DNA of 64,000 nucleotides. It comes from an uncultured Euryhalocaulis sp. (GTDB lineage: Bacteria > Pseudomonadota > Alphaproteobacteria > Caulobacterales > Maricaulaceae). Position numbers and translations under genes: made by a program. How positions within the stretch are numbered: the stretch's first letter is position 1; each line of letters begins with the position of its first letter. The stretch lies in assembly GCA_913055605.1 (NCBI GenBank), contig CAJXKJ010000003.1, positions 1 through 64,000 on the forward strand. Direction: 5' to 3'. Shown here one piece after another: positions 1-64,000 of this stretch. Below the pieces are notes generated by a model. It saw nothing but the letters and a program-made list of their open reading frames with translations, did no database searches and was not told the DNA's origin.

Positions 1-349
1 CCAGCGTGCCCGACCAGGCGCCCGGCGCCGGGTGGACGGTCAGGCCCGCCGGCTTGTCGATCACGATCAGGTCGGAATCCTCGAACAGGATATTGAGCGG
101 GATGTCCTCCGGCTTCGGCTCGGCGGCGCGCGGGGCGGGGACCGAAAGCGCATAGACCACGCCCGCGCGGACCTTGGCCGACGGGTCGGTCAGGGCGGCT
201 CCGTCCGCCATCAGGGCCCCGTCCTCCACCAGCGCCTTCACGCGGGAGCGGGACAGATCCTCCCACGCCTCGGACAGGAAGCGGTCCAGGCGCTCGCCGT
301 CCTGGTCTTCCTCCGGGGTGATTTCGCGAATGTCGGGTTCGCCGCTCAT
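1..349 (-). CDS. rluD: RluD-type 23S rRNA pseudouridine synthase, N-terminal part (runs off left edge)
   Basis: Pseudouridine synthase of the RluA/RluD type, which isomerises uridines in 23S rRNA. Only the first 116 residues are in the window, so the catalytic HRLD region cannot be seen. Residues 18-38 (GERLDRFL, then SRSRVK) look like the S4-type RNA-binding start, and residues 96-110 read VIDKPAGLTVHPAPG, a stretch typical of RluD. The ATG at 349 is followed by an acidic leader (MSGEPDIREITPEED). The family is clear. Assignment to RluD rather than RluC rests on the HPAPG motif. Confidence 0.85.
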   Translation of the reverse strand, partial: MSGEPDIREITPEEDQDGERLDRFLSEAWEDLSRSRVKALVEDGALMADGAALTDPSAKVRAGVVYALSVPAPRAAEPKPEDIPLNILFEDSDLIVIDKPAGLTVHPAPGAWSGTL

Positions 350-538
350 GGCGCCGTTCTAGTGCGGCGCGCGGCTTTGGAAAGCGCAACGCGTGCGTCC
401 GTCAGGCGCCGGAGCGCGCCCGACCCGTTGCGTTATGGTTAACGGGCGGGTCACGAAAGCTTCGCCCCTGCGTCATCGCCGCGACGCCGAACCCTCTTAG
501 CAGGCGCACCAAACAAAGGTCGCTAACGGGGGCATTCG

Positions 539-1105
539 ATGATTTTCGCACACGGCCCTTCGGGCTATTTGCTGGGTCGGATCGCGGGGCGGAAGCTGCC
601 CGGCGTCCCGCTATGGCCAGCGGTTCTGGGCGCTTATGCGCCGGATTTCGACGTCCCGTATTTCGCCCTGTTCGGTCCGCCGGTGGCGGATCACCACTAC
701 TGGTCGCCGCTGCACTGGCCGCTGTTCTGGGCGGCGCTGGCCATCCCCCTGCTGATCTGGGCGCGCGCCAGGGGGCCGCGGGCGACGACCGCCAGCCTGA
801 TCTTCCTGGCGGGCGTCATCCTGCATTTCTGCCTCGACACCATGACCTGGTACATCCACTGGGGCGCGCCGTTCACCATGGTGGGCTTCAAGCTGAGCGA
901 TCCGACGACGGTGCACCGGCCCTGGCCGTGGAATTTCCTGACGCACTGGACGATGGGGCTGGAGGCTTCGATCTGCCTCGCGGCGGTCTGGCTGCGGGTG
1001 ACGCTGGACGGACGGCTGTTGCCCGCACGCTGGGGCGCGCGCCGTCTGCGCGCCTGGATGCGGGCGCGGCGCAGCGGCGGGGCGTTCGGCCGAGCGACCG
1101 CTTAA
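539..1105 (+). CDS. Membrane-associated DUF457/YdjM-like putative metal-dependent hydrolase
   Basis: A 188-residue protein resembling the inner-membrane putative hydrolases of the DUF457/YdjM type. Histidine- and aspartate-rich patches occur in order: HGPSGYL near the start, APDFDVPYF near residue 34, HHYWSPLHWP near residue 51, and LHFCLDTMTWYIHWG near residue 97. Hydrophobic stretches around residues 60-75, 82-97 and 145-157 suggest membrane segments. It stands alone, divergent from rluD and convergent with the folE pair. The biochemical function of the family is not established, so no reaction is claimed. Confidence 0.6.
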   Translation: MIFAHGPSGYLLGRIAGRKLPGVPLWPAVLGAYAPDFDVPYFALFGPPVADHHYWSPLHWPLFWAALAIPLLIWARARGPRATTASLIFLAGVILHFCLDTMTWYIHWGAPFTMVGFKLSDPTTVHRPWPWNFLTHWTMGLEASICLAAVWLRVTLDGRLLPARWGARRLRAWMRARRSGGAFGRATA

Positions 1106-1115
1106 GCCACCGGGC

Positions 1116-1304
1116 CTAGAGCTTCGCGAAGGCAAGGCCGGCGCGGGTCATCGCCGCGCGCAGCGTCGCCATCGCGTTCGGACCCATTCCGTGCAGGGCG
1201 GCGGTGTCCGCCTCGCTGCGCTGGGCGAGGTCTTCCAGTGTGGAGATATCCGCCGCCGCGAGCGCCCGGCGGGCCGGCGCCGCCAGTTTCGGCAGCGCCG
1301 TCAC
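1116..1304 (-). CDS. Small helix-hairpin-helix protein, coupled to folE
   Basis: A 62-residue protein starting at GTG 1304, three bases after the folE stop codon (TAG 1309-1307). The middle and end read ISTLEDLAQ and LHGMGPNAMATLRAAM, the pattern of a helix-hairpin-helix or RNA-polymerase-alpha-C-terminal-like nucleic-acid-binding fold. The tight spacing implies translation together with folE. A longer ATG-started reading frame overlaps most of the folE 3' end and is less likely. The cellular role is unknown. Confidence 0.6.
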   Translation of the reverse strand: MTALPKLAAPARRALAAADISTLEDLAQRSEADTAALHGMGPNAMATLRAAMTRAGLAFAKL

Positions 1305-1306
1305 GC

Positions 1307-1924
1307 CTAAGCCTGGCGGGCCAGCAGCAGGAAGCGCTCGCGCAGTTCCGGGTCGTCGCGGAAGGCCCCGCAGAATTTTGTGGTGATCGTCGAAACTTCG
1401 GGGTGATGCACGCCGCGCGTGGTCATGCATTCGTGCTTGGCGTCGATATAGACCGCCACGCCGCGCGGTTTCAGCGTCCGGGTGATGCAGTCGGCGATCT
1501 GGCTGGTCATCGTTTCCTGCGTCTGCAGGCGCTTGGCGAAGATTTCCACCACGCGGGCGATCTTGGAGATGCCGACGACGCGCTCGCTGGGCAGATAGGC
1601 GACATAGGCCTTGCCGATAAAGGGCGCGATATGGTGCTCGCAGTGCGACTCCACCTCGATGCCGCGCAGCATGACCAGATCGTCATAGCCGTGCACGTCC
1701 TCGAAGGTGCGGCTCAGCTCCGCTTCCGGGTCGGCGCGATAGCCGGAGAACCATTCCTCATAGGCCTTCACCACGCGCTTGGGCGTGTCGAGCAGGCCTT
1801 CGCGGTCCGGGTCGTCCCCGGCCCAGGCGATCAGCGTGCGCACGGCGGCTTCGGCCTCCTCGCGCGAGGGGCGGTCCGAAGCGGCGTTGGCCGCTCCACG
1901 GGAGAGCGAGGCGATTGCATCCAT
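1307..1924 (-). CDS. folE: GTP cyclohydrolase I
   Basis: Converts GTP to 7,8-dihydroneopterin triphosphate, the first step of folate (and possibly queuosine) synthesis. At 205 residues it has normal length for FolE1. The zinc site is intact: Cys95 and His98 in HCEHHIAPF, and Cys166 in ECMTTRGV. The family signature [17 protein letters not shown] lies at residues 121-137. ATG 1924 starts the gene. It appears to be the first gene of a two-gene unit with the small helix-hairpin-helix protein. Confidence 0.97.
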
Positions 1925-2145
1925 TAGGGGATGATCCTTTCGTTGTCGGGCCCGGCCGATTTCCCCAGCCTGCGCTGGTTTGGGGCCGGGAAAGTGCCGG
2001 TTTCCGGATCGAACGCGCCGCGTCCGCGTCTGCGGGGCGGCGTTTTCGGACTGTCACGCGCTAGATAGTCGCTTTGGCGTCATAATTCCATACGCCCGGG
2101 CTGCGCGGTGTTTATCCGGTAACCGGTCCGCACTATGAGGGCGGA

Positions 2146-3522
<1,377 letters not shown>

Positions 3523-3842
3523 TTTCTGTCTGTGAGAGGGCTGAGACCCGCGGCCGTCAGCTGCCGCAGGCCAAGAGGGGATTGCGGGCCCTCCTGGCCT
3601 GCGGCTGGCGACGGGGAGAAGATCATCGCCATGGCGCATTCTTGGGGGAAGGCGCGCCAGCCGTGGGGGTCGGCGGGAGCTCGGTTAGTTTGCTGCACCC
3701 CCGCCACCGGCGCTTGTAGCGCCCGGCCTCTAAGTCCGCGTTTCGAGTCGTTTGGCAATTTGTCCACAGCTCTTACCCGGGCGTTAACGATAGCGGCCCC
3801 GGGCGTGGCGGCGGGCCGCGCAAGCCCTTATATGCAAAGGCG
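3523..3842. other. 320-base gene-free stretch with strong hairpins; no known RNA family recognised
   Basis: No convincing coding frame lies between cysS and the Fe-S scaffold gene. Hairpin 1 has arms 3563-3573 and 3595-3605 (GCCGCAGGCCA with its exact complement, 11 bp). Outside it are CCGTC/GACGG (3554-3558 and 3610-3614), and inside it GAGGG/CCCTC (3575-3579 and 3589-3593). Hairpin 2 pairs 3665-3670 (GGGGGT) with 3697-3702 (ACCCCC) and can extend through GCCGT/ACCGGC. A DnaA-box-like TTGTCCACA sits at 3760-3768. No T-run follows hairpin 1, so a simple terminator is not obvious. A structured RNA is possible. Confidence 0.5.
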
Positions 3843-4283
3843 ATGAGCGACGATCTCTACAGTATCGACCTGCTGACCCTCGCGGCCGGGATTCCGCGGC
3901 TAGGCGCGCTGGACGCCCCGGACGCGACATCGCGCAAGGTGTCCAAGCTCTGCGGCTCCTGGCTGGAGCTGGACCTGGACATGGCGCCGGGGCCGGACGG
4001 GGAGGCGGTCGTGGCCGACGCCGCGGTGCGGCTGCAGGCCTGCGCGCTGGGCCAGGCGTCCGCGGCGGTGCTGATGGCCAATATCGTCGGGGCGAGCGCG
4101 GACGAGCTGGAAGCCGGGCGCGACGCCCTGAAAGCCATGCTGAAAGAGGGGGGGCCGGCACCGGAGGGCCGGTTCGCCGGACTTTCGGCGCTGGCCGAGG
4201 TGCGAAACTATCCCCAGCGCCACGCCTCCACCCTGCTGGCGTTCGAGGCGGCGGCGGAGGCGGCGCGGCGCGCGGCCGGCTGA
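3843..4283 (+). CDS. NifU/SufU-like iron-sulfur cluster scaffold homologue
   Basis: A 146-residue protein of the IscU/NifU N-terminal-like family that alphaproteobacteria commonly carry just upstream of yidD. The fold shows through KLCGSWLELDLDM near residue 36, the conserved Cys in LQACALGQASA near residue 61, and the family-typical ending VRNYPQRHASTLLAFEA. Few of the usual three cluster-binding cysteines are visible (C37, C62), so true cluster assembly is uncertain. It probably forms a unit with yidD and thrS. Confidence 0.7.
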   Translation: MSDDLYSIDLLTLAAGIPRLGALDAPDATSRKVSKLCGSWLELDLDMAPGPDGEAVVADAAVRLQACALGQASAAVLMANIVGASADELEAGRDALKAMLKEGGPAPEGRFAGLSALAEVRNYPQRHASTLLAFEAAAEAARRAAG

Positions 4284-4423
4284 AACGGCGGGTCTTTCCC
4301 GCCTATCCCCTGAATCGGCCATGGATTTTCGCCGCCGGGGGGTTCAGAACGGACAGTGAAGGCAGGCGGTTGGAGCGGGGTCCCGGCCCCGCTAAAAGCG
4401 TCCGGGAATCAGGGAACCCCATC

Positions 4424-4714
4424 ATGTCCGTGCGGGATCGCGCCCTTCTGGCGCTTCTCAAGACTTACAAGCTGACCGCATCGCCGGTGTTCACGGCGCT
4501 GGGCGCGCGCTGCCGCCATAGCCCGACCTGCAGCGAATACGCGGTGGAGGCGGTGCGCCGCCATGGCTGGATGCGCGGCGGCGCCATGGGCGCCGGCCGG
4601 CTGCTGCGCTGCCGCCCGGGCGGCACACATGGATACGACCCGGTCCCGCCGGCGGCGGGAGACGCGAGAAACGCGAGAGACCCAGGGGACGCAGGGGGCG
4701 CGCGTCATGCCTGA
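4424..4714 (+). CDS. yidD: Membrane protein insertion efficiency factor YidD
   Basis: Small YidC-associated protein (96 residues). The family core is intact: [27 protein letters not shown], then [19 protein letters not shown] and [13 protein letters not shown] 4424 follows an AGGGAACC ribosome site and gives the expected N-terminus. The last ~20 residues ([13 protein letters not shown]) are encoded by a 9-base tandem repeat and are not part of the conserved family. The stop overlaps the thrS start by 8 bases, so translation of the two is probably coupled. Confidence 0.93.
4662..4697 (+). repeat. Four degenerate 9-base tandem repeats at the end of yidD
   Basis: The units are ACGCGAGAA, ACGCGAGAG, ACCCAGGGG and ACGCAGGGG, starting at 4662, 4671, 4680 and 4689. 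They encode the residues DAR, NAR, DPG and DAG of the YidD tail. The final unit also supplies the AGGGGG ribosome site for thrS (start at 4707). Confidence 0.75.
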
Positions 4715-6695
4715 GATCCGGTTTCCGGACGGGGCCGCACGCAGTTTTCCCGACGGCGTGACGGGCCTGGACATCGCCGAGTCGATCTCCAAATCGCTGG
4801 CCAAGAAGGCGCTGGCGGTGGAGCTGGACGGCGAGCTGCGTGACCTGACCCGGCCGATCGAGACCGGCGGGGCGATCCGCATCATCACCGCCAAGGACCC
4901 GGAAGGCCTGGACCTGCTGCGCCATGACGCCGCGCATGTTCTGGCGCAGGCGGTGCAGGAGCTGTTCCCCGGCACCCAGGTGACGATCGGCCCGACCATC
5001 GAGGACGGCTTCTATTACGATTTCGCCCGGGACGAGCCGTTCTCCACCGAGGATTTCGAAAAGATCGAAAAGCGCATGGCCGAGATCGTCGACCGCGACG
5101 ATCCGCTGGTGCGCGAGGTGTGGGAGCGGGACGCCGCCATCGCCCACTTCAAATCGGTCGGCGAGCATTACAAGGCCGAGCTGATCGAGGGCCTGCCCGA
5201 AAGCGAGACGATCACCGTCTACCGCCAGGGCGACTGGCTGGATCTGTGCCGGGGGCCGCATCTGCCCTCCACCGGCAAACTGCCCAAGGCGTTCAAGCTG
5301 ACCAAGCTGGCCGGGGCCTATTGGCGTGGCGATCCCCGGAACCCGATGCTGCAGCGGATCTATGGAACCGCCTGGGCCGACGAGAAGGATCTGAAGGCCT
5401 ATCTGCAGCGGGTCGAGGAAGCCGAGAAGCGCGACCACCGCCGGCTGGGCCGGGAGCTGGAGCTGTTCCATCTGCAGCCCGAGGCGCAGGGGTCGGTCTT
5501 CTGGCACCCGAAGGGTTTTCTCGTGTGGCGGGCGCTGGAGGGCTATATCCGCCGCCAGCAGGACGCGTTCGGCTATGTCGAGGTGAAGACGCCGCAGCTG
5601 CTGGACTCCAAATTCTGGGAGCAGTCCGGCCACTGGTCGAAATTCCGCGAGAACATGTTCGTGGTGCCCGACGAAATCCCCTCCACCGAGGAGGAGGGGC
5701 CGGTCCTGACCGGGGAGTCGGACCTGATGGCGCTGAAGCCGATGAACTGTCCGGCGCACATCCAGATCTTCAAACAGGGCGTGAAATCCTATCGCGACCT
5801 GCCGATCCGGATGGCGGAGTTCGGCTGCTGCCACCGCAACGAGGCGCATGGCGCGCTGCACGGCCTGCTGCGCGTGCGCCAGATGACCCAGGACGACGCG
5901 CACATCTTCTGCCGCGACGATCAGGTCGTGGACGAGACCCGTCTGTTCCTGGAGATGTTCAAGACCGTCTATGACGATTTCGGCCTGACCGACATTCGCT
6001 ATTATTTGGCCACGCGCCCGGAGATGCGGGCCGGGGACGACGCGACCTGGGACCGGGCCGAGGCGAGCCTGGCCGAGGCGCTGACCGCCGCGGGGCTGGA
6101 GTTCGAATACGCCGAGGGCGAGGGCGCGTTCTATGGCCCGAAGCTGGAATTCCACCTGACCGACGCGATCGGACGGACCTGGCAGGTCGGCACGCTGCAG
6201 CTGGATTACGTGCTGCCCGAGCGGCTGGACGCGGCCTATGTCGGCGAGGACGGGCAGAAGCACCGCCCCGTCATGCTGCACCGCGCGGTGTTCGGCACGT
6301 TCGAACGCTTTATCGGCCTGCTGGTCGAAAACTATGCGGGCGCCTTCCCGCTGTGGCTGGCGCCGGTGCAGGTCGTGGTCGCCACGATCACCGACGACGC
6401 GGCGGCGTATGCGGAGGAGGCGGCCGCCGTGCTGCGCGCGGCGGGCCTGCGCGCCGAGGCGGACCTGCGCAACGAGAAGATCAATTACAAGGTGCGCGAG
6501 CACAGCGCCGCCAAGGTCCCGCTGATCGCGGTGGTCGGAAAGCGCGAGGCGGAGGAGCGCACGCTGGCCCTGCGCCGCTTCGGCGAGGGCGGCAACAAGC
6601 AGGAGATCGTGGCGCTGGACGACGCCGCAGCGGCGCTGGGCGCGGAGGCGCTGGCCCCCGACCTTGCCCGCGCGGCGCGCGAGACCGCCGGCTGA
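4707..6695 (+). CDS. thrS: Threonyl-tRNA synthetase
   Basis: Class II synthetase that charges tRNA-Thr, 662 residues from ATG 4707, about 8 bases after an AGGGGG ribosome site. Domains in order: an N-terminal TGS domain ([15 protein letters not shown]), an editing domain with [17 protein letters not shown] and the late Cys/His motif [11 protein letters not shown], the catalytic core with the zinc ligand in [10 protein letters not shown] and class II motif 2 ([14 protein letters not shown]), and a C-terminal anticodon domain ([16 protein letters not shown]). A further ATG frame upstream lies inside yidD and would only add unconserved residues. Confidence 0.97.
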
Positions 6696-6696
6696 C

Positions 6697-7905
6697 ATGA
6701 TCCCGCCCGCCCAAGCCCCGCTCGCCGGACGGCGGGCCGCAATCGGGCTGAGTTTCGCGTTCATCCTGGCCGCGCCGGTGGTCTATGCCGGCGCCATCGG
6801 CATGGCGGCCTTGGTGTCGCTGGCCGCGCTGATCGCCTTTCCGCGCCCGGCGCTGTGGGGCCGTCTGGCGCCGCCGTCGCCGGGCCTGATCGCGGCCGCC
6901 GCCTTCCTGGCCTGGGCGACGCTGACCCTGCTGTGGTCGCCGGCCGAGCCGCGCCAGATCCTGGTCGCCTGGGCGGAGGCGGTGCTGGGGTGCGGGCTGA
7001 TCCTGGCCGCAGCGCATCTGCCGGACGATCTGCGGACCTGGCCGCGGCTGGGCTTCGTGGTGATGACCACCGCGCTGGCGGTGGGCCTGACCGTGGAGGC
7101 GTTCAGCGGCGGCGTGGTGACCGCGCTGGTCAAGGATCTGGAGCGCTATGACGCGCGCGTCCTGTCCATGCTGGGCCGGGGCGGGGCGGCGACGATCATC
7201 CTGGCGCCGGCCGCAGCGGCGATGGCGCTGGATATGGGCGGGCGCTGGAAATGGGCGGCCTGGGCGATCCTGGGCGGGGCGATGGCCGCCGCCATCGGGT
7301 TCGAGGCGGACGCCAATATCCTGGCCCTGATCGTTGCGGGCTCCGCCTTCTGGTTCGGGCACCGGCGGCCGGGGCCGGCGGTGATGTCGTTCGGCCTGGC
7401 GTTCAGCGCCTGGCTGGTCCTGTTCCCGCTGGGCGTGCTGCTGGCCGGGCCGTTTATCGAGCCGAACCGGGGCGAGATGCCGTTTTCCTGGGAATGGCGC
7501 TGGGAGGCCTGGTCCTATGCGCTTGAGCTGATCGCGCAGAAGCCGCTGTTCGGCTGGGGCGTCGACTCGGCCCGGCATTTCGGCGACGCCACGGTGATGA
7601 TGCGGGGATACGAGCTGCCGCGCCTGCCGCTGCACACCCATTCCGCCTCGATGCAGATCTGGCTGGAGCTGGGCTTTGCCGGCGTGGCGCTGGCCTGCGC
7701 GATTCTGGTTCTGGGCGCGTGGCGGGTCGCGTCCTCGCCGCGCCTGCACGGGCGGCGGGCGGCGGCGGCGGCCTCCACGGCGGTGGGCACGGCCTTCGTC
7801 CTCTCCACGTCCTACGGCTTCTGGCAGGAATGGATCTGGTGCACCGCGATCCTGGCCGCCGCGGCCTGTTTCCTGGTCGGGCCGCGCGAGGGCGCGAAGG
7901 CATGA
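6697..7905 (+). CDS. O-antigen ligase / polymerase-like membrane protein (WaaL/Wzy superfamily)
   Basis: A 402-residue membrane protein with roughly ten hydrophobic segments and a periplasmic loop containing FGWGVDSARHF, RLPLHTHSASMQIWLELGFAGVA. That is the P-x-H-x-H-(N/S) plus E-L-G pattern of O-antigen ligases and Wzy-type polymerases. Such proteins transfer or polymerise undecaprenyl-linked glycans on the periplasmic side of the inner membrane. It starts one base after the thrS stop and overlaps the next gene by ATGA. Ligase versus polymerase cannot be decided from sequence alone. Confidence 0.8.
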   Translation: MIPPAQAPLAGRRAAIGLSFAFILAAPVVYAGAIGMAALVSLAALIAFPRPALWGRLAPPSPGLIAAAAFLAWATLTLLWSPAEPRQILVAWAEAVLGCGLILAAAHLPDDLRTWPRLGFVVMTTALAVGLTVEAFSGGVVTALVKDLERYDARVLSMLGRGGAATIILAPAAAAMALDMGGRWKWAAWAILGGAMAAAIGFEADANILALIVAGSAFWFGHRRPGPAVMSFGLAFSAWLVLFPLGVLLAGPFIEPNRGEMPFSWEWRWEAWSYALELIAQKPLFGWGVDSARHFGDATVMMRGYELPRLPLHTHSASMQIWLELGFAGVALACAILVLGAWRVASSPRLHGRRAAAAASTAVGTAFVLSTSYGFWQEWIWCTAILAAAACFLVGPREGAKA

Positions 7906-8855
7906 GCGTCAGCGTCGTCATGGTGTCCTGGCACACCGGCCAGGTGCTGGCCCACGCCATCGCCGCGGCGCTGGCCGCGCCGGACGTGGACGAGCTGGTC
8001 CTGGTCGATAACGGCAATCCTCCGGCCATGGCGCGGCGCCTGCGCACGCTGGCCGCGTCCTGGCCCTGCCTGAAACTGGTGGAGGGGCAGGGCAATGTCG
8101 GCTTTGCGCGCGGCTGCAATCTCGGCGCACGGGCCGCCAGCGGCGATCATCTGCTGTTCCTGAACCCGGACACGGCGCTGTCGCCCGGCGCGGCGGCGGC
8201 GATGGCGGAGGCCGGGGAGGCCGCGGCCCGGCCCTGGATCGTCGGGGCGCGCCTGATCAATCCGGACGGCAGCGAGCAGCGCGGCGCGCGGCGTGGCAAG
8301 CTGACCCCGCTGTCGGCCATCGTCAGCTTCGCCGGGCTGCACAATCTGGGCCTGCCGGGCGAGGCGTTCCGCAATATCCACCGCGAGGGCGAGCCGGTTC
8401 CGGACGGGCCCGCGCCGACGCCGGTCGTGTCCGGCGCGGCGCTGATGATGCGGGCGGACGATTACGCGGCGCAGGGCGGGTTCGACGAATCCTATTTCCT
8501 GCACGTCGAGGACATCGATATCTGCCGCCGGGCGAACGATGCGGGCGGGCAGGTCGTGTTCCATCCGGGCGCGCGGGTGATGCACCACGGATCGACGTCC
8601 AACGCCTCGATGATGCGGGTGGAATGGGCGAAGGCCAAAGGCTTCGTCCGCTATTTCTGGAAATTCTCCGGCGGCCCGCTGGGCAAGCTGCAGGCGGTTC
8701 TGGTGGCGCCGCTGGTGTTCGCCGCGATCATCCTGCGCGCGGCGCTGTACGGCCTGAAGAACCGCTTCGATATCGGCAAGATTCAGGAAGAGGACTGGGA
8801 GCAGCTTCCCACCGGCGCGACCACGATGAGGTCGACCGCGTCGCCGTTGGAATAG
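7902..8855 (+). CDS. Family 2 glycosyltransferase
   Basis: A 317-residue GT-A-fold glycosyltransferase, rhamnosyltransferase-like. The N-terminus (VSVVMVSWHTGQVLAHAI, LVLVDNGNPP) is the nucleotide-sugar half. GNVGFARGCNLGARAASGDHLLFLNPDTALSP carries the NPD metal/acceptor motif near residue 85, and GGFDESYFLHVEDIDICRRANDAG is the ED-type catalytic region. A hydrophobic stretch near residues 270-290 (AVLVAPLVFAAIILRAALYG) suggests membrane association. It is coupled to the ligase-like gene by ATGA, and its 3' end overlaps the opposing ArnT-like gene by 73 bases. Confidence 0.9.
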   Translation: MSVSVVMVSWHTGQVLAHAIAAALAAPDVDELVLVDNGNPPAMARRLRTLAASWPCLKLVEGQGNVGFARGCNLGARAASGDHLLFLNPDTALSPGAAAAMAEAGEAAARPWIVGARLINPDGSEQRGARRGKLTPLSAIVSFAGLHNLGLPGEAFRNIHREGEPVPDGPAPTPVVSGAALMMRADDYAAQGGFDESYFLHVEDIDICRRANDAGGQVVFHPGARVMHHGSTSNASMMRVEWAKAKGFVRYFWKFSGGPLGKLQAVLVAPLVFAAIILRAALYGLKNRFDIGKIQEEDWEQLPTGATTMRSTASPLE

Positions 8856-10438
8856 TTGATCCCGGACACCTCGCCGAGGGTGCGCGGGGCGCAGCCGCTG
8901 TCCTGTATCGCCGCAATCACCTCCGGCGCCAGCGCGCGCGGCACGGCGTAGGCGCCGAAGTCTCCGGCGCGGGCGGCGTCCGCCATCTCCTCCGGCGCCA
9001 GAAATCCGATCCGGCCGCCGACCAGGAAGACCAGGCTGGGCTCGCGGTAATCGGTCGTGGCCAGGGGCCGGACCTCCGGCGGGGCCAGAGCGGCGATGCG
9101 GCTGGACAGGGTCAGCGGCTCCAGCCGGGGCGCGACAAGGCCGCGCCCGCCGGCGTGCCAGACCAGCGCCGCCAGCACCGCCAAAGCGAGGCCGGACGCA
9201 GCGCGGCGGCGCATTACGGCGAACAGGGCCAGCGCGGCTGTGGTGGCGGCGAAGACGACAGCAGCGCCCTGCGCGAAGCCGTCGCCGAACATCCAGGCCG
9301 CCACGATCATCAGCGCCGCCCACAGCGCCGCGCCGAGGCCGAACAGCACGGCCGAGGCGATCTCCGCCCGCTTCATGCGCGCGCCATCGGCCAGCGCCGC
9401 GAAGCCGGCCCCGGCCAGCAGGGCCAGCGCCGGATAGGCGGGCAGGCCGTAATGCGACAGCTTGGTCGGGGTCAGCTCCAGCACGAGCCAAAACGGGAGT
9501 ATCCAGGCCAGCAGGAAGCGGTATGGCGCGGCGGATTCGTCGGCGCGCGGGCTGCGCGCGGCGCGCCAGGCCAGCATCGCGCCCGGGATCAGGAACAGCG
9601 TCGCCGGCCAGGCCTGGAACAGCAAAGCGAACAGATGATAGCCGGGCGGGCCGGAATGCCCCTCCGCCGCGCCGACCAGCTTGGGCGCGAAATCCACGCC
9701 CACGGCCTCCCGCAAGAATCCCTCGCCGGCCAGCTCGACGGCGACGAACCAGGGCACGACCAAGAGGACGAACAGGACCGGGCCGGGCCACCACAGAAGG
9801 GGTCTCGCCCAGGATGTCCGCCGCTCCCACACCAACAGCGCGGCGACGGTGAGCCCGGCCAGAAGCGGGGCGATCGGGCCCTTGATCAGGACCCCGGCGG
9901 CGAGCGCGACCCAGAAGCCGAGCCCCGTCCATCGCCCGGCGCCCGAAAACCGCAATCGGGCGAGCGCGGCCATCATCAGGGTGGAGGCGGCGACGAGCGC
10001 GGCGTCGGTCTTGGCGATGCCGGCCTCCGCCCCCATCAGCACGCAGACCCCGAACAGGCATGACCCGGCCAGCGCCGGGGCGGCGCCCAGCACCGCGCGC
10101 CCGGCCATGAAACAGGCGAAGGCGGCGAGCCCCGCGCCCAGCATGGAGGGCAGGCGGAAGGCCCAGATTTGCCGGTCCTGCACGTCGGAGACGACCGAGA
10201 CGGCGGCGGCCTGCAGCCAGTGGATGCCGGCGGGCTTTTTGTTGCGCGGCCCGTCCATGAAGCGGATGCGGACGAAATCCCCGGTCTCCATCATCTGCGA
10301 CGAGGCCTGGACGTAGCGGCCCTCGTCCCGGTCAAGCGGCGGGATGGAGAACGCGCCCAGCGCCCCGGCCAGGATCGCCAGCGCGGCGGCCAGAAGCGCG
10401 CCGCGCGCGCCCAGCAATGAGGGGGGAAGGCCTGTCAC
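8783..10438 (-). CDS. ArnT/PMT-type integral-membrane glycosyltransferase
   Basis: A 551-residue polytopic membrane protein of the dolichyl-phosphate-mannose or ArnT glycosyltransferase superfamily, which moves sugars from polyprenyl-phosphate carriers to lipid A or proteins in the periplasm. The N-terminal signature FSIPPLDRDEGRYVQASSQMMETGDFVRIRF holds the conserved DRDE pair, followed by NKKPAGIHWLQ, both hallmark ArnT patterns. About 12 hydrophobic segments follow, then a soluble C-terminal part. The start appears to be GTG 10438. It converges on the family 2 glycosyltransferase gene. Confidence 0.88.
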   Translation of the reverse strand: MTGLPPSLLGARGALLAAALAILAGALGAFSIPPLDRDEGRYVQASSQMMETGDFVRIRFMDGPRNKKPAGIHWLQAAAVSVVSDVQDRQIWAFRLPSMLGAGLAAFACFMAGRAVLGAAPALAGSCLFGVCVLMGAEAGIAKTDAALVAASTLMMAALARLRFSGAGRWTGLGFWVALAAGVLIKGPIAPLLAGLTVAALLVWERRTSWARPLLWWPGPVLFVLLVVPWFVAVELAGEGFLREAVGVDFAPKLVGAAEGHSGPPGYHLFALLFQAWPATLFLIPGAMLAWRAARSPRADESAAPYRFLLAWILPFWLVLELTPTKLSHYGLPAYPALALLAGAGFAALADGARMKRAEIASAVLFGLGAALWAALMIVAAWMFGDGFAQGAAVVFAATTAALALFAVMRRRAASGLALAVLAALVWHAGGRGLVAPRLEPLTLSSRIAALAPPEVRPLATTDYREPSLVFLVGGRIGFLAPEEMADAARAGDFGAYAVPRALAPEVIAAIQDSGCAPRTLGEVSGINYSNGDAVDLIVVAPVGSCSQSSS

Positions 10439-10539
10439 ACGGCCCGTTTAGCCTATGGCCCCGCCGGGCGGAATGTCTGGAGAACCCGTGTCAGGCGAAA
10501 TGCTTTGGCGCAGGGGCGGGGCGCGGTTAACATAGGCTT

Positions 10540-11001
10540 ATGGTTGTGATGCCCACTCAGGATTCCGCCACGCGCCGGGAAGGCTGGTTCGCCTCCTTCC
10601 CGCTGCTGCTGATCTCCGTGATCGTCTATAATGTCGCGGCCTGGGGCGGTTCGGCGCTGTCCGGCGGGGATTCCGTCGGCGAGGGGCTGGGGCGCGGCTT
10701 CACCATCCCGATGCCGTCCACCGGGGCGGAATGGTTCATCTCGGTCGGCGACCTTCTGGTCTGGATCAGCCTGATCCTGCTGTTCATCGAGATCGTGCGG
10801 TCGACCGGCACCGGGCGCGGCTCGATCATCAATCACGCACTGTCGATCATCGTCTTTATCATCTGCATGGTGGAGTTCCTGCTGTTCGCGCCGTTTGCGA
10901 CCTCGGTCTTCTTCTCCATCACGCTGATGACGCTGCTGGACGTGATCGCGGGCTTCGTCATCTCGGTGATGACGGCGCGGCGGGATTTCTCCGTCGGCTG
11001 A
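10540..11001 (+). CDS. Conserved four-helix membrane protein of unknown function
   Basis: A 153-residue protein with four hydrophobic segments: SFPLLLISVIVYNVAAWGG near 20-38, GDLLVWISLILLFIEIV near 70-86, INHALSIIVFIICMVEFLLFA near 97-117, and VFFSITLMTLLDVIAGFVISVM near 123-144. I do not recognise a functional family. The start could be ATG 10540 or ATG 10549 (VVMPTQDS versus MPTQDS). It is monocistronic and divergent from the ArnT-like gene. Confidence 0.6.
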   Translation: MVVMPTQDSATRREGWFASFPLLLISVIVYNVAAWGGSALSGGDSVGEGLGRGFTIPMPSTGAEWFISVGDLLVWISLILLFIEIVRSTGTGRGSIINHALSIIVFIICMVEFLLFAPFATSVFFSITLMTLLDVIAGFVISVMTARRDFSVG

Positions 11002-11012
11002 ACAGCCGGCGC

Positions 11013-11087
11013 TTAGCCCAGAAAATAGAAAACCAGGAAGGCGGCGAGGAATTCGGCGCTGAGCAGGACTGCGACGGCGCGGGCCAT
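11013..11087 (-). CDS. 24-residue single-helix membrane microprotein
   Basis: The frame encodes MARAVAVLLSAEFLAAFLVF followed by YFLG, almost entirely one hydrophobic helix. Its ATG (11087-11085) shares the A of the stop codon of the upstream gene in a TGATG arrangement, which favours coupled translation and argues that it is real. Its function is unknown. A chance frame of this size cannot be excluded without conservation data. Confidence 0.45.
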   Translation of the reverse strand: MARAVAVLLSAEFLAAFLVFYFLG

Positions 11088-11395
11088 CAGACGCTCGCGC
11101 GGAACAGCAGGCCGGCGGGGACGCCCATGTCCGCCGCATAGGCGCGGACATAGCGGGCGCGCTCCACGGGATCGGCCTTCAGGCCGCGGCGCAGGGCCTG
11201 GGTGCGGCCCATCATCTGGGCCGACAGGGCGGCGGCGGCGGTTTCGCGTCCCAGCGTCCAGACGGTGGGGACATGCGCGGCGCGCGGCGCTGGCGCCTCA
11301 GACGCCGCCGGGGCGGCGTCGGCGCGCGCATCGTCCGTGGCGCCCGGCCGGGGGACCAGGGCGAAGGACGGCGATATGGGCGCGATCCGCGACAT
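11087..11395 (-). CDS. Hypothetical 102-residue protein with disordered N-terminus
   Basis: The first ~45 residues are rich in Ala, Pro and Asp and likely disordered. The last ~55 (VWTLGRETAAAALSAQMMGRTQALRRGLKADPVERARYVRAYAADMG) look helical. I recognise no family. It is coupled through TGATG to the 24-residue membrane peptide, so the two may act together at the membrane. ATG 11395 is the only reasonable start. A GTTAAC-containing promoter region lies just upstream. Confidence 0.5.
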   Translation of the reverse strand: MSRIAPISPSFALVPRPGATDDARADAAPAASEAPAPRAAHVPTVWTLGRETAAAALSAQMMGRTQALRRGLKADPVERARYVRAYAADMGVPAGLLFRASV

Positions 11396-11481
11396 GGGCC
11401 GCGCGCTGCAAGGATCGGACCCCGCGCGGGGTTAACGCCGCCGGGTCAAGATTTTTAAATTCAAGGGGTTATGTGGATTCG

Positions 11482-11540
11482 CCGGCGGCGAGTCCGCCGC
11501 CGGTTTCCGCCATGGATTGCCGGTTGTCCCGTTCCGGGAC
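11482..11540. terminator. Two adjacent hairpins downstream of phaR
   Basis: Hairpin A pairs CCGGCGGC (11482-11489) with GCCGCCGG (11496-11503). Hairpin B pairs GTCCCG (11526-11531) with CGGGAC (11535-11540). They sit directly after the phaR stop on the minus strand. No T-run follows, so termination there is inferred from position and stem strength only. Confidence 0.5.
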
Positions 11541-11551
11541 GGCCGGAAAGC

Positions 11552-12175
11552 CTAGGTTCCGGAGCCGGAGCCGCCCGATCCGCCGGAGGAGCCGCCGCCG
11601 GACAGACGGTCCAGACGGGCGCGCATCGCCTCCATTTCCTGGCGCAGGGCGTCGATATCGGTCCCTTCGCCGGGCGTATCGGTCGTCGCGGCTTCGGAGG
11701 GACGGCCCGCGGCGGGCAGGAACATGCGCATGGCGTCCTGAAAGATCGACATGTTCTGCCGCGTCATTTCCTCGAACACCGAATAGGCGTTGGCCCCGCC
11801 CATCGCGCCGGTGAACTGTTTCTGCATCGCTTCCTGCTGGCGGGCGAAGCTCTCGATCGACATTTCCAGATAGGAGGGCAGGAAGGTCTTCATCGAGTCG
11901 CCGTAAAAGCGGATCAATTGTCGCAGGAACTGCACCGGCAGCAGGTTTTCGCCGTGGCTTTCCTGCTCGAAAATGATCTGGCCGAGCACGGTCCGGGTAA
12001 TGTCTTCACCCGTTTTGGCGTCCTTCACCACGAAGTCCACGCCCTCGTGAACCATCTGGCTGAGGTCTTCCAGCGTCACGTAGGCGCTGGTGGATGTGTT
12101 GTACAGACGGCGATTTGCGTACTTCTTGATGATGACGCCTTCGCCGTTGTCACCTTCCCCGGATCGTTTCGCCAA
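11552..12175 (-). CDS. phaR: Polyhydroxyalkanoate synthesis repressor PhaR
   Basis: DNA-binding regulator that senses PHA granules and represses phasin and its own gene. The N-terminal PHB/PHA accumulation regulator domain is clear: VIIKKYANRRLYNTSTSAYVTLEDL, then a second segment with DITRTVLGQIIFEQE and LLPVQFLRQLIRFYGDSM. The C-terminus is glycine/serine-rich. I chose TTG 12175 (M-A-K-R-S) because AGGGGG sits 6 bases upstream and MAK is the usual family start. GTG 12193 is the alternative but lacks a ribosome site. It is divergent from phaB. Confidence 0.92.
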   Translation of the reverse strand: MAKRSGEGDNGEGVIIKKYANRRLYNTSTSAYVTLEDLSQMVHEGVDFVVKDAKTGEDITRTVLGQIIFEQESHGENLLPVQFLRQLIRFYGDSMKTFLPSYLEMSIESFARQQEAMQKQFTGAMGGANAYSVFEEMTRQNMSIFQDAMRMFLPAAGRPSEAATTDTPGEGTDIDALRQEMEAMRARLDRLSGGGSSGGSGGSGSGT

Positions 12176-12188
12176 GACGCGCCCCCTG

Positions 12189-12234
12189 TGCACTGCAACA
12201 TGGGGAGATAGGACTATTGTTGCGCTGCACGCAA
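12189..12234. promoter_or_regulatory. TGC-rich palindromes in the phaR-phaB divergent region (candidate PhaR operator)
   Basis: TGCACTGCA lies at 12189-12197. TTGCG and CGCAA flank CTGCA at 12220-12234, forming an inverted repeat. PhaR proteins of other alphaproteobacteria are known to bind TGC-rich palindromes and to repress their own genes, so autoregulation here is a reasonable inference. Confidence 0.5.
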
Positions 12235-12316
12235 GGTTTTCCCGTTCGCAATCGCACGATTGAACAGTGCGGAGGGCCTTGTATTAGTGGGCGTTAAGCG
12301 AATTTGGGAGAAACGC

Positions 12317-13039
12317 ATGGGCCGCGTCGCCATTGTTACCGGCGGAACCCGGGGTATCGGGGCCGCAATCTGCACACGCCTGAAGGAAGACGGCTTCGCC
12401 GTCGCCGCCAATTACGGGGGCGACGAGGCGAAGGCCGCGGAATTCACCAAGGAGACGGGCATCCCCTCCTATAAATGGGATGTCAGCGATTTCGACGCCT
12501 GCGTGGCGGGCTGCAAACAGGTCGCCGCGGATCTGGGGCCGGTCGACGTGGTGGTGAACAACGCGGGGATCACGCGCGACGCCACGATGCGCAAGATGGA
12601 CCATGACGGCTGGCAGAAGGTGCTGGACGTCAATCTGGGCGGCTGTTTCAACATGTCCAAGGCGGTCTGGAACACGATGCTGGAGCGCGGCTATGGCCGC
12701 ATCGTCAATATCGGCTCCATCAACGGCCAGGCGGGCCAGTACGGCCAAGTGAACTACGCCGCCGCCAAGTCCGGCATCCACGGCTTCACCAAGGCGCTGG
12801 CGCAGGAAGGCGCGTCCAAGGGCATCACGGTGAACGCGATCGCGCCCGGCTATATCGACACCGACATGGTGGCCGCCGTGCCGGCCAACGTTCTGGAGAA
12901 GATCGTGGCGCGCATCCCGGTCGGGCGTCTGGGCCATGCCGAGGAAATCGCGCGCGGGGTCGCCTTCCTGGTGGCGGAGGACGCGGGGTTCGTCACCGGC
13001 TCCACCCTGTCCATCAATGGCGGGCAGCACATGTATTGA
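12317..13039 (+). CDS. phaB: Acetoacetyl-CoA reductase
   Basis: NADPH-dependent short-chain dehydrogenase making (R)-3-hydroxybutyryl-CoA for polyhydroxybutyrate. At 240 residues it matches PhaB. Motifs are TGGTRGIG near residue 8, NNAGITRDATMRKM near 84, and the catalytic Ser (GSINGQAGQYGQVNYAAAKSG) with Tyr and Lys in YAAAK. The C-terminus GGQHMY is typical. ATG 12317 follows GGGAGAAACGC. The neighbouring divergent phaR supports a PHA role over fatty-acid FabG activity. Confidence 0.93.
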   Translation: MGRVAIVTGGTRGIGAAICTRLKEDGFAVAANYGGDEAKAAEFTKETGIPSYKWDVSDFDACVAGCKQVAADLGPVDVVVNNAGITRDATMRKMDHDGWQKVLDVNLGGCFNMSKAVWNTMLERGYGRIVNIGSINGQAGQYGQVNYAAAKSGIHGFTKALAQEGASKGITVNAIAPGYIDTDMVAAVPANVLEKIVARIPVGRLGHAEEIARGVAFLVAEDAGFVTGSTLSINGGQHMY

Positions 13040-13066
13040 CCCAGCCGGGCCGGCTTCGGGCCTCGT

Positions 13067-13489
13067 TCAGGCGAGGCCGAGCAGGTCCAGCGTGCGGGCG
13101 TCTTCGGCGCCGCGATAGAATGCGTCCAGCGCGGCCCCGAACGGGGCCGCGCTTTTCGTTTGCGCCGCCGCGCGGGCGAACAGCGTCATGGATGAGCGGA
13201 ATTTCAGATCGTCCGGCGATCCGAAGATGTCATGCGCGGTCCTGTCGTTATGGCGCAGGACGAGGGTGGTGCAGTCCGTGAGGCGCGGGCCCAGCACGCC
13301 GTGCGCCAGATAGGCCTGCGCCTCCGCCAGACCGGTCAGGGCGAAGCGGCGGGCCATGGAGGAATGGCCGAGGCCGGCGAGCTGGGGGAAGACGAACCAC
13401 ATCCAGTGGCTCTCTTTACGCCCGGCGGCCAGCTCCGCGACGACCTGCCCGTAGACCGGGTCCTGCGCCTGGACGAAATGCTCGAACAT
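13067..13489 (-). CDS. DUF1810 family protein
   Basis: A 140-residue protein of the DUF1810 family, seen in FVQAQDPVYGQVVAEL, KESHWMWFVFPQLAGLGHSSMA and AYLAHGVLGPRLTDCTTLVL. The HWMWFxFPQ block is the family hallmark. A longer frame upstream reads arginine-rich, unconserved sequence, so ATG 13489 is preferred. The function of the family is not established. It converges on phaB and is divergent from the secreted repeat protein gene. Confidence 0.85.
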   Translation of the reverse strand: MFEHFVQAQDPVYGQVVAELAAGRKESHWMWFVFPQLAGLGHSSMARRFALTGLAEAQAYLAHGVLGPRLTDCTTLVLRHNDRTAHDIFGSPDDLKFRSSMTLFARAAAQTKSAAPFGAALDAFYRGAEDARTLDLLGLA

Positions 13490-13608
13490 TGGGGCAGCAT
13501 AGCGCGACTCCGCCGCCTGGTGGGGTCGGCGTTGTTCGCGCCGGGCCGCGGGCCTAGCATGCCCGGACGCCGCCCCGAGAACGGCGGCAAACATCTGGGA
13601 GGATGGAC

Positions 13609-13971
13609 ATGCGCATTCTGACTGGCGCCGCGGCGATTGCGGCTTTTGCGTTCGCTGGCGCGGCCTTCGCGCAACCGGACAATGTCGAGGTGGTGGATGG
13701 CGCGTTCGTCACGACCGACGGCATGCCGCTCTACACCTTCGCGCGCGATAGCGAAAACAACTCGGCGTGCGTGGGCGGTTGCGCCGAAGCCTGGCCGCCG
13801 CTGGCGGCGGCGGACGACGCCGAGGACGAGGGCGACTGGACCGCGACCCAGCGCGAGGACGGGATCCGGCAATGGGCCTATAAGGGCATGCCGCTCTATA
13901 CCTATGCCCGGGACACGGCCGGCGAAGCGCCCACGGGCGTCAGCGACACCTGGCCGCTGGCGATGGAATAA
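13609..13971 (+). CDS. Secreted protein with two lipoprotein_15 (COG4315) repeats
   Basis: A 120-residue exported protein. A signal peptide (MRILTGAAAIAAFAFAGAAFA) ends near residue 21. Two copies of the short COG4315 repeat follow: GMPLYTFARDSENNSACVG with CAEAWPPL, and GMPLYTYARDTAGEAPTG with TWPL. The family's function is unknown. ATG 13609 lies 6 bases after GGGAGG, better placed than ATG 13603. Confidence 0.85.
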   Translation: MRILTGAAAIAAFAFAGAAFAQPDNVEVVDGAFVTTDGMPLYTFARDSENNSACVGGCAEAWPPLAAADDAEDEGDWTATQREDGIRQWAYKGMPLYTYARDTAGEAPTGVSDTWPLAME

Positions 13972-14016
13972 ATCCGAGGCGCTTTGCCGCGTCTCGAAAC
14001 TGGCTGGTGAATCTGG

Positions 14017-14460
14017 CTAGCGGCCGGGCTCCCAGTCCGGGGCGGCGAGTTCGAAGCCCGCGAACTCGAAGGCCGGGGCGACGGTGCAGCCGACCAGCGT
14101 CCAGTCGCCCTGCGGCTCGGCGGCCTGCCAGGCGCCGGTGGGCACGATGCCCTGCGGCCGGTGGCCGGCGGCGAGGTCTGCGCCCAGGGTCTGTTCCCGC
14201 ACCGTCTGCCCGTCCTCGGAGATTTTCAGGGTGAGCGGATCGCCGGCGTAATAATGCCAGATCTCCACCGCATCGACGCGGTGCCAGTGGCTGCGCTGGC
14301 CGCGCGCCAGCAGGTAGTAGATCGCCGTGGAGCGGGAGCGGCCGTCCGCGGCGTCGGGGTCGCGGAACATTTCCCTGAACCAGCCGCCCTCGGGATGGGG
14401 CGTCATGCCCAGCATCAGGACGACGTCCTCGGCCGTCATGCCGCCCGGGTTCGGGATCAT
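14017..14460 (-). CDS. DUF985 family cupin
   Basis: A 147-residue cupin of the DUF985 type. MTPHPEGGWFREMFRD opens the family, STAIYYLLARGQRSHWHRVDAVEIWHYYAGDPL carries the metal-binding-like His residues, and PQGIVPTGAWQAA with GCTVAPAFEFAGFELA closes it. The family is sometimes predicted to be a sugar epimerase, without firm evidence. Its ATG overlaps the gloB stop in TGATG form, so it is co-expressed with gloB. Confidence 0.88.
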   Translation of the reverse strand: MIPNPGGMTAEDVVLMLGMTPHPEGGWFREMFRDPDAADGRSRSTAIYYLLARGQRSHWHRVDAVEIWHYYAGDPLTLKISEDGQTVREQTLGADLAAGHRPQGIVPTGAWQAAEPQGDWTLVGCTVAPAFEFAGFELAAPDWEPGR

Positions 14461-15227
14461 CAGAAATTGTCCTTGCGCTGGCGCACCTCGGCGAAGACCT
14501 CGGCGGGGGCGGCGCCGGCCATGCCGATTGCCGCCTGCAGATCGGCCGCGTCGGCGCGCAGGAAGGGGTTGGCCGCCTGTTCCCGCCCGATCGTGGTGGG
14601 CACGGTGGGCTCGTCATTGGCGCGCTTGCGGTCGACCTCGGCGGCATAGTCCTGCAGCGCCGTATTGGCGGGGTCGACGCTGAGGGCGAAGCGGGCGTTG
14701 GCCTGGGTGTATTCGTGCGCGCAATAGACCGTGGTGTCGGCGGGCAAAGCGCGCAGCTTGGACAGGCTGTCCCACATCTGGGCGGGCGTGCCCTCGAACA
14801 GCCGGCCGCAGCCGAGCGCGAACAGCGTGTCGCCGACAAAGGCGACGCCGTCGGCCGGCAGATGATAGGCGATATGGCCGAGCGTATGGCCGCCGGTCCC
14901 GATCACCACGGCCTCGCTTTTGCCCAGCGCCACGCGGTCGCCCTCCGACACGCGGCGGTCGGCGGCGGGAATCTTGGACCCTTCGCCCTCCGGCGCGGTG
15001 ATGAGTGCGCCGGTCGCGGCCTTCAGCTTGTCGTTGCCGCCGGCGTGGTCGGGGTGCCAGTGCGTGTTCCAGATCTGGGTGATGGTCCAGCCGGCCGAAT
15101 CCGCCTGGCGCAGGATTTCGTCGGCGTCCGGCGTGTCGATGGCGGCGGTTTCGCCGCTGTCCGCGTCGTGCGCCAGAAAGCCGTAATTGTCCCTCAGGCA
15201 GGGGAACATCCGCACTTCGATCATCAT
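14460..15227 (-). CDS. gloB: Hydroxyacylglutathione hydrolase (glyoxalase II)
   Basis: Metallo-beta-lactamase-fold thioesterase that hydrolyses S-D-lactoylglutathione to lactate in methylglyoxal detoxification. Length is 255 residues. The metal motif THWHPDH is at residues 55-61, with GHTLGHIAYH, FVGDTLFALGCGRLFEG and YCAHEYTQANARFA in the expected order. A GGGAGG ribosome site precedes ATG 15227. ATG 15224 is an equal alternative, one residue shorter. Confidence 0.95.
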   Translation of the reverse strand: MMIEVRMFPCLRDNYGFLAHDADSGETAAIDTPDADEILRQADSAGWTITQIWNTHWHPDHAGGNDKLKAATGALITAPEGEGSKIPAADRRVSEGDRVALGKSEAVVIGTGGHTLGHIAYHLPADGVAFVGDTLFALGCGRLFEGTPAQMWDSLSKLRALPADTTVYCAHEYTQANARFALSVDPANTALQDYAAEVDRKRANDEPTVPTTIGREQAANPFLRADAADLQAAIGMAGAAPAEVFAEVRQRKDNF

Positions 15228-15350
15228 GCATCCTCCCTCTGACGGCCCCGTTGAAACGCGATTGGCCCGCGGCGCCAAGCCCGGCGCCGTTCCCATTCCG
15301 GTGAGCAATAGCCTCTGGTCACGGGGGCGGAGACGCGCGAAGACAATTCC

Positions 15351-16061
15351 ATGCGGCTCGACGTTGTCGATCTGAAGCGGTTCTACGACTCCGATCTGGG
15401 GGCGGCGGCCAGCGCCATGATCCGGCGCCGGATCCTGGCCCTGTGGCCGCATGCAAAGGGGCTGGACGTCGCCGGGATCGGATACGCCGGGCCGTATCTG
15501 GAGCCCTATCTGCCGGACGCCCGCCGGGTGGCGCTGGCCATGCCGGGCCAGCAGGGGGCGCTGCCCTGGCCGGAGGCGGGGGTGACGCGGGCATGTTTGA
15601 CCGAGGAATTCGCGCTGCCTTTTCGGGACGCCTGTATCGACCGGGCGCTGCTGGTCCATGCGCTGGAGGAAAGCGACTCGCTGGCCGCGCTGCTGGACGA
15701 GACCTGGCGGGTCTGCGCCGGGCAGGGGCGGATCATCGTGGTGGCGCCCAGCCGGGCCAGCCTGTGGTCGCTGTCCGACGCCAGCCCGTTCGGCCATGGA
15801 CGGCCCTATTCGCGCAGCCAGCTGGCGCGCCTGCTGCGCCGGCACGGGTTCGAGCCGACGGCCTGGGCGCATGCGCTGTATGCCCCGCCGCTTCGCTGGC
15901 GCGCCATCGCCAAGTCGATGGAGGCGTGGGAGTTCATGGGCGAATGGCTGTGGCCCGGCTTTGGCGGGGTGATCCTGGCCGAGGCCAGGAAACAGGTTCT
16001 GGTCGATCCGGGCGGGCGCACCGCACCGGCGCTGGCGCGCGCGGCGGCTGCGCCGGCGTGA
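15351..16061 (+). CDS. SAM-dependent methyltransferase domain protein
   Basis: A 236-residue class I methyltransferase-like protein, divergent from gloB as is common in alphaproteobacteria. LDVAGIGYAGPYLEPYLP near residue 38 stands where the SAM-binding G-x-G loop should be, and ACIDRALLVHALEESDSLAALLDETWRVCAGQGRIIVVAPSR matches motifs II-III. The C-terminal half has the layout of a methyltransferase-11 relative. The substrate is unknown. Confidence 0.75.
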   Translation: MRLDVVDLKRFYDSDLGAAASAMIRRRILALWPHAKGLDVAGIGYAGPYLEPYLPDARRVALAMPGQQGALPWPEAGVTRACLTEEFALPFRDACIDRALLVHALEESDSLAALLDETWRVCAGQGRIIVVAPSRASLWSLSDASPFGHGRPYSRSQLARLLRRHGFEPTAWAHALYAPPLRWRAIAKSMEAWEFMGEWLWPGFGGVILAEARKQVLVDPGGRTAPALARAAAAPA

Positions 16062-16083
16062 TGCGCGTCTGACCGGCCACATT

Positions 16084-16115
16084 CCACACTTGTGTTGACT
16101 TACACACAAATGTGG
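16084..16115 (+). promoter_or_regulatory. Inverted-repeat operator over the hicAB promoter
   Basis: CCACACTTGTGT (16084-16095) and ACACAAATGTGG (16104-16115) match as an inverted repeat at 11 of 12 positions with an 8-base spacer. The left arm and spacer contain a TTGACT -35 element (16095-16100). The hicA start at 16130 follows closely. HicB antitoxins with DNA-binding C-termini usually repress their own promoter, so this is the probable autoregulatory site. Confidence 0.75.
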
Positions 16116-16129
16116 AAGAGCCTATCTGC

Positions 16130-16318
16130 ATGAACGCCCAAGAGCTCCGGAAATGGCTGGCGAAGCAGGGGTGTTCGTTCGAGACCCACCGGGGCGGCAG
16201 CGGCCATCTGACCGTGCGGCTGGGCGATCGGACCTCCCAGCTGCCCATGCACGGAGGCCGCAAGGAACTGGGCACGGGTCTGGTGAACAAGATCAAGAAG
16301 GATCTGGGATTGAAATGA
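16130..16318 (+). CDS. hicA: HicA-type mRNA interferase toxin
   Basis: A 62-residue toxin of the type II HicAB system, expected to cleave mRNA through a dsRBD-like fold. The sequence reads KWLAKQGCSFETHRGGSGHLTVRL, with His26 as the predicted catalytic residue, then LPMHGGRKELGTGLVNKIKKDLGL, the conserved end. ATG 16130 is preferred over an upstream in-frame ATG (16112) because the latter lies inside the operator. It overlaps hicB by ATGA. Confidence 0.92.
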   Translation: MNAQELRKWLAKQGCSFETHRGGSGHLTVRLGDRTSQLPMHGGRKELGTGLVNKIKKDLGLK

Positions 16319-16755
16319 GCTATCGCTATCCGCTCCTTTTGACGCCGGACGACAACGGCACGCTGCTGGTCACCTGCCCGGACCTGCCCGAGGTCACTTC
16401 TTTCGGCGAAACCGAACAGGAGGCCATTGAACATGGGCAGCAGGCCGTGGCCGAAGCGATTTCGGCGCGGCTGGCCCGCTTCGAATCCATTCCCGAGCCG
16501 AGCAAGCAGGACTCCGCCATCACGGCGAGCGTGCCGCTGCGGCTACAGCCCAAAGTCGCTTTGATGAACGTCATGACGTTCAAGCGTCTGTCACGGGCGG
16601 ATCTGGTGCGCGCCACCGGCTGGTCGCGCACCTCGGTCGACCGGCTGTTCGATCCCCGGCACAACAACCGTCTTGAACAATTCGAGGAGGCGTTCCGGGC
16701 GGCGGGGTCGGAACCTGTTTTCATCGTACAGGGCGTTGGCGATAAAGCGGCCTGA
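16315..16755 (+). CDS. hicB: HicB-type antitoxin with C-terminal helix-turn-helix
   Basis: A 146-residue antitoxin. Residues 1-65 (YPLLLTPDDNGTLLVTCPDLPEVTSFGE, QEAIEHGQQAV) are the RNase-H-like HicB domain that caps the toxin. The C-terminal half (FKRLSRADLVRATGWSRTSVDRLFDP) is a helix-turn-helix that should bind the operator at 16084-16115. The start overlaps the hicA stop by ATGA. Toxin-first order is normal for HicAB. Confidence 0.93.
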   Translation: MSYRYPLLLTPDDNGTLLVTCPDLPEVTSFGETEQEAIEHGQQAVAEAISARLARFESIPEPSKQDSAITASVPLRLQPKVALMNVMTFKRLSRADLVRATGWSRTSVDRLFDPRHNNRLEQFEEAFRAAGSEPVFIVQGVGDKAA

Positions 16756-16791
16756 TTGGCGCCGGGCTCCGGGCTCGCTACAGACGCGGCC

Positions 16792-17889
16792 ATGGACACG
16801 CCCAATCATAAAGGCCCGCAGCCCAAGCCGGGCCTGACCCAGATCAAGCCCTACAAGCCGGGCGACGCCACGGTGGAGGGCGTCACCGATGCGGTGAAGC
16901 TGTCGGCCAACGAAAACCCGCTGGGGACCAGCCCGCTGGCGCGCGAGGCCTATGTCCGCGCCGCCGCGCACATGCATCTGTACCCGGAAGGCTCGGCCCT
17001 GCGCGTGCGCGAGGCGATCGCGGAGAAATTCGGGCTGGAGGTCGACCGCATCCTGTGCGGGCAGGGCAGCGACGAGCTGCTGCATCTGTTCGGCGGCGCC
17101 TATCTGCAGCCGGGGGACGAGGTGCTGCAGGGGGCATACGGCTTCGTGTCCTATCCGCTGGTGGCGCTGAAGAACCGGGCCGTTCCCGTGCTGGCGCCGG
17201 AGCGCGACTTCACCATTGACGTGGACGCGATGCTGGAGCGGGTGAGCGACAGGACGCGGCTGGTCTTCGTCGCCAATCCGAACAATCCGACCGGCACGAT
17301 GCTGCCCTGGAGCGAGATCGCGCGCCTGCACGCCGGGCTGCGCGAGGACATCCTGCTGGTGCTGGACGCGGCCTATGCCGAATACGTGGACGATCCGGAC
17401 TACCGCCCGGGTCTGGAGCTGGCGCGGACCGCGCCGAATGTCGTGATGACGCGCACCTTCTCCAAGATTCACGGCCTGGCGGCGGTGCGGCTGGGCTGGG
17501 CCTATGGGCCGAAAGAGGTGATCGAGGCGGCCGGGCGCGTGCGCGGCCCGTTTAATGTCTCCATCCCCGCGCAGGCGGCGGGCATCGCGGCGCTGGCCGA
17601 CGACGATTTCCCGGCCCGGTCCCGCGCGCACAATACAAAATGGCGCGCCTGGCTGACCGAAGAGATCGAGAAGCTTGGCCTGAAGGTGACGCCCAGCGCC
17701 GGCAATTTCGTGATGCTGCATTTCGCGTCGGAAGAGCAGCGCCGGGCGGGCGACGCCTTCCTGCGCCAGCGCGGCCTGATCCTGCGCCCGCTCGACCCGC
17801 ACGCGCTGATGCAGCAGATGCGCCTGAGCGTCGGTCTGGAAGAGGACAATCGCCGCGTGATCGCGGCGCTTCAGGACTTTTTGACCTAG
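16792..17889 (+). CDS. hisC: Histidinol-phosphate aminotransferase
   Basis: PLP-dependent class I/II aminotransferase for histidine synthesis, 365 residues. Motifs are LSANENPLGTSP near 39, NPNNPTGTMLPW for PLP and substrate binding, LDAAYAEYV for the cofactor Asp-Tyr, and TFSKIHGLAAVRLGWA holding the Schiff-base lysine. ATG 16792 gives the expected N-terminus (QIKPYKPG). It converges on DUF2125 with only 22 bases between. Some family members also use aromatic amino acids. Confidence 0.93.
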   Translation: MDTPNHKGPQPKPGLTQIKPYKPGDATVEGVTDAVKLSANENPLGTSPLAREAYVRAAAHMHLYPEGSALRVREAIAEKFGLEVDRILCGQGSDELLHLFGGAYLQPGDEVLQGAYGFVSYPLVALKNRAVPVLAPERDFTIDVDAMLERVSDRTRLVFVANPNNPTGTMLPWSEIARLHAGLREDILLVLDAAYAEYVDDPDYRPGLELARTAPNVVMTRTFSKIHGLAAVRLGWAYGPKEVIEAAGRVRGPFNVSIPAQAAGIAALADDDFPARSRAHNTKWRAWLTEEIEKLGLKVTPSAGNFVMLHFASEEQRRAGDAFLRQRGLILRPLDPHALMQQMRLSVGLEEDNRRVIAALQDFLT

Positions 17890-17911
17890 ACTCGATGGGC
17901 TGTCCCAGACT

Positions 17912-18907
17912 CTACCGGGCCTCGTAGACCACCGGCGCCGGGCCGATGGCGACCGGGCCCAGCCGGGTGTCGCCGCCGCGGAAGGTGAAGGGCAGGATCA
18001 TCCGGTCCTGATCGTCGCGCGGGAAGAAGGTGGAGGCCGCCAGCGCCACATTGGCCTGGCGCGGGTCCAGAACGCCGGAGCCCGCGAGCGCGCCCAGAAA
18101 GCTCGCCGCGTCCGCCACCGCCACGTCGAACGTGCCGCGCAGGCGGCCGTCGGCGTCGACGCCGAGCGCGCCTTCGCCGCTGAGTTCGGCGGCGCCCCAT
18201 TCCAGATGCGCGGCGCTGATCGTCAGATCGCCGGCGTCCTCAAGCCCCGCGCCTCCGGCGGCGAGGACCGCCAGGCCCTCTTCCTGCGCCAGCAGGTCCA
18301 GCGCCAGGACCTGGATTTCGCCGCCGAACGCGTCACGGGCGTCGCCGAACGCGCCCTCGGCGATCTGCGCGCCGCGGCTTTCGAACTGCACGCGCCAGAC
18401 GCCGTTTTCCAGATCGCCCTGGGCGAAGACGGATTCGGCGGCGCGCAGCGGCGCGGTGGCCGCGCCGATGGCGACGTCCGTCGCCTCCGCATAGAAATGC
18501 CGGACGATGCCGCCGTCGGTGTCGAGCAAGAGACTGCTCTGCGTCGCGGCGAGGTCCACCATTTCCCCGTCCGCCAGCGCGATGCGCACGGCGCTTTGCG
18601 GCCGCACGGTCCATTCGGTGAAGTCCCATGGCGCGGCGGCGGCGATCACCAGCTCGTCGGCCAGGAATTCCCACCCGCCCTGCGCGGGCGGGGCGGCGAC
18701 GTCCAGCCCGCTCATGACGATGGTGTGGGGGCCGGGAAAACCCTCCACGGCCAGGCCGATGCGAGAGACCTCCCAGCCTTCGGCCTCGCGCGCCTCGGCC
18801 CAGTCGTCGGTCTCGGCGCGGATGCGTTCGGCGGCGAAGAACCAGTAGCCCGCATAGAGGCCGGCCGCGACGAGAACCAGAAGGATCAGTCCGAGGAGGA
18901 ATCGCAT
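17912..18907 (-). CDS. DUF2125 family membrane-anchored protein
   Basis: A 331-residue protein with one N-terminal membrane anchor (MRFLLGLILLVLVAAGLYAGYWFF) and a large periplasmic beta-rich domain: GWEVSRIGLAVEGFPGPHTIVMSGLDV, then repeated short strands such as LDLLAQEEGLAVLAAG and FDVAVADAASFLGALAGSG. The pattern matches DUF2125, whose function is unknown. It overlaps the plsC 3' end by 22 bases and is probably co-transcribed with it. Confidence 0.8.
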   Translation of the reverse strand: MRFLLGLILLVLVAAGLYAGYWFFAAERIRAETDDWAEAREAEGWEVSRIGLAVEGFPGPHTIVMSGLDVAAPPAQGGWEFLADELVIAAAAPWDFTEWTVRPQSAVRIALADGEMVDLAATQSSLLLDTDGGIVRHFYAEATDVAIGAATAPLRAAESVFAQGDLENGVWRVQFESRGAQIAEGAFGDARDAFGGEIQVLALDLLAQEEGLAVLAAGGAGLEDAGDLTISAAHLEWGAAELSGEGALGVDADGRLRGTFDVAVADAASFLGALAGSGVLDPRQANVALAASTFFPRDDQDRMILPFTFRGGDTRLGPVAIGPAPVVYEAR

Positions 18908-19617
18908 CGTTCGGTCTCCAGCAGGCGGGCGGAGGCGGACTCTATCCGCTCCTCAAGCAGGATCATAAACGCATCGCGCTTCATCCCGGGGGGAATGGGC
19001 TCCAGAACCTCGACGACAATATGACCCGGCCGGGGAGCGAATCCCGATTGCGGCCAGGTCAGGCCCGAATTCAGCGCGACGGGCACGCAGGGCACGCCCA
19101 TCACCGAGTACAGCCCCGCCGCGCCGGGCTTGTACTCCACGCGCTCGCCCGGCGCGGTGCGCGTACCCTCCGGGAAGATCAGGATCTGGCGGCCCTCGGC
19201 GGCGCGCGCCTTGGCCTGGCCCAGCATGTCGCGCATCGCCTTTGACGCCGCCCCGCGGTCCACCACGATGTTCTTCAGCTTCTTCGCCCACCAGCCATAG
19301 ATCGGGATGTAGGTGAGCTCCTTCTTCAGCACGATGGCCGGGTCGGGCAGGAACACCCAGGGCGCGATCGTGTCGAACATCGACTGGTGCTTGGAGGCGA
19401 TCAGCGCCCCGCCCGCGGGCAGGTTCTGCGCCCCGCGCAACTCCCACGTCACGCCGGCGATGGCGCGCAGGGCCCACATCGTGCCGCCCAGCCAGACGCC
19501 ATAGGCCCGGCGCGCCCAGGCGCGCGGGCCGAGCAGGGTCGGCAGGAAGACGATCCCGAGGACGAGCGTCTGCAGCACCGTCCACGCGGCGAACGCAGCC
19601 TGGCGAAGACCGGTCAT
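18886..19617 (-). CDS. plsC: 1-acyl-sn-glycerol-3-phosphate acyltransferase
   Basis: Transfers an acyl chain to lysophosphatidate in membrane phospholipid synthesis. The HX4D motif is present as H77-QSMF-D82 in SKHQSMFDT, followed by the FPEGTRT block near residue 150 and the substrate region VPCVPVALNSG. N-terminal hydrophobic segments (TVLQTLVLGIVFLPTLLG and near 46-56) fit membrane association. At 243 residues the length is usual. It starts in ATGA overlap with the DUF218 gene. Confidence 0.93.
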   Translation of the reverse strand: MTGLRQAAFAAWTVLQTLVLGIVFLPTLLGPRAWARRAYGVWLGGTMWALRAIAGVTWELRGAQNLPAGGALIASKHQSMFDTIAPWVFLPDPAIVLKKELTYIPIYGWWAKKLKNIVVDRGAASKAMRDMLGQAKARAAEGRQILIFPEGTRTAPGERVEYKPGAAGLYSVMGVPCVPVALNSGLTWPQSGFAPRPGHIVVEVLEPIPPGMKRDAFMILLEERIESASARLLETERCDSSSD

Positions 19618-20180
19618 CCGGGCAGGCCGCGCAGCCTCAGAACCGCCTCCCGGCCCAGAATGACCAGAAGCTTGGCGTACTCCACCGCGGTGCGGCGCAG
19701 GCCCGGCTCGCTCCAGTCCCCGACCGGATAGGGCACGAAGGTGACCCCGGGCGAGGCGCGCTGAAGCTCCAGCCGCGCGCGCGGCATGTGATAGGCGTGG
19801 GTGACCAGCAGGATGCGCCGATAGCCGTTCTCGCGCGCCCAGATCGCGGTCTCGCGCGCATTGCCGGCGGTGTCGTCCGCCACCCGGTCGAAATCGACGC
19901 AGCAGTCGAAACGCGTCGCGTCCGCCGGGGCCATGGCGCGGATGTCCTCCGCCGTGGTGCCGGCGAACACGCCGGAGATCAGCAGGCGCTCGCCGCGATC
20001 CTCCTCCAGCAGGCGCAGGGCCGTCTCCACGCGCTGTCCCTGACCGCCGGTCAGCGCGACGATGGCGTCGGCGCGGGCCTGCGGGTCGGCGTTCATGCCG
20101 GCCACGGCCAGGATATAGACGATGTAGCCGATCCCGAGCGCCACAAGGACGAACGAGACAAGCCAGCGCAGGAATGTCAT
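19614..20180 (-). CDS. DUF218/YdcF-like membrane-anchored protein
   Basis: A 188-residue protein with one N-terminal membrane segment (RWLVSFVLVALGIGYIVYILAVAG) and a DUF218 domain: ADAIVALTGGQGQRVETALRLLEE, RLLISGVFAGTT, NARETAIWARENGYRRILLVTHAYHMPRA. The HAYHMPRA end is characteristic. Family members include envelope proteins such as SanA and YdcF with poorly defined roles. ATG 20180 shares its A with the ftsX stop (TGATG), placing it in the ftsEX-plsC unit. Confidence 0.85.
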   Translation of the reverse strand: MTFLRWLVSFVLVALGIGYIVYILAVAGMNADPQARADAIVALTGGQGQRVETALRLLEEDRGERLLISGVFAGTTAEDIRAMAPADATRFDCCVDFDRVADDTAGNARETAIWARENGYRRILLVTHAYHMPRARLELQRASPGVTFVPYPVGDWSEPGLRRTAVEYAKLLVILGREAVLRLRGLPG

Positions 20181-21085
20181 CACGCCTTCCGCCCCAGTTC
20201 GGCGATAACCGTCGTCCAGGCGGTCACCGCGCCGATCAGCGCCGCCGCCGCCGGCGCCGCGCACAGCACCAGCGCCTCCTCCCATCCCGGCGCGGGGGCT
20301 GCGACCAGCCCGCCCGTCCGGATCACGCCCAGATATAGCGCGCCCAGCGCGCCGCCCGCCAGCGCCGCGCCCGCCGCGCCGGCCAGCAATCCCATCAGGC
20401 CGAAGCGCCGCAGGAACAGGAAGGCGATCAGCCGGTCGGAGGCGCCGGCCACGCGGAGGGCCTCGATCACCTCCCGCCGGGCGGCGAGGCCCGCCTGCGC
20501 CGCGAAGACCGACACCGCGCCGGCGGCGCCGGCCAGCAGCGCCACGACGGCCAGCGACAGGCCCTGCGCCGCGCGGCCGGCGCGGGCGATGTCGGCCTCC
20601 CACCGGCTGTGGTCGTCGATCACCGCCACGATCCCCTCGGCGGCGAGCGCGGCCTCCATGGCCTCGATCTGCGGCGGGGCGTCCGGGTCCAGCGTCAGGG
20701 CGATCAGGCGCGGGGCCGGCAGTTCGTCGGGCAAATCGCTGCCGAACCAGGGGGCGAGCAGCGCCTCGGATTCGCTGGCCGGCAAGACGCGGGCCTCGGC
20801 CACGCCGTCCAGACGGGACAGGAGGTCTGCGGCGGCGTCCGCGTCCGTGTCGGCCGCCTCGGCGCTGTCGCTGACGATCTGGGCGGTGGCGGAGGATTCC
20901 AGCGCCGCGGTCCATTCGTCCGCCGCGCGCCAGGCCGTGCGGGCGGCCAGCCCCGCCAGACAGGCGAGGAAGACCAGGATCGCCACCACGAAGAAGAGCG
21001 GGGCGTCGCGCCGCCGGTCCGGCGGGATCAGCGGGCCGGGCTTTGGCGGGCGGTCCAGGCCGTGGGCGGATTGGGTCTCGCTCAC
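20180..21085 (-). CDS. ftsX: Cell division protein FtsX
   Basis: Permease-like partner of FtsE that controls peptidoglycan hydrolases at the division site. It has 301 residues, an N-terminal membrane segment (APLFFVVAILVFLACLAGLAARTAWRA), a periplasmic domain with a long LTLDPDAPPQIEAMEAALAAEG part, and three C-terminal membrane segments within an FtsX/MacB-like fold (REVIEALRVAGASDRLIAFLFLRRFGLMG). The start is GTG 21085, overlapping the ftsE stop by GTGA. Confidence 0.9.
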   Translation of the reverse strand: MSETQSAHGLDRPPKPGPLIPPDRRRDAPLFFVVAILVFLACLAGLAARTAWRAADEWTAALESSATAQIVSDSAEAADTDADAAADLLSRLDGVAEARVLPASESEALLAPWFGSDLPDELPAPRLIALTLDPDAPPQIEAMEAALAAEGIVAVIDDHSRWEADIARAGRAAQGLSLAVVALLAGAAGAVSVFAAQAGLAARREVIEALRVAGASDRLIAFLFLRRFGLMGLLAGAAGAALAGGALGALYLGVIRTGGLVAAPAPGWEEALVLCAAPAAAALIGAVTAWTTVIAELGRKA

Positions 21086-21792
21086 AGGCTGGACAGCCGG
21101 CTGATCCGGCCCTCGTTCAGCGTCAGGATCGGGGCGTTGAAGCTGCGCACCAGGCCCAGATCGTGGGTGGCGATGACGACCGTCGCGCCGAGGCGGTTCA
21201 GCTCCACAAACAGGCGCATCAGGCGGCGCGCCATGTCGGGGTCGACATTGCCGGTCGGTTCGTCGGCGATCAGCAAATCCGGCTTTCCCACCACCGCGCG
21301 GGCGATAGCGGCGCGCTGCTGCTCCCCGCCCGACAAAGTGGGGGGGCGGGCCTCCACATGGTCGCCGAGCCCGACCCAGGCCAGCAGCTCGCGCACGTCG
21401 TCCTCATAGTCGCGGCGCTTCTGGCCCGACACGCGCAGCGGCAGGGCCACATTCTCGAACACCGACAGATGGTCGAGCAGGCGGAATTCCTGGAACACTA
21501 CGCCGATGCGGCGGCGGATGGAGGGCGCCTCGGCGCGGCTCAGGGCCTTGGTGTCCGCGCCGAACAGGCGCACCGTGCCGGTCGACGGCGTGCGCGCCAG
21601 ATAGATGAGGCGGAGCAGGGAGGTCTTGCCGGCGCCCGACGGCCCGGTGAGGAAATGGAAAGACCCCTTTGGCAGACTGAAGTCGAGGTCCGTGAGGACC
21701 TCCGGCCCCTCGCGATAGCGGAGGCCCGCGCGTTCGAACCGGACGACCGACGGTTCCGGACGCCGGGAAGCGGAGTCAGCTCCGTTTGGCAT
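21082..21792 (-). CDS. ftsE: Cell division ATP-binding protein FtsE
   Basis: ABC ATPase partner of FtsX, 236 residues. Walker A is GPSGAGKTS at 50-58, the signature is LSGGEQQRAAIARAVV, Walker B is LLIADEPTGNVD, and the switch His lies in VIATHD. The order FtsE-FtsX and the coupling identify it among small ABC proteins. ATG 21792 gives a short leader before VVRFERAGLRY. A GTTAAC lies in the ~50-base divergent promoter region shared with the zinc-finger gene. Confidence 0.95.
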   Translation of the reverse strand: MPNGADSASRRPEPSVVRFERAGLRYREGPEVLTDLDFSLPKGSFHFLTGPSGAGKTSLLRLIYLARTPSTGTVRLFGADTKALSRAEAPSIRRRIGVVFQEFRLLDHLSVFENVALPLRVSGQKRRDYEDDVRELLAWVGLGDHVEARPPTLSGGEQQRAAIARAVVGKPDLLIADEPTGNVDPDMARRLMRLFVELNRLGATVVIATHDLGLVRSFNAPILTLNEGRISRLSSL

Positions 21793-21846
21793 CGCAGGAA
21801 TCGTTAACCCCGGGTGGTGTAGGCGAAGCGTGAAGAGATTCGCTCC

Positions 21847-22689
21847 ATGATACTGAGCTGTCCCGCCTGTTCCACGCGTTATTCCGTGCCCGACGAAGCG
21901 TTCGGCGCCAAGGGGCGGACCGTGCGCTGCGCCCAGTGCGCCCATTCCTGGCATGTCGACGCGCCGGAGCCGCCCGAACCCAAGCCCGAGCCGAAACCCA
22001 AACGCCCGCCCCACCGCGCCTATCGCGCCAAGGTGGAGGAACGCAAGCGCAAGCGGCGGCAGGCCATCGCCGCGGGCTCCTGGAGCGCGGTGGCGGCCTG
22101 TCTTCTCGTCATGCTGGGCGCGGTCTGGATGTTCCGGGGCGATATCGTGCGGGCGCTGCCGCAGACCGCCTCGGCCTATGCGCTGACCGGCTCGGACGTG
22201 AACGTCTATGGCCTGACCATCGAGAACCTGGTCAGCGAGCGGACGATGGATGATGGCGAGCCGGCTTTGTCGGTGCGCGCCGATCTGCGCAATATCGACC
22301 GCAAGACGCGGCCCGCGCCGCTGGTGCGGTTCGACCTGCGCGACGAGGCCGGCGAGGCGTTTTTCGCCTGGACCATCGCGCCGGACGCCGAGGAGCTGGC
22401 GCCGGGCGAGACGGTCCCGGTGGCGGCGCTGCTGGTCAATCCGCCGGAACGCGCCGCGGACGTTCTGATGACCCTGACCGAACAGCCGGTCGGGCCTTAT
22501 GCCGAAACCGCCGTTCCGGACGCCGCCGGCCTGCCGGCCGCGGCGCATGGCGAGATCGCACCGATGGACAGCCAGCCCGCGCCTGCGCCGGCCGAAACCT
22601 CCAAAGCGCACGAGACCGACGAATCGCACGCCGGCGGGGCGGCGCACGACGCCCCGGCCTTGCACGGGTCCTCCGCGGCGCATAGCTGA
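21847..22689 (+). CDS. MJ0042-type zinc-ribbon membrane protein (DUF3426-like)
   Basis: A 280-residue protein. Residues 1-38 form an MJ0042 zinc ribbon (MILSCPACSTRYSVPDEAF, CAQCAHSW; cysteines 5, 8, 27, 30). A proline-rich and basic linker follows, then one membrane segment near 75-95 (WSAVAACLLVMLGAVWMFRG), then a DUF3426-like domain (LTIENLVSERTMDDGEPALSVRADLRNI). The last ~70 residues are Ala/His-rich and low-complexity. It is divergent from ftsE and 7 bases from hpt. No defined function is known. Confidence 0.8.
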   Translation: MILSCPACSTRYSVPDEAFGAKGRTVRCAQCAHSWHVDAPEPPEPKPEPKPKRPPHRAYRAKVEERKRKRRQAIAAGSWSAVAACLLVMLGAVWMFRGDIVRALPQTASAYALTGSDVNVYGLTIENLVSERTMDDGEPALSVRADLRNIDRKTRPAPLVRFDLRDEAGEAFFAWTIAPDAEELAPGETVPVAALLVNPPERAADVLMTLTEQPVGPYAETAVPDAAGLPAAAHGEIAPMDSQPAPAPAETSKAHETDESHAGGAAHDAPALHGSSAAHS

Positions 22690-22696
22690 TCGTTTC

Positions 22697-23209
22697 ATGG
22701 ACATTCTGCTGGACGAGGCGGCCATCGCGGCCCGCGTCGAGGCGCTGGCCGATACGCTGGCGCCGAAGCTCGATTCGGACTGGGTGATCGTCGCCCTGAT
22801 GGACGGGGCGCTGCCCTTCGCCGCGGACCTGCTGCGCGCGCTGGCGCGGCGCGGCGTCGACCCGGTGTTCGACGCGATGCGCCTGTCGTCTTACGGCGAC
22901 GAAACGAAATCCAGCGGCACGGTGCGGATGCTGTCCGACGTGTCGCGCCCGGTGGCGGGGCGGCGCTGCCTGCTGATCGACGATATCTGCGAGACCGGCG
23001 GGTCGCTCGCCTTCGCGCGCCAGCGCCTGATCGATTCGGCGGCGGCGGAGGTGGCGATTGCGGTGTTCGCGCTGAAACCCGTCGAAGGGGCGTCGGTGAC
23101 GCCCGATTACTGGGCCTGGGACTGTCCGCCGGACCGGTTCGTCATCGGATACGGCATGGATCATGGCGGGCGGCGGCGCGGCCTGCCGCATGTCGCCGCG
23201 CTGGACTGA
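22697..23209 (+). CDS. hpt: Hypoxanthine-type phosphoribosyltransferase
   Basis: Purine salvage phosphoribosyltransferase of 170 residues. The PRPP motif LLIDDICETGGSLAFARQRL lies at residues 95-114, with VIVALMDGALPFAADLLRAL as the N-terminal pyrophosphate-binding loop and PDYWAWDCPPDRFVIGYGMD as the hood end. Hpt is likelier than Gpt because of this layout, but the base specificity cannot be proven. ATG 22697 is preferred over upstream frames inside the previous gene. Confidence 0.85.
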   Translation: MDILLDEAAIAARVEALADTLAPKLDSDWVIVALMDGALPFAADLLRALARRGVDPVFDAMRLSSYGDETKSSGTVRMLSDVSRPVAGRRCLLIDDICETGGSLAFARQRLIDSAAAEVAIAVFALKPVEGASVTPDYWAWDCPPDRFVIGYGMDHGGRRRGLPHVAALD

Positions 23210-23221
23210 TTTCGGAGCCGC

Positions 23222-25957
23222 CTAGAACCGCTCCAGCAGGCGGCGCAGATAATCCAGCTCCATCGCCGGGCGGCGGCGTTCGCCGGAGCGGCGGCGCAAT
23301 TCGTCCAGAATCTCGCGAGCGCGCTTGCGCTCCATCTCGTCGGGGACCGAGACATTGTCGCCCGGCCCGGCAATGCCGCCGGCGGTGCGCCCGAGCGGAT
23401 CGACCACCGCGCGCCCTTCGCCCTGGCCGTCCTCGCCCTCCTGCGCCATTTCGCTCGCCAGCTGGCGCGCGCCGTCGCGCAGCGCCTGCAGCGCCTCTTC
23501 CTGCGCCGCCAGCGCGCCCTGTCCGTCGCCCTGGCGCAGGGCGTTTTCCGCCTCCCGCATCGCGCGGCGGGCCTGTTCCAGAAGCTGGTTGGCGTCGCCA
23601 TTGTCCGGCGCGTCGCCCGGATCGCCGCCGGCCGCCCCGCCGCGCGCGCCGTCGCCCATCTGGCTGTCCAGCTGGTCCAGCCGGTCGGCCAGGCCGCCCT
23701 GGCGCCCGGCGAGGTCGGACGGATTGATGCCCTGACGGCCGCCCGGACCGCCGGGCTGGCCTTGCTGGGCGCTGTTGTTTCCGCCGGGCTGGCCGGCATT
23801 GCCCTGTTGGCCCTGTTGGCCCTGCTGGCCGCCGGGCTGGCCGTTCTGGCCCTGTTGCGACTGGCCTTGTTGACCGCCGGGCTGCATGCCGCCGGGCTGT
23901 CCGGCGCCCTGCTGGCCCTGCTGGCTCTGGTCGCCGGGCTCTCCCCCCTGTTCGCCGCCGCCTTCCTGCAGCGTGTCGTCCATGAGGGACCGCTGGTCGC
24001 CGATCATGTCCGACAACTCGTTCAGCGCGTCCTGCATGGCCTGGCTGGCGGGCGAGTTCTGCTGCTGGCCGCCGCCGCCCCCGCCCATCTGGATCTGCAT
24101 TTCCATGTTCTGCAGAAGCTCGGTCAGGGCGGCCAAAGCGGCGCGCGCGCCGGCCTCGTCGCCGAGCTCGGAGGCCTCGCGGATGGCGTCCAGAAGCTCC
24201 TGGATGCCGTCCATGTTCATGCCTTCCATGCCCTGCATGCCTTGCTGCTGCTCGGCCTGGCTGACGCGGCCTTCCTCGATCGCCTCGCGGGCGAGCGCCT
24301 CCAGATAGCGGTTCATCGCCTCCTGGAAGGCGTCGAACAGTTCGGCCAGCTCGTCGGCGTCCGCGCCGCGGGCCAGCGCCTCAAGCAGCGCGCGCTCTGC
24401 CGCTTTCAGCGCCGCCTCGGCGTCGGCCAGATCGCCCATCTCCACGCGCAGGGCGATGCGCCAGAGCTGGGGCGGCACGTCGGTCAGGTCGTCCTGCCCG
24501 CGCGCCTGCTGGACTTCGGTGCGCGCCTCGGCCAGGCCCAGATAGACGGCGTAGTCGCTGAAATAGCGGTCGCCGCCCAGCAGCGTGGCGGTCAGCATGT
24601 CGGCGGTGCGGCGCACGCCGTCCGGCGCGCGCTCGATCCGGCGCTCGGGATGGTCCTCGGCGAATTCGGGCTGCAGCCGCGCCTCGTCCGAGGTCATGGC
24701 GGGCAGGTCCGGCATCGCTGCGTATTCGGAGGTGTCGTTCATCAGGATGCGGCGCTGCTCCACCACCGCCTTGGCGAGCGGAGACAGGAAGATGCGCTGC
24801 GGGATGCGGGCCGAGACGGTCTCGCTGACCGCCTGCTGGTCCAGCGCGTCGGCGGCCAGCAGATGCATGTTCACGCGCGTGCCGGCCCAGCGGTGCTCGG
24901 TCAGGTCCAGAGAGGGCTCGCCCTCGATCTCCCGCGACGCGCCGGCGAGGTCCAGCGGCACGACATCGGTCTCGCCCTCATGCTCCAGCACCAGCGCCAT
25001 CCGGGTGACGCCGTAATCGTCGGCGGCGGCGTAGGCGAATTTCAGCTCGGTCTCTTCGGGCTCGGGGACCGCGGTGAAGGCGACAGACGGCGGGCTGTCG
25101 GGGCTGGCCACGATGGTCCAGCTGCCGCCGCGGCGCACGGTCAGCTCCGCGTCGCTGTCCAGGACGGCCTTGGCCTCATGGACCTCGTCCTCCAGCGCCT
25201 CGAAAGCCAGGCGTTCGCGCCCGTCCTCGTCGCGCAGCCGCGCGGCGGGCGGGCGGCGCACGCCGGACACGCGCACGGTCAGTTCGGAGCCGGCGGGCAC
25301 GCGATAGATGTCCGCGCCGTCCTCCCGCTCGGTCAGGAAGACCGGCGGCGCGCCGGTATAGACCGGCGGCTCGATCCAGGCGTCGACCAGCGGCTCCACA
25401 CTGCCGCCGGCCAGGATGCCCGGCAGGAAGGCGTCGGCGATGCGGACCGGCCCCTGGCCGCCCGCGTATCCGACGCCCAGCAGCAGCGCGACGGCGACGC
25501 CCGCGCGCACCGCATAGCGGTCGCGCGCGGCCAGCGCGGCGTGCGGCTGGCGCGCCTTGGCGGCGTTGGCGCGCTCGGCCATGCGGGCCATGTGGGCGCG
25601 CCACAAATCCAGATCGGCGCGCATCGCGGCGGGCTGGTCGGTCAGCGCCTCGAAGGGGCGGCCCTCCAGCGCCGAATCCTGTTCGATCCGGCGCAGCGTC
25701 GCCTCCAGCGACACCGGGCGCGAGCGGCGCAGCGACAGAACGGCCATCGCGGCCCCGCCGGCCAGCGCCGCGAACAGCGCGATCAACCGCCAGGGATCGC
25801 CGAACGCCTCCCAGACGCCAAACAGAGCGAGGGTGATAAAGGCCAGCAGGAACACCGCGCCCGGCAGAAGTGCGGGCGCCCAGCGCTCCCATTCCAGGGC
25901 GGCGCGCGCCCGGGCGCGGACACGCGCGAAACGGGCCTGCGGATCACTGGACCTCAT
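23222..25957 (-). CDS. DUF4175 / TIGR02302 family membrane protein
   Basis: A 911-residue protein of the alphaproteobacterial TIGR02302 (DUF4175) family. Two N-terminal membrane segments (ALLPGAVFLLAFITLALFGV and RLIALFAALAGGAAMAVLS) and a third near 152-166 precede a large domain with LPGILAGGSVEPLVDAWIEPPVYTGAPPVFL. Residues ~555-810 are low-complexity and rich in Gln, Gly and Pro (QQGQQGQQGN), and the C-terminus is charged and helical (DEMERKRAREILDELRRRSGE). The function is unknown; the family is often found near lysA and LptM-like genes. Confidence 0.85.
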   Translation of the reverse strand: MRSSDPQARFARVRARARAALEWERWAPALLPGAVFLLAFITLALFGVWEAFGDPWRLIALFAALAGGAAMAVLSLRRSRPVSLEATLRRIEQDSALEGRPFEALTDQPAAMRADLDLWRAHMARMAERANAAKARQPHAALAARDRYAVRAGVAVALLLGVGYAGGQGPVRIADAFLPGILAGGSVEPLVDAWIEPPVYTGAPPVFLTEREDGADIYRVPAGSELTVRVSGVRRPPAARLRDEDGRERLAFEALEDEVHEAKAVLDSDAELTVRRGGSWTIVASPDSPPSVAFTAVPEPEETELKFAYAAADDYGVTRMALVLEHEGETDVVPLDLAGASREIEGEPSLDLTEHRWAGTRVNMHLLAADALDQQAVSETVSARIPQRIFLSPLAKAVVEQRRILMNDTSEYAAMPDLPAMTSDEARLQPEFAEDHPERRIERAPDGVRRTADMLTATLLGGDRYFSDYAVYLGLAEARTEVQQARGQDDLTDVPPQLWRIALRVEMGDLADAEAALKAAERALLEALARGADADELAELFDAFQEAMNRYLEALAREAIEEGRVSQAEQQQGMQGMEGMNMDGIQELLDAIREASELGDEAGARAALAALTELLQNMEMQIQMGGGGGGQQQNSPASQAMQDALNELSDMIGDQRSLMDDTLQEGGGEQGGEPGDQSQQGQQGAGQPGGMQPGGQQGQSQQGQNGQPGGQQGQQGQQGNAGQPGGNNSAQQGQPGGPGGRQGINPSDLAGRQGGLADRLDQLDSQMGDGARGGAAGGDPGDAPDNGDANQLLEQARRAMREAENALRQGDGQGALAAQEEALQALRDGARQLASEMAQEGEDGQGEGRAVVDPLGRTAGGIAGPGDNVSVPDEMERKRAREILDELRRRSGERRRPAMELDYLRRLLERF

Positions 25958-26016
25958 GACGGACAGACTATCAGGCTTTCGCCCGGCCCGTGCACGTCAA
26001 TTTCATGTGCGGTGGG

Positions 26017-26328
26017 TCAGTCCTGTGCGGAGGTCTGGGCCGCAGCGGGGGCGGGCGCGGGCGCAGGGACGGGCGCCGCCGCCGGGACAGCGGTCGCCGG
26101 GCGTTCGCACGGGCCGGGCTCGCAGGCCACCGTTTCGGGAAACGGGTCTGGCAGGACGCCGGCGCGCGGATAGGGCTGGGGCACGACCGGCGGCCGGTCG
26201 GTGGAGCCGAACAGCGGCGGGGCGGGGCTGGGCGCCCCGCGAACCCCGCAGCCCGCGGCGGCGAGCGCGGCGAGAATTACGGCGAAGCGTGTCGCGTTTC
26301 TGGCGGCGTTTGGGGCGGTTCTGCTCAT
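26017..26328 (-). CDS. lptM: Small LptM-like lipoprotein
   Basis: A 103-residue putative lipoprotein. A signal sequence (RFAVILAALAAAGC) ends in a lipobox-like AAGC around residue 27, directly followed by GCGVRGAPSPAPP. The GCG(V/L)(R/K)G start of the mature part matches LptM/YifL, which helps mature the LptD LPS translocon. The Ala/Pro tail is low-complexity. LptM-like genes often sit beside DUF4175 genes in alphaproteobacteria, as here. The symbol is a best guess. Confidence 0.6.
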   Translation of the reverse strand: MSRTAPNAARNATRFAVILAALAAAGCGVRGAPSPAPPLFGSTDRPPVVPQPYPRAGVLPDPFPETVACEPGPCERPATAVPAAAPVPAPAPAPAAAQTSAQD

Positions 26329-26372
26329 GCGGCGCGCACTATCGTCCATGCGGCCCGGCAAGGCCAGACGGG

Positions 26373-27098
26373 TCAGCCCGCCGCGCCGCCGTGCAGCAGC
26401 GGGAACAGCAGGCGGGCGTGCTCCAGATCGTCCGGCGTGTCGATATCGATCGCCTTCCAGGCCGGAATCTCGAAGCCGATATAATTGGCGTCGTCCTGCA
26501 GATCGCCGCCGCCGAGCAGGAAATCGCGGGAAAAGATCGTGAAGGCGCCGGTCTCGTACCAGGCCGGCTGCAAATCCTGGCCCCGGATGAAGGCGCCGCC
26601 CGGCGTGCGCGGCGTCAGCCGGCCGTCGTCGGATTTGGCGTACAGCCATTCGGCGGGGACCGGCGCGCGCGCGACCGACAACAGGTTCCGCGACCGGCCG
26701 TGCGCCAGATAGGTCTCATAGGCGTCCGACAGCTCCTGCGCCGCGATCAGCGGCGCGGCGGGGAACAGGATGAAGACGTCGTCGAAGCGGCGGCCCGCCG
26801 CCTCGAAGCGCTGCAGGGTCCAGCGCACCACGGGCAGGATGCCGGTGATGTCGTCGGCGAGATCGGCGGGGCGGGCCAGGCCGGCGTCGGCGCCGTGCGC
26901 CTGCGCGACCGCGCGGATGTCGGCGTCGTCGCTGGAGACATGGATCAGATCGAACAAGCCGCTCTGCCGCGCCGCCGCGATGGGCCAGGCCATGATCGGC
27001 TTGCCGTGGAATTCGACCACCGGCTTGCGCGGGATGCGCTTACTGCCGCCGCGCGCGGGCAGGATTGCGAGCCGGCTCAAATCCGCGGCGCCGGTCAT
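26373..27098 (-). CDS. pseF: Pseudaminic acid cytidylyltransferase
   Basis: Makes CMP-pseudaminic acid from CTP and the nonulosonic acid, last step of the pathway. It has 241 residues. The N-terminal nucleotide motif LAILPARGGSKRIPRKPVVEFHGKPIMAW is intact, with FPAAPLIAAQELSDAYE, QPAWYETGAFTIFSRD and the C-terminal FEIPAWKAIDIDTPDDLEHA, all typical of PseF rather than NeuA. The start overlaps the pseI stop by ATGA. It is the last pse gene of the operon, 45 bases upstream of the LptM-like gene. Confidence 0.93.
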   Translation of the reverse strand: MTGAADLSRLAILPARGGSKRIPRKPVVEFHGKPIMAWPIAAARQSGLFDLIHVSSDDADIRAVAQAHGADAGLARPADLADDITGILPVVRWTLQRFEAAGRRFDDVFILFPAAPLIAAQELSDAYETYLAHGRSRNLLSVARAPVPAEWLYAKSDDGRLTPRTPGGAFIRGQDLQPAWYETGAFTIFSRDFLLGGGDLQDDANYIGFEIPAWKAIDIDTPDDLEHARLLFPLLHGGAAG

Positions 27099-28165
27099 TC
27101 GCCGACCATCGACCAGTCGGCGGGCACGCCCGCCTCCACGTCGCGGGCGGCGGGGCGGCCCAATATCTCCTTCAGATGGCGCGGCGGCAGGCCGGCGCCC
27201 GGGCGGATGGAGCGGATATGGGCGGGGGTGATCGTCTCCCCTTTTTTCAGCGGCTTCACGACATAGAGGGAGCGGCGGAAGTTCAGGGTGGCTTCCTCGG
27301 ACGGGGAGATTTCGACCTGCGCCGAACCCAGCGCCGCGTGCGCCCCGCGCAGGGCGTCCACGAACTCCACCAGTTCCTGCTCTTCCAGCGAGAAGGCCGA
27401 ATCGACGCCGCCGTCGGCGCGTTTCAGGGTGAAATGCTTTTCGACCGCGACCGCGCCGAGCGCGGCGGCCAGGCGCGCGGCCTCCAGCCCCATCGTATGG
27501 TCGGACAGGCCGGCGAGGCAGCGATAGCGGTCGCGCAGATAGGGAATGCGGGCGAGGTTCGCCTCGCTGAGCGGGGTCGGATAGGCGCTGATACAGTGCA
27601 GCAACAGGATGTCGTGCGCTCCGGCGGCGCGCAGGACGCCCAGCGCCTCCCCGATCTCGGAATCATTGGCCATGCCGGTGGAGACGATGACGGGCTTGCC
27701 GGTCCGCCCGACCCGCTCCAGCAGGCCCCAGTCCACGATCTCGGCGCTGGCGATCTTGTAGGCGGGGGCGTCCAGCCCCTCCAGCATGTCCACGGCGCTG
27801 TCGTCGAACGGGCTGGAGAAGATTGTGATCCCGAGCTTGCGGGCGTGGGCGAACAACTCCGGGTGCCAGGCCCAGGGCGTGTGCGCCTCCTCGTACAGCT
27901 CGTGTAGGGTGCGGCCGTCCCACAGCCCGCCATGAATCTGGAATTCCGGCCGGCCGGAGCGGATGGTGATCGTGTCGGCGGTATAGGTCTGCAGCTTCAC
28001 CGCGTCGGCGCCGGCGGCGCGGGCGGCCTCGATCAGCGCCTTCGCCCGGCCGATATCGCCTTTGTGGTTGCCGCTCATCTCCGCGATCACATAGGGCGGG
28101 TGCGACGGGCCGATGGGGCGGCCGTCGATCGCCATGTCCGGGATCGGGGCGGGCGGCGTCTGCAT
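27095..28165 (-). CDS. pseI: Pseudaminic acid synthase
   Basis: Condenses 6-deoxy-AltdiNAc with phosphoenolpyruvate to pseudaminic acid. It has 356 residues with a NeuB TIM barrel (VIAEMSGNHKGDIGRAKALIEAARAAGADAVKLQTYTADTIT; ITIFSSPFDDSAVDML; LLHCISAYPTP; LSDHTMGLEAARLAAALGAVAVEKHFTLKR) and a C-terminal SAF domain (RRSLYVVKPLKKGETITPAHIRSIRPGAGLPP). The NHKGD and KHF motifs point to PseI over NeuB or LegI, as does the neighbouring pseG. Confidence 0.94.
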   Translation of the reverse strand: MQTPPAPIPDMAIDGRPIGPSHPPYVIAEMSGNHKGDIGRAKALIEAARAAGADAVKLQTYTADTITIRSGRPEFQIHGGLWDGRTLHELYEEAHTPWAWHPELFAHARKLGITIFSSPFDDSAVDMLEGLDAPAYKIASAEIVDWGLLERVGRTGKPVIVSTGMANDSEIGEALGVLRAAGAHDILLLHCISAYPTPLSEANLARIPYLRDRYRCLAGLSDHTMGLEAARLAAALGAVAVEKHFTLKRADGGVDSAFSLEEQELVEFVDALRGAHAALGSAQVEISPSEEATLNFRRSLYVVKPLKKGETITPAHIRSIRPGAGLPPRHLKEILGRPAARDVEAGVPADWSMVGE

Positions 28166-28174
28166 CGGCGCAGC

Positions 28175-29101
28175 CTAGCCTGAGTCGGCCCCGTTCGCGT
28201 CGTCCAGCAGGGCCTCGGCCAGCCGCGCCGCGCCGCGGCCGTCCAGCTCGGCGGGACCCGGCGTGGAAAGGCCGCCCTCCAGCGCCTGCATCACCATATC
28301 CGCGAACCGGTCCGCGTCGGGCGTATCCAGCGAGGGGACGCCATAATCCGCCGCGGCGCGGGCCTGCAGAATCTGGTCGGGCGCGTAGACATAGCCGACG
28401 CAGGGCAGGCCGGCGGTCAGCGCCTCCATGAAGGTCGTGCCGAGGCCGCCGGCGTAAAGCGTGGCGCGGCGCATGAAGGCGGCCATGTCGCCCATCGTGG
28501 CGGTGACATTGCCGGGCAGATCGGCGGCGGAGGGCCCCATGGCGCCGAGCGCCAGGTCGATCGGGCCGTCGAAGCGGCCGGCCAGCGCGCGCGCGGCCTC
28601 CAGCCCGAATTCTCCCGACACGCCGCCGCCGAAGCTGAGCAGCACGCGGGGCTGCGCCCGGTCGTTGTCGGCGCGCAGCGGCGCGAAGCCGGGGCGCAGG
28701 GGAATCCAGGCCGGGCCCATGATCCGCCGCGACGCCGGATAGGCCGAATAATCACAAGCGTCGGCATAAAGCTGGAAATTGATGACGACGTCGCAGGGGC
28801 GCGGCCGGTCGGCGGTGTCGTCGATCAGGGCGGTCAGGCGCGCGGCCTGCGCGAAGGGCGCGGCCTGTTCCGGCGTGATGCGATAGCCGTCGATGATGAG
28901 GAGGTCGTTCGTGGGCGCCGTATCCTGCGCCAATGCGGCGGGGAATTCCGTCACTTCGCCCATACAGTCCGGCGTGGTGAGGGCGAAGCGCACGGACGCG
29001 CCACGCGCGGCCATCTGGCGGGCCAGTTCGCGCGAACGGCTCCAATGCCCCATGCCGAGCGTCGGGCCGCACTGGATTAAAAACAGGACGTCGCGGGTCA
29101 C
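28175..29101 (-). CDS. pseG: UDP-2,4-diacetamido-2,4,6-trideoxy-altropyranose hydrolase
   Basis: Removes UDP from the altropyranose intermediate before PseI. A GT-B-like fold of 308 residues. The start is GTG 29101, overlapping the HAD stop by GTGA, giving MTRDVLFLIQCGPTLGMGHWSRSRELARQM with the GxGHxxRS glycine loop. RVLLSFGGGVSGEFGLEAARAL and LYAGGLGTTFMEALTAGLPCVGYVYAPDQ are the C-terminal half motifs. A longer frame upstream reads arginine-rich and unconserved residues. Confidence 0.9.
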   Translation of the reverse strand: MTRDVLFLIQCGPTLGMGHWSRSRELARQMAARGASVRFALTTPDCMGEVTEFPAALAQDTAPTNDLLIIDGYRITPEQAAPFAQAARLTALIDDTADRPRPCDVVINFQLYADACDYSAYPASRRIMGPAWIPLRPGFAPLRADNDRAQPRVLLSFGGGVSGEFGLEAARALAGRFDGPIDLALGAMGPSAADLPGNVTATMGDMAAFMRRATLYAGGLGTTFMEALTAGLPCVGYVYAPDQILQARAAADYGVPSLDTPDADRFADMVMQALEGGLSTPGPAELDGRGAARLAEALLDDANGADSG

Positions 29102-29760
29102 AGTGTCTTCAGCGCTTCGGGAAGATCGGCGAAGGCGGCCACGCGCAGGGCGGGGGCCGGCCCGGCTTCCACATCCGTGAACCGGCCGGTCAGGACGCGC
29201 ACGAACGGCGCGCCGAACGCTTCTGCCGCGCCGCCGTCCAGATAGGGGTCGTCGCCGACGATCAGGCACTCGCCGGGCGCGGCGTCCAGCGCCTGCGCCG
29301 CTTTCGCGAAGCCGCCGGGGGCGGGCTTGCGGCAGGATTCGTCGTCCCAGCAGAACACGATCTCGTCCACGCGCTCGACGAGGCGCAGGGCGGCGGCCTT
29401 GGTGCGCTGCATCCGGGAGAGGCCGTCGGTGACCACGGCGATTCGATAGCGTTCGCGCAGGATTTCCAGCGCCTCCGCCGCGCCGGGATAGAAACGCAGA
29501 GCCGGGGCGTGGGTGCGGTAGGCCTCCAGCATTTCGGAGACCGGGGCGGGCGCGATTCCGAACCAGGCGCAGGCGCGGTCGAAGGCGCCGGTGCGGCCCA
29601 TGCGGCGATGCTCGTAGCGCAGGCGGGCCAACGCGTCCTCGGTGTCCAGCCCGGTCTCGGCGGCCAGCGCCAGGGCGGCGGCGCGCAGGCCGCTGTCCAC
29701 CCATGCGCTTTCGGGGAACAGCGTGTCGTCCAGATCGATCAGCAGCGCTTTGGCGGTCAT
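29098..29760 (-). CDS. HAD-superfamily hydrolase in the pse operon
   Basis: A 220-residue phosphatase-type HAD protein. DLDDTLFPES near residue 9 is motif I (nucleophile Asp), VVTDG near 112 is motif II, and RKPAPGGFAKAAQAL plus VGDDPYLDGGAAEAFGAPFVRVL are motifs III and IV. It is translationally coupled to both neighbours. HAD phosphatases recur in nonulosonic-acid loci next to ATP-grasp proteins; the substrate here is unknown. Confidence 0.85.
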   Translation of the reverse strand: MTAKALLIDLDDTLFPESAWVDSGLRAAALALAAETGLDTEDALARLRYEHRRMGRTGAFDRACAWFGIAPAPVSEMLEAYRTHAPALRFYPGAAEALEILRERYRIAVVTDGLSRMQRTKAAALRLVERVDEIVFCWDDESCRKPAPGGFAKAAQALDAAPGECLIVGDDPYLDGGAAEAFGAPFVRVLTGRFTDVEAGPAPALRVAAFADLPEALKTL

Positions 29761-30728
29761 GAGACGGCGACCCCCGGAACGCCCGAGCCAGGAACGATGG
29801 TGTCGTGGTCGGTGCGGTACAGCGTGGCGCCGGAATCGATGGGCCGGGGCGTGAAGGCGTCTTCGTCGCCGGCCAGCATCTGCAGCAGGCGGCGTGGGGA
29901 ATCGAGGCCGGCGGCGATGCTGAGAGCCGAGGCGCCGCCGAAGCGCGGATTGATCTCGATCAGCAGCGGCCCGACCTCCGGATGCAGGAAAGCTTGGACC
30001 GTGTTGTGCCCGACCAGGCCGAGCGCGGCGCCCAGGCGCATCGCCACGCGCATCGCCTTCGGCGCGTCGACCACGCGGGTTACTTTGGATTCGCCGGCGA
30101 CGACCAGAACCCGCTCCCGCGCCACGGCCTGGACCGGGCGGCCGCCGTCCAGGTCCATCAGCAGGTCGACGGTCAGCTCCGGCGCCTCCACGAAGGGGTG
30201 CAGCAGATCGTCCGGGCCGAGCGAGGCCAGCTCCGCCTTCGTGTTGATCCGGCGCGCGCCCTTGCCGGCGGAGCCGGTGACCGGGCGGGCGAACATCGGG
30301 AATTCGAGGGCCGGGTCGGCGGGATCAAGGATCGGGATCGAGGGATAGCCGTAACGCTCCAGCATGCGGGTGAAATCGCGCTTGTCCTGACAGGCGCGCA
30401 CGGTTTCGGGCGAGGGGACCAGGACGCGCACGCCCTTTTCCTCGAACAGCGGGCGGTGGGCGGCGAAGAAGGGCAGCTCCCCGTCGCGGGTCGGCACGAT
30501 CAGCGCCACGCCACGCGCGCCGCACACCGCCAGCAGCTGTTCGAGCGCGCCCGGCTCGTCGGTGCGCTTCAGCTGGACGAAGCCGTCGGACTCCTGCGCC
30601 GCGGGGCAGGACTCGGCGCAGTCGGCGGTCAGCACCTTCGCCTCGCCCCCCAGCGCGGCGCGGAAGGCGCGCACCAGCGGGATTTTCGCCGCGGCGCTGG
30701 TGATCAGGACATTGCGAAGAGCGGCCAT
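29757..30728 (-). CDS. ATP-grasp ligase-like protein in the pse operon
   Basis: A 323-residue ATP-grasp protein. The N-terminal NVLITSAAAKIPLVRAFRAAL is a Rossmann-like part, ACQDKRDFTRMLERYGYPSIPI opens the ATP-grasp domain, FPMFARPVTGSAGKGARRI is the nucleotide loop, and LLIEINPRFGGASALSIAAG carries the metal residues. Such proteins form amide bonds from a carboxylate and an amine. Given the seemingly absent pseH, it might acylate the 4-amino sugar with an unusual acid, but that is only inference. Confidence 0.85.
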   Translation of the reverse strand: MAALRNVLITSAAAKIPLVRAFRAALGGEAKVLTADCAESCPAAQESDGFVQLKRTDEPGALEQLLAVCGARGVALIVPTRDGELPFFAAHRPLFEEKGVRVLVPSPETVRACQDKRDFTRMLERYGYPSIPILDPADPALEFPMFARPVTGSAGKGARRINTKAELASLGPDDLLHPFVEAPELTVDLLMDLDGGRPVQAVARERVLVVAGESKVTRVVDAPKAMRVAMRLGAALGLVGHNTVQAFLHPEVGPLLIEINPRFGGASALSIAAGLDSPRRLLQMLAGDEDAFTPRPIDSGATLYRTDHDTIVPGSGVPGVAVS

Positions 30729-30741
30729 CGCGCGCTCCCTG

Positions 30742-32031
30742 CTAGCTGCGGACGCGGAACAGCGGAACCAGCGGCGGGGTCTTCAGGCTGCGCCGCACGT
30801 CGCCGGACTCGATCGATGCGGCCAGCGTGGCGAACACCGCATCATATTCGCCCAGCGCCGCGTCGATCACGTCGTCGCCATGGGCGTGGGACAGGAAATG
30901 GAGGCCGATATTGAGGATGCCGCGCGCCGCGCATTCCTGAATCCACAGCGTCTTCAGGTCCAGCGTCTGGGCGCCCGGCTCTTCGGTGATGGTGATCAGC
31001 GTCCAGCTCGGCTGGCCGGCGATGGAGATGCGCTGCGACAGGCCGTGCTTTTCGATCAGGCTGGTGAAGCCGTCGATCAGCGTCGAGCCCGTGCGGACCA
31101 GATGGGCGGGAACGTCCTCTTTCCGGTTCTTGTCGACGCAGGCGATGGAGGCGGCCAGCGACACGGCCTCGCCGCCCATGGTGAAGCTGAAGAACACCTC
31201 CTCCATCAGCGCCATCAGGTCGGCGCGGCCGGCGACGGCGGAGACCGGGAAGCCGTTGCCCAGCCCCTTGCCGAGCGCGCAGAGGTCCGGCGTGACGCCG
31301 AGAAAGGCCTGGGCGGAGCCGCCGGGATAGCGAAAGCCGGTCACGACCTCGTCGAACACCAGCAGCGCGCCGTGCGCGGCGGTCAAATCCTTCACCTTCT
31401 GCAGGAAGCCGTCGCGCGGCGGGTCGAAGGCGATCGGCTCCAGGATCACGCAGGCGTATTCGCCCGGGTGTTCGGCGAGCAGCGCCTCCAGCGAGGCGAT
31501 GTCGTTGTATTTGAAGCCGCTAGTGAGGGCGCGCGTGGCCTGCGGCACGCCGTCATGGCGCGCGGTGGAGCCGATATACCAGTCCTGCCAGCCGTGATAG
31601 CCGCACACCGCGATGCGGTCGCGCTTGGTGAAGGCGCGGGCCAGGCGGACGCAGCCGGCCGTGGCGTCCGACCCGTTCTTTCCGAAGCGAACTTTCTCGG
31701 CGCAGGGGATGGCGGCCACGATCCGCTCGGCCAGCTCCGCCTCCAGCGGCGAGGCCAGCGAGAACAGCGTGCCTTTTTCCAGCTGCGCCGCGGCGGCGGC
31801 GTTCACGTCCGGGTCGGCATAGCCCAGCGTGACCGCGCCCAGGCCGCAGACGAAATCGATATAGCGGTTGCCGTCGAGGTCGAAGAGATAGGGGCCTTCG
31901 CCGCGCTCTGCGAACAGCGGCGCGGCGCCGACCGGAAGCTGGGTCTTCGACTTGGAAAAGGTCTGCGAGCCGAGCGGAACGGTGCGCAGCGCGCGTTCGA
32001 GGAATTCGGAAGAGCCCTGGTAGCGGTTCAT
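30742..32031 (-). CDS. Class III aminotransferase, glutamate-1-semialdehyde-aminomutase-like
   Basis: A 429-residue PLP enzyme. GLGAVTLGYADPDVNAAAAAQLEKG, VRFGKNGSDATAGCVRLARAFT, VFDEVVTGFRY and CALGKGLGNGFPVSAVAGR (Schiff-base Lys) give the class III fold. Its sequence resembles glutamate-1-semialdehyde aminomutase, but the operon context (pse genes, glmS) argues against a haem role. It may aminate a small carboxylic acid or sugar intermediate. Its stop lies 14 bases upstream of the ATP-grasp start, and it is coupled to glmS. Confidence 0.85.
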   Translation of the reverse strand: MNRYQGSSEFLERALRTVPLGSQTFSKSKTQLPVGAAPLFAERGEGPYLFDLDGNRYIDFVCGLGAVTLGYADPDVNAAAAAQLEKGTLFSLASPLEAELAERIVAAIPCAEKVRFGKNGSDATAGCVRLARAFTKRDRIAVCGYHGWQDWYIGSTARHDGVPQATRALTSGFKYNDIASLEALLAEHPGEYACVILEPIAFDPPRDGFLQKVKDLTAAHGALLVFDEVVTGFRYPGGSAQAFLGVTPDLCALGKGLGNGFPVSAVAGRADLMALMEEVFFSFTMGGEAVSLAASIACVDKNRKEDVPAHLVRTGSTLIDGFTSLIEKHGLSQRISIAGQPSWTLITITEEPGAQTLDLKTLWIQECAARGILNIGLHFLSHAHGDDVIDAALGEYDAVFATLAASIESGDVRRSLKTPPLVPLFRVRS

Positions 32032-33842
32032 TCGACGGTGACGGATTTGGCCAGGTTGCGCGGCTGGTCCACGTCCGTCCCCTTATGCACGGCGGTGTGA
32101 TAGGCGAGCAGCTGGATCGGCGCGGCGTAGACCAGTGGCGCCAGCAGCGTGGTGCATTCGGGCACCTGGATTTTCGCGGCGGCGGCGTCGCCCACCGCGT
32201 CCAGCCCGGCCTGGTCGGAAATCAGGATCACATAGGCGCCGCGCGCCGCGACCTCCTGAATATTCGAGGCGGTCTTGTCGAACAGCGAATTGTGCGGGGC
32301 GACGACGACGACCGGCGTGCCGTCCTCGATAAGCGCGATGGGGCCGTGCTTCAGCTCCCCGGCCGCGTAGCCCTCGGCATGGAGATAGGAAATCTCCTTC
32401 AGCTTCAGCGCGCCTTCCAGGGCCATCGGATACATGGTGGCGCGGCCGAGATAGAGCACCTGGTCGGCGTGCATCAGTTCGCCGGCGATCACCTTGATCT
32501 GGTCCTCGACCTTCAGCGCGGCGTTCATCAGCGAGGGCGCGCCCAGCAGAGCGCGGGTCATCTCCGCCTCGCGGTCCGCGTCGATGCGGCCGCGGGCGCG
32601 GGCCGCGCCGATGGTGAGACAGGCCAGCGCCGCGACCTGACAGGTGAAGGCCTTGGTGGAGGCGACGCCGATCTCCGGCCCCGCCAGGGTCGGCATCACC
32701 ACGTCGGCCTCCCGCGCGATGGAGGAGTCCGGGACATTGACGATGGCCAGCGTCTTCAGCCCGCGCTCCTTGCAATAGCAGAGCGCAGCCAGCGTATCGG
32801 CGGTCTCCCCGGACTGGGAGATGAAGACGGCCAGCGTGTCGCCCGCCAGCGCCGGTTCGCGGTAGCGGAACTCGCTGGCGATATCGATCTCGGTCGGCAT
32901 GCCGGCGTGCCGCTCCAGCCAGTAGCGGCCGACCTGGCCGGCATAGGAGGCGGTGCCGCAGGCCGCGATGGTGATGCGCGAGAATTGCGACAGATCCAGC
33001 CCGTCCGGCAGGCAGACCGCGCCGCTGGACGCATCGACATAGCGCGACAGGGTGCGGCCCACGACTTCCGGCTGTTCGTGGATCTCCTTGATCATGAAGT
33101 GGGCGTGATTGCCCTTGGTCATCAGGGCGGCGTGCGGCGCGTGGGTGACCGGGCGCGCGACCTCCCGCCCTTTGGCGAAGATGCGCGGGCCGTCCGGCGT
33201 GCAGACGGCCAGGTCGTCGTCCTCCAGATAGATCACCCGCTGGGTGAGGGGGGCGAGCGCCAGCGCGTCGGAGCCCAGATACGTCTCCCCCTTGCCGAGG
33301 CCGACGGCCAGCGGCGGGCCGCGCCGGGCGCCGATCAGCAGGTCCGGCTCGTCGGCGAACATCACCACGATGGCGAAGGCGCCCTCCATCTCCGCCAGCG
33401 CCGCCTCGACGGCGGCCTGGGGCGCCATGCCCGACTCGCGATGGCTGGCGACCAGATGGGCGATGACCTCGGAATCGGTCTGGGTCGCGAAATGCCGGCC
33501 GGCCCCGGTCAGGCGGTCCTTCAGCTCGCGAAAATTCTCGATAATGCCGTTATGGACGACGGCCACGGCGCCCGCGACATGGGGGTGGGCGTTGTTCTCG
33601 GTGGGCGCGCCATGGGTGGCCCAGCGCGTGTGGCCGATGCCGGTGGTCCCGTCGGCGGGGTCGGCGCGCCAGGCGGCCTCCATCTGGCCGATCTTGCCGG
33701 CGGCGCGGCGGCGCGCGATGGCGCCCCCGCTCAGCACGGCCAGGCCCGTGGAATCGTATCCCCGGTATTCGACCCGGCGCAGCCCCTCGATCAGGCGCTC
33801 GGCGACCGGCTCCTTGCCGACGATTCCGATAATTCCGCACAT
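32028..33842 (-). CDS. glmS: Glucosamine-fructose-6-phosphate aminotransferase (isomerizing)
   Basis: Makes glucosamine-6-phosphate, the source of UDP-GlcNAc. Length is 604 residues. Cys2 of MCGIIGIVG is the glutaminase nucleophile, followed by RVEYRGYDSTG, a glutaminase domain to ~residue 240, and two SIS isomerase domains (SGETADTLAALCYCKERGLKTLA near 340; YLGRATMYPMALEGALKLKEISYLHAEGY near 467). The end PRNLAKSVTVE is canonical. Placement inside the pse operon suggests it feeds the UDP-GlcNAc precursor of PseB. It could also be the cell's general glmS. Confidence 0.97.
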   Translation of the reverse strand: MCGIIGIVGKEPVAERLIEGLRRVEYRGYDSTGLAVLSGGAIARRRAAGKIGQMEAAWRADPADGTTGIGHTRWATHGAPTENNAHPHVAGAVAVVHNGIIENFRELKDRLTGAGRHFATQTDSEVIAHLVASHRESGMAPQAAVEAALAEMEGAFAIVVMFADEPDLLIGARRGPPLAVGLGKGETYLGSDALALAPLTQRVIYLEDDDLAVCTPDGPRIFAKGREVARPVTHAPHAALMTKGNHAHFMIKEIHEQPEVVGRTLSRYVDASSGAVCLPDGLDLSQFSRITIAACGTASYAGQVGRYWLERHAGMPTEIDIASEFRYREPALAGDTLAVFISQSGETADTLAALCYCKERGLKTLAIVNVPDSSIAREADVVMPTLAGPEIGVASTKAFTCQVAALACLTIGAARARGRIDADREAEMTRALLGAPSLMNAALKVEDQIKVIAGELMHADQVLYLGRATMYPMALEGALKLKEISYLHAEGYAAGELKHGPIALIEDGTPVVVVAPHNSLFDKTASNIQEVAARGAYVILISDQAGLDAVGDAAAAKIQVPECTTLLAPLVYAAPIQLLAYHTAVHKGTDVDQPRNLAKSVTVE

Positions 33843-33887
33843 GAACCCGCTTCCCCGAGATTCGCCCCGCCAGTCTACAGCAGGATT

Positions 33888-34877
33888 CTACAGCACAGCC
33901 GGGTTAACGCCGCGACCCGCCGCGCCAGTCCCGCCGCGCCAGTCCATCTGGAGACGCAACACGGCCAGCGCCTGATCGATCCCGGTGACCGGCGGCGCGC
34001 CGGCGGCGATGTCGGCCAGCACGCGGGCGGCCTGGGCCGCATACATGTCGTTCAGATCCTCGGATGCGTCGGCGGTCTCCGCATCCGGCTGGCCGGGCAG
34101 GTGCAGGCGCACCGCGCCATCTTGAAGGTCCCATTCGATCGTCCCGCCGTCGCCGCTGATATGATAGCGGCGGCGGGGGATGCGCTGGATGTAATCGGTC
34201 AGCAGCACGCCTAGCGCGCCGGATTCGAAGCGCAGCGCGCAGGCCGCCACGTCTTCGGTTTCGATCTCCAGCGCGCCGCTATGGGCGACATGGCCGGTCA
34301 GCGAGGCCGGGCCCAGCAGCCAGGTCAGCAGGTCCAGCTCATGCGTATCCAGCACCGCGCCGCCGGCCTGGTCGGCGCGGGCGGCGTACATGCGGCGATA
34401 ATCCTCATAGGGGTGCCAGTCGGGCAGCCAGCCGCCGGCGATGACGCTGGCCCCGGTGACGCGCCCGATCCGCCCGGAATCCAGCCAGGACTTCATCGCG
34501 CTGAAGGCGGCGTGGAATTTCCAGTTGCTGCCCATATGCAGCCAGGCGCCGCGCTTGATCACCGCGCGCGCCATCATGTCGGCGTCGGCAAGATCGCTGG
34601 CCAGCGGCTTTTCCACCATGACGGCGCAGCGATGGGTCATGGCGCGGATCGCCTGGTCGGCGTGGAAGACATTGGGGCTGCAGACCACCGCCATGTCCGG
34701 CCCCTCCGCATAGGCGGCGTCCTCCGTCTCGAAGGTCTGGCCGCCGGTTTCGGATTCGAACCGGGCGCGGCGGTCGGCGCTGGGGTCGAAACCCAGGATC
34801 GCGTCCGCCCCGGCGGCGCGAAAGCAGCGCGCATGGCGCCGGCCGATCGAGCCGAGGCCAAGGATCAGAATTTTCAT
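33888..34877 (-). CDS. Gfo/Idh/MocA family oxidoreductase in the pse operon
   Basis: A 329-residue NAD(P)-dependent oxidoreductase. The Rossmann start KILILGLGSIGRRHARCFRAAG, VVCSPNVFHADQAIRAM and the EKPLASDL loop (MVEKP) are all present, with the C-terminal half typical of the family. The substrate is unknown. It is coupled by ATGA to pseC upstream, so it may act on a sugar intermediate or side group of the nonulosonic acid. Confidence 0.85.
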   Translation of the reverse strand: MKILILGLGSIGRRHARCFRAAGADAILGFDPSADRRARFESETGGQTFETEDAAYAEGPDMAVVCSPNVFHADQAIRAMTHRCAVMVEKPLASDLADADMMARAVIKRGAWLHMGSNWKFHAAFSAMKSWLDSGRIGRVTGASVIAGGWLPDWHPYEDYRRMYAARADQAGGAVLDTHELDLLTWLLGPASLTGHVAHSGALEIETEDVAACALRFESGALGVLLTDYIQRIPRRRYHISGDGGTIEWDLQDGAVRLHLPGQPDAETADASEDLNDMYAAQAARVLADIAAGAPPVTGIDQALAVLRLQMDWRGGTGAAGRGVNPAVL

Positions 34878-36136
34878 CCGGGACTCTGGCCGGGGATCGG
34901 GCGCCCCAGCGCCCGGGCCAGCGCGCCGACGGCGCGCGCGGCGTCGTCCTCACTCATGCCGGGGAAGCAGGGCAGGGTCAGGGCCTGGGCGTAATAGTCC
35001 TCGGCGTTCGGGAAACGCGCCTCGGCGCGGGGGAAGGCCGGCCGCCGCCATGGATGGCGGTAGAGCGGGATGTAATGGACCTGCGTGCCGACACCCTCGG
35101 CGCGCATGGCGGCCATCACGTCCGCGCGGCTGCGCCTGGCCCCGGCGAAATCGACGCGGACGGCGTAGAGGTGGTGGGCGGAGCGGGCGCGCATGGCCGG
35201 GTCGGCCTGCACGGGAGACACCCCGTCCAGCCCCGCCAGCATCCGGTCGTACCAGGACGCGATGTCCCTGCGCCGTTCGGTGAAGTCGTCCAGCCGCGTC
35301 AGCTGGGACGCGCCCAGGGCGGCCGCGATGTCGGTCATGCGGTAATTGAAGCCCAGCGCGTGCTGCTCATAAATCCAGGGGCCGCGCTCGGCGCCGATGA
35401 AATGCTCGGGATCGCGCTCCATGCCGTGATTGCGCAAGAGGCGCAGGCGGCGGGCGAATTCGTCGTCGTCGGTGGTGACCGCGCCGCCTTCGCCGGCGGT
35501 GATCGGCTTTACCGGGTGGAAGCTGAAACAGGTCATGGCGGCGGCCCCGCCGGACCCGACTTTGGAGCCGTCCGGGCGCGTTCCGCCGAGGGCGTGGCAG
35601 CCGTCCTCGATAATCGTGCGGCCCTGCGCGGCGGCGCGGAAATCGGCGTCCAGCGCCGACAGGCCGGCATAGGCGACCGGGATCACCGCGCGGCAGTCCG
35701 GCGTGGCGTCCAGATAGGCGGACAGCGCATCCGGGGAGAGGGACAGCGTGTCCGCGTCCACGTCCGCGAGGTCGGCGCGGGCGCCGGCATAGTCGATGCA
35801 GTTGGCGCTGGCCGCGAAGGTGATGGGCTGGGTCACCGCCGAGAAACCGGGGCCGAGGCCGGCGGCCAGACAGGCCAGGTGCAAAGCGGCGGTGCCGGAA
35901 TTGACCGCCACGGCGTGCTTCGCGCCGACATAGTCCGCCAGCGCCGCCTCGAACCGCGGCACGGCGGGACCCTGGGTCAGCAGATCGCCGCGCAGAACCT
36001 CCAGCACGGCGGCGATGTCGGCCTCGTTCAGGCTCTGGCGGCCATAGGGCAGGAAGTCGTCCGCAGCCGGGGCGGGACTGGAAGCCGGGGCCGGCTCCGA
36101 TGCAAGCGGGAGCGCGCGGGCGCTATTCGTCGACAA
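34874..36136 (-). CDS. pseC: UDP-4-amino-4,6-dideoxy-N-acetyl-beta-L-altrosamine transaminase
   Basis: PLP aminotransferase, second step of pseudaminic acid synthesis, 420 residues. DFLPYGRQSLNEADIAAV is the typical beginning, SGTAALHLACLAAGLG the PLP-phosphate region, and CFSFHPVKPITAGEGGAV holds the Schiff-base Lys. A ~25-residue Ala/Pro/Ser N-terminal extension precedes the core. The only start ahead of it is TTG 36136, overlapping pseB by 14 bases; a start nearer the DFLPYGRQ core would suit family length but is not evident. Confidence 0.93.
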   Translation of the reverse strand: MSTNSARALPLASEPAPASSPAPAADDFLPYGRQSLNEADIAAVLEVLRGDLLTQGPAVPRFEAALADYVGAKHAVAVNSGTAALHLACLAAGLGPGFSAVTQPITFAASANCIDYAGARADLADVDADTLSLSPDALSAYLDATPDCRAVIPVAYAGLSALDADFRAAAQGRTIIEDGCHALGGTRPDGSKVGSGGAAAMTCFSFHPVKPITAGEGGAVTTDDDEFARRLRLLRNHGMERDPEHFIGAERGPWIYEQHALGFNYRMTDIAAALGASQLTRLDDFTERRRDIASWYDRMLAGLDGVSPVQADPAMRARSAHHLYAVRVDFAGARRSRADVMAAMRAEGVGTQVHYIPLYRHPWRRPAFPRAEARFPNAEDYYAQALTLPCFPGMSEDDAARAVGALARALGRPIPGQSPG

Positions 36137-37241
36137 CCTCGGTCTCTTTGATCAGGCGCAGGATGTCGTCGACCGACAGCCATTCGGCGTTGTTGGCGCT
36201 GGTGTAGGAAAAGCCGGGTTCGACCTTGCGGCCCGGCTCGCCGTCGAATTCCGGCTCGGTCGCCTCATCCCACAGCTTGATCTGGGGCATGATGACGAAC
36301 TTGTCGTCGAACTCGTAGGTGAAGTGGCTCTCCTCCTCGGAGACCATGGCCTCGTCCAGCTTCTCGCCCGGGCGGATGCCGATGATCCTGCGCTCGCAAT
36401 CGGGGCAGATGGCGTCGGCCAGGTCGACGATGCGCATGGAGGGGACCTTTTTCACGAAGGTCTCGCCGCCTTCCATGATGCGCGCGCACTCGATCACGAA
36501 TTTCACGCCGTCCTCGATGGACAGCCAGAAGCGGGTCATGCGGTCGTCGGTGATGGTCAGCGCGCCGGTCTTGGCCTGTTTCAGGAAGACCGGGATGACC
36601 GAGCCGCGGCTGCCGATGACATTGCCGTAGCGGACGATGGAGAAGCGCGTGTCCTGCGCGCCGGCCATGTGGTTGGCGGCGATGAACAGCTTTTCCATGC
36701 AGGCCTTGGAGGAGCCGTACAGATTGATCGGCTTCACCGCCTTGTCGGTGCTGACCGCCACGACCTTGCGCACGCCGCGCTGGATGGCGACGCGGATGAC
36801 GTTTTCCGCGCCCAGCACGTTGGTCTTGATGCACTCCATCGGATTGTATTCGGAGGCCACGACCTGCTTCATCGCGGCGGCGTGGAACACGACGTCCACG
36901 TCCTTCATCGCGAAATTCAGCCGTTCGGGGTCGCGCACGTCGCCGATGAAGAAGCGCAGATTCGGGTGGTCGTCGAAGCGCTGGCCCATCCGGTATTGTT
37001 TGAACTCGTCGCGGGAGAACACGACGATCTTCTTCGGATTGTGCGCGGTCAGCGCCCGGTGGACGAAGGAATGGCCGAACGATCCGGTGCCGCCGGTGAC
37101 CAGGATGGTCTTGCCGTTCAGCGGATCGCCGCCGGGGTCTTCCTCCGGATTGGCGCCCTCTTCATGGCGTGGCAGGTTCGCCATCGCCGCTTCCAGCTTT
37201 TTCACCGGAAGGTCGCGCGCACGTTGAAACCCTAGCGCCAT
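36123..37241 (-). CDS. pseB: UDP-N-acetylglucosamine 4,6-dehydratase (inverting)
   Basis: First enzyme of the CMP-pseudaminic acid pathway, an SDR that dehydrates and inverts UDP-GlcNAc. It has 372 residues. KTILVTGGTGSFGHSFVHRAL near 49 is the NAD motif, FHAAAMKQVVASEYNPME the PseB signature, and VRYGNVIGSRGSVIPVF and RIIGIRPGEKLDEAMVSEEES follow. I chose ATG 37241 with AGGGA upstream; a GTG at 37277 would extend it. A ~45-residue N-terminal extension precedes the core. CPDCE near 277 is an unusual local cysteine pair. Confidence 0.94.
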   Translation of the reverse strand: MALGFQRARDLPVKKLEAAMANLPRHEEGANPEEDPGGDPLNGKTILVTGGTGSFGHSFVHRALTAHNPKKIVVFSRDEFKQYRMGQRFDDHPNLRFFIGDVRDPERLNFAMKDVDVVFHAAAMKQVVASEYNPMECIKTNVLGAENVIRVAIQRGVRKVVAVSTDKAVKPINLYGSSKACMEKLFIAANHMAGAQDTRFSIVRYGNVIGSRGSVIPVFLKQAKTGALTITDDRMTRFWLSIEDGVKFVIECARIMEGGETFVKKVPSMRIVDLADAICPDCERRIIGIRPGEKLDEAMVSEEESHFTYEFDDKFVIMPQIKLWDEATEPEFDGEPGRKVEPGFSYTSANNAEWLSVDDILRLIKETEVVDE

Positions 37242-37340
37242 GAGATATTCCCTTGCAGACCCCGTTCCTTCGCGCACCGGCGCGCAGCGTTCAGGATCGG
37301 TCCGCAGTCGAATCTGTTTTGGTTAATGGAGAGTAAGGAA

Positions 37341-38039
37341 ATGGCCCAGGACATGCCGCGGTCGCAAAAACGCGCCTTCCTGGAGGGCGAGGGGGACGCC
37401 TGGTTCGCCCGCAATGTCGCCCGGCTGGGCCATCCCGAAAACGACATCGTGGTCAACGCGATGGAGGCGCTGCAGCTGGAGCCCAAGCGGATCCTGGAGA
37501 TCGGCTGCGCCAATGGCTGGCGCCCGGCGGTGCTGTCCCAGCGCCTGGGGGCGGAGGGATACGGCATCGACCCGTCGTCCAAGGCGATCGAGGACGGCCG
37601 CAAGCGGTTTCCGAAGCTGAAGCTGGACGTCGGCACGGCCGACCATTTGTCGTTCGACGACAATATGTTCGATCTGGTGATCTTCGGTTTCAGCCTCTAT
37701 CTGGTTGATCCGAAAGACTATTTCCGCTGTGTCGAAGAGGCCGACCGGGTGCTGGCCGATGGCGGGGTGCTGGCGATCTTCGATTTCCTGCCGCCCTTCC
37801 CCTACGCCAACGAATACGCCCACGCGCCGGGGGTTCACGCGCACAAGATGATTTTCAGCCGGCTGTTCACCGCGCATCCGGCCTACACGCTGATCAGCCG
37901 GTCCATCAAACCGGAGGGCGCGGACAGCCCCGATCGGCGCGAGGGGATCGACATCCTGTACAAGCGCCTGGCCGACGCCTTCCCCGGCCGCCCGGAAAAC
38001 TGGGAGCGCGGGGAGTCGAAAGAGCCGGGCCAGACGTAA
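37341..38039 (+). CDS. Class I SAM-dependent methyltransferase
   Basis: A 232-residue methyltransferase divergent from the pse operon. RILEIGCANGWRPAVLSQRLGAEGYGIDPS is motif I with the acidic SAM ribose residue, then FDLVIFGFSLYLVDPKDYFRCVEEADRVLADGGVLAIFDF is the methyltransferase-11 second half. Homologues occur next to nonulosonic-acid genes, so O-methylation of surface sugar is plausible but not shown. GGAG about 9 bases upstream supports ATG 37341 over ATG 37326. Confidence 0.8.
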   Translation: MAQDMPRSQKRAFLEGEGDAWFARNVARLGHPENDIVVNAMEALQLEPKRILEIGCANGWRPAVLSQRLGAEGYGIDPSSKAIEDGRKRFPKLKLDVGTADHLSFDDNMFDLVIFGFSLYLVDPKDYFRCVEEADRVLADGGVLAIFDFLPPFPYANEYAHAPGVHAHKMIFSRLFTAHPAYTLISRSIKPEGADSPDRREGIDILYKRLADAFPGRPENWERGESKEPGQT

Positions 38040-38040
38040 G

Positions 38041-38063
38041 CCAGCCAGACTTAGGCTGGCTGG
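38041..38063. terminator. Hairpin between convergent methyltransferase and transporter genes
   Basis: CCAGCCAG (38041-38048) pairs exactly with CTGGCTGG (38056-38063) around a 7-base loop, directly after the methyltransferase stop and before the transporter stop (38077). It is likely to terminate both convergent transcripts. Confidence 0.6.
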
Positions 38064-38076
38064 GCCTAGGCGGGAC

Positions 38077-39354
38077 TTAAACGGGCAGGGCGGCCATCCG
38101 CCGCCGCATCGGCTTCAGGACGAACCAGGCGAGCAGGGCGGTGAGGAAATCCATCGCCGCGACGATCATGAACACCGCCGGCCAGGACCCGGTGCGTTCA
38201 TAGAGCAGGGCCGCCAGCGGCCCGCCCAGAATGCTGCCCACCGCCGTGGCGATCAGCAGGAAGCCGAAATTGTTCGCCGCCCAGCGCGGGCCGAACAGAT
38301 CGGCCTGAAGCGACGGAAACAGGGAGAAAATCTCCCCCCAGCCGAAAAACACGAGCCCCGTCAGCAGCACGAACAGCAGCGGATTCGTGCCGAACTGCAG
38401 CAGCAGGAGGATCGCCGCGCCCTCCAGCGTGAAGGCGAGGACCATCGTGTTTTCCCGCCCGATATGGTCGGAGACCCAGCCGAAAAAGGGGCGGGTGACG
38501 CCATTGGCCGCCCGGTCCACGGTCAGGGCCAGCGGCAGGGCCGCCAGGCCCAGCACCGTGACCTCCGGCGTGATGCCGAAATCGGCGGCGAACGCCCCGA
38601 TCTGGGAGATCACCATCAGCCCGCCGGTGGAGATCATCGACATCATCACGAACAGCAGCCAGAACATCGGCGTCTTCAGCATCTGGCGCGGGGAATAGGA
38701 GCGCGCGGCCTCCGCGGCGGCTTGCTCCGCGCGGACCGGCGGCGCGGCGCCCGCCGGCGGGCGGCGGAAGCCGAGCGCCGCGGCGATGCACACCGCCCCG
38801 ATCACCAGCCCATAAACCAGCAGCGCCTGGCGGTAGCCGGAGGCCTGGATCGCCGAGGCGATGGGAAAGGTGGTCAGGATCGCGCCGAAGCCGTAACTGC
38901 CCGCCGCCATGCCGATGGCGAAGCCGCGCCGGTCCGGAAACCATTTCGACATCAGCTCCAGCACCACGACATAGATCATGCCGGTGCCGACGCCCGACAG
39001 GACGCCATAGCTGACATAGAGCAGGGGCAGGGACTGCACGTAGGCGGAGCTGACCCAGCTCAAGCCAACCAGAACGCCGCCGGCAAGCGCGAACGCGCGG
39101 GAGCTGAAGCGCTGGGCCAGGAAGCCGTGCAGGGGGCCGAGGCCGCATTGGCAGATGCTGAAGATCGCGATGGTGACCTGGAGCGCGGACAGCGAGACCG
39201 CGAGCTCTGCCCGCATCGGCTGGACGAACAGCGCCCAGACATATTGCGGGCTGGAGATCGCCATCATCGCCGCGACGCCCAGCGCCAGCTGCAGCCAGCG
39301 GCCGGGACCGAGAATGGCGGGCGCGCGCGAGGCGTTTGGCGCGGCGTCTGTCAT
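38077..39354 (-). CDS. MFS transporter of the oxalate/formate antiporter (OFA) type
   Basis: A 425-residue major facilitator with about 12 membrane segments. The MFS loop LSGVGTGMIYVVVLELMSKWFPDRRGFAIGMAAGSYGFGA is the OFA signature. The N-terminus (SSPQYVWALFVQPMRAELAVSLSALQVTIAIFSI) and the loop GVTRPFFGWVSDHIGRENTM also match. Oxalate, formate or another carboxylate could be the substrate, which sequence alone does not settle. The leader has a strong hairpin covering its ribosome site. Confidence 0.88.
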   Translation of the reverse strand: MTDAAPNASRAPAILGPGRWLQLALGVAAMMAISSPQYVWALFVQPMRAELAVSLSALQVTIAIFSICQCGLGPLHGFLAQRFSSRAFALAGGVLVGLSWVSSAYVQSLPLLYVSYGVLSGVGTGMIYVVVLELMSKWFPDRRGFAIGMAAGSYGFGAILTTFPIASAIQASGYRQALLVYGLVIGAVCIAAALGFRRPPAGAAPPVRAEQAAAEAARSYSPRQMLKTPMFWLLFVMMSMISTGGLMVISQIGAFAADFGITPEVTVLGLAALPLALTVDRAANGVTRPFFGWVSDHIGRENTMVLAFTLEGAAILLLLQFGTNPLLFVLLTGLVFFGWGEIFSLFPSLQADLFGPRWAANNFGFLLIATAVGSILGGPLAALLYERTGSWPAVFMIVAAMDFLTALLAWFVLKPMRRRMAALPV

Positions 39355-39360
39355 GGCGTT

Positions 39361-39406
39361 TCCCCCGTCCGCCGGCGTCTGATGCGGCCGGTCGGACGGG
39401 GAAAGA
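39361..39406 (-). promoter_or_regulatory. Leader hairpin over the transporter ribosome-binding site
   Basis: TTTCCCCCGTCCG (39361-39373) pairs with CGGACGGGGAAA (39395-39406) with one extra C, and an inner CCGGC/GCCGG stem extends it. On the minus strand the arm nearest the ATG (39354) contains GGGGGA, the only plausible ribosome site. Folding would hide it, a layout used by thermosensors, riboswitches and sRNA targets. It could instead be a terminator for the upstream lipoprotein gene. Confidence 0.55.
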
Positions 39407-39469
39407 GTGAGGGCTAAGCCGCGCCCTGGCTAGTCACAAGCTGGCTAGCCGCGGCCAAGCGAGCCGGGA

Positions 39470-40333
39470 TCAGGACTGGAACGGGACCAGGGCCAGCTGG
39501 GCCTGGGTCACGCCGGTGCGGAATTCGGCCAGATCGGGCGGCGCGCCGTCCGGCACCGGATTGTTGTGCAGCACCAGAAGATGATCGAGCTGCTGGGCGA
39601 AGCGGCCGGCGGCCTCCTCGTCGGCGCTGTTGAAATCGTCGCGCCAGGCCTCGAAGGCGGAGCGGGCGGCGCGGATGAAGCCCCAGCTGTCCTGGAACTC
39701 CGCCGGGTCGGTCACCACGCCGTCATTGATCGACACGTTGTACTCGGCGCGGGCGGCCTCCAACACCGCGGACAGCGCCTCTGCCCGCTGGGCCAGGGTG
39801 GCGTCCACGGCCTCGACGGCCTTGTCCAGCTCCACGAAGGTGGCGTCCACGGCCGCGCTGATCTCGGCGGCGGTGGCGTCGGCCTCGCCCAGCTCGACGA
39901 TCACGTCGCCGGCCTGGGCGGCCGATTCCGCGCCGTACTGGCGCAGATTGTCCATCGCCTCGGAATACAGCTCCACCTGCGGGTGGGACAGGTGCGGCCT
40001 GGCCATGTCGCGCTCGCCGGCGGCGTACAGCGCCTCGCCGGCCATGGTGTGGCCGCGGATCAGCAGGAAGTCCGCCACCGCGCGCGCCTGGGGATCCAGC
40101 TGGGCCACCGCGCCGGCTTCGCCTTCGCCGCCCTCGGCGCCCATCATCGTCATGCCGTGGCCGGCCATCGGATCGGCGGCCTCGTCGACACCGCCTCCGT
40201 CCATGCCGCCCGGCGCGACGGCGTCGGCAACTTCGGTTTCGGCGGCGCCGGTTTCAGCCTGATCGGCCTGTCCGCATGCGCTCAGTACGGCGGCGGCGGC
40301 CACGCTGGCGCTCAGCTTCCACTTGAATTCCAT
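39470..40333 (-). CDS. Lipoprotein with Met/His-rich segment, function unknown
   Basis: A 287-residue lipoprotein. The signal peptide ends at a lipobox (VLSACGQAD, Cys20). Residues ~43-68 contain GGMDGGGVDEAADPMAGHGMTMMG, rich in Met and His, a possible metal-binding stretch. The remainder is helical with RGHTMAGEALYAAGERDMARPHLSHPQVELYSEAMDN. I do not recognise a family. GAGGA 9 bases upstream supports ATG 40333. The Fur-type palindrome in the shared promoter with the PiuC-like gene suggests an iron-linked role. Confidence 0.65.
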   Translation of the reverse strand: MEFKWKLSASVAAAAVLSACGQADQAETGAAETEVADAVAPGGMDGGGVDEAADPMAGHGMTMMGAEGGEGEAGAVAQLDPQARAVADFLLIRGHTMAGEALYAAGERDMARPHLSHPQVELYSEAMDNLRQYGAESAAQAGDVIVELGEADATAAEISAAVDATFVELDKAVEAVDATLAQRAEALSAVLEAARAEYNVSINDGVVTDPAEFQDSWGFIRAARSAFEAWRDDFNSADEEAAGRFAQQLDHLLVLHNNPVPDGAPPDLAEFRTGVTQAQLALVPFQS

Positions 40334-40398
40334 GGGGTTCGGTCCTCTTTCGGTCCTGTCTTGCCCGTCGGCGGTCTATATATAGGCTCGTTCCCTAC

Positions 40399-40415
40399 TT
40401 GCAAACGAGTTGCAA
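40399..40415. promoter_or_regulatory. Candidate Fur-type palindrome in a divergent promoter
   Basis: TTGCAAACGAGTTGCAA is a 17-base imperfect palindrome (6 of 8 positions match between halves) close to the TGCAA-type boxes reported for alphaproteobacterial Fur/Mur. It lies about 15 bases before a TATATATA block (40377-40384) that serves as a likely -10 for the minus-strand lipoprotein gene, and 10 bases before the plus-strand PiuC start (40425). One bound repressor could silence both. Confidence 0.6.
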
Positions 40416-40424
40416 CAAGGTCGC

Positions 40425-41087
40425 ATGTTCCTCGTCCTCTCCGATCTGCTCCCGCCCGACGCGCTGGCCTCGGTCCGGGAAGCCGCCGCACAGGCCAAAT
40501 TCACCGACGGCAAGGCCACCGCGGGCGCCGAGGCGCGCCGGGTGAAAGACAATACCCAGGCCACCGCCGAGGACCCGGCGGCGCGAATCGCGCTGGGACT
40601 GGTGCGCGAGGCGCTGGAGGCCGACGGCCGGTTCCGCGCCGCCGCCCGTCCGGCCCGCATGACGCCCCTGATGCTGAGCCGGACCGAAAAGGCGATGGAG
40701 TACGGCGCGCATATCGACGACGCGCTGATGGGCAAAGGCGCGGACCGGATTCGCGCCGACATCGCCTTCACCGTGTTCCTGAGCGCCCCGGAAGATTACG
40801 AGGGCGGGGCGCTGGTGATCGAGGAGGTCTCGGCGGAGCGGGAAATCCGCCTGCCGGTGGGCTCGGCGATTCTGTATCCGGCCTCCACCCTTCACCGCGT
40901 GGCGCCGGTGACCAAGGGCGCGCGCCTGGCGGCGGTGGGCTGGGTGCAGAGCGCGGTGCGCGACCCGGCCCGGCGCGAAATCCTGTACGATCTGGAGCAG
41001 GCGGTTCCGAAAGTGACCGACGACACGGCGCGCTTGAAGCTGCGCAAGACGATCTCCAATCTGTTGCGCATGTGGGCGGAGACGTGA
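40425..41087 (+). CDS. PKHD-type Fe(II)/2-oxoglutarate dioxygenase (PiuC/YbiX-like)
   Basis: A 220-residue dioxygenase, PiuC-like. Iron ligands His96 and Asp98 are in YGAHIDDALMG, His157 in STLHRVAPVTKGARLAAVGW, and Arg167 binds 2-oxoglutarate. The family start MFLVLSDLLPPDALASVREAA is conserved, which supports ATG 40425 over an upstream frame. PiuC genes are commonly iron-repressed and sit near siderophore receptors. Here no receptor is visible, but a Fur-type site lies directly upstream. Confidence 0.92.
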   Translation: MFLVLSDLLPPDALASVREAAAQAKFTDGKATAGAEARRVKDNTQATAEDPAARIALGLVREALEADGRFRAAARPARMTPLMLSRTEKAMEYGAHIDDALMGKGADRIRADIAFTVFLSAPEDYEGGALVIEEVSAEREIRLPVGSAILYPASTLHRVAPVTKGARLAAVGWVQSAVRDPARREILYDLEQAVPKVTDDTARLKLRKTISNLLRMWAET

Positions 41088-41100
41088 CGGGGACGATGGC

Positions 41101-41457
41101 GTGATCGAGCAAGGCGCAGCCGATGCGTTCGTGGCCGACTGGATCGCGGCCTGGAACGCCCGCGACCTGGACGCGGTGCTGGATCACTATGCCGACGACA
41201 TCGTGTTCTGGTCGCCGCGCATCAAGATCGTGACCGGGCGGGACATCGCCTGCGTCGAGGGCAAGCCGGCGCTGGAGGCCTATTGGTCCAAGGCGATGGA
41301 GGACGCGCCCGAGCTCCGATTCACGCTGCAGCGCGTCTATGTCGGGTCGGAGGCGATCACCATCGCCTACGCCAATCATCGCGGCGAGAACGCGGCCGAG
41401 ACGCTGGTCTTCGACAGGCACGGCCGGGTGAAGCTGGCCGTGGCCACGTATCGCTGA
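41101..41457 (+). CDS. NTF2-like / SnoaL-type small protein
   Basis: A 118-residue single-domain protein starting at GTG 41101, 13 bases after the PiuC stop. FVADWIAAWNARDLDAVLDHYADDIVFWSPRI is the standard NTF2-like helix-strand beginning, with ALEAYWSKAM and AITIAYANHRGENAAETLVFD completing the cone fold. The activity is unknown. It appears to be in a run with the PiuC-like and LhgO-like genes. Confidence 0.8.
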   Translation: MIEQGAADAFVADWIAAWNARDLDAVLDHYADDIVFWSPRIKIVTGRDIACVEGKPALEAYWSKAMEDAPELRFTLQRVYVGSEAITIAYANHRGENAAETLVFDRHGRVKLAVATYR

Positions 41458-41473
41458 GCCGGCCCGCGAGACG

Positions 41474-42586
41474 ATGAGCGAAGATTTTCGGATTGAAGCG
41501 GCCGTCATCGGCGCCGGCGCGGTGGGCCTCGCCTGCGCGCGGGCGCTGGCCCTGTCGGGGCGCGAGACCATCGTGCTGGAGGCCGGGCCGCGCTTCGGGG
41601 AGGGAGTCAGCTCCCGTTCCTCCGAAGTCGTGCATGCGGGCCTGTATTATCCGGCCGGGTCGCTGAAGGCGCGCGCCTGCGTGACCGGGCGCCGGCAGCT
41701 CTACGACTACATGCAGGCGCGCGGCGTGCCGCACCGCAAATGCGGAAAGCTGGTCGTGGCCTGCAGCGACGCGGAGACCGGGGCGCTGGAGGGCATCGCG
41801 GCGAAGGCGGCGGAGAACGATTGCGAGGGCGTGTACCTGATCTCCGGCGACGAGGCGCGGGCGATGGAGCCGGCGCTGGCGCCGAACGTGACCGCCGCGC
41901 TCGTCTCCTCCGAGACGGGCGTGTTCGACAGCCATTCCTACATGCTGGCCCTGCTGGGCGAGGTGGAGGATGCCGGCGGGTCGCTGGCGCTGAACGCGCC
42001 GTTTCTTAGCGGCGCGGTGGAGGACGACGGCGTCCGGCTGGAGGTCGGGGGCGAGGCGGCGACGATTCTGAAGGCCGATATCGTGGTCAACGCCGCGGGC
42101 CTGCACGCCAGCGAGGTCGCGCGCGCCATCGACGGGCTGGACCCCGCAACCGTGCCGGACACGCGCTATGCCCGCGGCTGTTATTTCGCGGTGGCGGGGG
42201 CGAGCCCGTTTTCCCGCCTGATCTATCCGGTGCCGGAGCCGGGCGGGCTGGGCGTGCATCTGACCTTCGATCTCGGCGGGGCGATCCGGTTCGGCCCGGA
42301 CGTCGAGTGGATCGAGACGCTGAACTATGACGTCGACCCGGCGCGCAGCGCGAAATTCAACGACGCGATCAAGCGCTACTGGCCCGGTCTCGGCGACAAG
42401 CCTCTGTCGCCCGCCTATTCCGGCATCCGGCCGAAGATTTCGGCGCAGGGCGAACCGGCGGCCGATTTCCGCATCGACGGGCCGGCTGCGCACGGCGTGC
42501 GCGGCCTGATCAATCTGTACGGGGTGGAATCGCCCGGCCTGACCGCCAGCCTGGCGCTGGCCGATCTGGTCGTGGCCGAACTCTGA
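41474..42586 (+). CDS. FAD-dependent L-2-hydroxyglutarate oxidase-like protein
   Basis: A 370-residue DAO-family flavoprotein, LhgO-like. The Rossmann FAD motif AAVIGAGAVGLACARALALSGRETIVLEAG is at the N-terminus, followed by SSRSSEVVHAGLYYPAGSLKARACVTGRRQL, characteristic of L2HGDH-type oxidases, and a C-terminal DFRIDGPAAHGVRGLINLYGVESPGLTASLAL. Substrate L-2-hydroxyglutarate is likely by family but not proven. It follows the NTF2-like gene by 16 bases. Confidence 0.88.
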   Translation: MSEDFRIEAAVIGAGAVGLACARALALSGRETIVLEAGPRFGEGVSSRSSEVVHAGLYYPAGSLKARACVTGRRQLYDYMQARGVPHRKCGKLVVACSDAETGALEGIAAKAAENDCEGVYLISGDEARAMEPALAPNVTAALVSSETGVFDSHSYMLALLGEVEDAGGSLALNAPFLSGAVEDDGVRLEVGGEAATILKADIVVNAAGLHASEVARAIDGLDPATVPDTRYARGCYFAVAGASPFSRLIYPVPEPGGLGVHLTFDLGGAIRFGPDVEWIETLNYDVDPARSAKFNDAIKRYWPGLGDKPLSPAYSGIRPKISAQGEPAADFRIDGPAAHGVRGLINLYGVESPGLTASLALADLVVAEL

Positions 42587-42604
42587 TCTTGCCCTGAGCC
42601 GACC

Positions 42605-43771
42605 CTAGCCGGCCGCCACGCGGACCGGGGTTTCGCGGATGTCCGCCAGCGCGGCGCGCAGCGCGGCTGCGACCCGGTCCTGCGACTCCTCGTCCAGATA
42701 GGGGTGCATGGGCAGGCTGATGACCCGTTGCGCCAGATCGTCGGTGACCGGCAGGGCGCCGCCCTCCACCCCCGCGCCCGAATAGGGCGCCTGATGGTGC
42801 AGCGGGCCGGGATAATAGGCGGCCGTGGGCACGCCGACGGCCTTCATCGACTCCATCACCGCGGCGCGTTCGCCCGGCTCCAGAAGCACGGTGTATTGCG
42901 CCCAGGTGGACACGCCGCCCGCGATCACCGCGGGGGTGACCACGATGTCCGACAGGAGGTCGTTATAGCGCGCCGCGATGCGGTTCCGCGCCTCGATCTC
43001 CTCCGGGAAGATTTCCAGCTTCTCCAGCAGGATCGCGGCCTGCATCGTGTCCAGCCGGGAATTGGTGCCGATATGGTCGTGACTATAGCGCTCCGCCCCC
43101 GTGCCGTGATTGCGCAGGGAGCGCAGGCGCACCGCGATGTCCGCGTCATCGGTGTGCATCACGCCGCCGTCGCCGTAACAGCCCAGCGGCTTGGCCGGGA
43201 AGAAGCTGGTGGAGACCGCGTCGGCCCATTCGCCGCTCATCCTGCCGTTCAGCGTCGCGCCATAGGATTGCGCCGCGTCGGACAGAAGCTTCAGCCCGTG
43301 GCGGTCGCAGATTTCGCGGATCGCCGGATAGTCGGCGGTCTGGCCGAACAGGTCGACGGCGATGACCACGCGCGGGGTCAGCTTTCCTTCGTCCAGCGTC
43401 TGCTGGATGGCGCGCTCCAGGCTGGCCGGGTCCACGTTGAACGTGTCCGGCAGGACGTCGACGAAGACGACATTGCTGCGTACCAGCGCCACCACTTCGG
43501 GCGTCGCGGCGAAGGTGAAGCTGGGGCAGAAGACGACGTCGTCCTGCCCGATCTCCCACGCCAGCAGCGGTAGAAGCAGGCTGTGCGTGCCGCTGCCGCA
43601 GGAGACGGTCTCGGTCATGCCGGCGAATTCGCCGAGGCGCTGCTCCAGCTGCATCACCTCCGGCCCCAGAACATACTGGCCGTGGTCCAGAACGCGGGCG
43701 ATGGCGGCGTCGATACGGTCGCGGATGCGGGCCTGTTGCGCCGCAAGGTCGATGAAAGGCAGTGGCTGCAC
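42605..43771 (-). CDS. DegT/DnrJ/EryC1/StrS-type sugar aminotransferase (WbpE-like)
   Basis: A 388-residue PLP enzyme that aminates a nucleotide-linked keto-sugar. PFIDLAAQQARIRDRIDAAIARVLDHGQYVLGPEV opens the family, SGTHSLLLPLLA binds PLP phosphate, and STSFFPAKPLGCYGDGG holds the Schiff-base Lys in WbpE form (UDP-3-oxo-GlcNAcA aminotransferase). The start is GTG 43771. It stands away from the pse operon, and no WbpA/B/D partner is in the window, so its sugar is unknown. Confidence 0.87.
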   Translation of the reverse strand: MQPLPFIDLAAQQARIRDRIDAAIARVLDHGQYVLGPEVMQLEQRLGEFAGMTETVSCGSGTHSLLLPLLAWEIGQDDVVFCPSFTFAATPEVVALVRSNVVFVDVLPDTFNVDPASLERAIQQTLDEGKLTPRVVIAVDLFGQTADYPAIREICDRHGLKLLSDAAQSYGATLNGRMSGEWADAVSTSFFPAKPLGCYGDGGVMHTDDADIAVRLRSLRNHGTGAERYSHDHIGTNSRLDTMQAAILLEKLEIFPEEIEARNRIAARYNDLLSDIVVTPAVIAGGVSTWAQYTVLLEPGERAAVMESMKAVGVPTAAYYPGPLHHQAPYSGAGVEGGALPVTDDLAQRVISLPMHPYLDEESQDRVAAALRAALADIRETPVRVAAG

Positions 43772-43904
43772 GCGGAAATTCCCCGGTATTTCGTCCCGTT
43801 AGCTGTGTGACACGGGCGGACGGCGCGCGTCCATCCTTCGCACATGCACAATGCGTTGCGGAATGTTACGGGCCGGTTTTCGGGGCCAGGTTTTCGGGGT
43901 GGGG

Positions 43905-44477
43905 CTAGGAGCCGCCGGAGGCGAGGGCCGCCTCGATCAGCGCGCGCCCGTCGGGGGACACCCAGTCCGGCGCGCCCCAGGTGCGGCCGATCTCCTGACC
44001 CGCCGCGTCATAGATCACGGTCAGGGGAAGGGACGGCGTGCCCATCAGGCTGGGCGCGACCAGGTCCGGATCGTGGTGGAAGCCGAGCGCGGTCAGCTCG
44101 TTCTGGGCGTAGAAATCGACGCCCTTCTGCGCCTCGCCGTCCAGATTGATGGCGACCACCGCCAGCCCCTCGCCGCCATAATCGGCCTGAAGCTCGTTCA
44201 GCGCGGGCATTTCGACGACGCAGGGCGCGCACCAGGTGGCCCACAGATTGACCAGCGTCGCGCGCTCGCCCATCAGCCCGGCCAGGGTCTGGTCCTGTCC
44301 GTCCGCGCCGACCAGCGCCAGCTCGGGCGGGGCGGCGCCCTCATCGGTCGCCTCGAAATCGGCCATCTCGCCCTTCGCATAGGCGGCCAGAACGCCGGCG
44401 CCGGAGCCGGCGGGCTCTGGCGAGCCGCAGGCCGACAGGGCGAAAACCGCCAGCAGGGAAAGGCCGATGCGCGTCAT
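43905..44477 (-). CDS. TlpA-like thioredoxin-fold lipoprotein
   Basis: A 190-residue envelope thiol-disulfide protein. The lipobox is LSAC (Cys17) and the redox motif WCAPC is at residues 82-86 in LVNLWATWCAPCVVEMPALNEL, with the cis-Pro in MGTPSLPLTVIYDAAG. Known relatives reduce periplasmic disulfides or assist cytochrome maturation. I prefer ATG 44477 over TTG 44489. It is divergent from the acyltransferase gene. Confidence 0.9.
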   Translation of the reverse strand: MTRIGLSLLAVFALSACGSPEPAGSGAGVLAAYAKGEMADFEATDEGAAPPELALVGADGQDQTLAGLMGERATLVNLWATWCAPCVVEMPALNELQADYGGEGLAVVAINLDGEAQKGVDFYAQNELTALGFHHDPDLVAPSLMGTPSLPLTVIYDAAGQEIGRTWGAPDWVSPDGRALIEAALASGGS

Positions 44478-44569
44478 CGCGTCTTGCAATGGGGCGCTGG
44501 CGCAGGCACGTCAAGCGCCGGAGCGCTCACAGTCACGTGCGCGCGGCGAGGCGGAAATCCCCGGCCCGG

Positions 44570-45667
44570 ATGGACCAGAAGATCGTCAATATCCAGGCGG
44601 TGCGCGCCGTCGCCGCGCTGGGCGTTCTGGCCTCTCACCTCTACGCCTACGATGCGCGCTACGCGGCCGATCCGGTGCTGCCGGCCTGGTTCACCTATGG
44701 CTTCTCCGGCGTGGACCTGTTCTTCGCGGTGTCCGGCTTTGTCATGGTGCTGGTGACGCGCGGGCGATTCGGCGATGCGGCGTCCGCCGGGGCGTTCCTG
44801 TTCAGCCGGGTCTGGCGCATCTATCCGCCGTTCTGGCTGTTCACCGCGGTGGTGATCGCGGGCTTCGCCGCCGCGGGGACGCTGGAGGCGCGGCTGGAGG
44901 AGAGCACGCTGATCGGCTCCCTGACCCTGTTCCCCGTCACCACCGCCGCGCCGCTGTTGCAGGTCGGGTGGACGCTGACGCACGAGCTGTATTTCTACCT
45001 CGTCTTCGCGCTGATGCTGCTGGCGCCCCAGCGCCTGCTGCCGGTGCTGCTGGCGCTGTGGTGCGCGGTAATCCTGGCGGCCTGGAGCGCGGGGCTGGGC
45101 GCGGCCAGTCCGCCCGCGCGCATCGCCTTTAGCCCGCTGACTTTCGAATTCGTGGCGGGCGCCGCCGCAGGCCTGCTGGTCGTTTCGGGGCGGCGGCGGT
45201 TCGGCTGGGCCGCCATCGCGGTCGGGGTCGCGGGCATCGTCGCGGGCAGTCTGTGGATCGGCCCGCCGGACCCGATGAGCTTCGCCAGCGGCTGGCGCCG
45301 CTTCGCGGCGTTCGGGATTCCCTGCGCGCTGATCGTCTATGGCGCGGCGTGCGTGGAGGTCGACGGGCGGTCGCGCGCGCCGGACGGGGCGGTGGCGCTG
45401 GGCGACTGGTCGTACTCGCTCTATCTGCTGCATCTGCCGCTGATCGCCGCGCTGGCCGCGCTCTGGGCCGACCGCTGGGCCGGGCCGCTGGACAATCTGG
45501 CCTTCGCGCTGATCGCGACGGCGGCGGCGGTCGCGCTGTCCTGGGCGGCGTTCCGCGGGTTCGAGCGGCCGGTGCTGGCGCTGGGCGGCAAACTGCGCGC
45601 CCGCCTGTTCCCGGCGCGCCGGCCGCAGCCGGGCGGCACGCCGCGCCTGGCCTCCCGCATCTGGTGA
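44570..45667 (+). CDS. Acyltransferase family 3 (OafA-like) membrane protein
   Basis: A 365-residue protein with about ten membrane segments. NIQAVRAVAALGVLASHLYAY carries the acyltransferase-3 RxxA...H start, followed by FSGVDLFFAVSGFVMVLVT and RVWRIYPPFWLF, all standard for O-acetyl/acyl transferases that decorate polysaccharides. SYSLYLLHLPLIA is the typical late motif. It is followed at 4 bases by a family 2 glycosyltransferase, so it probably modifies surface sugar. Confidence 0.9.
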   Translation: MDQKIVNIQAVRAVAALGVLASHLYAYDARYAADPVLPAWFTYGFSGVDLFFAVSGFVMVLVTRGRFGDAASAGAFLFSRVWRIYPPFWLFTAVVIAGFAAAGTLEARLEESTLIGSLTLFPVTTAAPLLQVGWTLTHELYFYLVFALMLLAPQRLLPVLLALWCAVILAAWSAGLGAASPPARIAFSPLTFEFVAGAAAGLLVVSGRRRFGWAAIAVGVAGIVAGSLWIGPPDPMSFASGWRRFAAFGIPCALIVYGAACVEVDGRSRAPDGAVALGDWSYSLYLLHLPLIAALAALWADRWAGPLDNLAFALIATAAAVALSWAAFRGFERPVLALGGKLRARLFPARRPQPGGTPRLASRIW

Positions 45668-45671
45668 CGCG

Positions 45672-46655
45672 ATGAGCCAGTCTGCGCCCGCCGTCAGCAT
45701 CATCACCGTCCTGTACAATTCGGGCGAGACGATCGGCCGCGTGGCCGAGGCGCTGGCCGCGCAGACCTTCCGCGATTTCGAATGGGTGCTGGTCGACAAC
45801 GCCTCCCCCGCGAAGGAAGTGGAGACGATGGCCATCCCGCCTTTCGCCCGGGTGATCCGGCAGGACAATCTGGGCTTCGCCGGCGGCAATAACCGCGCCG
45901 CGGAGACCAGCGACGCGCGCTGGCTGTGCCTCCTGAACCCCGACGCGATCCCGGAGCCGGAATGGCTGAAGCGTCTGGTCGCCGCCGCCGAGCGCCACGG
46001 GGCGGACGCCGCCGGGTCGCTGCAGCTGAAGGACGAGGCGCCGGACCTGCTCGACGGGGCGGGGGACGTCTGCCACGTCAGCGGCCTGGCCTGGCGCGGC
46101 GGGTTCGGCCAGCCGGTGACGACCGCGCCGAAGGAGGATTGCGAGGTCTTCGGCGCCTGCGCGGCGGCGGCGCTTTACGACCGCAAGGCCTTCATCGCGC
46201 TGGGCGGCTTCTATGAGCGCTTCTTCTGTTATTACGAGGACGTGGATCTGGCCTTCCGCCTGCGCCTGTCCGGGCGGCGCACGATCCTGGTTCCCGGCGC
46301 GCGGGTGCGCCATGTCGGTTCGGTCAGCTCCGGCGGGCGGCATTCGGATTTCGCGATCTATCACGGCTTCCGCAACACGGTCTGGGCCTTCGCCAAGAAC
46401 ATGCCGGGGCGGGCGATGCCCTATGCGCTGCCCCTGCACGTCGCGATGATCGCGGCGCTGCTGGTGATGAATGCGCTGCGCGGCAGCGGCGGGCCGGCCT
46501 GGCGCGGGCTGAAAGACGCGCTGGGCGGGATGAAAGCCGTGCTGAAGGACCGCAGGGCGGTCCAGCGGAGCGCGGCGCCGGGGGCGGATTTGATGCTGAA
46601 CTGGAATCCGCTGGCGCCCTTCACGCGGCCGGCGAAAACCAAGCCGCTCAGCTGA
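45672..46655 (+). CDS. Family 2 glycosyltransferase
   Basis: A 327-residue glycosyltransferase of the same general type as the gene at 7902. VSIITVLYNSGETIGRVAEAL and VLVDNASPAKE are the N-terminal nucleotide part, RQDNLGFAGGNNRAAE and CLLNPDAIPEPEWL the NPD motif, and GGFYERFFCYYEDVDLAFRLRLSGRR the ED catalytic region. The layout is that of rhamnosyltransferases, fitting the dTDP-rhamnose operon opposite. Its 3' end overlaps rfbD by 8 bases. Confidence 0.9.
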   Translation: MSQSAPAVSIITVLYNSGETIGRVAEALAAQTFRDFEWVLVDNASPAKEVETMAIPPFARVIRQDNLGFAGGNNRAAETSDARWLCLLNPDAIPEPEWLKRLVAAAERHGADAAGSLQLKDEAPDLLDGAGDVCHVSGLAWRGGFGQPVTTAPKEDCEVFGACAAAALYDRKAFIALGGFYERFFCYYEDVDLAFRLRLSGRRTILVPGARVRHVGSVSSGGRHSDFAIYHGFRNTVWAFAKNMPGRAMPYALPLHVAMIAALLVMNALRGSGGPAWRGLKDALGGMKAVLKDRRAVQRSAAPGADLMLNWNPLAPFTRPAKTKPLS

Positions 46656-47529
46656 GCGCGCCGATCGCCTCGTCCAGCGCAGCGGTCCAGGGGCGCGGCG
46701 CGATCCCGTAAGCCGACTCGATTTTTGACGTGTCCAGAACCGACCAGGCCGGGCGTTTCGCGGGCGTCGGGAAATCCTTTGTCGCAATCGGCGTGACGGT
46801 CGCGGCGGGCAGGCCGCGCGCGCGGGCCGCCGTGAAAATCCCCTCCGCGAACCCGGCCCAGCTGACCGCGCCCGCATTGGCGAAATGAAAGACGCCATAG
46901 GGGCCTTCGCCGAAGACGAGCCGGGGCGCCATGGCGAGGATCGCGCCCGCCAGATCGGCGGCGCTGGTCGGGCGGCCGGTCTGGTCGGCGACGACGCGCA
47001 CCGTGTCCCGGTCCCTGGCCAGGCGCAGCATGGTCTTCACGAAATTGCCGCCCCAGGGCGAGAACACCCAGGAGGTGCGCAGGATCGCGGTCTTCGGATT
47101 GGCGGCCAGCGCCGCCGCCTCGCCCTCCGCCTTCGTCATTCCATAGACGCCGAGCGGGGCGATGGGGTCCGTTTCCTTAAATGGCTGGTCGCCGGCGCCG
47201 GAATACACATAGTCGGTGGAGATATGGACCAGTGGCAGGCCGCGCGCGGCGCAGGCCGCCGCGATCTCCCCCGGGGCCGCGGCGTTGACCCGGCGCGCCA
47301 GGCGCGGCTCGGTTTCCGCGCGGTCCACGGCGGTGTGGGCCGCCGCGATCAGGACCAGATCGGCCCGCGCCCGCTCCACCGCGCGCGCGGCCTCGCCGGG
47401 GACGGACAGATCGGCCTGCCCCCGTCCCAGCGCCGTCAGGCGGACGTCGGCATAGGGTGCGCGCGCCAGCATGGCGCGGGCGAGCTGACCGGTGCGGCCG
47501 AACTGGAGGATGCGCAGCGGCGGGGTCAT
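46648..47529 (-). CDS. rfbD: dTDP-4-dehydrorhamnose reductase
   Basis: NAD(P)H-dependent last step of dTDP-L-rhamnose synthesis, 293 residues. The cofactor loop is LQFGRTGQLARAML, a slightly unusual GRTGQ in place of GxxGQ. VDRAETEPRLARRVNAAAPGEIAAACAARGLPLVHISTDYVYSG with PLGVYGMTKAEGEAA holds the Y-x-x-x-K pair, and ILRTSWVFSPWGGNFVKTML is conserved. It is the last gene of the rhamnose operon. Order (rfbB, A, C, D) is common but interrupted here. Confidence 0.93.
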   Translation of the reverse strand: MTPPLRILQFGRTGQLARAMLARAPYADVRLTALGRGQADLSVPGEAARAVERARADLVLIAAAHTAVDRAETEPRLARRVNAAAPGEIAAACAARGLPLVHISTDYVYSGAGDQPFKETDPIAPLGVYGMTKAEGEAAALAANPKTAILRTSWVFSPWGGNFVKTMLRLARDRDTVRVVADQTGRPTSAADLAGAILAMAPRLVFGEGPYGVFHFANAGAVSWAGFAEGIFTAARARGLPAATVTPIATKDFPTPAKRPAWSVLDTSKIESAYGIAPRPWTAALDEAIGALS

Positions 47530-47559
47530 CGCGGGGTCATGGACGGCGTCATGGGCGGC

Positions 47560-48120
47560 CTAGACGAAGGGCGTTTCGAAATCGGCCCAGGGCGTCCCGG
47601 CGGCGTCCTTGGCCGACAGGATGGCCTCGTCTGCGCCGAGGCCCCAATCGATGCCGATCTCGGGGTCGTTCCACAGCACGTTGATCTCCCCCTTCGGCTC
47701 ATAGGGCGCGTCGACCAGATAGACGACCTCGCAATCGGCCGTGCGCGTGGCGTAGCCGTGCAGGCAGCCGGCGGGGACGAAGAGCTGGTCGCCGGTTTCG
47801 GCCGACAGTTCCGCGCCCGCCCATTGTCCAAACGCAGGAGAGCCTTCGCGGGCGTCGACCACGACATCGAAAATCCGCCCGCGCGCAGCGCGCACCAGCT
47901 TGGCCTGGGCGACGGGAGGGGGCTGGGCGTGCAGGCCGCGCACGATGTTCGGCTCCGCGCTGAAGGCCAGATTTTCCTGCACCGGATTGAAGTCGATCCC
48001 GTGTTCGGCATAGCGCGCCTGATTGAACAGCTCGGAAAAATAGCCGCGCGCATCGCCGTGGCGGCCCGGCCGGATGACCATGGCGCCCGGCACGGCGAGC
48101 TGGGTGACCTCGATCTTCAC
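47560..48120 (-). CDS. rfbC: dTDP-4-dehydrorhamnose 3,5-epimerase
   Basis: Cupin-fold epimerase of 186 residues. IRPGRHGDARGYFSELFNQARYAEHGI starts the core, NIVRGLHAQPPPVAQAKLVRAARGRIFDVVVDAREGSP contains the RGLH catalytic His region and the KLVR block, and QLFVPAGCLHGYATRTADCEVVYLVDAPY follows. The start is GTG 48120 with AAGGAG just upstream. The usual QNP after RGLH is QPP here, a small departure. Confidence 0.93.
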   Translation of the reverse strand: MKIEVTQLAVPGAMVIRPGRHGDARGYFSELFNQARYAEHGIDFNPVQENLAFSAEPNIVRGLHAQPPPVAQAKLVRAARGRIFDVVVDAREGSPAFGQWAGAELSAETGDQLFVPAGCLHGYATRTADCEVVYLVDAPYEPKGEINVLWNDPEIGIDWGLGADEAILSAKDAAGTPWADFETPFV

Positions 48121-48131
48121 CGTCTCTCCTT

Positions 48132-50180
48132 CTAGCGCAGCGCGGCGGCGATATTGCCGCCGTCCACCGTGGTTACGCCGCCCGTGGTTTTCAGCGCCAG
48201 CGCCTGATGCAGGAAGGCCTCCGCCACGTCGTCCGCCGTGACTTCGAGGCCCAGCAGATTGCCGCCCATATAATCGGCCTCGCTGAGCCCGCGCGCCTTG
48301 GACCGGCTGGCGATCATGCCGTCCGTCAGGATGCCGGAGCGGATGCGGTCCGCGTTCACGGCGTTGGAGCGGATGCCCTGCGGCCCATAGTCCACCGCAT
48401 ATTGTCGCGACAGGAACAGGGTGGCGGCCTTGGGCAGGCCATAGGGGCCGAATTCCGGCCCCGGATTGATCGCCTGTTTCGATGCGTTGAACAGCAGCGC
48501 GCCGCCGGTCCCCTGCGCCAGCATGATCGCGATTGCGGCCTGCGCTGCGGCCTGATGGCCGAAGAAATTCAGCTCGAAACTCTGGCGCAGCGTCTCGGCG
48601 TCCACCTCCCCGATCTTTCCCTGCCAGGCCGCGCCGGCGTTGGAGACCAGGATGTCCAGCCCGCCGAATTCCGCGACGACCGCATGGAAGGCGGCCTGGA
48701 CGGAGGCCGCATCGGTGACGTCGCATTCCAGGCCGATGGCCGCCCCGCCGATTTCCGCCGCCGTGCGCCGGGCGGCGTCGCCGTCGCGGTCCAGCACCGC
48801 GACCTCCGCGCCGTTGGCCGCCAGGAGTTTCGCGGTGGCCGCGCCGATGGTGCCGGCGCCGCCGGTGATCGCCGCGATCTGGCGCTGAAGCGGCTTCTCG
48901 ACGGCCTTGCCGAGCTTGGCCTGCTCCAGCGACCAGTATTCCATGCAGAACAGCTCGTCCTCGGGCAGGGCCGCATATCGGCCGAACGCCTCGGCGTCCG
49001 AAATCACCGCCATGGTCGCCTCCGCCACGTCGGCGGCGACACGCGCGTCTTTCTTCGACTTGCCGAGGGCGAACAGGCCGAGGCCGGGCGCCAGCACGAT
49101 GCGCGGCATGGCGTCCAGCATCGCCTTCGGCGTGATGCGGCGGCCGGTCTGGCGCGCGAAATATTCGCGATAGCGGTCCGCATAGTCGGCGACCGCCCGC
49201 CGCACCGTGTCGGCGCTCCAGCCCGCATCGCTGTCTGCGGGGGGCAGGACCAGCGGCGTGTTCTTGGTGCGGATGATGTGGTCGGGCGTGACGACGCCGC
49301 GCCCGGCGATCTCCGCCAGATCCGGCCGGTCGACATAGGCCCGCACGGAATCCCCGCCGCGGAACTCCATCACCATGCGCCGCCACGCGCCGCCGCCCAG
49401 ACTTTCGGCGACCGCGCCGCGCAGGACGGGGGCGGCGGCAGCGAGCGCGGGTTCGGGCGTGTTGCGCAGCGCGGGCCGTGCGCGGCCGTTGGTTCTGGCG
49501 ATGCGCGCCTCGGCGCGGCTGACCATGTCGATCATCCGCTCATAGGCTTCCCGCGCCGTGTCGCCGAAGGTGAAGATCCCGTGCTTGTCCAGGATCGCGC
49601 CCTTGACCTGCGGCGCGCGGTCATAGGCGTCGGCCATGACCCTGGCGAGGTCGAAGCCGGGCATGACCCAGTCGATGAACGCCATCTCGCCGCCATAGAC
49701 CTCCTCATGCAGGTCGCGGCTGTTTTCCTGATCCACCAGCGACAGCACGGCGTTGGCGTGGGTGTGGTCGACGAATTTGTGCGGCAGGAAGGCGTGCAGC
49801 AGCGTCTCGACGGACGGGTTGGGCGCGGTGGAGTCCAGAAGCGCGATGCGCTGCTGGTTCACCATCTCCTCGTCGCTGAGCGCGTCCAGATCGCGCAGGC
49901 GGCGCAGCGGCGCCAGGCGCACCGCGGGCAGGCCGGCCGGTTCGATATCGCCCATGTCCCAGCCCGAGCCCTTCACGCACAGAACCTCGTGCGCATCGCC
50001 GAGCGCGTCGGTCACGGTGGTCTTTACCGAGGTGTTGCCGCCGCCATGCAGGACCAGCGCCGGGTCGCGGCCCAAAAGCCGGGACGTGTAGACGCGCAGC
50101 GCCAGGTCTTCATTCACGCCCTGCTGCGCATAGCGGGCGACATAGTCCTTTGCGTCGCTGTCCGACCATGCCGATTTCAT
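48132..50180 (-). CDS. Fused class II aldolase / short-chain dehydrogenase
   Basis: A 682-residue two-domain enzyme of the RhaD-type bifunctional aldolase/SDR family. Aldolase domain (~25-400): HGGGNTSVK at 45-53, Glu125, His139-Thr-His141 and His200 as predicted zinc and acid-base residues. SDR domain (~433-682): NAD loop TGGAGTIG at 439-446, NAG at 514-516, catalytic Ser567, Tyr580, Lys584. The expected reaction is ketose-1-phosphate cleavage to DHAP and an aldehyde that the SDR then oxidises or reduces. It is coupled by ATGA to mtnA. Confidence 0.9.
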   Translation of the reverse strand: MKSAWSDSDAKDYVARYAQQGVNEDLALRVYTSRLLGRDPALVLHGGGNTSVKTTVTDALGDAHEVLCVKGSGWDMGDIEPAGLPAVRLAPLRRLRDLDALSDEEMVNQQRIALLDSTAPNPSVETLLHAFLPHKFVDHTHANAVLSLVDQENSRDLHEEVYGGEMAFIDWVMPGFDLARVMADAYDRAPQVKGAILDKHGIFTFGDTAREAYERMIDMVSRAEARIARTNGRARPALRNTPEPALAAAAPVLRGAVAESLGGGAWRRMVMEFRGGDSVRAYVDRPDLAEIAGRGVVTPDHIIRTKNTPLVLPPADSDAGWSADTVRRAVADYADRYREYFARQTGRRITPKAMLDAMPRIVLAPGLGLFALGKSKKDARVAADVAEATMAVISDAEAFGRYAALPEDELFCMEYWSLEQAKLGKAVEKPLQRQIAAITGGAGTIGAATAKLLAANGAEVAVLDRDGDAARRTAAEIGGAAIGLECDVTDAASVQAAFHAVVAEFGGLDILVSNAGAAWQGKIGEVDAETLRQSFELNFFGHQAAAQAAIAIMLAQGTGGALLFNASKQAINPGPEFGPYGLPKAATLFLSRQYAVDYGPQGIRSNAVNADRIRSGILTDGMIASRSKARGLSEADYMGGNLLGLEVTADDVAEAFLHQALALKTTGGVTTVDGGNIAAALR

Positions 50181-51271
50181 TCGGCGGCCTCCCGCGCGAA
50201 CAGCGCGGCCAGATTGTGCGCATAGGGGGCGCGGACGATTCCGCGCTCGGTGATCAGGCCGGCGACCATGTCGTTCGGCGTGACGTCGAAGGCGGGGTTG
50301 CGGGTCTTGATCCCCTCCGGCGCGGTGCGGCGCGCGCCGAAGCTGGTGACCTCTTCCCCCGCGCGCTCCTCGATCGGGATTTCGGCGCCGGTGGGGCAGT
50401 CCATGTCGATCGTAGAGGACGGGCAGGCGACGTAAAATGGCACGCCGAAATGCCGCGCCAGAATGGCCACGCCCAGCGTGCCGATCTTGTTGGCGACGTC
50501 GCCGTTCGCCGCCACCCGGTCCGTCCCGGTGATGACCAGATCGATCTCGCCGCTCGCCATCATGTGGGCGGCCATATTGTCGGTGATCAGGGTGACGTCG
50601 ATGCCGGCGCGCTGCAGCTCCCAGGAGGTGATGCGCGCGCCCTGGAGCAGGGGCCGGGTCTCGTCGGCATAGACGCGGAACGCTACGCCGCGCGCATGGG
50701 CCAGATACATTGGGGCGGTCGCGGTGCCGGCGCCGGAGGTGGCGAGCGCCCCGGCGTTGCAATGGGTCAGCACGCCCATGCCGGGGCGGATCAGATCGGC
50801 GCCCGCCTCCGCCATGCCGCGGCACAGGGCCTGATCCTCGGCATGGATCGCCTCGGCCTCGTCGACCAGCGCGTCATACAAAGCGGCGGCGTCAGCGGCG
50901 GTCTCGCGTGCGGCGCGCGCCTGCATCCGGCGAAGGGCCCAGCCGAGATTGACGGCGGTGGGGCGGGAGGAATCGAGGAATTCAGCTTGGCGCGCGATCT
51001 TTTCGCGGAAATCGTCCGGCGCGCCGTCGCGATAGGGTTTCAGCGCGACGCAGAGCCCATAGGCGGCGGCGACGCCGATGGCCGGCGCGCCGCGCACTTT
51101 CAGCTGTTTGATCGCGTCCCAGACGTCCTGCGCCGTGTCCTGCCGCTGCATCGGGGCGTCCTGGGGCAGGCGGGTCTGGTCCATCAGGAACAGATCGCCG
51201 TCCCGCCATTCGATGGCGCGCGGCAGGTTGTCCCACAGCGCCTCTGCGCCGGTCTGGTCTGGTGTGGTCAT
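50177..51271 (-). CDS. mtnA: S-methyl-5-thioribose-1-phosphate isomerase family protein
   Basis: An aldose-1-phosphate to ketose-1-phosphate isomerase of the eIF2B-like fold, 364 residues. Catalytic Cys171 lies in LTHCNAGALATSGAGTA, Asp251 in ITGTDRVAANGDVANKIGT, and RGAPAIGVAAAYG binds phosphate. ATG 51271 is chosen. Usual MtnA acts on methylthioribose-1-phosphate (methionine salvage) or 5-deoxyribose-1-phosphate. It is placed between rfbA and the aldolase/SDR, with which it is coupled; the kinase or phosphorylase that would supply its substrate is not in the window. Confidence 0.9.
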   Translation of the reverse strand: MTTPDQTGAEALWDNLPRAIEWRDGDLFLMDQTRLPQDAPMQRQDTAQDVWDAIKQLKVRGAPAIGVAAAYGLCVALKPYRDGAPDDFREKIARQAEFLDSSRPTAVNLGWALRRMQARAARETAADAAALYDALVDEAEAIHAEDQALCRGMAEAGADLIRPGMGVLTHCNAGALATSGAGTATAPMYLAHARGVAFRVYADETRPLLQGARITSWELQRAGIDVTLITDNMAAHMMASGEIDLVITGTDRVAANGDVANKIGTLGVAILARHFGVPFYVACPSSTIDMDCPTGAEIPIEERAGEEVTSFGARRTAPEGIKTRNPAFDVTPNDMVAGLITERGIVRAPYAHNLAALFAREAAE

Positions 51272-51320
51272 CCGCCCGTTCCGCGGCCCGTCCCGTCCGA
51301 AGGTTTCACACCAGCCCGCG

Positions 51321-51363
51321 CCGGGGCGCAACAGGGCGCAACCGGGGCACAACCGGGCGCTAA
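51321..51363. repeat. Four degenerate ~11-base tandem repeats between rfbA and mtnA
   Basis: Units are CCGGGGCGCAA, CAGGGCGCAA, CCGGGGCACAA and CCGGGCGCTAA (starts 51321, 51332, 51342, 51353). The last overlaps the rfbA stop codon. No function is evident. They may affect mRNA processing or protein binding at the join between the rfb and mtnA parts. Confidence 0.65.
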
Positions 51364-52304
51364 CGGCCGGCGACCAGTCGGGGGCCGGACGGGGCGGCGG
51401 CCGCGCCGCCGGCGGGCGGCGTTCCCCGGGGCGGGCGGTCGGCCGCGGCGGCCAGATACTGGCCATAGGGGCTCTTGGCGTATTCGCCGGCGATCTGGCG
51501 CAGGGCCTCCGCGTCGATCCAGCCCTGATCGTAGGCGATTTCCTCGATACAGCCGATGACGCGGTTGTGCCGTTCCTCCAGCACGCGGACGAATTCGCTG
51601 GCCTCCAGCAACGACTCGTGCGTGCCGGCGTCCAGCCAGACGAAGCTCTGGCCCAGCAGCTCCACATTCAGCGCGCCGCGCTCCAGATACAGATTGTTGA
51701 GATCGGTGATCTCCAGCTCCCCGCGGGCGGAGGGGCGGACCTGCCGCGCCAGTTCCGGCGCGTCGCCGTCATAGAAATACAGGCCGGTGACGGCATAGTT
51801 GGACGGCGGCTCGGACGGCTTTTCGACGATGCGGACCGCGCGCTGGTCGGCGTCGAAATCCACCACGCCATAGCGGTGCGGCTCCTTCACCCAGGCGCCG
51901 AACACGGTCGCCCCATCGGTGCGCTGACCCGCGCTGGCCAGTTTCGCGCCCAGCCCGTCGCCGAAGAACAGATTGTCCCCCAGCGCCATGGCGCTGGGCG
52001 CGCCGTCCAGGAAGTCCTCGCCCAGCAGATAGGCCTGGGCCAGCCCCTCCGGCCGGTCCTGCACGATGTAAGAGAAATTCACGCCGATGCGCGCGCCGTC
52101 GCCGAGCAGGCGCTTGAAGGCGGCCTGGTCCTCCGGCGTGGTGATGATCAGGATATCGCGGATGCCGGCCCGCATCAGGACCGAGATCGGATAATAGACC
52201 ATCGGCTTGTCGTAGACGGGCAGGAGCTGTTTTGACGTCGCCAGGGTGAGGGGGTGCAGCCGCGTGCCCGCGCCGCCCGCCAGAATGATGCCCTTGCGCG
52301 TCAA
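51360..52304 (-). CDS. rfbA: Glucose-1-phosphate thymidylyltransferase
   Basis: Forms dTDP-glucose from dTTP and glucose-1-phosphate, 314 residues. KGIILAGGAGTRLHPLTLATSKQLLPVYDKPMVYYPIS is the intact nucleotide-binding start, with GDNLFFGDGLG, FGAWVKEPHRYGVVDFD and EKPSEPPSNYAVTGLYFYDG following. The start is TTG 52304 with GGGGAG upstream; longer frames are arginine-rich. The last ~30 residues (Ala/Pro/Gly/Arg, ending RLVAGR) are a low-complexity tail beyond the normal length. Confidence 0.95.
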   Translation of the reverse strand: MTRKGIILAGGAGTRLHPLTLATSKQLLPVYDKPMVYYPISVLMRAGIRDILIITTPEDQAAFKRLLGDGARIGVNFSYIVQDRPEGLAQAYLLGEDFLDGAPSAMALGDNLFFGDGLGAKLASAGQRTDGATVFGAWVKEPHRYGVVDFDADQRAVRIVEKPSEPPSNYAVTGLYFYDGDAPELARQVRPSARGELEITDLNNLYLERGALNVELLGQSFVWLDAGTHESLLEASEFVRVLEERHNRVIGCIEEIAYDQGWIDAEALRQIAGEYAKSPYGQYLAAAADRPPRGTPPAGGAAAAPSGPRLVAGR

Positions 52305-52353
52305 ATTCCCGCTCCCCGCCTTGCGCCCCGGAACGGGCCGCGCCGCGATCCTA

Positions 52354-53337
52354 TCACCGCTCCAGATACCAGCGCACCGTGCGCTCCAGCCCCTCGTCCA
52401 GCGCCGTTTGCGGCGTCCAGCCCAGGTCCCGCTGGGTCGCCGCGCCGTCCAGCGCATAACGGAAATCGTGGCCGGGCCGGTCGGTCACGCTGGCGATCAG
52501 GTCCGCGTGCGGCGCGCCGTCGGGGCGCAATTCGTCCATGATGGCGCAGATGCGGCGCGCCATCTCCATGTTGGAAATCTCCTCGCCGCCGCCGATCAGA
52601 TAGATTCGGCCGGGCTCGCCGGCCTGCGCCAGCATCATCAGGGCGCGGGCGTGGTCGTCCACATACAGCCATTCGCGCACGTTCGACCCGTCGCCATAGA
52701 TCGGGATCGGCTGGCCATTCGCCGCCTTGTTCACGATCACCGGGATCAGCTTTTCGGGGTATTGGCGCGGGCCGTAATTGTTCGTGCAGTTGGAGATCAG
52801 CGCGGGCAGGCCGAAGGTCTGGCGCCAGGCGCGGGCCAGCATGTCCGACGAGGCCTTGCTGGCCGAATAGGGGGAGTTCGGGCGGTAGGGCGAGTCTTCA
52901 TGAAACTCACCGGTCGGCCCCAGCGCGCCATAGACCTCGTCGGTGGAGACATGGACGAAGCGGAACGCCCCCTGCGCCGAATCGTCCAGGCCGCGCCAGT
53001 GGTCCAGCGCCGTCTCCAGCATCGTGTAGGTCCCGACGATATTGGTCTCGATGAACTCCGCCGGCCCGGCGATGGAGCGGTCGACATGGCTCTCGGCCGC
53101 CAGATGCAGCACCGCGTCCGGCCGGTTGTCCGCGAACGCCGCGCGCACGGCCTGTGCGTCGCAGATATCGGCCTCTACGAAGGTGAAATTCGGCGCGTTC
53201 GCGACGCCCAGCAGGTTTTCCCGGCTGCCGGCATAGGTCAGCTTGTCCAGGCACAGCACCTCATGGCCGGCCGCGACCGCCTGATCGACCACCGCCGACC
53301 CGATAAACCCCGCCCCGCCTGTGATGAGTATGCGCAT
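52354..53337 (-). CDS. rfbB: dTDP-glucose 4,6-dehydratase
   Basis: SDR enzyme of 327 residues, first gene of the rhamnose operon. MRILITGGAGFIGSAVVDQAV is the NAD loop, LHLAAESHVDRSI the family signature, FVHVSTDEVYGAL the catalytic Thr-Asp-Glu, SPYSASKASSD the Y-x-x-x-K, and NYGPRQYPEKLIPVIVNKA the substrate region. A GC-rich hairpin (GGGCCGC / GCGGCCC, about 53358-53381) lies in its leader. Confidence 0.96.
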   Translation of the reverse strand: MRILITGGAGFIGSAVVDQAVAAGHEVLCLDKLTYAGSRENLLGVANAPNFTFVEADICDAQAVRAAFADNRPDAVLHLAAESHVDRSIAGPAEFIETNIVGTYTMLETALDHWRGLDDSAQGAFRFVHVSTDEVYGALGPTGEFHEDSPYRPNSPYSASKASSDMLARAWRQTFGLPALISNCTNNYGPRQYPEKLIPVIVNKAANGQPIPIYGDGSNVREWLYVDDHARALMMLAQAGEPGRIYLIGGGEEISNMEMARRICAIMDELRPDGAPHADLIASVTDRPGHDFRYALDGAATQRDLGWTPQTALDEGLERTVRWYLER

Positions 53338-53491
53338 CTGTCCTGAACGCTGTTCGGGCCGCCGCGGGCGCCGCGGCCCATCGCCAGCGGCGGGGTATAG
53401 ACGCTAGGACCCGGCGAGCCAATTCGCTGCGGCGCTGGGCGCGCGCGGCGTGTTAGGCTGCCGGACCGTTCCGGGAGGGAGATCGAAGTTC

Positions 53492-54124
53492 ATGCCGCTG
53501 ACCGCATTTGTTCGCCATGTCCTGACGCTGACGCCCGCGCTGGCCGCACTGTCGCTGCTGGCCGGATGCGGACGCCCCGATGCGTTCGCCACGCTGGACG
53601 AGGCGTCGCCGGAGAGCGGCCATTGGGGATTCGCCGACGAAGTCGTGGTCGAGGCGACGGACGAGGCGCCGGTGCTGGAGGGCTGGAGCCCGGTGGCGCT
53701 GCGCCCGACCAGCGAGCGGACGACCCACCGGGTGGGATGGGTCGTGGATGCGGCCGAGGGGCCGGGCCGCTACCGCGCCCGGGCCTGGGTGCGCGCGGAG
53801 AGCGACGCGGACGCCGACGCGCTGCTGGAGATCGGCGGCGGCTATGAGGCGACCAACACGGTCAACGAATACGGCGTCGCCTATTTCGATCTGGGCGAGG
53901 TCCGGACGGACAATCCGTACCGGATTCCCGAGAGCGACCTGCTGGCCGATCCGGCCATCGAAACCGACGGGGCGTGGCGCGTGATTTCCGGCGAGCTGGA
54001 GCTGGACGGCGAACAGGTCTTCGTCACGGTCGGCATCGTGTCCTATGACGCGAACGCCTTTCCCGGCGAGCGGCGCCTGACGCTGACGCTTGGGGGGATC
54101 GAGGTCGAGCGGCTGGACGAATAG
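53492..54124 (+). CDS. Lipoprotein paralogue A, function unknown
   Basis: A 210-residue lipoprotein with signal peptide and lipobox (LSLLAGCGRPD). A soluble, mostly beta domain follows: HWGFADEVVVEATDEAPVLEGWSPVALRPTS, RYRARAWVRAES, NEYGVAYFDLGEV, GAWRVISGELELDGEQVFVTVGIVSYDANAF, LTLGGIEVERLDE. It aligns along its whole length with the protein at 55390, which has exactly the same length. The pair flanks a TylF-type methyltransferase. GGGAGGGA precedes ATG 53492. No known family is recognised. Confidence 0.7.
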   Translation: MPLTAFVRHVLTLTPALAALSLLAGCGRPDAFATLDEASPESGHWGFADEVVVEATDEAPVLEGWSPVALRPTSERTTHRVGWVVDAAEGPGRYRARAWVRAESDADADALLEIGGGYEATNTVNEYGVAYFDLGEVRTDNPYRIPESDLLADPAIETDGAWRVISGELELDGEQVFVTVGIVSYDANAFPGERRLTLTLGGIEVERLDE

Positions 54125-54130
54125 AGCGCG

Positions 54131-55228
54131 TCAGCGCTTCACGACCAGGCCCTGGCCGGTTGGCAGCTCCAGCACCGTATAACCGCGCTCCGCGAACCAG
54201 GCGTCGTGCGCCCGCTTCTGCGCGGCGAAGACCGTCCAGCCATAATCGTCCAGCACGATGGCGGCGCCCGACGCGACGCGGTCGAACAGCATCTCCAGCG
54301 CCGCGATCTCCGGACCCGGCGAATTCATGTCCAGATGCAGATAGGCGATCCGCCGGGGCGAAATCTCGTGCAGCACGTCGGGCACGACGCCCTTGATCAC
54401 CTTGGCGTAGGGCGCGTCCTCGAACAGGCGGCAGACCGAGGGATACAGCTCCGGATTGCGATAGGCCGCATCGTGCAGTTCGAAGGCGCGCGGATCGTCC
54501 GGCGTGTCGGTCTCCGCCGACGACCAGGCCGGGGCGAAGCCGTCGAACGTGTCGTAAAGATAGAAATCCTTGCCGGAGCCGGCGACGTCGACCGTCTGGG
54601 TCACCAGCCAGGACATCTGACCCTGATAGACGCCGCACTCGACGAAATCGCCTTCGAGCGCCAGCCCGTTGCGCGCCGCCCAGACCAGCGTGTTCAGCCG
54701 CCAGGCGATGCCGTCCGGGTCGCTGTACTGGGTCTGGCCGGTGTCGGTCGTCATCCGGTCGAACGCGGACTTGAAGGCCGGGTCGCTGCGGAAGCCGGCC
54801 GATTTGTCCAGCGTCAGCAGGCGGTCGCCCCAGGTCAGCGATGTGTGGAAGGGCGCGACCAGGCGTTCGATCACCGCATCGGTGACCGCCGCGGCGCGCT
54901 CCGGCGTCGCGGAGGCCTTCAGTAGATGCTCCAGCGCCTCGTCCCATCCGGCGCCGGCGACGGGCTCGTCGGCGAGCGAGCGGCCCTGGCGCGCCAGCAG
55001 CGCCTCAAGGCTCAGCTTCAGGTCGGCGCGGTCAGGCTCGGCGCGCAGATGGGCGCGCAGCAGGCGCTCCTGCAGATCGTCCGAAAACTCCAGGCCGCGG
55101 GCGGTGAAATAGCGGACGACGTTCAGCGCCGCGTCGTTGTCGGTCGGGTCCTGAAGGAAGCGGACCAGCCACGCCAGATCCGCCTCCAATTCCGGAGCGG
55201 CGGCAGGGGGCGGCGGCGTGTCGGACAT
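54131..55228 (-). CDS. TylF/MycF-type macrocin O-methyltransferase-like protein
   Basis: A 365-residue class I methyltransferase. After a ~150-residue N-terminal helical part (LEADLAWLVRFLQDPTDNDAALNVVRYF), the TylF core appears as GDFVECGVYQGQMSWLV, FYLYDTFDGFAPAWSS, IAYLHLDMNSPGPEIAALEMLFDRVASGAAIVLDDYGW. The TFDGF and HLDMN/D motifs are the family's SAM and metal sites. The N-terminal half is unusual for TylF. ATG 55228 (MSDTPPPP) is preferred over ATG 55303. Confidence 0.85.
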   Translation of the reverse strand: MSDTPPPPAAAPELEADLAWLVRFLQDPTDNDAALNVVRYFTARGLEFSDDLQERLLRAHLRAEPDRADLKLSLEALLARQGRSLADEPVAGAGWDEALEHLLKASATPERAAAVTDAVIERLVAPFHTSLTWGDRLLTLDKSAGFRSDPAFKSAFDRMTTDTGQTQYSDPDGIAWRLNTLVWAARNGLALEGDFVECGVYQGQMSWLVTQTVDVAGSGKDFYLYDTFDGFAPAWSSAETDTPDDPRAFELHDAAYRNPELYPSVCRLFEDAPYAKVIKGVVPDVLHEISPRRIAYLHLDMNSPGPEIAALEMLFDRVASGAAIVLDDYGWTVFAAQKRAHDAWFAERGYTVLELPTGQGLVVKR

Positions 55229-55389
55229 CAAACGAGGCTGCACATGGCGATCCGGCGCGGTCCGGAGCGGGCGCATTTCCATTGAGCGTTCCGGGCAAGT
55301 CAAGGCGTCACGCGCCCACCAAGTGTTTGCTGGTCCGGTGGATTGGTTGCGTGTTACATGGCGCGCCGCGGACAGGGGACAGGGAAGCC

Positions 55390-56022
55390 ATGACCAGCGT
55401 TGCGGAATGGGCGGGCAGAACGGCGGCGGCGGCGTTCGCCGCGATGCTGTGCCTCGGCGCGAGCGCGTGCCAGGAGGACGATCCGGAAGTCGACGCGCTC
55501 CAGGAGCTGATGACGCTGGGCCGGCCGGTCTCCGCGGTCTGGAGCTATGCCGACGAGATCGTTGTCACCGAAGGTGAGGGCGAAGCCGCCCTGGCAAACT
55601 GGCGGCCCATCGTCGTCGCGCCGACGCAGACCAGCGGCATGCACCGCATCGGCATGATCGCGGCGCCCTATGTGCACCGGCTGAACGTCTGGCTGCGCGC
55701 CGAGGGCGATCTGGGCGTGATGCTGGAAATGGGCACCGCCCCGATTTCGGCGAACGAATTCTCCGAATACGGCGCGGCGTTTTTCGATCTGGACGCCATG
55801 GACGTGGTCGACGGGCCGACGGGGCCGGCGACGCTGATGGACCCGGAGATCCGGCGCGAAGGCGACTGGATCGTGGTCAGCGGCGCCCTGTCGCCGCAGG
55901 TGGGGCCGATCGTGATGACGCTCGGCCTGACCTATGACGACATTCACTTGTTCGAAGGCCGGGAGGGCCAGGCCCTCACGATCGGCGGCGTCGAAATGGT
56001 CCAGGATCCGGTCGAGGAATAG
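55390..56022 (+). CDS. Lipoprotein paralogue B, function unknown
   Basis: A 210-residue lipoprotein (signal peptide, then LGASACQEDD as lipobox). The soluble part matches paralogue A: AVWSYADEIVVTEGEGEAALANWRPIVVAPTQ, RLNVWLRAEGDLGVMLEMGT, NEFSEYGAAFFDLDAMD, GDWIVVSGALSPQVGPIVMTLGLTYDD, LTIGGVEMVQDPVEE. Gene duplication is clear by eye. It is convergent with the Nudix gene. No family is recognised. Confidence 0.7.
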   Translation: MTSVAEWAGRTAAAAFAAMLCLGASACQEDDPEVDALQELMTLGRPVSAVWSYADEIVVTEGEGEAALANWRPIVVAPTQTSGMHRIGMIAAPYVHRLNVWLRAEGDLGVMLEMGTAPISANEFSEYGAAFFDLDAMDVVDGPTGPATLMDPEIRREGDWIVVSGALSPQVGPIVMTLGLTYDDIHLFEGREGQALTIGGVEMVQDPVEE

Positions 56023-56038
56023 GCCCCGACAGCTTTCT

Positions 56039-56743
56039 CTAGACCAGCCCGCGCAGGCGGGCTTGGAGGAAGGCGCCGAGGGTGAAGCTGTCGGTGATCT
56101 CGCCGGCGCGGATCATGTCTTCCATTTCGGCGGGGGAAACGAGGCGCACGCCGGTGATCCCCTCGTCTAGGGCCGGGTCGCCGTGCGACAGCAGTTCGGC
56201 CAGATAGAGCCGCACGCCCAGCCCCATGAAGCCGGTGGCCCCGAACATGGGGCCGAGGAAGGTGAGCGCGCCGATGCGCCCGCCGATCTCCTCGGCGATC
56301 TCGGTGCGGGCGGTGTCCTCCTCGCTGGCGCCCGGCTCGATGGCGCCGCGCGGGATTTCCCAGTGCCATTGCGCCGTCGGATGGCGGTAATGGTGCAGCA
56401 GCAGGATGCGCCCTTCGGTCACCGGCAGGATCACGACGCCGGCGGGCTCGCCCTCATAGCGCAGGGTGCGGTGATGGATGCCGGCGCTGCCGTCCGGGAA
56501 GATCACCGCGTCGCGCAGGACCAGAAGATAGGGGTCGCGGTAATGCAGGCCGACCTCCGCCCAGGCGCGGTCCTGTCCGCGCGCGGCGTAGCGGTCGCCC
56601 ATTTCGGCCTCGATCTCCGCGATGCGCTTCGGATCGAGGACGAGGCGCAGCCCGTCGGGCCGGTCGGCGAACCAGTGCGGCCGCTCCTGCGCCAGGCGGA
56701 AATACTCCTCCAGACGCGATTCCAGCGGCCGGGAGCGCGTCAT
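56039..56743 (-). CDS. Nudix-fold hydrolase
   Basis: A 234-residue protein with a Nudix domain in the C-terminal two-thirds (GVVILPVTEGRILLLHHYRHPTAQWHWEIPRGAIEPGASEEDTARTEIAEEIGGRIG). The box departs from GX5EX7REUXEEXGU at two sites (Ala instead of Glu, Thr instead of Arg), while TEIAEE keeps the three catalytic glutamates. The N-terminal half (LDPKRIAEIEAEMGDRY) is additional. It may hydrolyse a nucleotide sugar. It overlaps the upstream 652-residue gene by ATGA. Confidence 0.85.
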   Translation of the reverse strand: MTRSRPLESRLEEYFRLAQERPHWFADRPDGLRLVLDPKRIAEIEAEMGDRYAARGQDRAWAEVGLHYRDPYLLVLRDAVIFPDGSAGIHHRTLRYEGEPAGVVILPVTEGRILLLHHYRHPTAQWHWEIPRGAIEPGASEEDTARTEIAEEIGGRIGALTFLGPMFGATGFMGLGVRLYLAELLSHGDPALDEGITGVRLVSPAEMEDMIRAGEITDSFTLGAFLQARLRGLV

Positions 56744-58698
56744 GCGCTCAGCCCGTCCTCCGCAGCCGGAATGCGTCCGGTGACCACGGCCAGCAGCGGC
56801 TTGCCCGAGGGCGCGCGCGAGCCCAGCCCGATCAGGCGGCCGAGGAAGGTGAGAGCGAGGCGGACCAGCGCGATCAGCCGCCCGATCAGCCCGCCGCCGC
56901 GCGCCCGTCCGGCGAACCGGTCCGTGGCGGCGGCGTAGCGCAGGTCGCGCATCGCGCCTTCCTCGATCCGGATGGAGAAGCCGTCCAGCCGGCCGTGCAG
57001 GGACAAGAGGCCGCGCAGCTGGCGGTCCACCCATTCCTCGTCGCCCGTATAGCCGGCGGCGTGCAGCAGCACGGTGACCGGGGCGCCGGGCGCCAGCGCG
57101 CCGGAGACATGGTCGATCAGCAGCGAGTGATCGATGGTCGGGTACAGGGCCTCGCCGCGCAGTCCCAGCTCGCGCCGGGGGCGGACATAGACCAGCGCCC
57201 CGGCCGCGTGCGGCGGGCCCGTGAGCCGCCAGGCCAGCGCCACCTCGGGCTCGATGGAGCGCCAAGCGGGGTCGGTCGGCGGGAAGGCCAGGTCCGGCCA
57301 TTCGCCGGGCGCGGCCAGGATCAGCGCGGGCTTGCCGTTCAGCTCCGCCTTCAGCCGCTCGGCCTCGGCCTCCAGCAGCGGGGTTGCGGGCGCGTCGGCG
57401 TGCAGGCGCGCGGGGCGGAACGGCGCGCCGAACAGCAGGCGGCGCAGCCCGGCCAGCTTGCGCTTTCCGGCGCGCGCCATGCGCTTGGCGGCCATCGCGC
57501 GGCGGCGGTCGTTTGTCGGGTGGTTCAGATCGTCCAGCGTGATCCGGTTGTCGAACTCGACCGGCTTTGGCTGGTCCGGCTTGTGATTATTGCGGTGGAT
57601 GCGCCAGGCCGCGCAGCCATAGATCCAGTAATACTGGCCGGCATGATGGCTGGGCGGGTTCACGCCTTCCATGAATGTGTCGAAATAGGTCTGGAAGCCT
57701 GTCTCCGCCGCCGCGACTTTCGCCGGCGGGGAGGCACCGGAGCGCAGCGTGATGACGCGCCGCCCGGTGTCCAGATGCTCGGCGGTCAGCCATTCGTTCA
57801 TGCAGGCCTGGCGCTCGTCCTCCTCCCGCTCCCCGATGGAGATGAACTCCGCCTCCGCGGCGCGGGGCTGCAGCTCCAGGATGAAGGCGTCGTCGCTGTC
57901 CTGGATCAGATATTGCGGCTCCCCCGGGCAGTATTCCGGCACGAACGTGTAGTCGCAGGGCCCGTTGATCTCGGTCACCACGCGCGTCGGCTGCAGGCAG
58001 AACATGAAGGCCTTGAAGAACCGCCCCAGCTGGGTGTGGGCGTCGACCTTCCACAGCATCTGGCTGGGCATGGAGGTCCAGCAGGCGTCCTGATTCACCG
58101 TCTTCGCGACGTGGTGCGGGTGGGTGTAGCGGAAGGACAGGTCGACCAGCGCGCGCGGCGGGGCGGCCAGCGGCGCCTCCGGCCCCGCGCGCCAGGAATC
58201 CAGGATTTCCTCCGCCTGTTCCGACACCGCGCGCAGCGTGCCGGTGATGATCACCTTGTGGTCGGCCGCGATCAGGTCCGCCAGATGGTCGAATGCGCCG
58301 TTCGACAGCACGAAATCGGCGTTCCAGAACACGAACCACGTGCTGGTCATCGCCGCGCCGAAAAAGGCGACGCCGCGGGTGAAGGCGAGGGTCAGCGTGG
58401 TGGAGTAGTGGCCCGGCGAGATCAGGTCGTCGATCATGATGTAGCGGACCGACGCATGCCGCCGAATCTCCGCCATCAGAGGCAGCGCCTCGAAATGCGC
58501 ATCGTCCCCGGCGCAGGTCAGGACCACCAGTTCGACGTCGCAGCGGCGCGCCAGAGCGGGCAGGTTGCCCTTGGCCAGAAAAGAGCTTAGGCCGAACCGC
58601 TCGAACCGTTTAATGTATTCGCCGCCCCATACGGCGATCAGGATTTTCACCTTTTTGCGCGCCACCGCGTCGGACCGTCGGGAGTTCATGGCAGACAT
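56740..58698 (-). CDS. 652-residue unknown protein, possible glycosyltransferase-like fold
   Basis: The N-terminal ~300 residues resemble a GT-A-type fold by pattern: KILIAVWGGEYIKRFERFGLSSFL, VRYIMIDDLISPGHYSTTLTLAF, STWFVFWNADFVLSNGAFDHLADLIAADHKVI (a D-type motif in NADFV). Further features are DACWTSMPSQMLWKVDAHTQLG and EINGPCDYTFVPEYC. The C-terminal part has RPRRELGLRGEALYPTIDHSLLIDH and a late hydrophobic, basic segment (LIGRLIALVRLALTFLGRLIGLG). I do not recognise a family. Its position among Nudix, FkbM and TylF genes suggests surface glycan synthesis. Confidence 0.6.
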   Translation of the reverse strand: MSAMNSRRSDAVARKKVKILIAVWGGEYIKRFERFGLSSFLAKGNLPALARRCDVELVVLTCAGDDAHFEALPLMAEIRRHASVRYIMIDDLISPGHYSTTLTLAFTRGVAFFGAAMTSTWFVFWNADFVLSNGAFDHLADLIAADHKVIITGTLRAVSEQAEEILDSWRAGPEAPLAAPPRALVDLSFRYTHPHHVAKTVNQDACWTSMPSQMLWKVDAHTQLGRFFKAFMFCLQPTRVVTEINGPCDYTFVPEYCPGEPQYLIQDSDDAFILELQPRAAEAEFISIGEREEDERQACMNEWLTAEHLDTGRRVITLRSGASPPAKVAAAETGFQTYFDTFMEGVNPPSHHAGQYYWIYGCAAWRIHRNNHKPDQPKPVEFDNRITLDDLNHPTNDRRRAMAAKRMARAGKRKLAGLRRLLFGAPFRPARLHADAPATPLLEAEAERLKAELNGKPALILAAPGEWPDLAFPPTDPAWRSIEPEVALAWRLTGPPHAAGALVYVRPRRELGLRGEALYPTIDHSLLIDHVSGALAPGAPVTVLLHAAGYTGDEEWVDRQLRGLLSLHGRLDGFSIRIEEGAMRDLRYAAATDRFAGRARGGGLIGRLIALVRLALTFLGRLIGLGSRAPSGKPLLAVVTGRIPAAEDGLSA

Positions 58699-58830
58699 TT
58701 GTGCTGGAGCGCGTTCGGTGCGGGGGTTGGAGCTTCAACGGCCAGTCGGTAACAGAAACCGGCGAGGGGTCAATTGCGCCCGGAACGGCCTTGCTGGGCC
58801 GGGGGCCGGGCGCGCCAGGGGGAATGTCTG

Positions 58831-60993
58831 ATGGGGCGTATGGACGTGTCGCGGCCGGACGAGGCGTTTTTCGACTGCGCCTTCGTCTGGACGCCGAGGG
58901 AGCTGGCCGGCGACGAGCCCTACGCCGTTCTGGTCGATGACAAGTCCGCGCCCTTCACGCCTGATCTGATCCGCACCTGCCGCGGCGCGGCGGGGTTTCA
59001 GGCGGTGGTCACCGACCCGGCCGATGTTCCGGCCGGCGCGGTGGCGATCTGCGACGGCCCGACCTGGGTGCGCCAGCACGAGGCGATGACCGCCGCCGGG
59101 GTGCGCGGCCCGCGCGCCCGGGTGCTGCTGTATTTCGACGTCGACCCGTCCGGCTTCTGGGATTTCGCGGAGGCCTGCGGCGACCGGCTGGGCGAAATCT
59201 TCCATGAGGGCGGCGCGACGGCGCAGTCGGCGGAGGCGATCGCGCCCTTCCTGGAGCACTGGAGCGGCTCGCGCCTGGTGAACCAGCGCCTGCTGCCCTA
59301 CGCCCGGTTCTACACCCGCGATTTCTATCCGCTGCACCAGGAGAACGCCGACAAGATCGTGCGCATCCTGGCGGCCTTCGCCGATGACGAGAGCCGCGCG
59401 GCCTATGCGCGCATCCTGTTCGGCACGGCCGAGCAGGTGGTCTCCCATTTCTCCGGCTCGGTCTTCGGGGCCCAGCAATATATGGAGATCGTGGAGCCGC
59501 AGCCGGGCGACGTGATCGTCAATTGCGGCGTGGGACGGGGCTGGGAGCTGCCCTATTTCCTGGCGCGGCTGCAGGGCGCGGGGGAGATCCACAATATCGA
59601 CCCCAACATGGTCTATTGGAGCAGCCATTTCGCGGACTTCATCCACCGCTTCCCGAACATCGTGAAGGACCACCCGATCATCGTCGGGGACAAGGACGGC
59701 CAGATTTCGCTGAGCCTGGTCGATTCCGGGATGATCGTGTCGGCCGGCGAAAGCTCCGGCGAGGGGTCGCAGACCTTCGATATCCGCAAGCTGGATTCGC
59801 TGGTCGAAGAGGGCGTGATCCCGCGCATCGACTATCTGAAAATGGACGTCGAGGGCGGCGAGAAATCGATCCTGGCCGGGGCGGTCGAGGCGATCCGCAA
59901 GCACCGGCCGAAACTGGCGGTCGCGATCTATCACGAGCCGGAGCATTTCTGGGACTATCCGGCCTTCATCCTCGACAATTTCCCGGACTATCGCCTGTAT
60001 CTGCGCCAGTACGGCTATTCGCGCTTCGAGACGCTGCTCTATGCGGTGCCGGCGGAGGCGGAGGACCGGTCCGGGACTGAGGGGCTGACCGGGATCGCCC
60101 CGGCGCCGCGGCGGGCCGGAACGCAGGATCTGGCGCTGTTCTACGCCCATGACGCGCCGGACGCGCCGCGCGATTTCTATGTGAAGCCGATCCGCGCGCT
60201 GACGCGGCATTGCGGCGTGGACTGGCAGGGCGCGGACATCGCCCCCGGGCCCTATATCGACGCCGAAACCGTGGCGGGCGCGATCGAGACGCCGGCCGGC
60301 AATGTCATCCTGACCAGCCACCGCGCCGAAGACGGCGCCATGCGCGCCACGGTCGGCGTCGCCGGCCGCTCGTCGGACGTATCCTGGGCCCACGCGGTCT
60401 GGATGCCGGACGGCGGCCAGTGCGGGCCGGTCGATTCCGCCGACGGCAAGGTGCGCTTCTATACCTGGTCGCCGGAGCCGGGCCTGCTGGACGTCTACAC
60501 GCTGGATGGCGAGGCGATGTCGCAGGATTCCAGCACGAAGCTGCGCAAGGCCCCGATTCTGGTCCGCCAGGACGAAAACGGCGCGGCGGCGCTGATCGTG
60601 GGCGAGGGCGGGCAGGGCGTCTGGGCCGCCGCCGACGGCGGGGAAACGCCGGTCGACCTGCCGGCCGGGACGCCGCTGGGCGCGGTCGCGGTCAAGCGGC
60701 CCTATCGCGCCGATTCGCCCAGCGCGGCGGGTCTGGGCGTGCTGTCCCCGGACGGGGCGACGCTGGACGTTTATGTCAGCGCGGATGGCGACTGGTCGCT
60801 GGCGGCCAGTTTCGACTGGGATTCGCGCCTGAATCTGGTCCCGACGCTGATCGCGTCGGGCACGGTCGCCGCGCCGGCCCGCGAGGGATGGCGCGACACG
60901 GTGCTGCAGGCCGCCGGCGCCGTGGGCGCGGAGGGGCTGGTGCGCGGCCTGGCCGCGCGGGTGCGCAAGCTGACGGGCAAGTCCTGGCGCTGA
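58831..60993 (+). CDS. FkbM-methyltransferase-containing protein, tandem paralogue 1
   Basis: A 720-residue protein. Residues ~5-120 form a unique domain (FFDCAFVWTPRELAGDEPYAVL; RVLLYFDVDPSGFWDFAEACGD). The FkbM methyltransferase lies about 210-420: PGDVIVNCGVGRGWELPYFLARLQG, IHNIDPNMVYW, IDYLKMDVEGGEKSILAGAVEAI, RKHRPKLAVAIYHEPEHFWDYP, YLRQYGYSRFETLLYAVP. The last ~300 residues are beta-rich with repeated V-Y-x-L-D-G-like strands, possibly a propeller. AGGGGGA upstream supports ATG 58831. SAM-dependent methylation of a sugar or lipid is likely; the acceptor is unknown. Confidence 0.8.
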   Translation: MGRMDVSRPDEAFFDCAFVWTPRELAGDEPYAVLVDDKSAPFTPDLIRTCRGAAGFQAVVTDPADVPAGAVAICDGPTWVRQHEAMTAAGVRGPRARVLLYFDVDPSGFWDFAEACGDRLGEIFHEGGATAQSAEAIAPFLEHWSGSRLVNQRLLPYARFYTRDFYPLHQENADKIVRILAAFADDESRAAYARILFGTAEQVVSHFSGSVFGAQQYMEIVEPQPGDVIVNCGVGRGWELPYFLARLQGAGEIHNIDPNMVYWSSHFADFIHRFPNIVKDHPIIVGDKDGQISLSLVDSGMIVSAGESSGEGSQTFDIRKLDSLVEEGVIPRIDYLKMDVEGGEKSILAGAVEAIRKHRPKLAVAIYHEPEHFWDYPAFILDNFPDYRLYLRQYGYSRFETLLYAVPAEAEDRSGTEGLTGIAPAPRRAGTQDLALFYAHDAPDAPRDFYVKPIRALTRHCGVDWQGADIAPGPYIDAETVAGAIETPAGNVILTSHRAEDGAMRATVGVAGRSSDVSWAHAVWMPDGGQCGPVDSADGKVRFYTWSPEPGLLDVYTLDGEAMSQDSSTKLRKAPILVRQDENGAAALIVGEGGQGVWAAADGGETPVDLPAGTPLGAVAVKRPYRADSPSAAGLGVLSPDGATLDVYVSADGDWSLAASFDWDSRLNLVPTLIASGTVAAPAREGWRDTVLQAAGAVGAEGLVRGLAARVRKLTGKSWR

Positions 60994-61126
60994 GCCGCCG
61001 GCCCGCCGCCCGGCTGTGGCCGCGGCGCCCCGGCTCTGCTGATACAGCCGCCGGCGCGTGGATTTCGCCCGGATTATTTGCTTAAGCTTCGCTCCGAAAA
61101 AGACTTTCTGTCAGACAGCCGAGATC

Positions 61127-63256
61127 ATGACGCCTCCTTCCACCGCCGCCGCCCGAACCCTGCCCGACGCCGAACCCGATGGCGGCCTGTCCGAGCGGGA
61201 GGCGTTTTTCGACTGCACCTTCATCTGGGCGCCGCGCGAAATGACCGGCGATCAGCCTTATGTGATCTTCGAGGACGGGAAGTCCGAGTCCTTTACCCGG
61301 ACGCTGATCCTGGCGGTGCGCGGGGAGGACAATTGCCGCGGCGTGATCAATTCCGCCGCCGAGGTCCCGTCCGATCCGGACGTGCTGGTGATCTGCGAGG
61401 CGCCGGTTTGGCAGCGCAATTGCGTGGCGCTGAACCGCGCCGGGGTGCGCGGCGCCCGGGCGCTGGCGGTGCTGTATTTCGACGTCGACCCGTCCGGCTA
61501 TTGGGATTTCGCCAAGGGCTGCGGCGATTCGCTGGCCGAAATCTTCCATGACGGCGGCGTGGACGCGACATCCATCGCAGGCGTCGCGGAATTTCTGGAG
61601 ATGTGGACCGGCGCCCGTCCGTCGAACGGTCGGATCGTGCCGCTGTCGCGTTTCTACACCCGCGATTTCCTGCCGCTGCAGATCGAGAAGGGCGAGGCGA
61701 TAGCCCGCGTGATGGCGGCGATGGCCGACGACGAAAGCCGCGCCCATTACGCCCGCATCCTGTTCGGCACCGCCGAACAGGTCTTCACCGCCTTCACCCA
61801 GCAGGTGTTCGGCCCGCAGCAATATATGGAGATCGTGGAGCCCAAGCCCGGCGACGTGATTCTGAATTGCGGCGTCGGCCGGGGCTGGGAGATTCCCTAT
61901 TTCCTGTGCCGGATGAAGGGCGAAGGGGCGATCCACAATATCGACCCGAACATGCAGTTCGCTTCCACGCCCTATGGCGACTTCATCGAGTCCTTCCCCG
62001 ATGTGGTGGTCAATCACCCGATCATCGCAGGCGACCAGGACGGCGAGCTGAGCTTCGCGATGACCGACGGGGGCATGATCGTCTCCGACGCCACGCGCGA
62101 CACCAATGCGGCCGACGACGAGCGCACGACCTATACCTGCCGCAAGATCGACACCCTGATGGAGCAGGGCCTGGCCGACCGGCTGGACTATCTGAAGATG
62201 GACGTGGAGGGCGGCGAGCTGTCCATCCTTCGCGGGGCGATCGGGGCGATCAAGAAATACCGGCCCAAGCTGGCGGTCGCGATCTATCACGAGCCGCACC
62301 ATTTCTGGGAATACCCGGCCTATCTGCTGGACGAGCTGGAGGACTATCGCTTCTACGTCCGCCAGTACGGCTATTCGCGGTTCGAGACGCTGCTGTACGC
62401 CGTTCCCGCCGAGGCCACGCTGACCGCCTCCGGCGGCGAGCGGCTGCGCCGGGGTCCCACCACGCGCAAGACGGCGGAGGGCGCCGGCGATCCGCTGGTC
62501 GTGGCCTATTTCCGCGATGCGCCGGACGCCGCGCGCCAATTCTACGCCGGCACGCCGCGCACGGTGGCGCGCCTGTTCGGCGTGGACTGGGAGACCGCGG
62601 AGATCACGCCGATTCCGCAGGTGGAGGCCGACCGCCTGTGCGGCGTGGTGGAGACGCCGGACGGCGCGGTGCTGGTCACCATGCACGAACAGGAACCCGG
62701 CAAGATGTCCGTGATCGCCGGGGTCAGCCCGTCCCCGACCTCGCTGAAATGGGTCGCCAGCCGCGGCGTCGCCCCGGACGCGGCCTGCGCCGTGGCCGCC
62801 GGTCCCGACGGGAAGGCGCGCATCGTGCTGCAGGACCCGGGTTCGAACACCGCCGCGATGTACGCGCTGAAGGGCGGCGATCTGTCCCATGAGCGGGCCT
62901 TCGTCCTGCATGATACACCGCTTGCGGCGTGGATGACGGGCCGGGAGCTGCACATGATTTGCCGAAGCGCTGATGACGGCAGGCCGCTGAAGGCGGTGCT
63001 TTCGCCGAGCGCGGAAGGGGTCGCGCTTTCGGAGACCTCGCTTCCTTCCGGTACTTTCGAAGGTCTGGTGACGTTGAAGCGCAATGGCGCGGCCGGACCG
63101 GAATATTCGCGCGGCTACGCCATGCGCGAAGGGGATACGGTGCAGATCTACGAAGCCGATGGCGACGGATATGCGCCGGTGACCGGCATCGCATGGGACG
63201 AGCGGTTCATGCTCGCCCCGACGCTGGTCGCCGCCCCCTATGCCGGGGACCAGTAA
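61127..63256 (+). CDS. FkbM-methyltransferase-containing protein, tandem paralogue 2
   Basis: A 709-residue paralogue of the preceding gene, with the same order: EAFFDCTFIWAPREMTGDQPYVIF; LYFDVDPSGYWDFAKGCGD; FYTRDFLPL; ARILFGTAEQVFTAF; PGDVILNCGVGRGWEIPYF; LKMDVEGGELSILRGAIGAI; AVAIYHEPHHFWEYP; then a beta-rich C-terminus. The central methyltransferase regions match nearly word for word, while the C-terminal thirds diverge more. ATG 61127 is chosen; an earlier ATG (61058) would add unconserved residues. It is 36 bases upstream of the dioxygenase gene. Confidence 0.8.
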   Translation: MTPPSTAAARTLPDAEPDGGLSEREAFFDCTFIWAPREMTGDQPYVIFEDGKSESFTRTLILAVRGEDNCRGVINSAAEVPSDPDVLVICEAPVWQRNCVALNRAGVRGARALAVLYFDVDPSGYWDFAKGCGDSLAEIFHDGGVDATSIAGVAEFLEMWTGARPSNGRIVPLSRFYTRDFLPLQIEKGEAIARVMAAMADDESRAHYARILFGTAEQVFTAFTQQVFGPQQYMEIVEPKPGDVILNCGVGRGWEIPYFLCRMKGEGAIHNIDPNMQFASTPYGDFIESFPDVVVNHPIIAGDQDGELSFAMTDGGMIVSDATRDTNAADDERTTYTCRKIDTLMEQGLADRLDYLKMDVEGGELSILRGAIGAIKKYRPKLAVAIYHEPHHFWEYPAYLLDELEDYRFYVRQYGYSRFETLLYAVPAEATLTASGGERLRRGPTTRKTAEGAGDPLVVAYFRDAPDAARQFYAGTPRTVARLFGVDWETAEITPIPQVEADRLCGVVETPDGAVLVTMHEQEPGKMSVIAGVSPSPTSLKWVASRGVAPDAACAVAAGPDGKARIVLQDPGSNTAAMYALKGGDLSHERAFVLHDTPLAAWMTGRELHMICRSADDGRPLKAVLSPSAEGVALSETSLPSGTFEGLVTLKRNGAAGPEYSRGYAMREGDTVQIYEADGDGYAPVTGIAWDERFMLAPTLVAAPYAGDQ

Positions 63257-63292
63257 GTTCCACGCCCTGCAAGCAATTTCCAGGAGCCGGAT

Positions 63293-64000
63293 ATGCCTGA
63301 TCTGAAAACCATGGACGATGTCGTCAGCGCCGATGTGCCGGTGCTGGAAGGGGCCGAGGCGGTCGCGCCGGACGCGCTGTTCGCGGACGGCGTGCGCGAC
63401 GAGAACGCCTTCGGCGGCGCCCTGGGCCTGCGCAAGGGGCCGGCCTTCACCGATTCCGAGCGGGACCGGATGAAGGAAATGATCAAGGCGCACCTGGTCG
63501 ATACGGCGAAGGGCTTTTCCGCCGACGCGGCGGCCGAGGTGCGGGCCGTCGATCTGGAGCTGTATCACGAGATTTCCGACCGCCTGGACCACCGCCAGCT
63601 GTTGTCCAAGAAGGGCCGGATCATGACCGACGAGGCCGTTCAGGAAATGAAGGGCATGTCGTTCTTCGACTATGCCCGCAAGGCGTTCGGCGCGGATCAC
63701 TATCTGTCCGACGAGGAAGGGATCGGCCACGAACAGGTCTGCCTGCGCGTGGTGCGCCCGAATGTGCGCGAGGATGTGGGCTCCCTGCACGCCGACCACT
63801 GGTTCTGGGAGCATTACGACTGGGCGCCGCCGCCGGGCGAGGGCCGCACCAAGATGTGGATGGGCGTGTGCGTGGACGGGGTTCAGAACGGTCTGCGCCT
63901 GGCCCCGGGGTCGCACCGCGAAAACCGCCCATACCGGGTGGTCCGCGACGGCCACAAGATCGCCTTCGCACCGGATTTCGACCTCAACACGCTGGACCTG
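63293..64000 (+). CDS. Phytanoyl-CoA-dioxygenase-like protein, N-terminal 236 residues (runs off right edge)
   Basis: The open frame from ATG 63293 (after CAGGAGCC) has no stop before the end of the window. LHADHWFWEHYDW carries the H-x-D iron ligands, and KMWMGVCVDGVQNGLRLAPGSHREN is the strand-and-loop region typical of phytanoyl-CoA-dioxygenase-type Fe(II)/2-oxoglutarate enzymes. The downstream second His and Arg are outside. The N-terminal ~150 residues (LGLRKGPAFTDSERDRMKEM, DLELYHEISDRLD) are particular to this protein. It probably belongs with the FkbM pair. Confidence 0.75.
   Translation, partial: MPDLKTMDDVVSADVPVLEGAEAVAPDALFADGVRDENAFGGALGLRKGPAFTDSERDRMKEMIKAHLVDTAKGFSADAAAEVRAVDLELYHEISDRLDHRQLLSKKGRIMTDEAVQEMKGMSFFDYARKAFGADHYLSDEEGIGHEQVCLRVVRPNVREDVGSLHADHWFWEHYDWAPPPGEGRTKMWMGVCVDGVQNGLRLAPGSHRENRPYRVVRDGHKIAFAPDFDLNTLDL

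Follow-up and report, generated by a model that had tools for sequence, protein, structure and literature searches.

Two adjacent genes, A and B, encode FkbM methyltransferases whose domain architecture is rare within this well-known enzyme family, and the dioxygenase gene beside them, D, has a conserved counterpart in one other genus. Judged from the sequences compared, the unusual element is the C-terminal stretch of ~260 to 290 residues and not the N-terminal domain. From the cluster context and the motifs of the FkbM proteins and D, we infer a role in glycan methylation, with D adding a hydroxyl.

The window, that is, the whole stretch of DNA analyzed, comprises bases 1 to 64,000 of a 131,894-base contig from an uncultured Euryhalocaulis sp. 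(Table 1). As the sequence-only reading had proposed, it ends with full-length frames for two FkbM proteins of ~710 residues (720 and 709 aa), separated by 133 bases, and the B stop codon is followed after 36 bases by a dioxygenase-like gene (PF05721 PhyH, 27.0 bits; cut-off, 22), which extends past the window to contig position 64150. A divergent gene for a 652-aa protein is located 132 bases upstream of A. The GC contents by codon position, 0.70/0.49/0.90 for A and 0.67/0.48/0.86 for B, follow a coding-type pattern, and no Rfam family matched anywhere in the window at the gathering score.

Table 1. Features at the right-hand end of the window (window coordinates)
Feature	Coordinates	Strand	Basis
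Gene A, FkbM methyltransferase, 720 aa	58831..60993	+	Pfam/NCBIfam match, intact frame
Gene B, 709-aa paralogue of A, divided into the same four parts	61127..63256	+	Pfam/NCBIfam match, intact frame
Gene D, PhyH-type Fe(II)/2-oxoglutarate dioxygenase, 285 aa	63293..64000 in window	+	PF05721 match
Divergent neighbour, 652 aa, without family match	56740..58698	-	Position beside A
C-terminal propeller-like domain of A, residues 425-681	60103..60873	+	Folded separately
Parts of A: N-terminal domain (~10-165), helical linker (166-222), FkbM core (223-410), propeller-like part (~425-681)			

Both proteins exceed the curated cut-off of 22.7 bits for PF05050 FkbM (A, residues 241-397, 57.6 bits, E 2.3e-15; B, residues 262-416, 52.5 bits, E 8.7e-14) and that of 37.7 bits for TIGR01444 (48.8 and 46.8 bits, respectively). 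No Pfam domain other than FkbM was found in either at E <= 1, a kinase domain included, and PHROGs returned a methyltransferase match alone. Two segments, N231-C-G-V-G-R-G237 and K337-M-D-V-E-G-G-E344, show no variation among A, B and the only complete relative found, a protein from Phenylobacterium (locus L028). We take them to be the SAM-binding glycine segment and the (K)xDxEGxE motif of FkbM; their conservation would fit a working SAM-dependent FkbM enzyme. Across 692 columns, the paralogues share 47.5% identity (BLAST E 0.0), which is distributed unevenly among the four parts: 84/156 (54%) in the N-terminal domain, 38/57 (67%) in the linker, 122/188 (65%) in the core and 84/258 (33%) in the C-terminal part. 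Thus, the ends do diverge more than the center, with the same C-terminal pattern in all three known members; the earlier description of the central parts as nearly identical was an overstatement, as even the best block of the core reaches only 61/79 (77%). The highest 19-residue hydropathy means are 1.14 (A) and 0.88 (B), and the usual transmembrane threshold is ~1.6, so a transmembrane segment is not indicated. An amphipathic membrane helix like that of WbdD was also considered for the C terminus of A and discarded, since 347 of 2000 shuffles reached the observed moment and B has no such tail.

The N-terminal domain had been regarded as unique, which did not hold. A profile built from A, B and the Phenylobacterium protein was searched in genomes of other Pseudomonadota and, at E <= 1e-15, found matches in 11 of 385 genomes of the class and 15 of 398 of the phylum, own genome counted. 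Outside the own genome, these matches stop by profile position 427 of 692, many of them covering part of the core, and several of the matched FkbM proteins are ~400 aa long. In BLAST comparisons, the proteins of L032, L033 and L043 (the same loci as L063, L064 and L065) align with A from residue 22 to ~410 at 28 to 30% identity, the match in the L067 genome covers profile positions 30-415, and the protein of L034 (= L066) aligns with A from residue 174 only. Since these relatives carry the same N-terminal domain, FkbM proteins of ~400 aa are not unusual, even though Pfam has no name for the domain: over the N-terminal part of a nine-row alignment, no convincing family was found (best E 0.068, in one row). 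Using that alignment, profile positions 179-406 match residues 177-407 of 2py6, a 409-aa FkbM protein from Methylobacillus flagellatus, at E 7.3e-18. The match covers the linker and core alone, the N-terminal domain of 2py6 being unmatched by sequence. Nevertheless, linker and core are collinear with A and preceded by an N-terminal stretch of similar length, so that the order of N-terminal stretch, linker and FkbM core probably exists already in a solved structure. The ~400-aa proteins stop after the core, whereas A, B and the Phenylobacterium protein extend ~260 to 290 residues further. Consequently, the suggestion that the added domains are noteworthy stands for the C-terminal residues and falls for the N-terminal domain.

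The C-terminal part had no match in Pfam, NCBIfam or PHROGs, and its description relies on structure prediction. The full-length model of A, made from three sequences only, had a mean pLDDT of 46.5, and its N-terminal portion was too poor for fold comparison. Modelled alone, residues 425-681 gave a pLDDT of 62.5 and a pTM of 0.66; the first 56 residues are unreliable, and most of model residues 61-240 lie at 66 to 86, with 54 to 62 at 191-210. From model residue 57 on there are 16 strands, grouped four by four from strand order alone. This moderate-confidence model is propeller-like and would correspond to a small beta-propeller. When it was compared with solved chains by Foldseek and VIA-align, most of the 50 best rows were beta-propellers, presumably, going by the row titles for the fold names. 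The highest Z was that of the Pseudomonas pseudaminidase 2w38 (Z 9.5, rmsd 4.3, 207 aligned residues, 10% identity), with lectins, sialidases, spliceosome proteins and WD40 proteins within one Z unit. Rows within one unit are treated as tied, and a best Z of 7 to 8 is typical for models without a clear match; we therefore call the part propeller-like only. The strand arrangement of the predicted model resembles that of sialidase and fucose-lectin propellers, and 2w38, RSL, AFL and Photorhabdus lectins are sugar-binding propellers among the best rows (structural-alignment identities of 9 and 7% for RSL, 10% for AFL and 8% for PLL2), which is suggestive only. WD40 proteins and 6-phosphogluconolactonases score nearly as well; because so many propellers that do not bind sugar do, the predicted fold assigns no function. 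Foldseek against viral models gave 13 rows at E <= 0.001, and most of these proteins are uncharacterised.

Among the three members, C-terminal identity is 20 to 33% (about 22 to 24% from A and B to the Phenylobacterium protein), with 33 invariant positions that include R447, R455, R459, E486, H497, D602, K622, R623 and D664. A search with the C-terminal domain found no copy besides A and B in the own genome at E <= 1, and none besides these and the Phenylobacterium protein in 94 loci, overlapping window copies included; the partial match at L071 is a cut piece of A.

The complete architecture was found elsewhere once, in a Phenylobacterium MAG (40% identity over residues 3-673). This relative came from a scan of genome contigs with two exact seven-residue patterns, which misses relatives lacking those peptides. 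Profile and sequence searches of partly overlapping genome samples agree with its rarity. In 99 genomes of relatives, own included, 22 matched at E <= 0.001, all but the own being short and weak; the own genome alone matched among 299 of the order at E <= 1e-20; the class and phylum samples (385 and 398 genomes) held no further full-length relative; and, in 199 genomes of the Phenylobacterium member's family, 3 matched at E <= 1e-15, full length only in that member's own genome. A tblastn search of the PLSDB plasmids with A gave three records, all limited to the FkbM core (15 to 17% coverage), and no full-length copy. In the open-access literature, which leaves most subscription papers outside its scope, no description of an architecture of FkbM, propeller and dioxygenase was found.

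The two genera also share the genes around the giant. Over 18,271 of the 34,258 bases of the Phenylobacterium contig, ten ORFs match genes of the window contig from 26 kb on at E <= 1e-8. These are two proteins of the 652-aa type (best-partner E values of 1e-79 and 5e-133), a dioxygenase (1e-75, 44% identical to D), the FkbM giant, an exporter pair, an HldE-like protein, an RmlD-like protein, a methyltransferase and one ORF related to two small window genes (53450-54124 and 55282-56022). Little weight attaches to the exporter, HldE-like, RmlD-like and methyltransferase matches, whose families are common; the specific elements are the giant, the dioxygenase and the divergent protein. The gene order differs in detail: in the window the 652-aa protein is divergent from A, B and D, and in Phenylobacterium its homologue is divergent from the dioxygenase and a single giant, the dioxygenase being directly upstream of the giant with overlapping longest frames (the former running to 10013, the latter from 10004). 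The co-occurrence of giant and dioxygenase is thus kept at the only other locus found (n = 1), so that the refutation named in the sequence-only reading, a neighborhood that is not conserved, did not occur.

Like other PhyH-family dioxygenases, D combines the PF05721 match with an HxD...H arrangement, and H166, D168 and H255 are conserved in the Phenylobacterium homologue (two sequences compared). We assume that these residues form the iron triad expected of Fe(II)/2-oxoglutarate oxygenases. The closest form of D was, in contrast to the family at large, seen only in the own genome and Phenylobacterium: at E <= 1e-15 it occurs in 1 of 289 genomes of the class, the own. No second dioxygenase of this type was found in the own genome at E <= 0.01, and a sequence search among solved structures gave no relative at E <= 1.

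Regarding the history of the pair, a nine-row tree of the N-terminal and FkbM parts only groups A, B and the Phenylobacterium protein in one clade (support 100/100) and places A and B as sisters (87/90, which does not reach the tool's star level); of the outgroup rows, one is long and another deviates in composition. This topology agrees with the tandem duplication proposed earlier, and its simplest reading would be that the Phenylobacterium form split off before the duplication. At four-fold residues conserved between A and B, the fraction of identical codons (0.58 to 0.67) lies within the range of shuffled codons (maxima 0.65 to 0.71), and synonymous sites are therefore near saturation. For the same reason, dating the duplication by synonymous changes was dropped, and the dN/dS values (~0.5 for the N-terminal part, 0.4 for FkbM and 1.1 for the C-terminal part) are readable neither as timing nor as selection.

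The surroundings point to glycan synthesis, and excerpts of PMC5109656 and PMC6993521 place FkbM-family enzymes in glycan-modification clusters. Family matches in the window include PseF, PseI, PseG, PseC and PseB, of which only PseI and PseB are above the NCBIfam cut-off, as well as RmlA and RmlC. Past the window, the contig encodes additional methyltransferases and an HldE-like kinase/cytidylyltransferase. Its ABC-2 exporter pair lies at ~116.6-118.2 kb, ~52 kb past D; in Phenylobacterium, the distance between exporter pair and dioxygenase is ~5 kb. An ABC-type polysaccharide exporter is therefore found on both contigs. The distance of ~52 kb between D and the exporter counts against a polysaccharide-export reading. 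Methyltransferase genes other than the giants occur in both regions, and their presence weakens the assignment of a target to A and B.

It is in this context that we propose, at about an even chance, that A and B are cytosolic SAM-dependent O-methyltransferases of an ABC-exported surface polysaccharide, with a propeller for glycan binding or for attachment to the assembly complex, and that D hydroxylates. The FkbM core would transfer a methyl group to the polysaccharide made by the cluster and exported by the ABC transporter; the propeller would most likely bind the acceptor glycan, or else anchor the enzyme on the assembly complex. Divergence of the propeller between A and B could direct them to different residues or chain ends, and the altered acceptor binding suggested in the sequence-only reading is plausible. 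D would probably hydroxylate the same glycan or a sugar precursor and may thereby supply the hydroxyl for methylation. The low confidence of the full-length model and the single further locus count against this explanation.

Precedents for the proposal come from chain-terminating methyltransferases with extra modules, such as ORF6 of Klebsiella O7 with its predicted carbohydrate-binding module (PMC11231755, in part). WbdD and ORF6-O7 share with the present loci a methyltransferase and an ABC exporter in one cluster. They differ from them in two respects: no kinase domain was found in A or B (Pfam, E <= 1), and the exporter ATPase examined here (262 aa, ABC_tran at 48-179) is not long enough to include a glycan-binding tail like that of WbdD-type exporters. 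For both reasons, membership in the WbdD group is not claimed. If the propeller reads glycan, these proteins would be methyltransferases with a built-in sugar reader, and polysaccharide methylation would be targeted in a manner unlike that of the WbdD type.

A different reading of the propeller, possible though clearly less favored, is that it serves as a protein-docking platform for the 652-aa protein, the export complex or a protein substrate, any sugar specificity residing in the N-terminal domain or core. The best Foldseek rows include propellers from protein complexes (G-beta, nucleoporins and MEP50 from the methyltransferase PRMT5:MEP50), but sialidase- and fucose-lectin-type propellers rank equally high. 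The fast C-terminal divergence would also suit co-evolving partners, and a candidate partner is at hand in the other constant neighbor, the divergent gene, whose product is suggested by a WNADF motif to be glycosyltransferase-like. It is unlikely, in turn, that the targets of A and B are nucleotide-sugar precursors, lipid-linked precursors or a protein glycan (for example, pseudaminic acid on flagellin) instead of a polymer. The pseudaminic acid genes share the contig, and FkbM methyltransferases occur in flagellin glycosylation islands (PMC5109656 and PMC6993521, in part); however, the Phenylobacterium set beside the giant has an ABC-2 exporter and sugar genes, and no Pse gene of the contig matched its ORFs at E <= 1e-8 within the 18,271 bases compared. 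It is very improbable that the fused C-terminal part is decaying or has no function: its low identity, far below that of the rest, and its absence from the ~400-aa relatives would suit such a fate, but the open frame is kept in 3/3 members, and charged residues are among the invariant positions.

Returning to methylation of the exported polysaccharide, an extended version, which we consider improbable, can be outlined. D would add a hydroxyl to a sugar carbon that lacks one, the glycan-reading propeller-methyltransferase would cap it, and the paralogues would read different contexts; neither a coiled-coil ruler nor a glycan-binding exporter tail would then be needed to set a chain end or pattern. 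With its conservation in two genera, the group of divergent protein, dioxygenase and FkbM giant offers a compact, testable set for finding a new polysaccharide modification.

For the 652-aa protein itself, the best Pfam hit (E 0.44) fell below the cut-off, leaving it without a significant family match, and it had no credible solved relative (best E 0.61). Its N-terminal ~360 residues recur in 10 of 289 genomes of the class at E <= 1e-10, own counted, in frames of varying length. Six stretches around proteins of this type (L089-L094; four genomes) gave no hit to either the C-terminal or the dioxygenase profile at E <= 1, and none of their ORFs ranked A, B or D within its top three matches on the contig. 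Therefore, the protein does not depend on A, B and D. It may represent an undescribed glycosyltransferase family.

The protein encoded divergently from the first of the tandem FkbM methyltransferase genes belongs to an unnamed family with a second member farther along the same contig (C3), and the conserved part of this family comprises the approximately 360 N-terminal residues. The member in the window carries a WNADF motif. Homologues with varying frame lengths were found in 10 of 289 genomes of the class (E <= 1e-10, own genome included). Comparison with Pfam and the PDB returned nothing convincing; the family is possibly glycosyltransferase-like.

Features in the window and on contig C3
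Feature	Coordinates	Strand	Basis or location
Pseudaminic acid genes (five): PseF, PseI, PseG, PseC, PseB matches	26373-37184	-	family matches
Bifunctional aldolase/short-chain dehydrogenase and methylthioribose-1-phosphate isomerase (MtnA)	48132-51271	-	family matches
Small gene, lipoprotein-like by eye	53450-54124	+	inspection of sequence
Small gene, lipoprotein-like by eye	55282-56022	+	inspection of sequence
Unnamed protein family, member 1	56740-58698	-	window
Unnamed protein family, member 2	C3:93386-95158	+	beyond window

The two small genes, for which a Pfam search gave no family above cut-off, flank a TylF-like methyltransferase gene, and both are matched by a single ORF (4116-4892) in the Phenylobacterium stretch L028. 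Among the matches to pseudaminic acid genes, PseI and PseB exceeded the NCBIfam cut-offs; PseF, PseG and PseC fell below them. The aldolase/dehydrogenase and MtnA genes lie between those for RmlC and RmlA, an odd location for this salvage pair.

In other genomes, an RmlD-like reading frame directly adjoins the ~400-aa FkbM relative in both stretches concerned (L063:8588-10690; L064:9010-11292). At the end of L028, the translated ORF 17377-18270 resembles, by eye, a VirD4/TraG coupling protein, which could indicate a mobile setting there.
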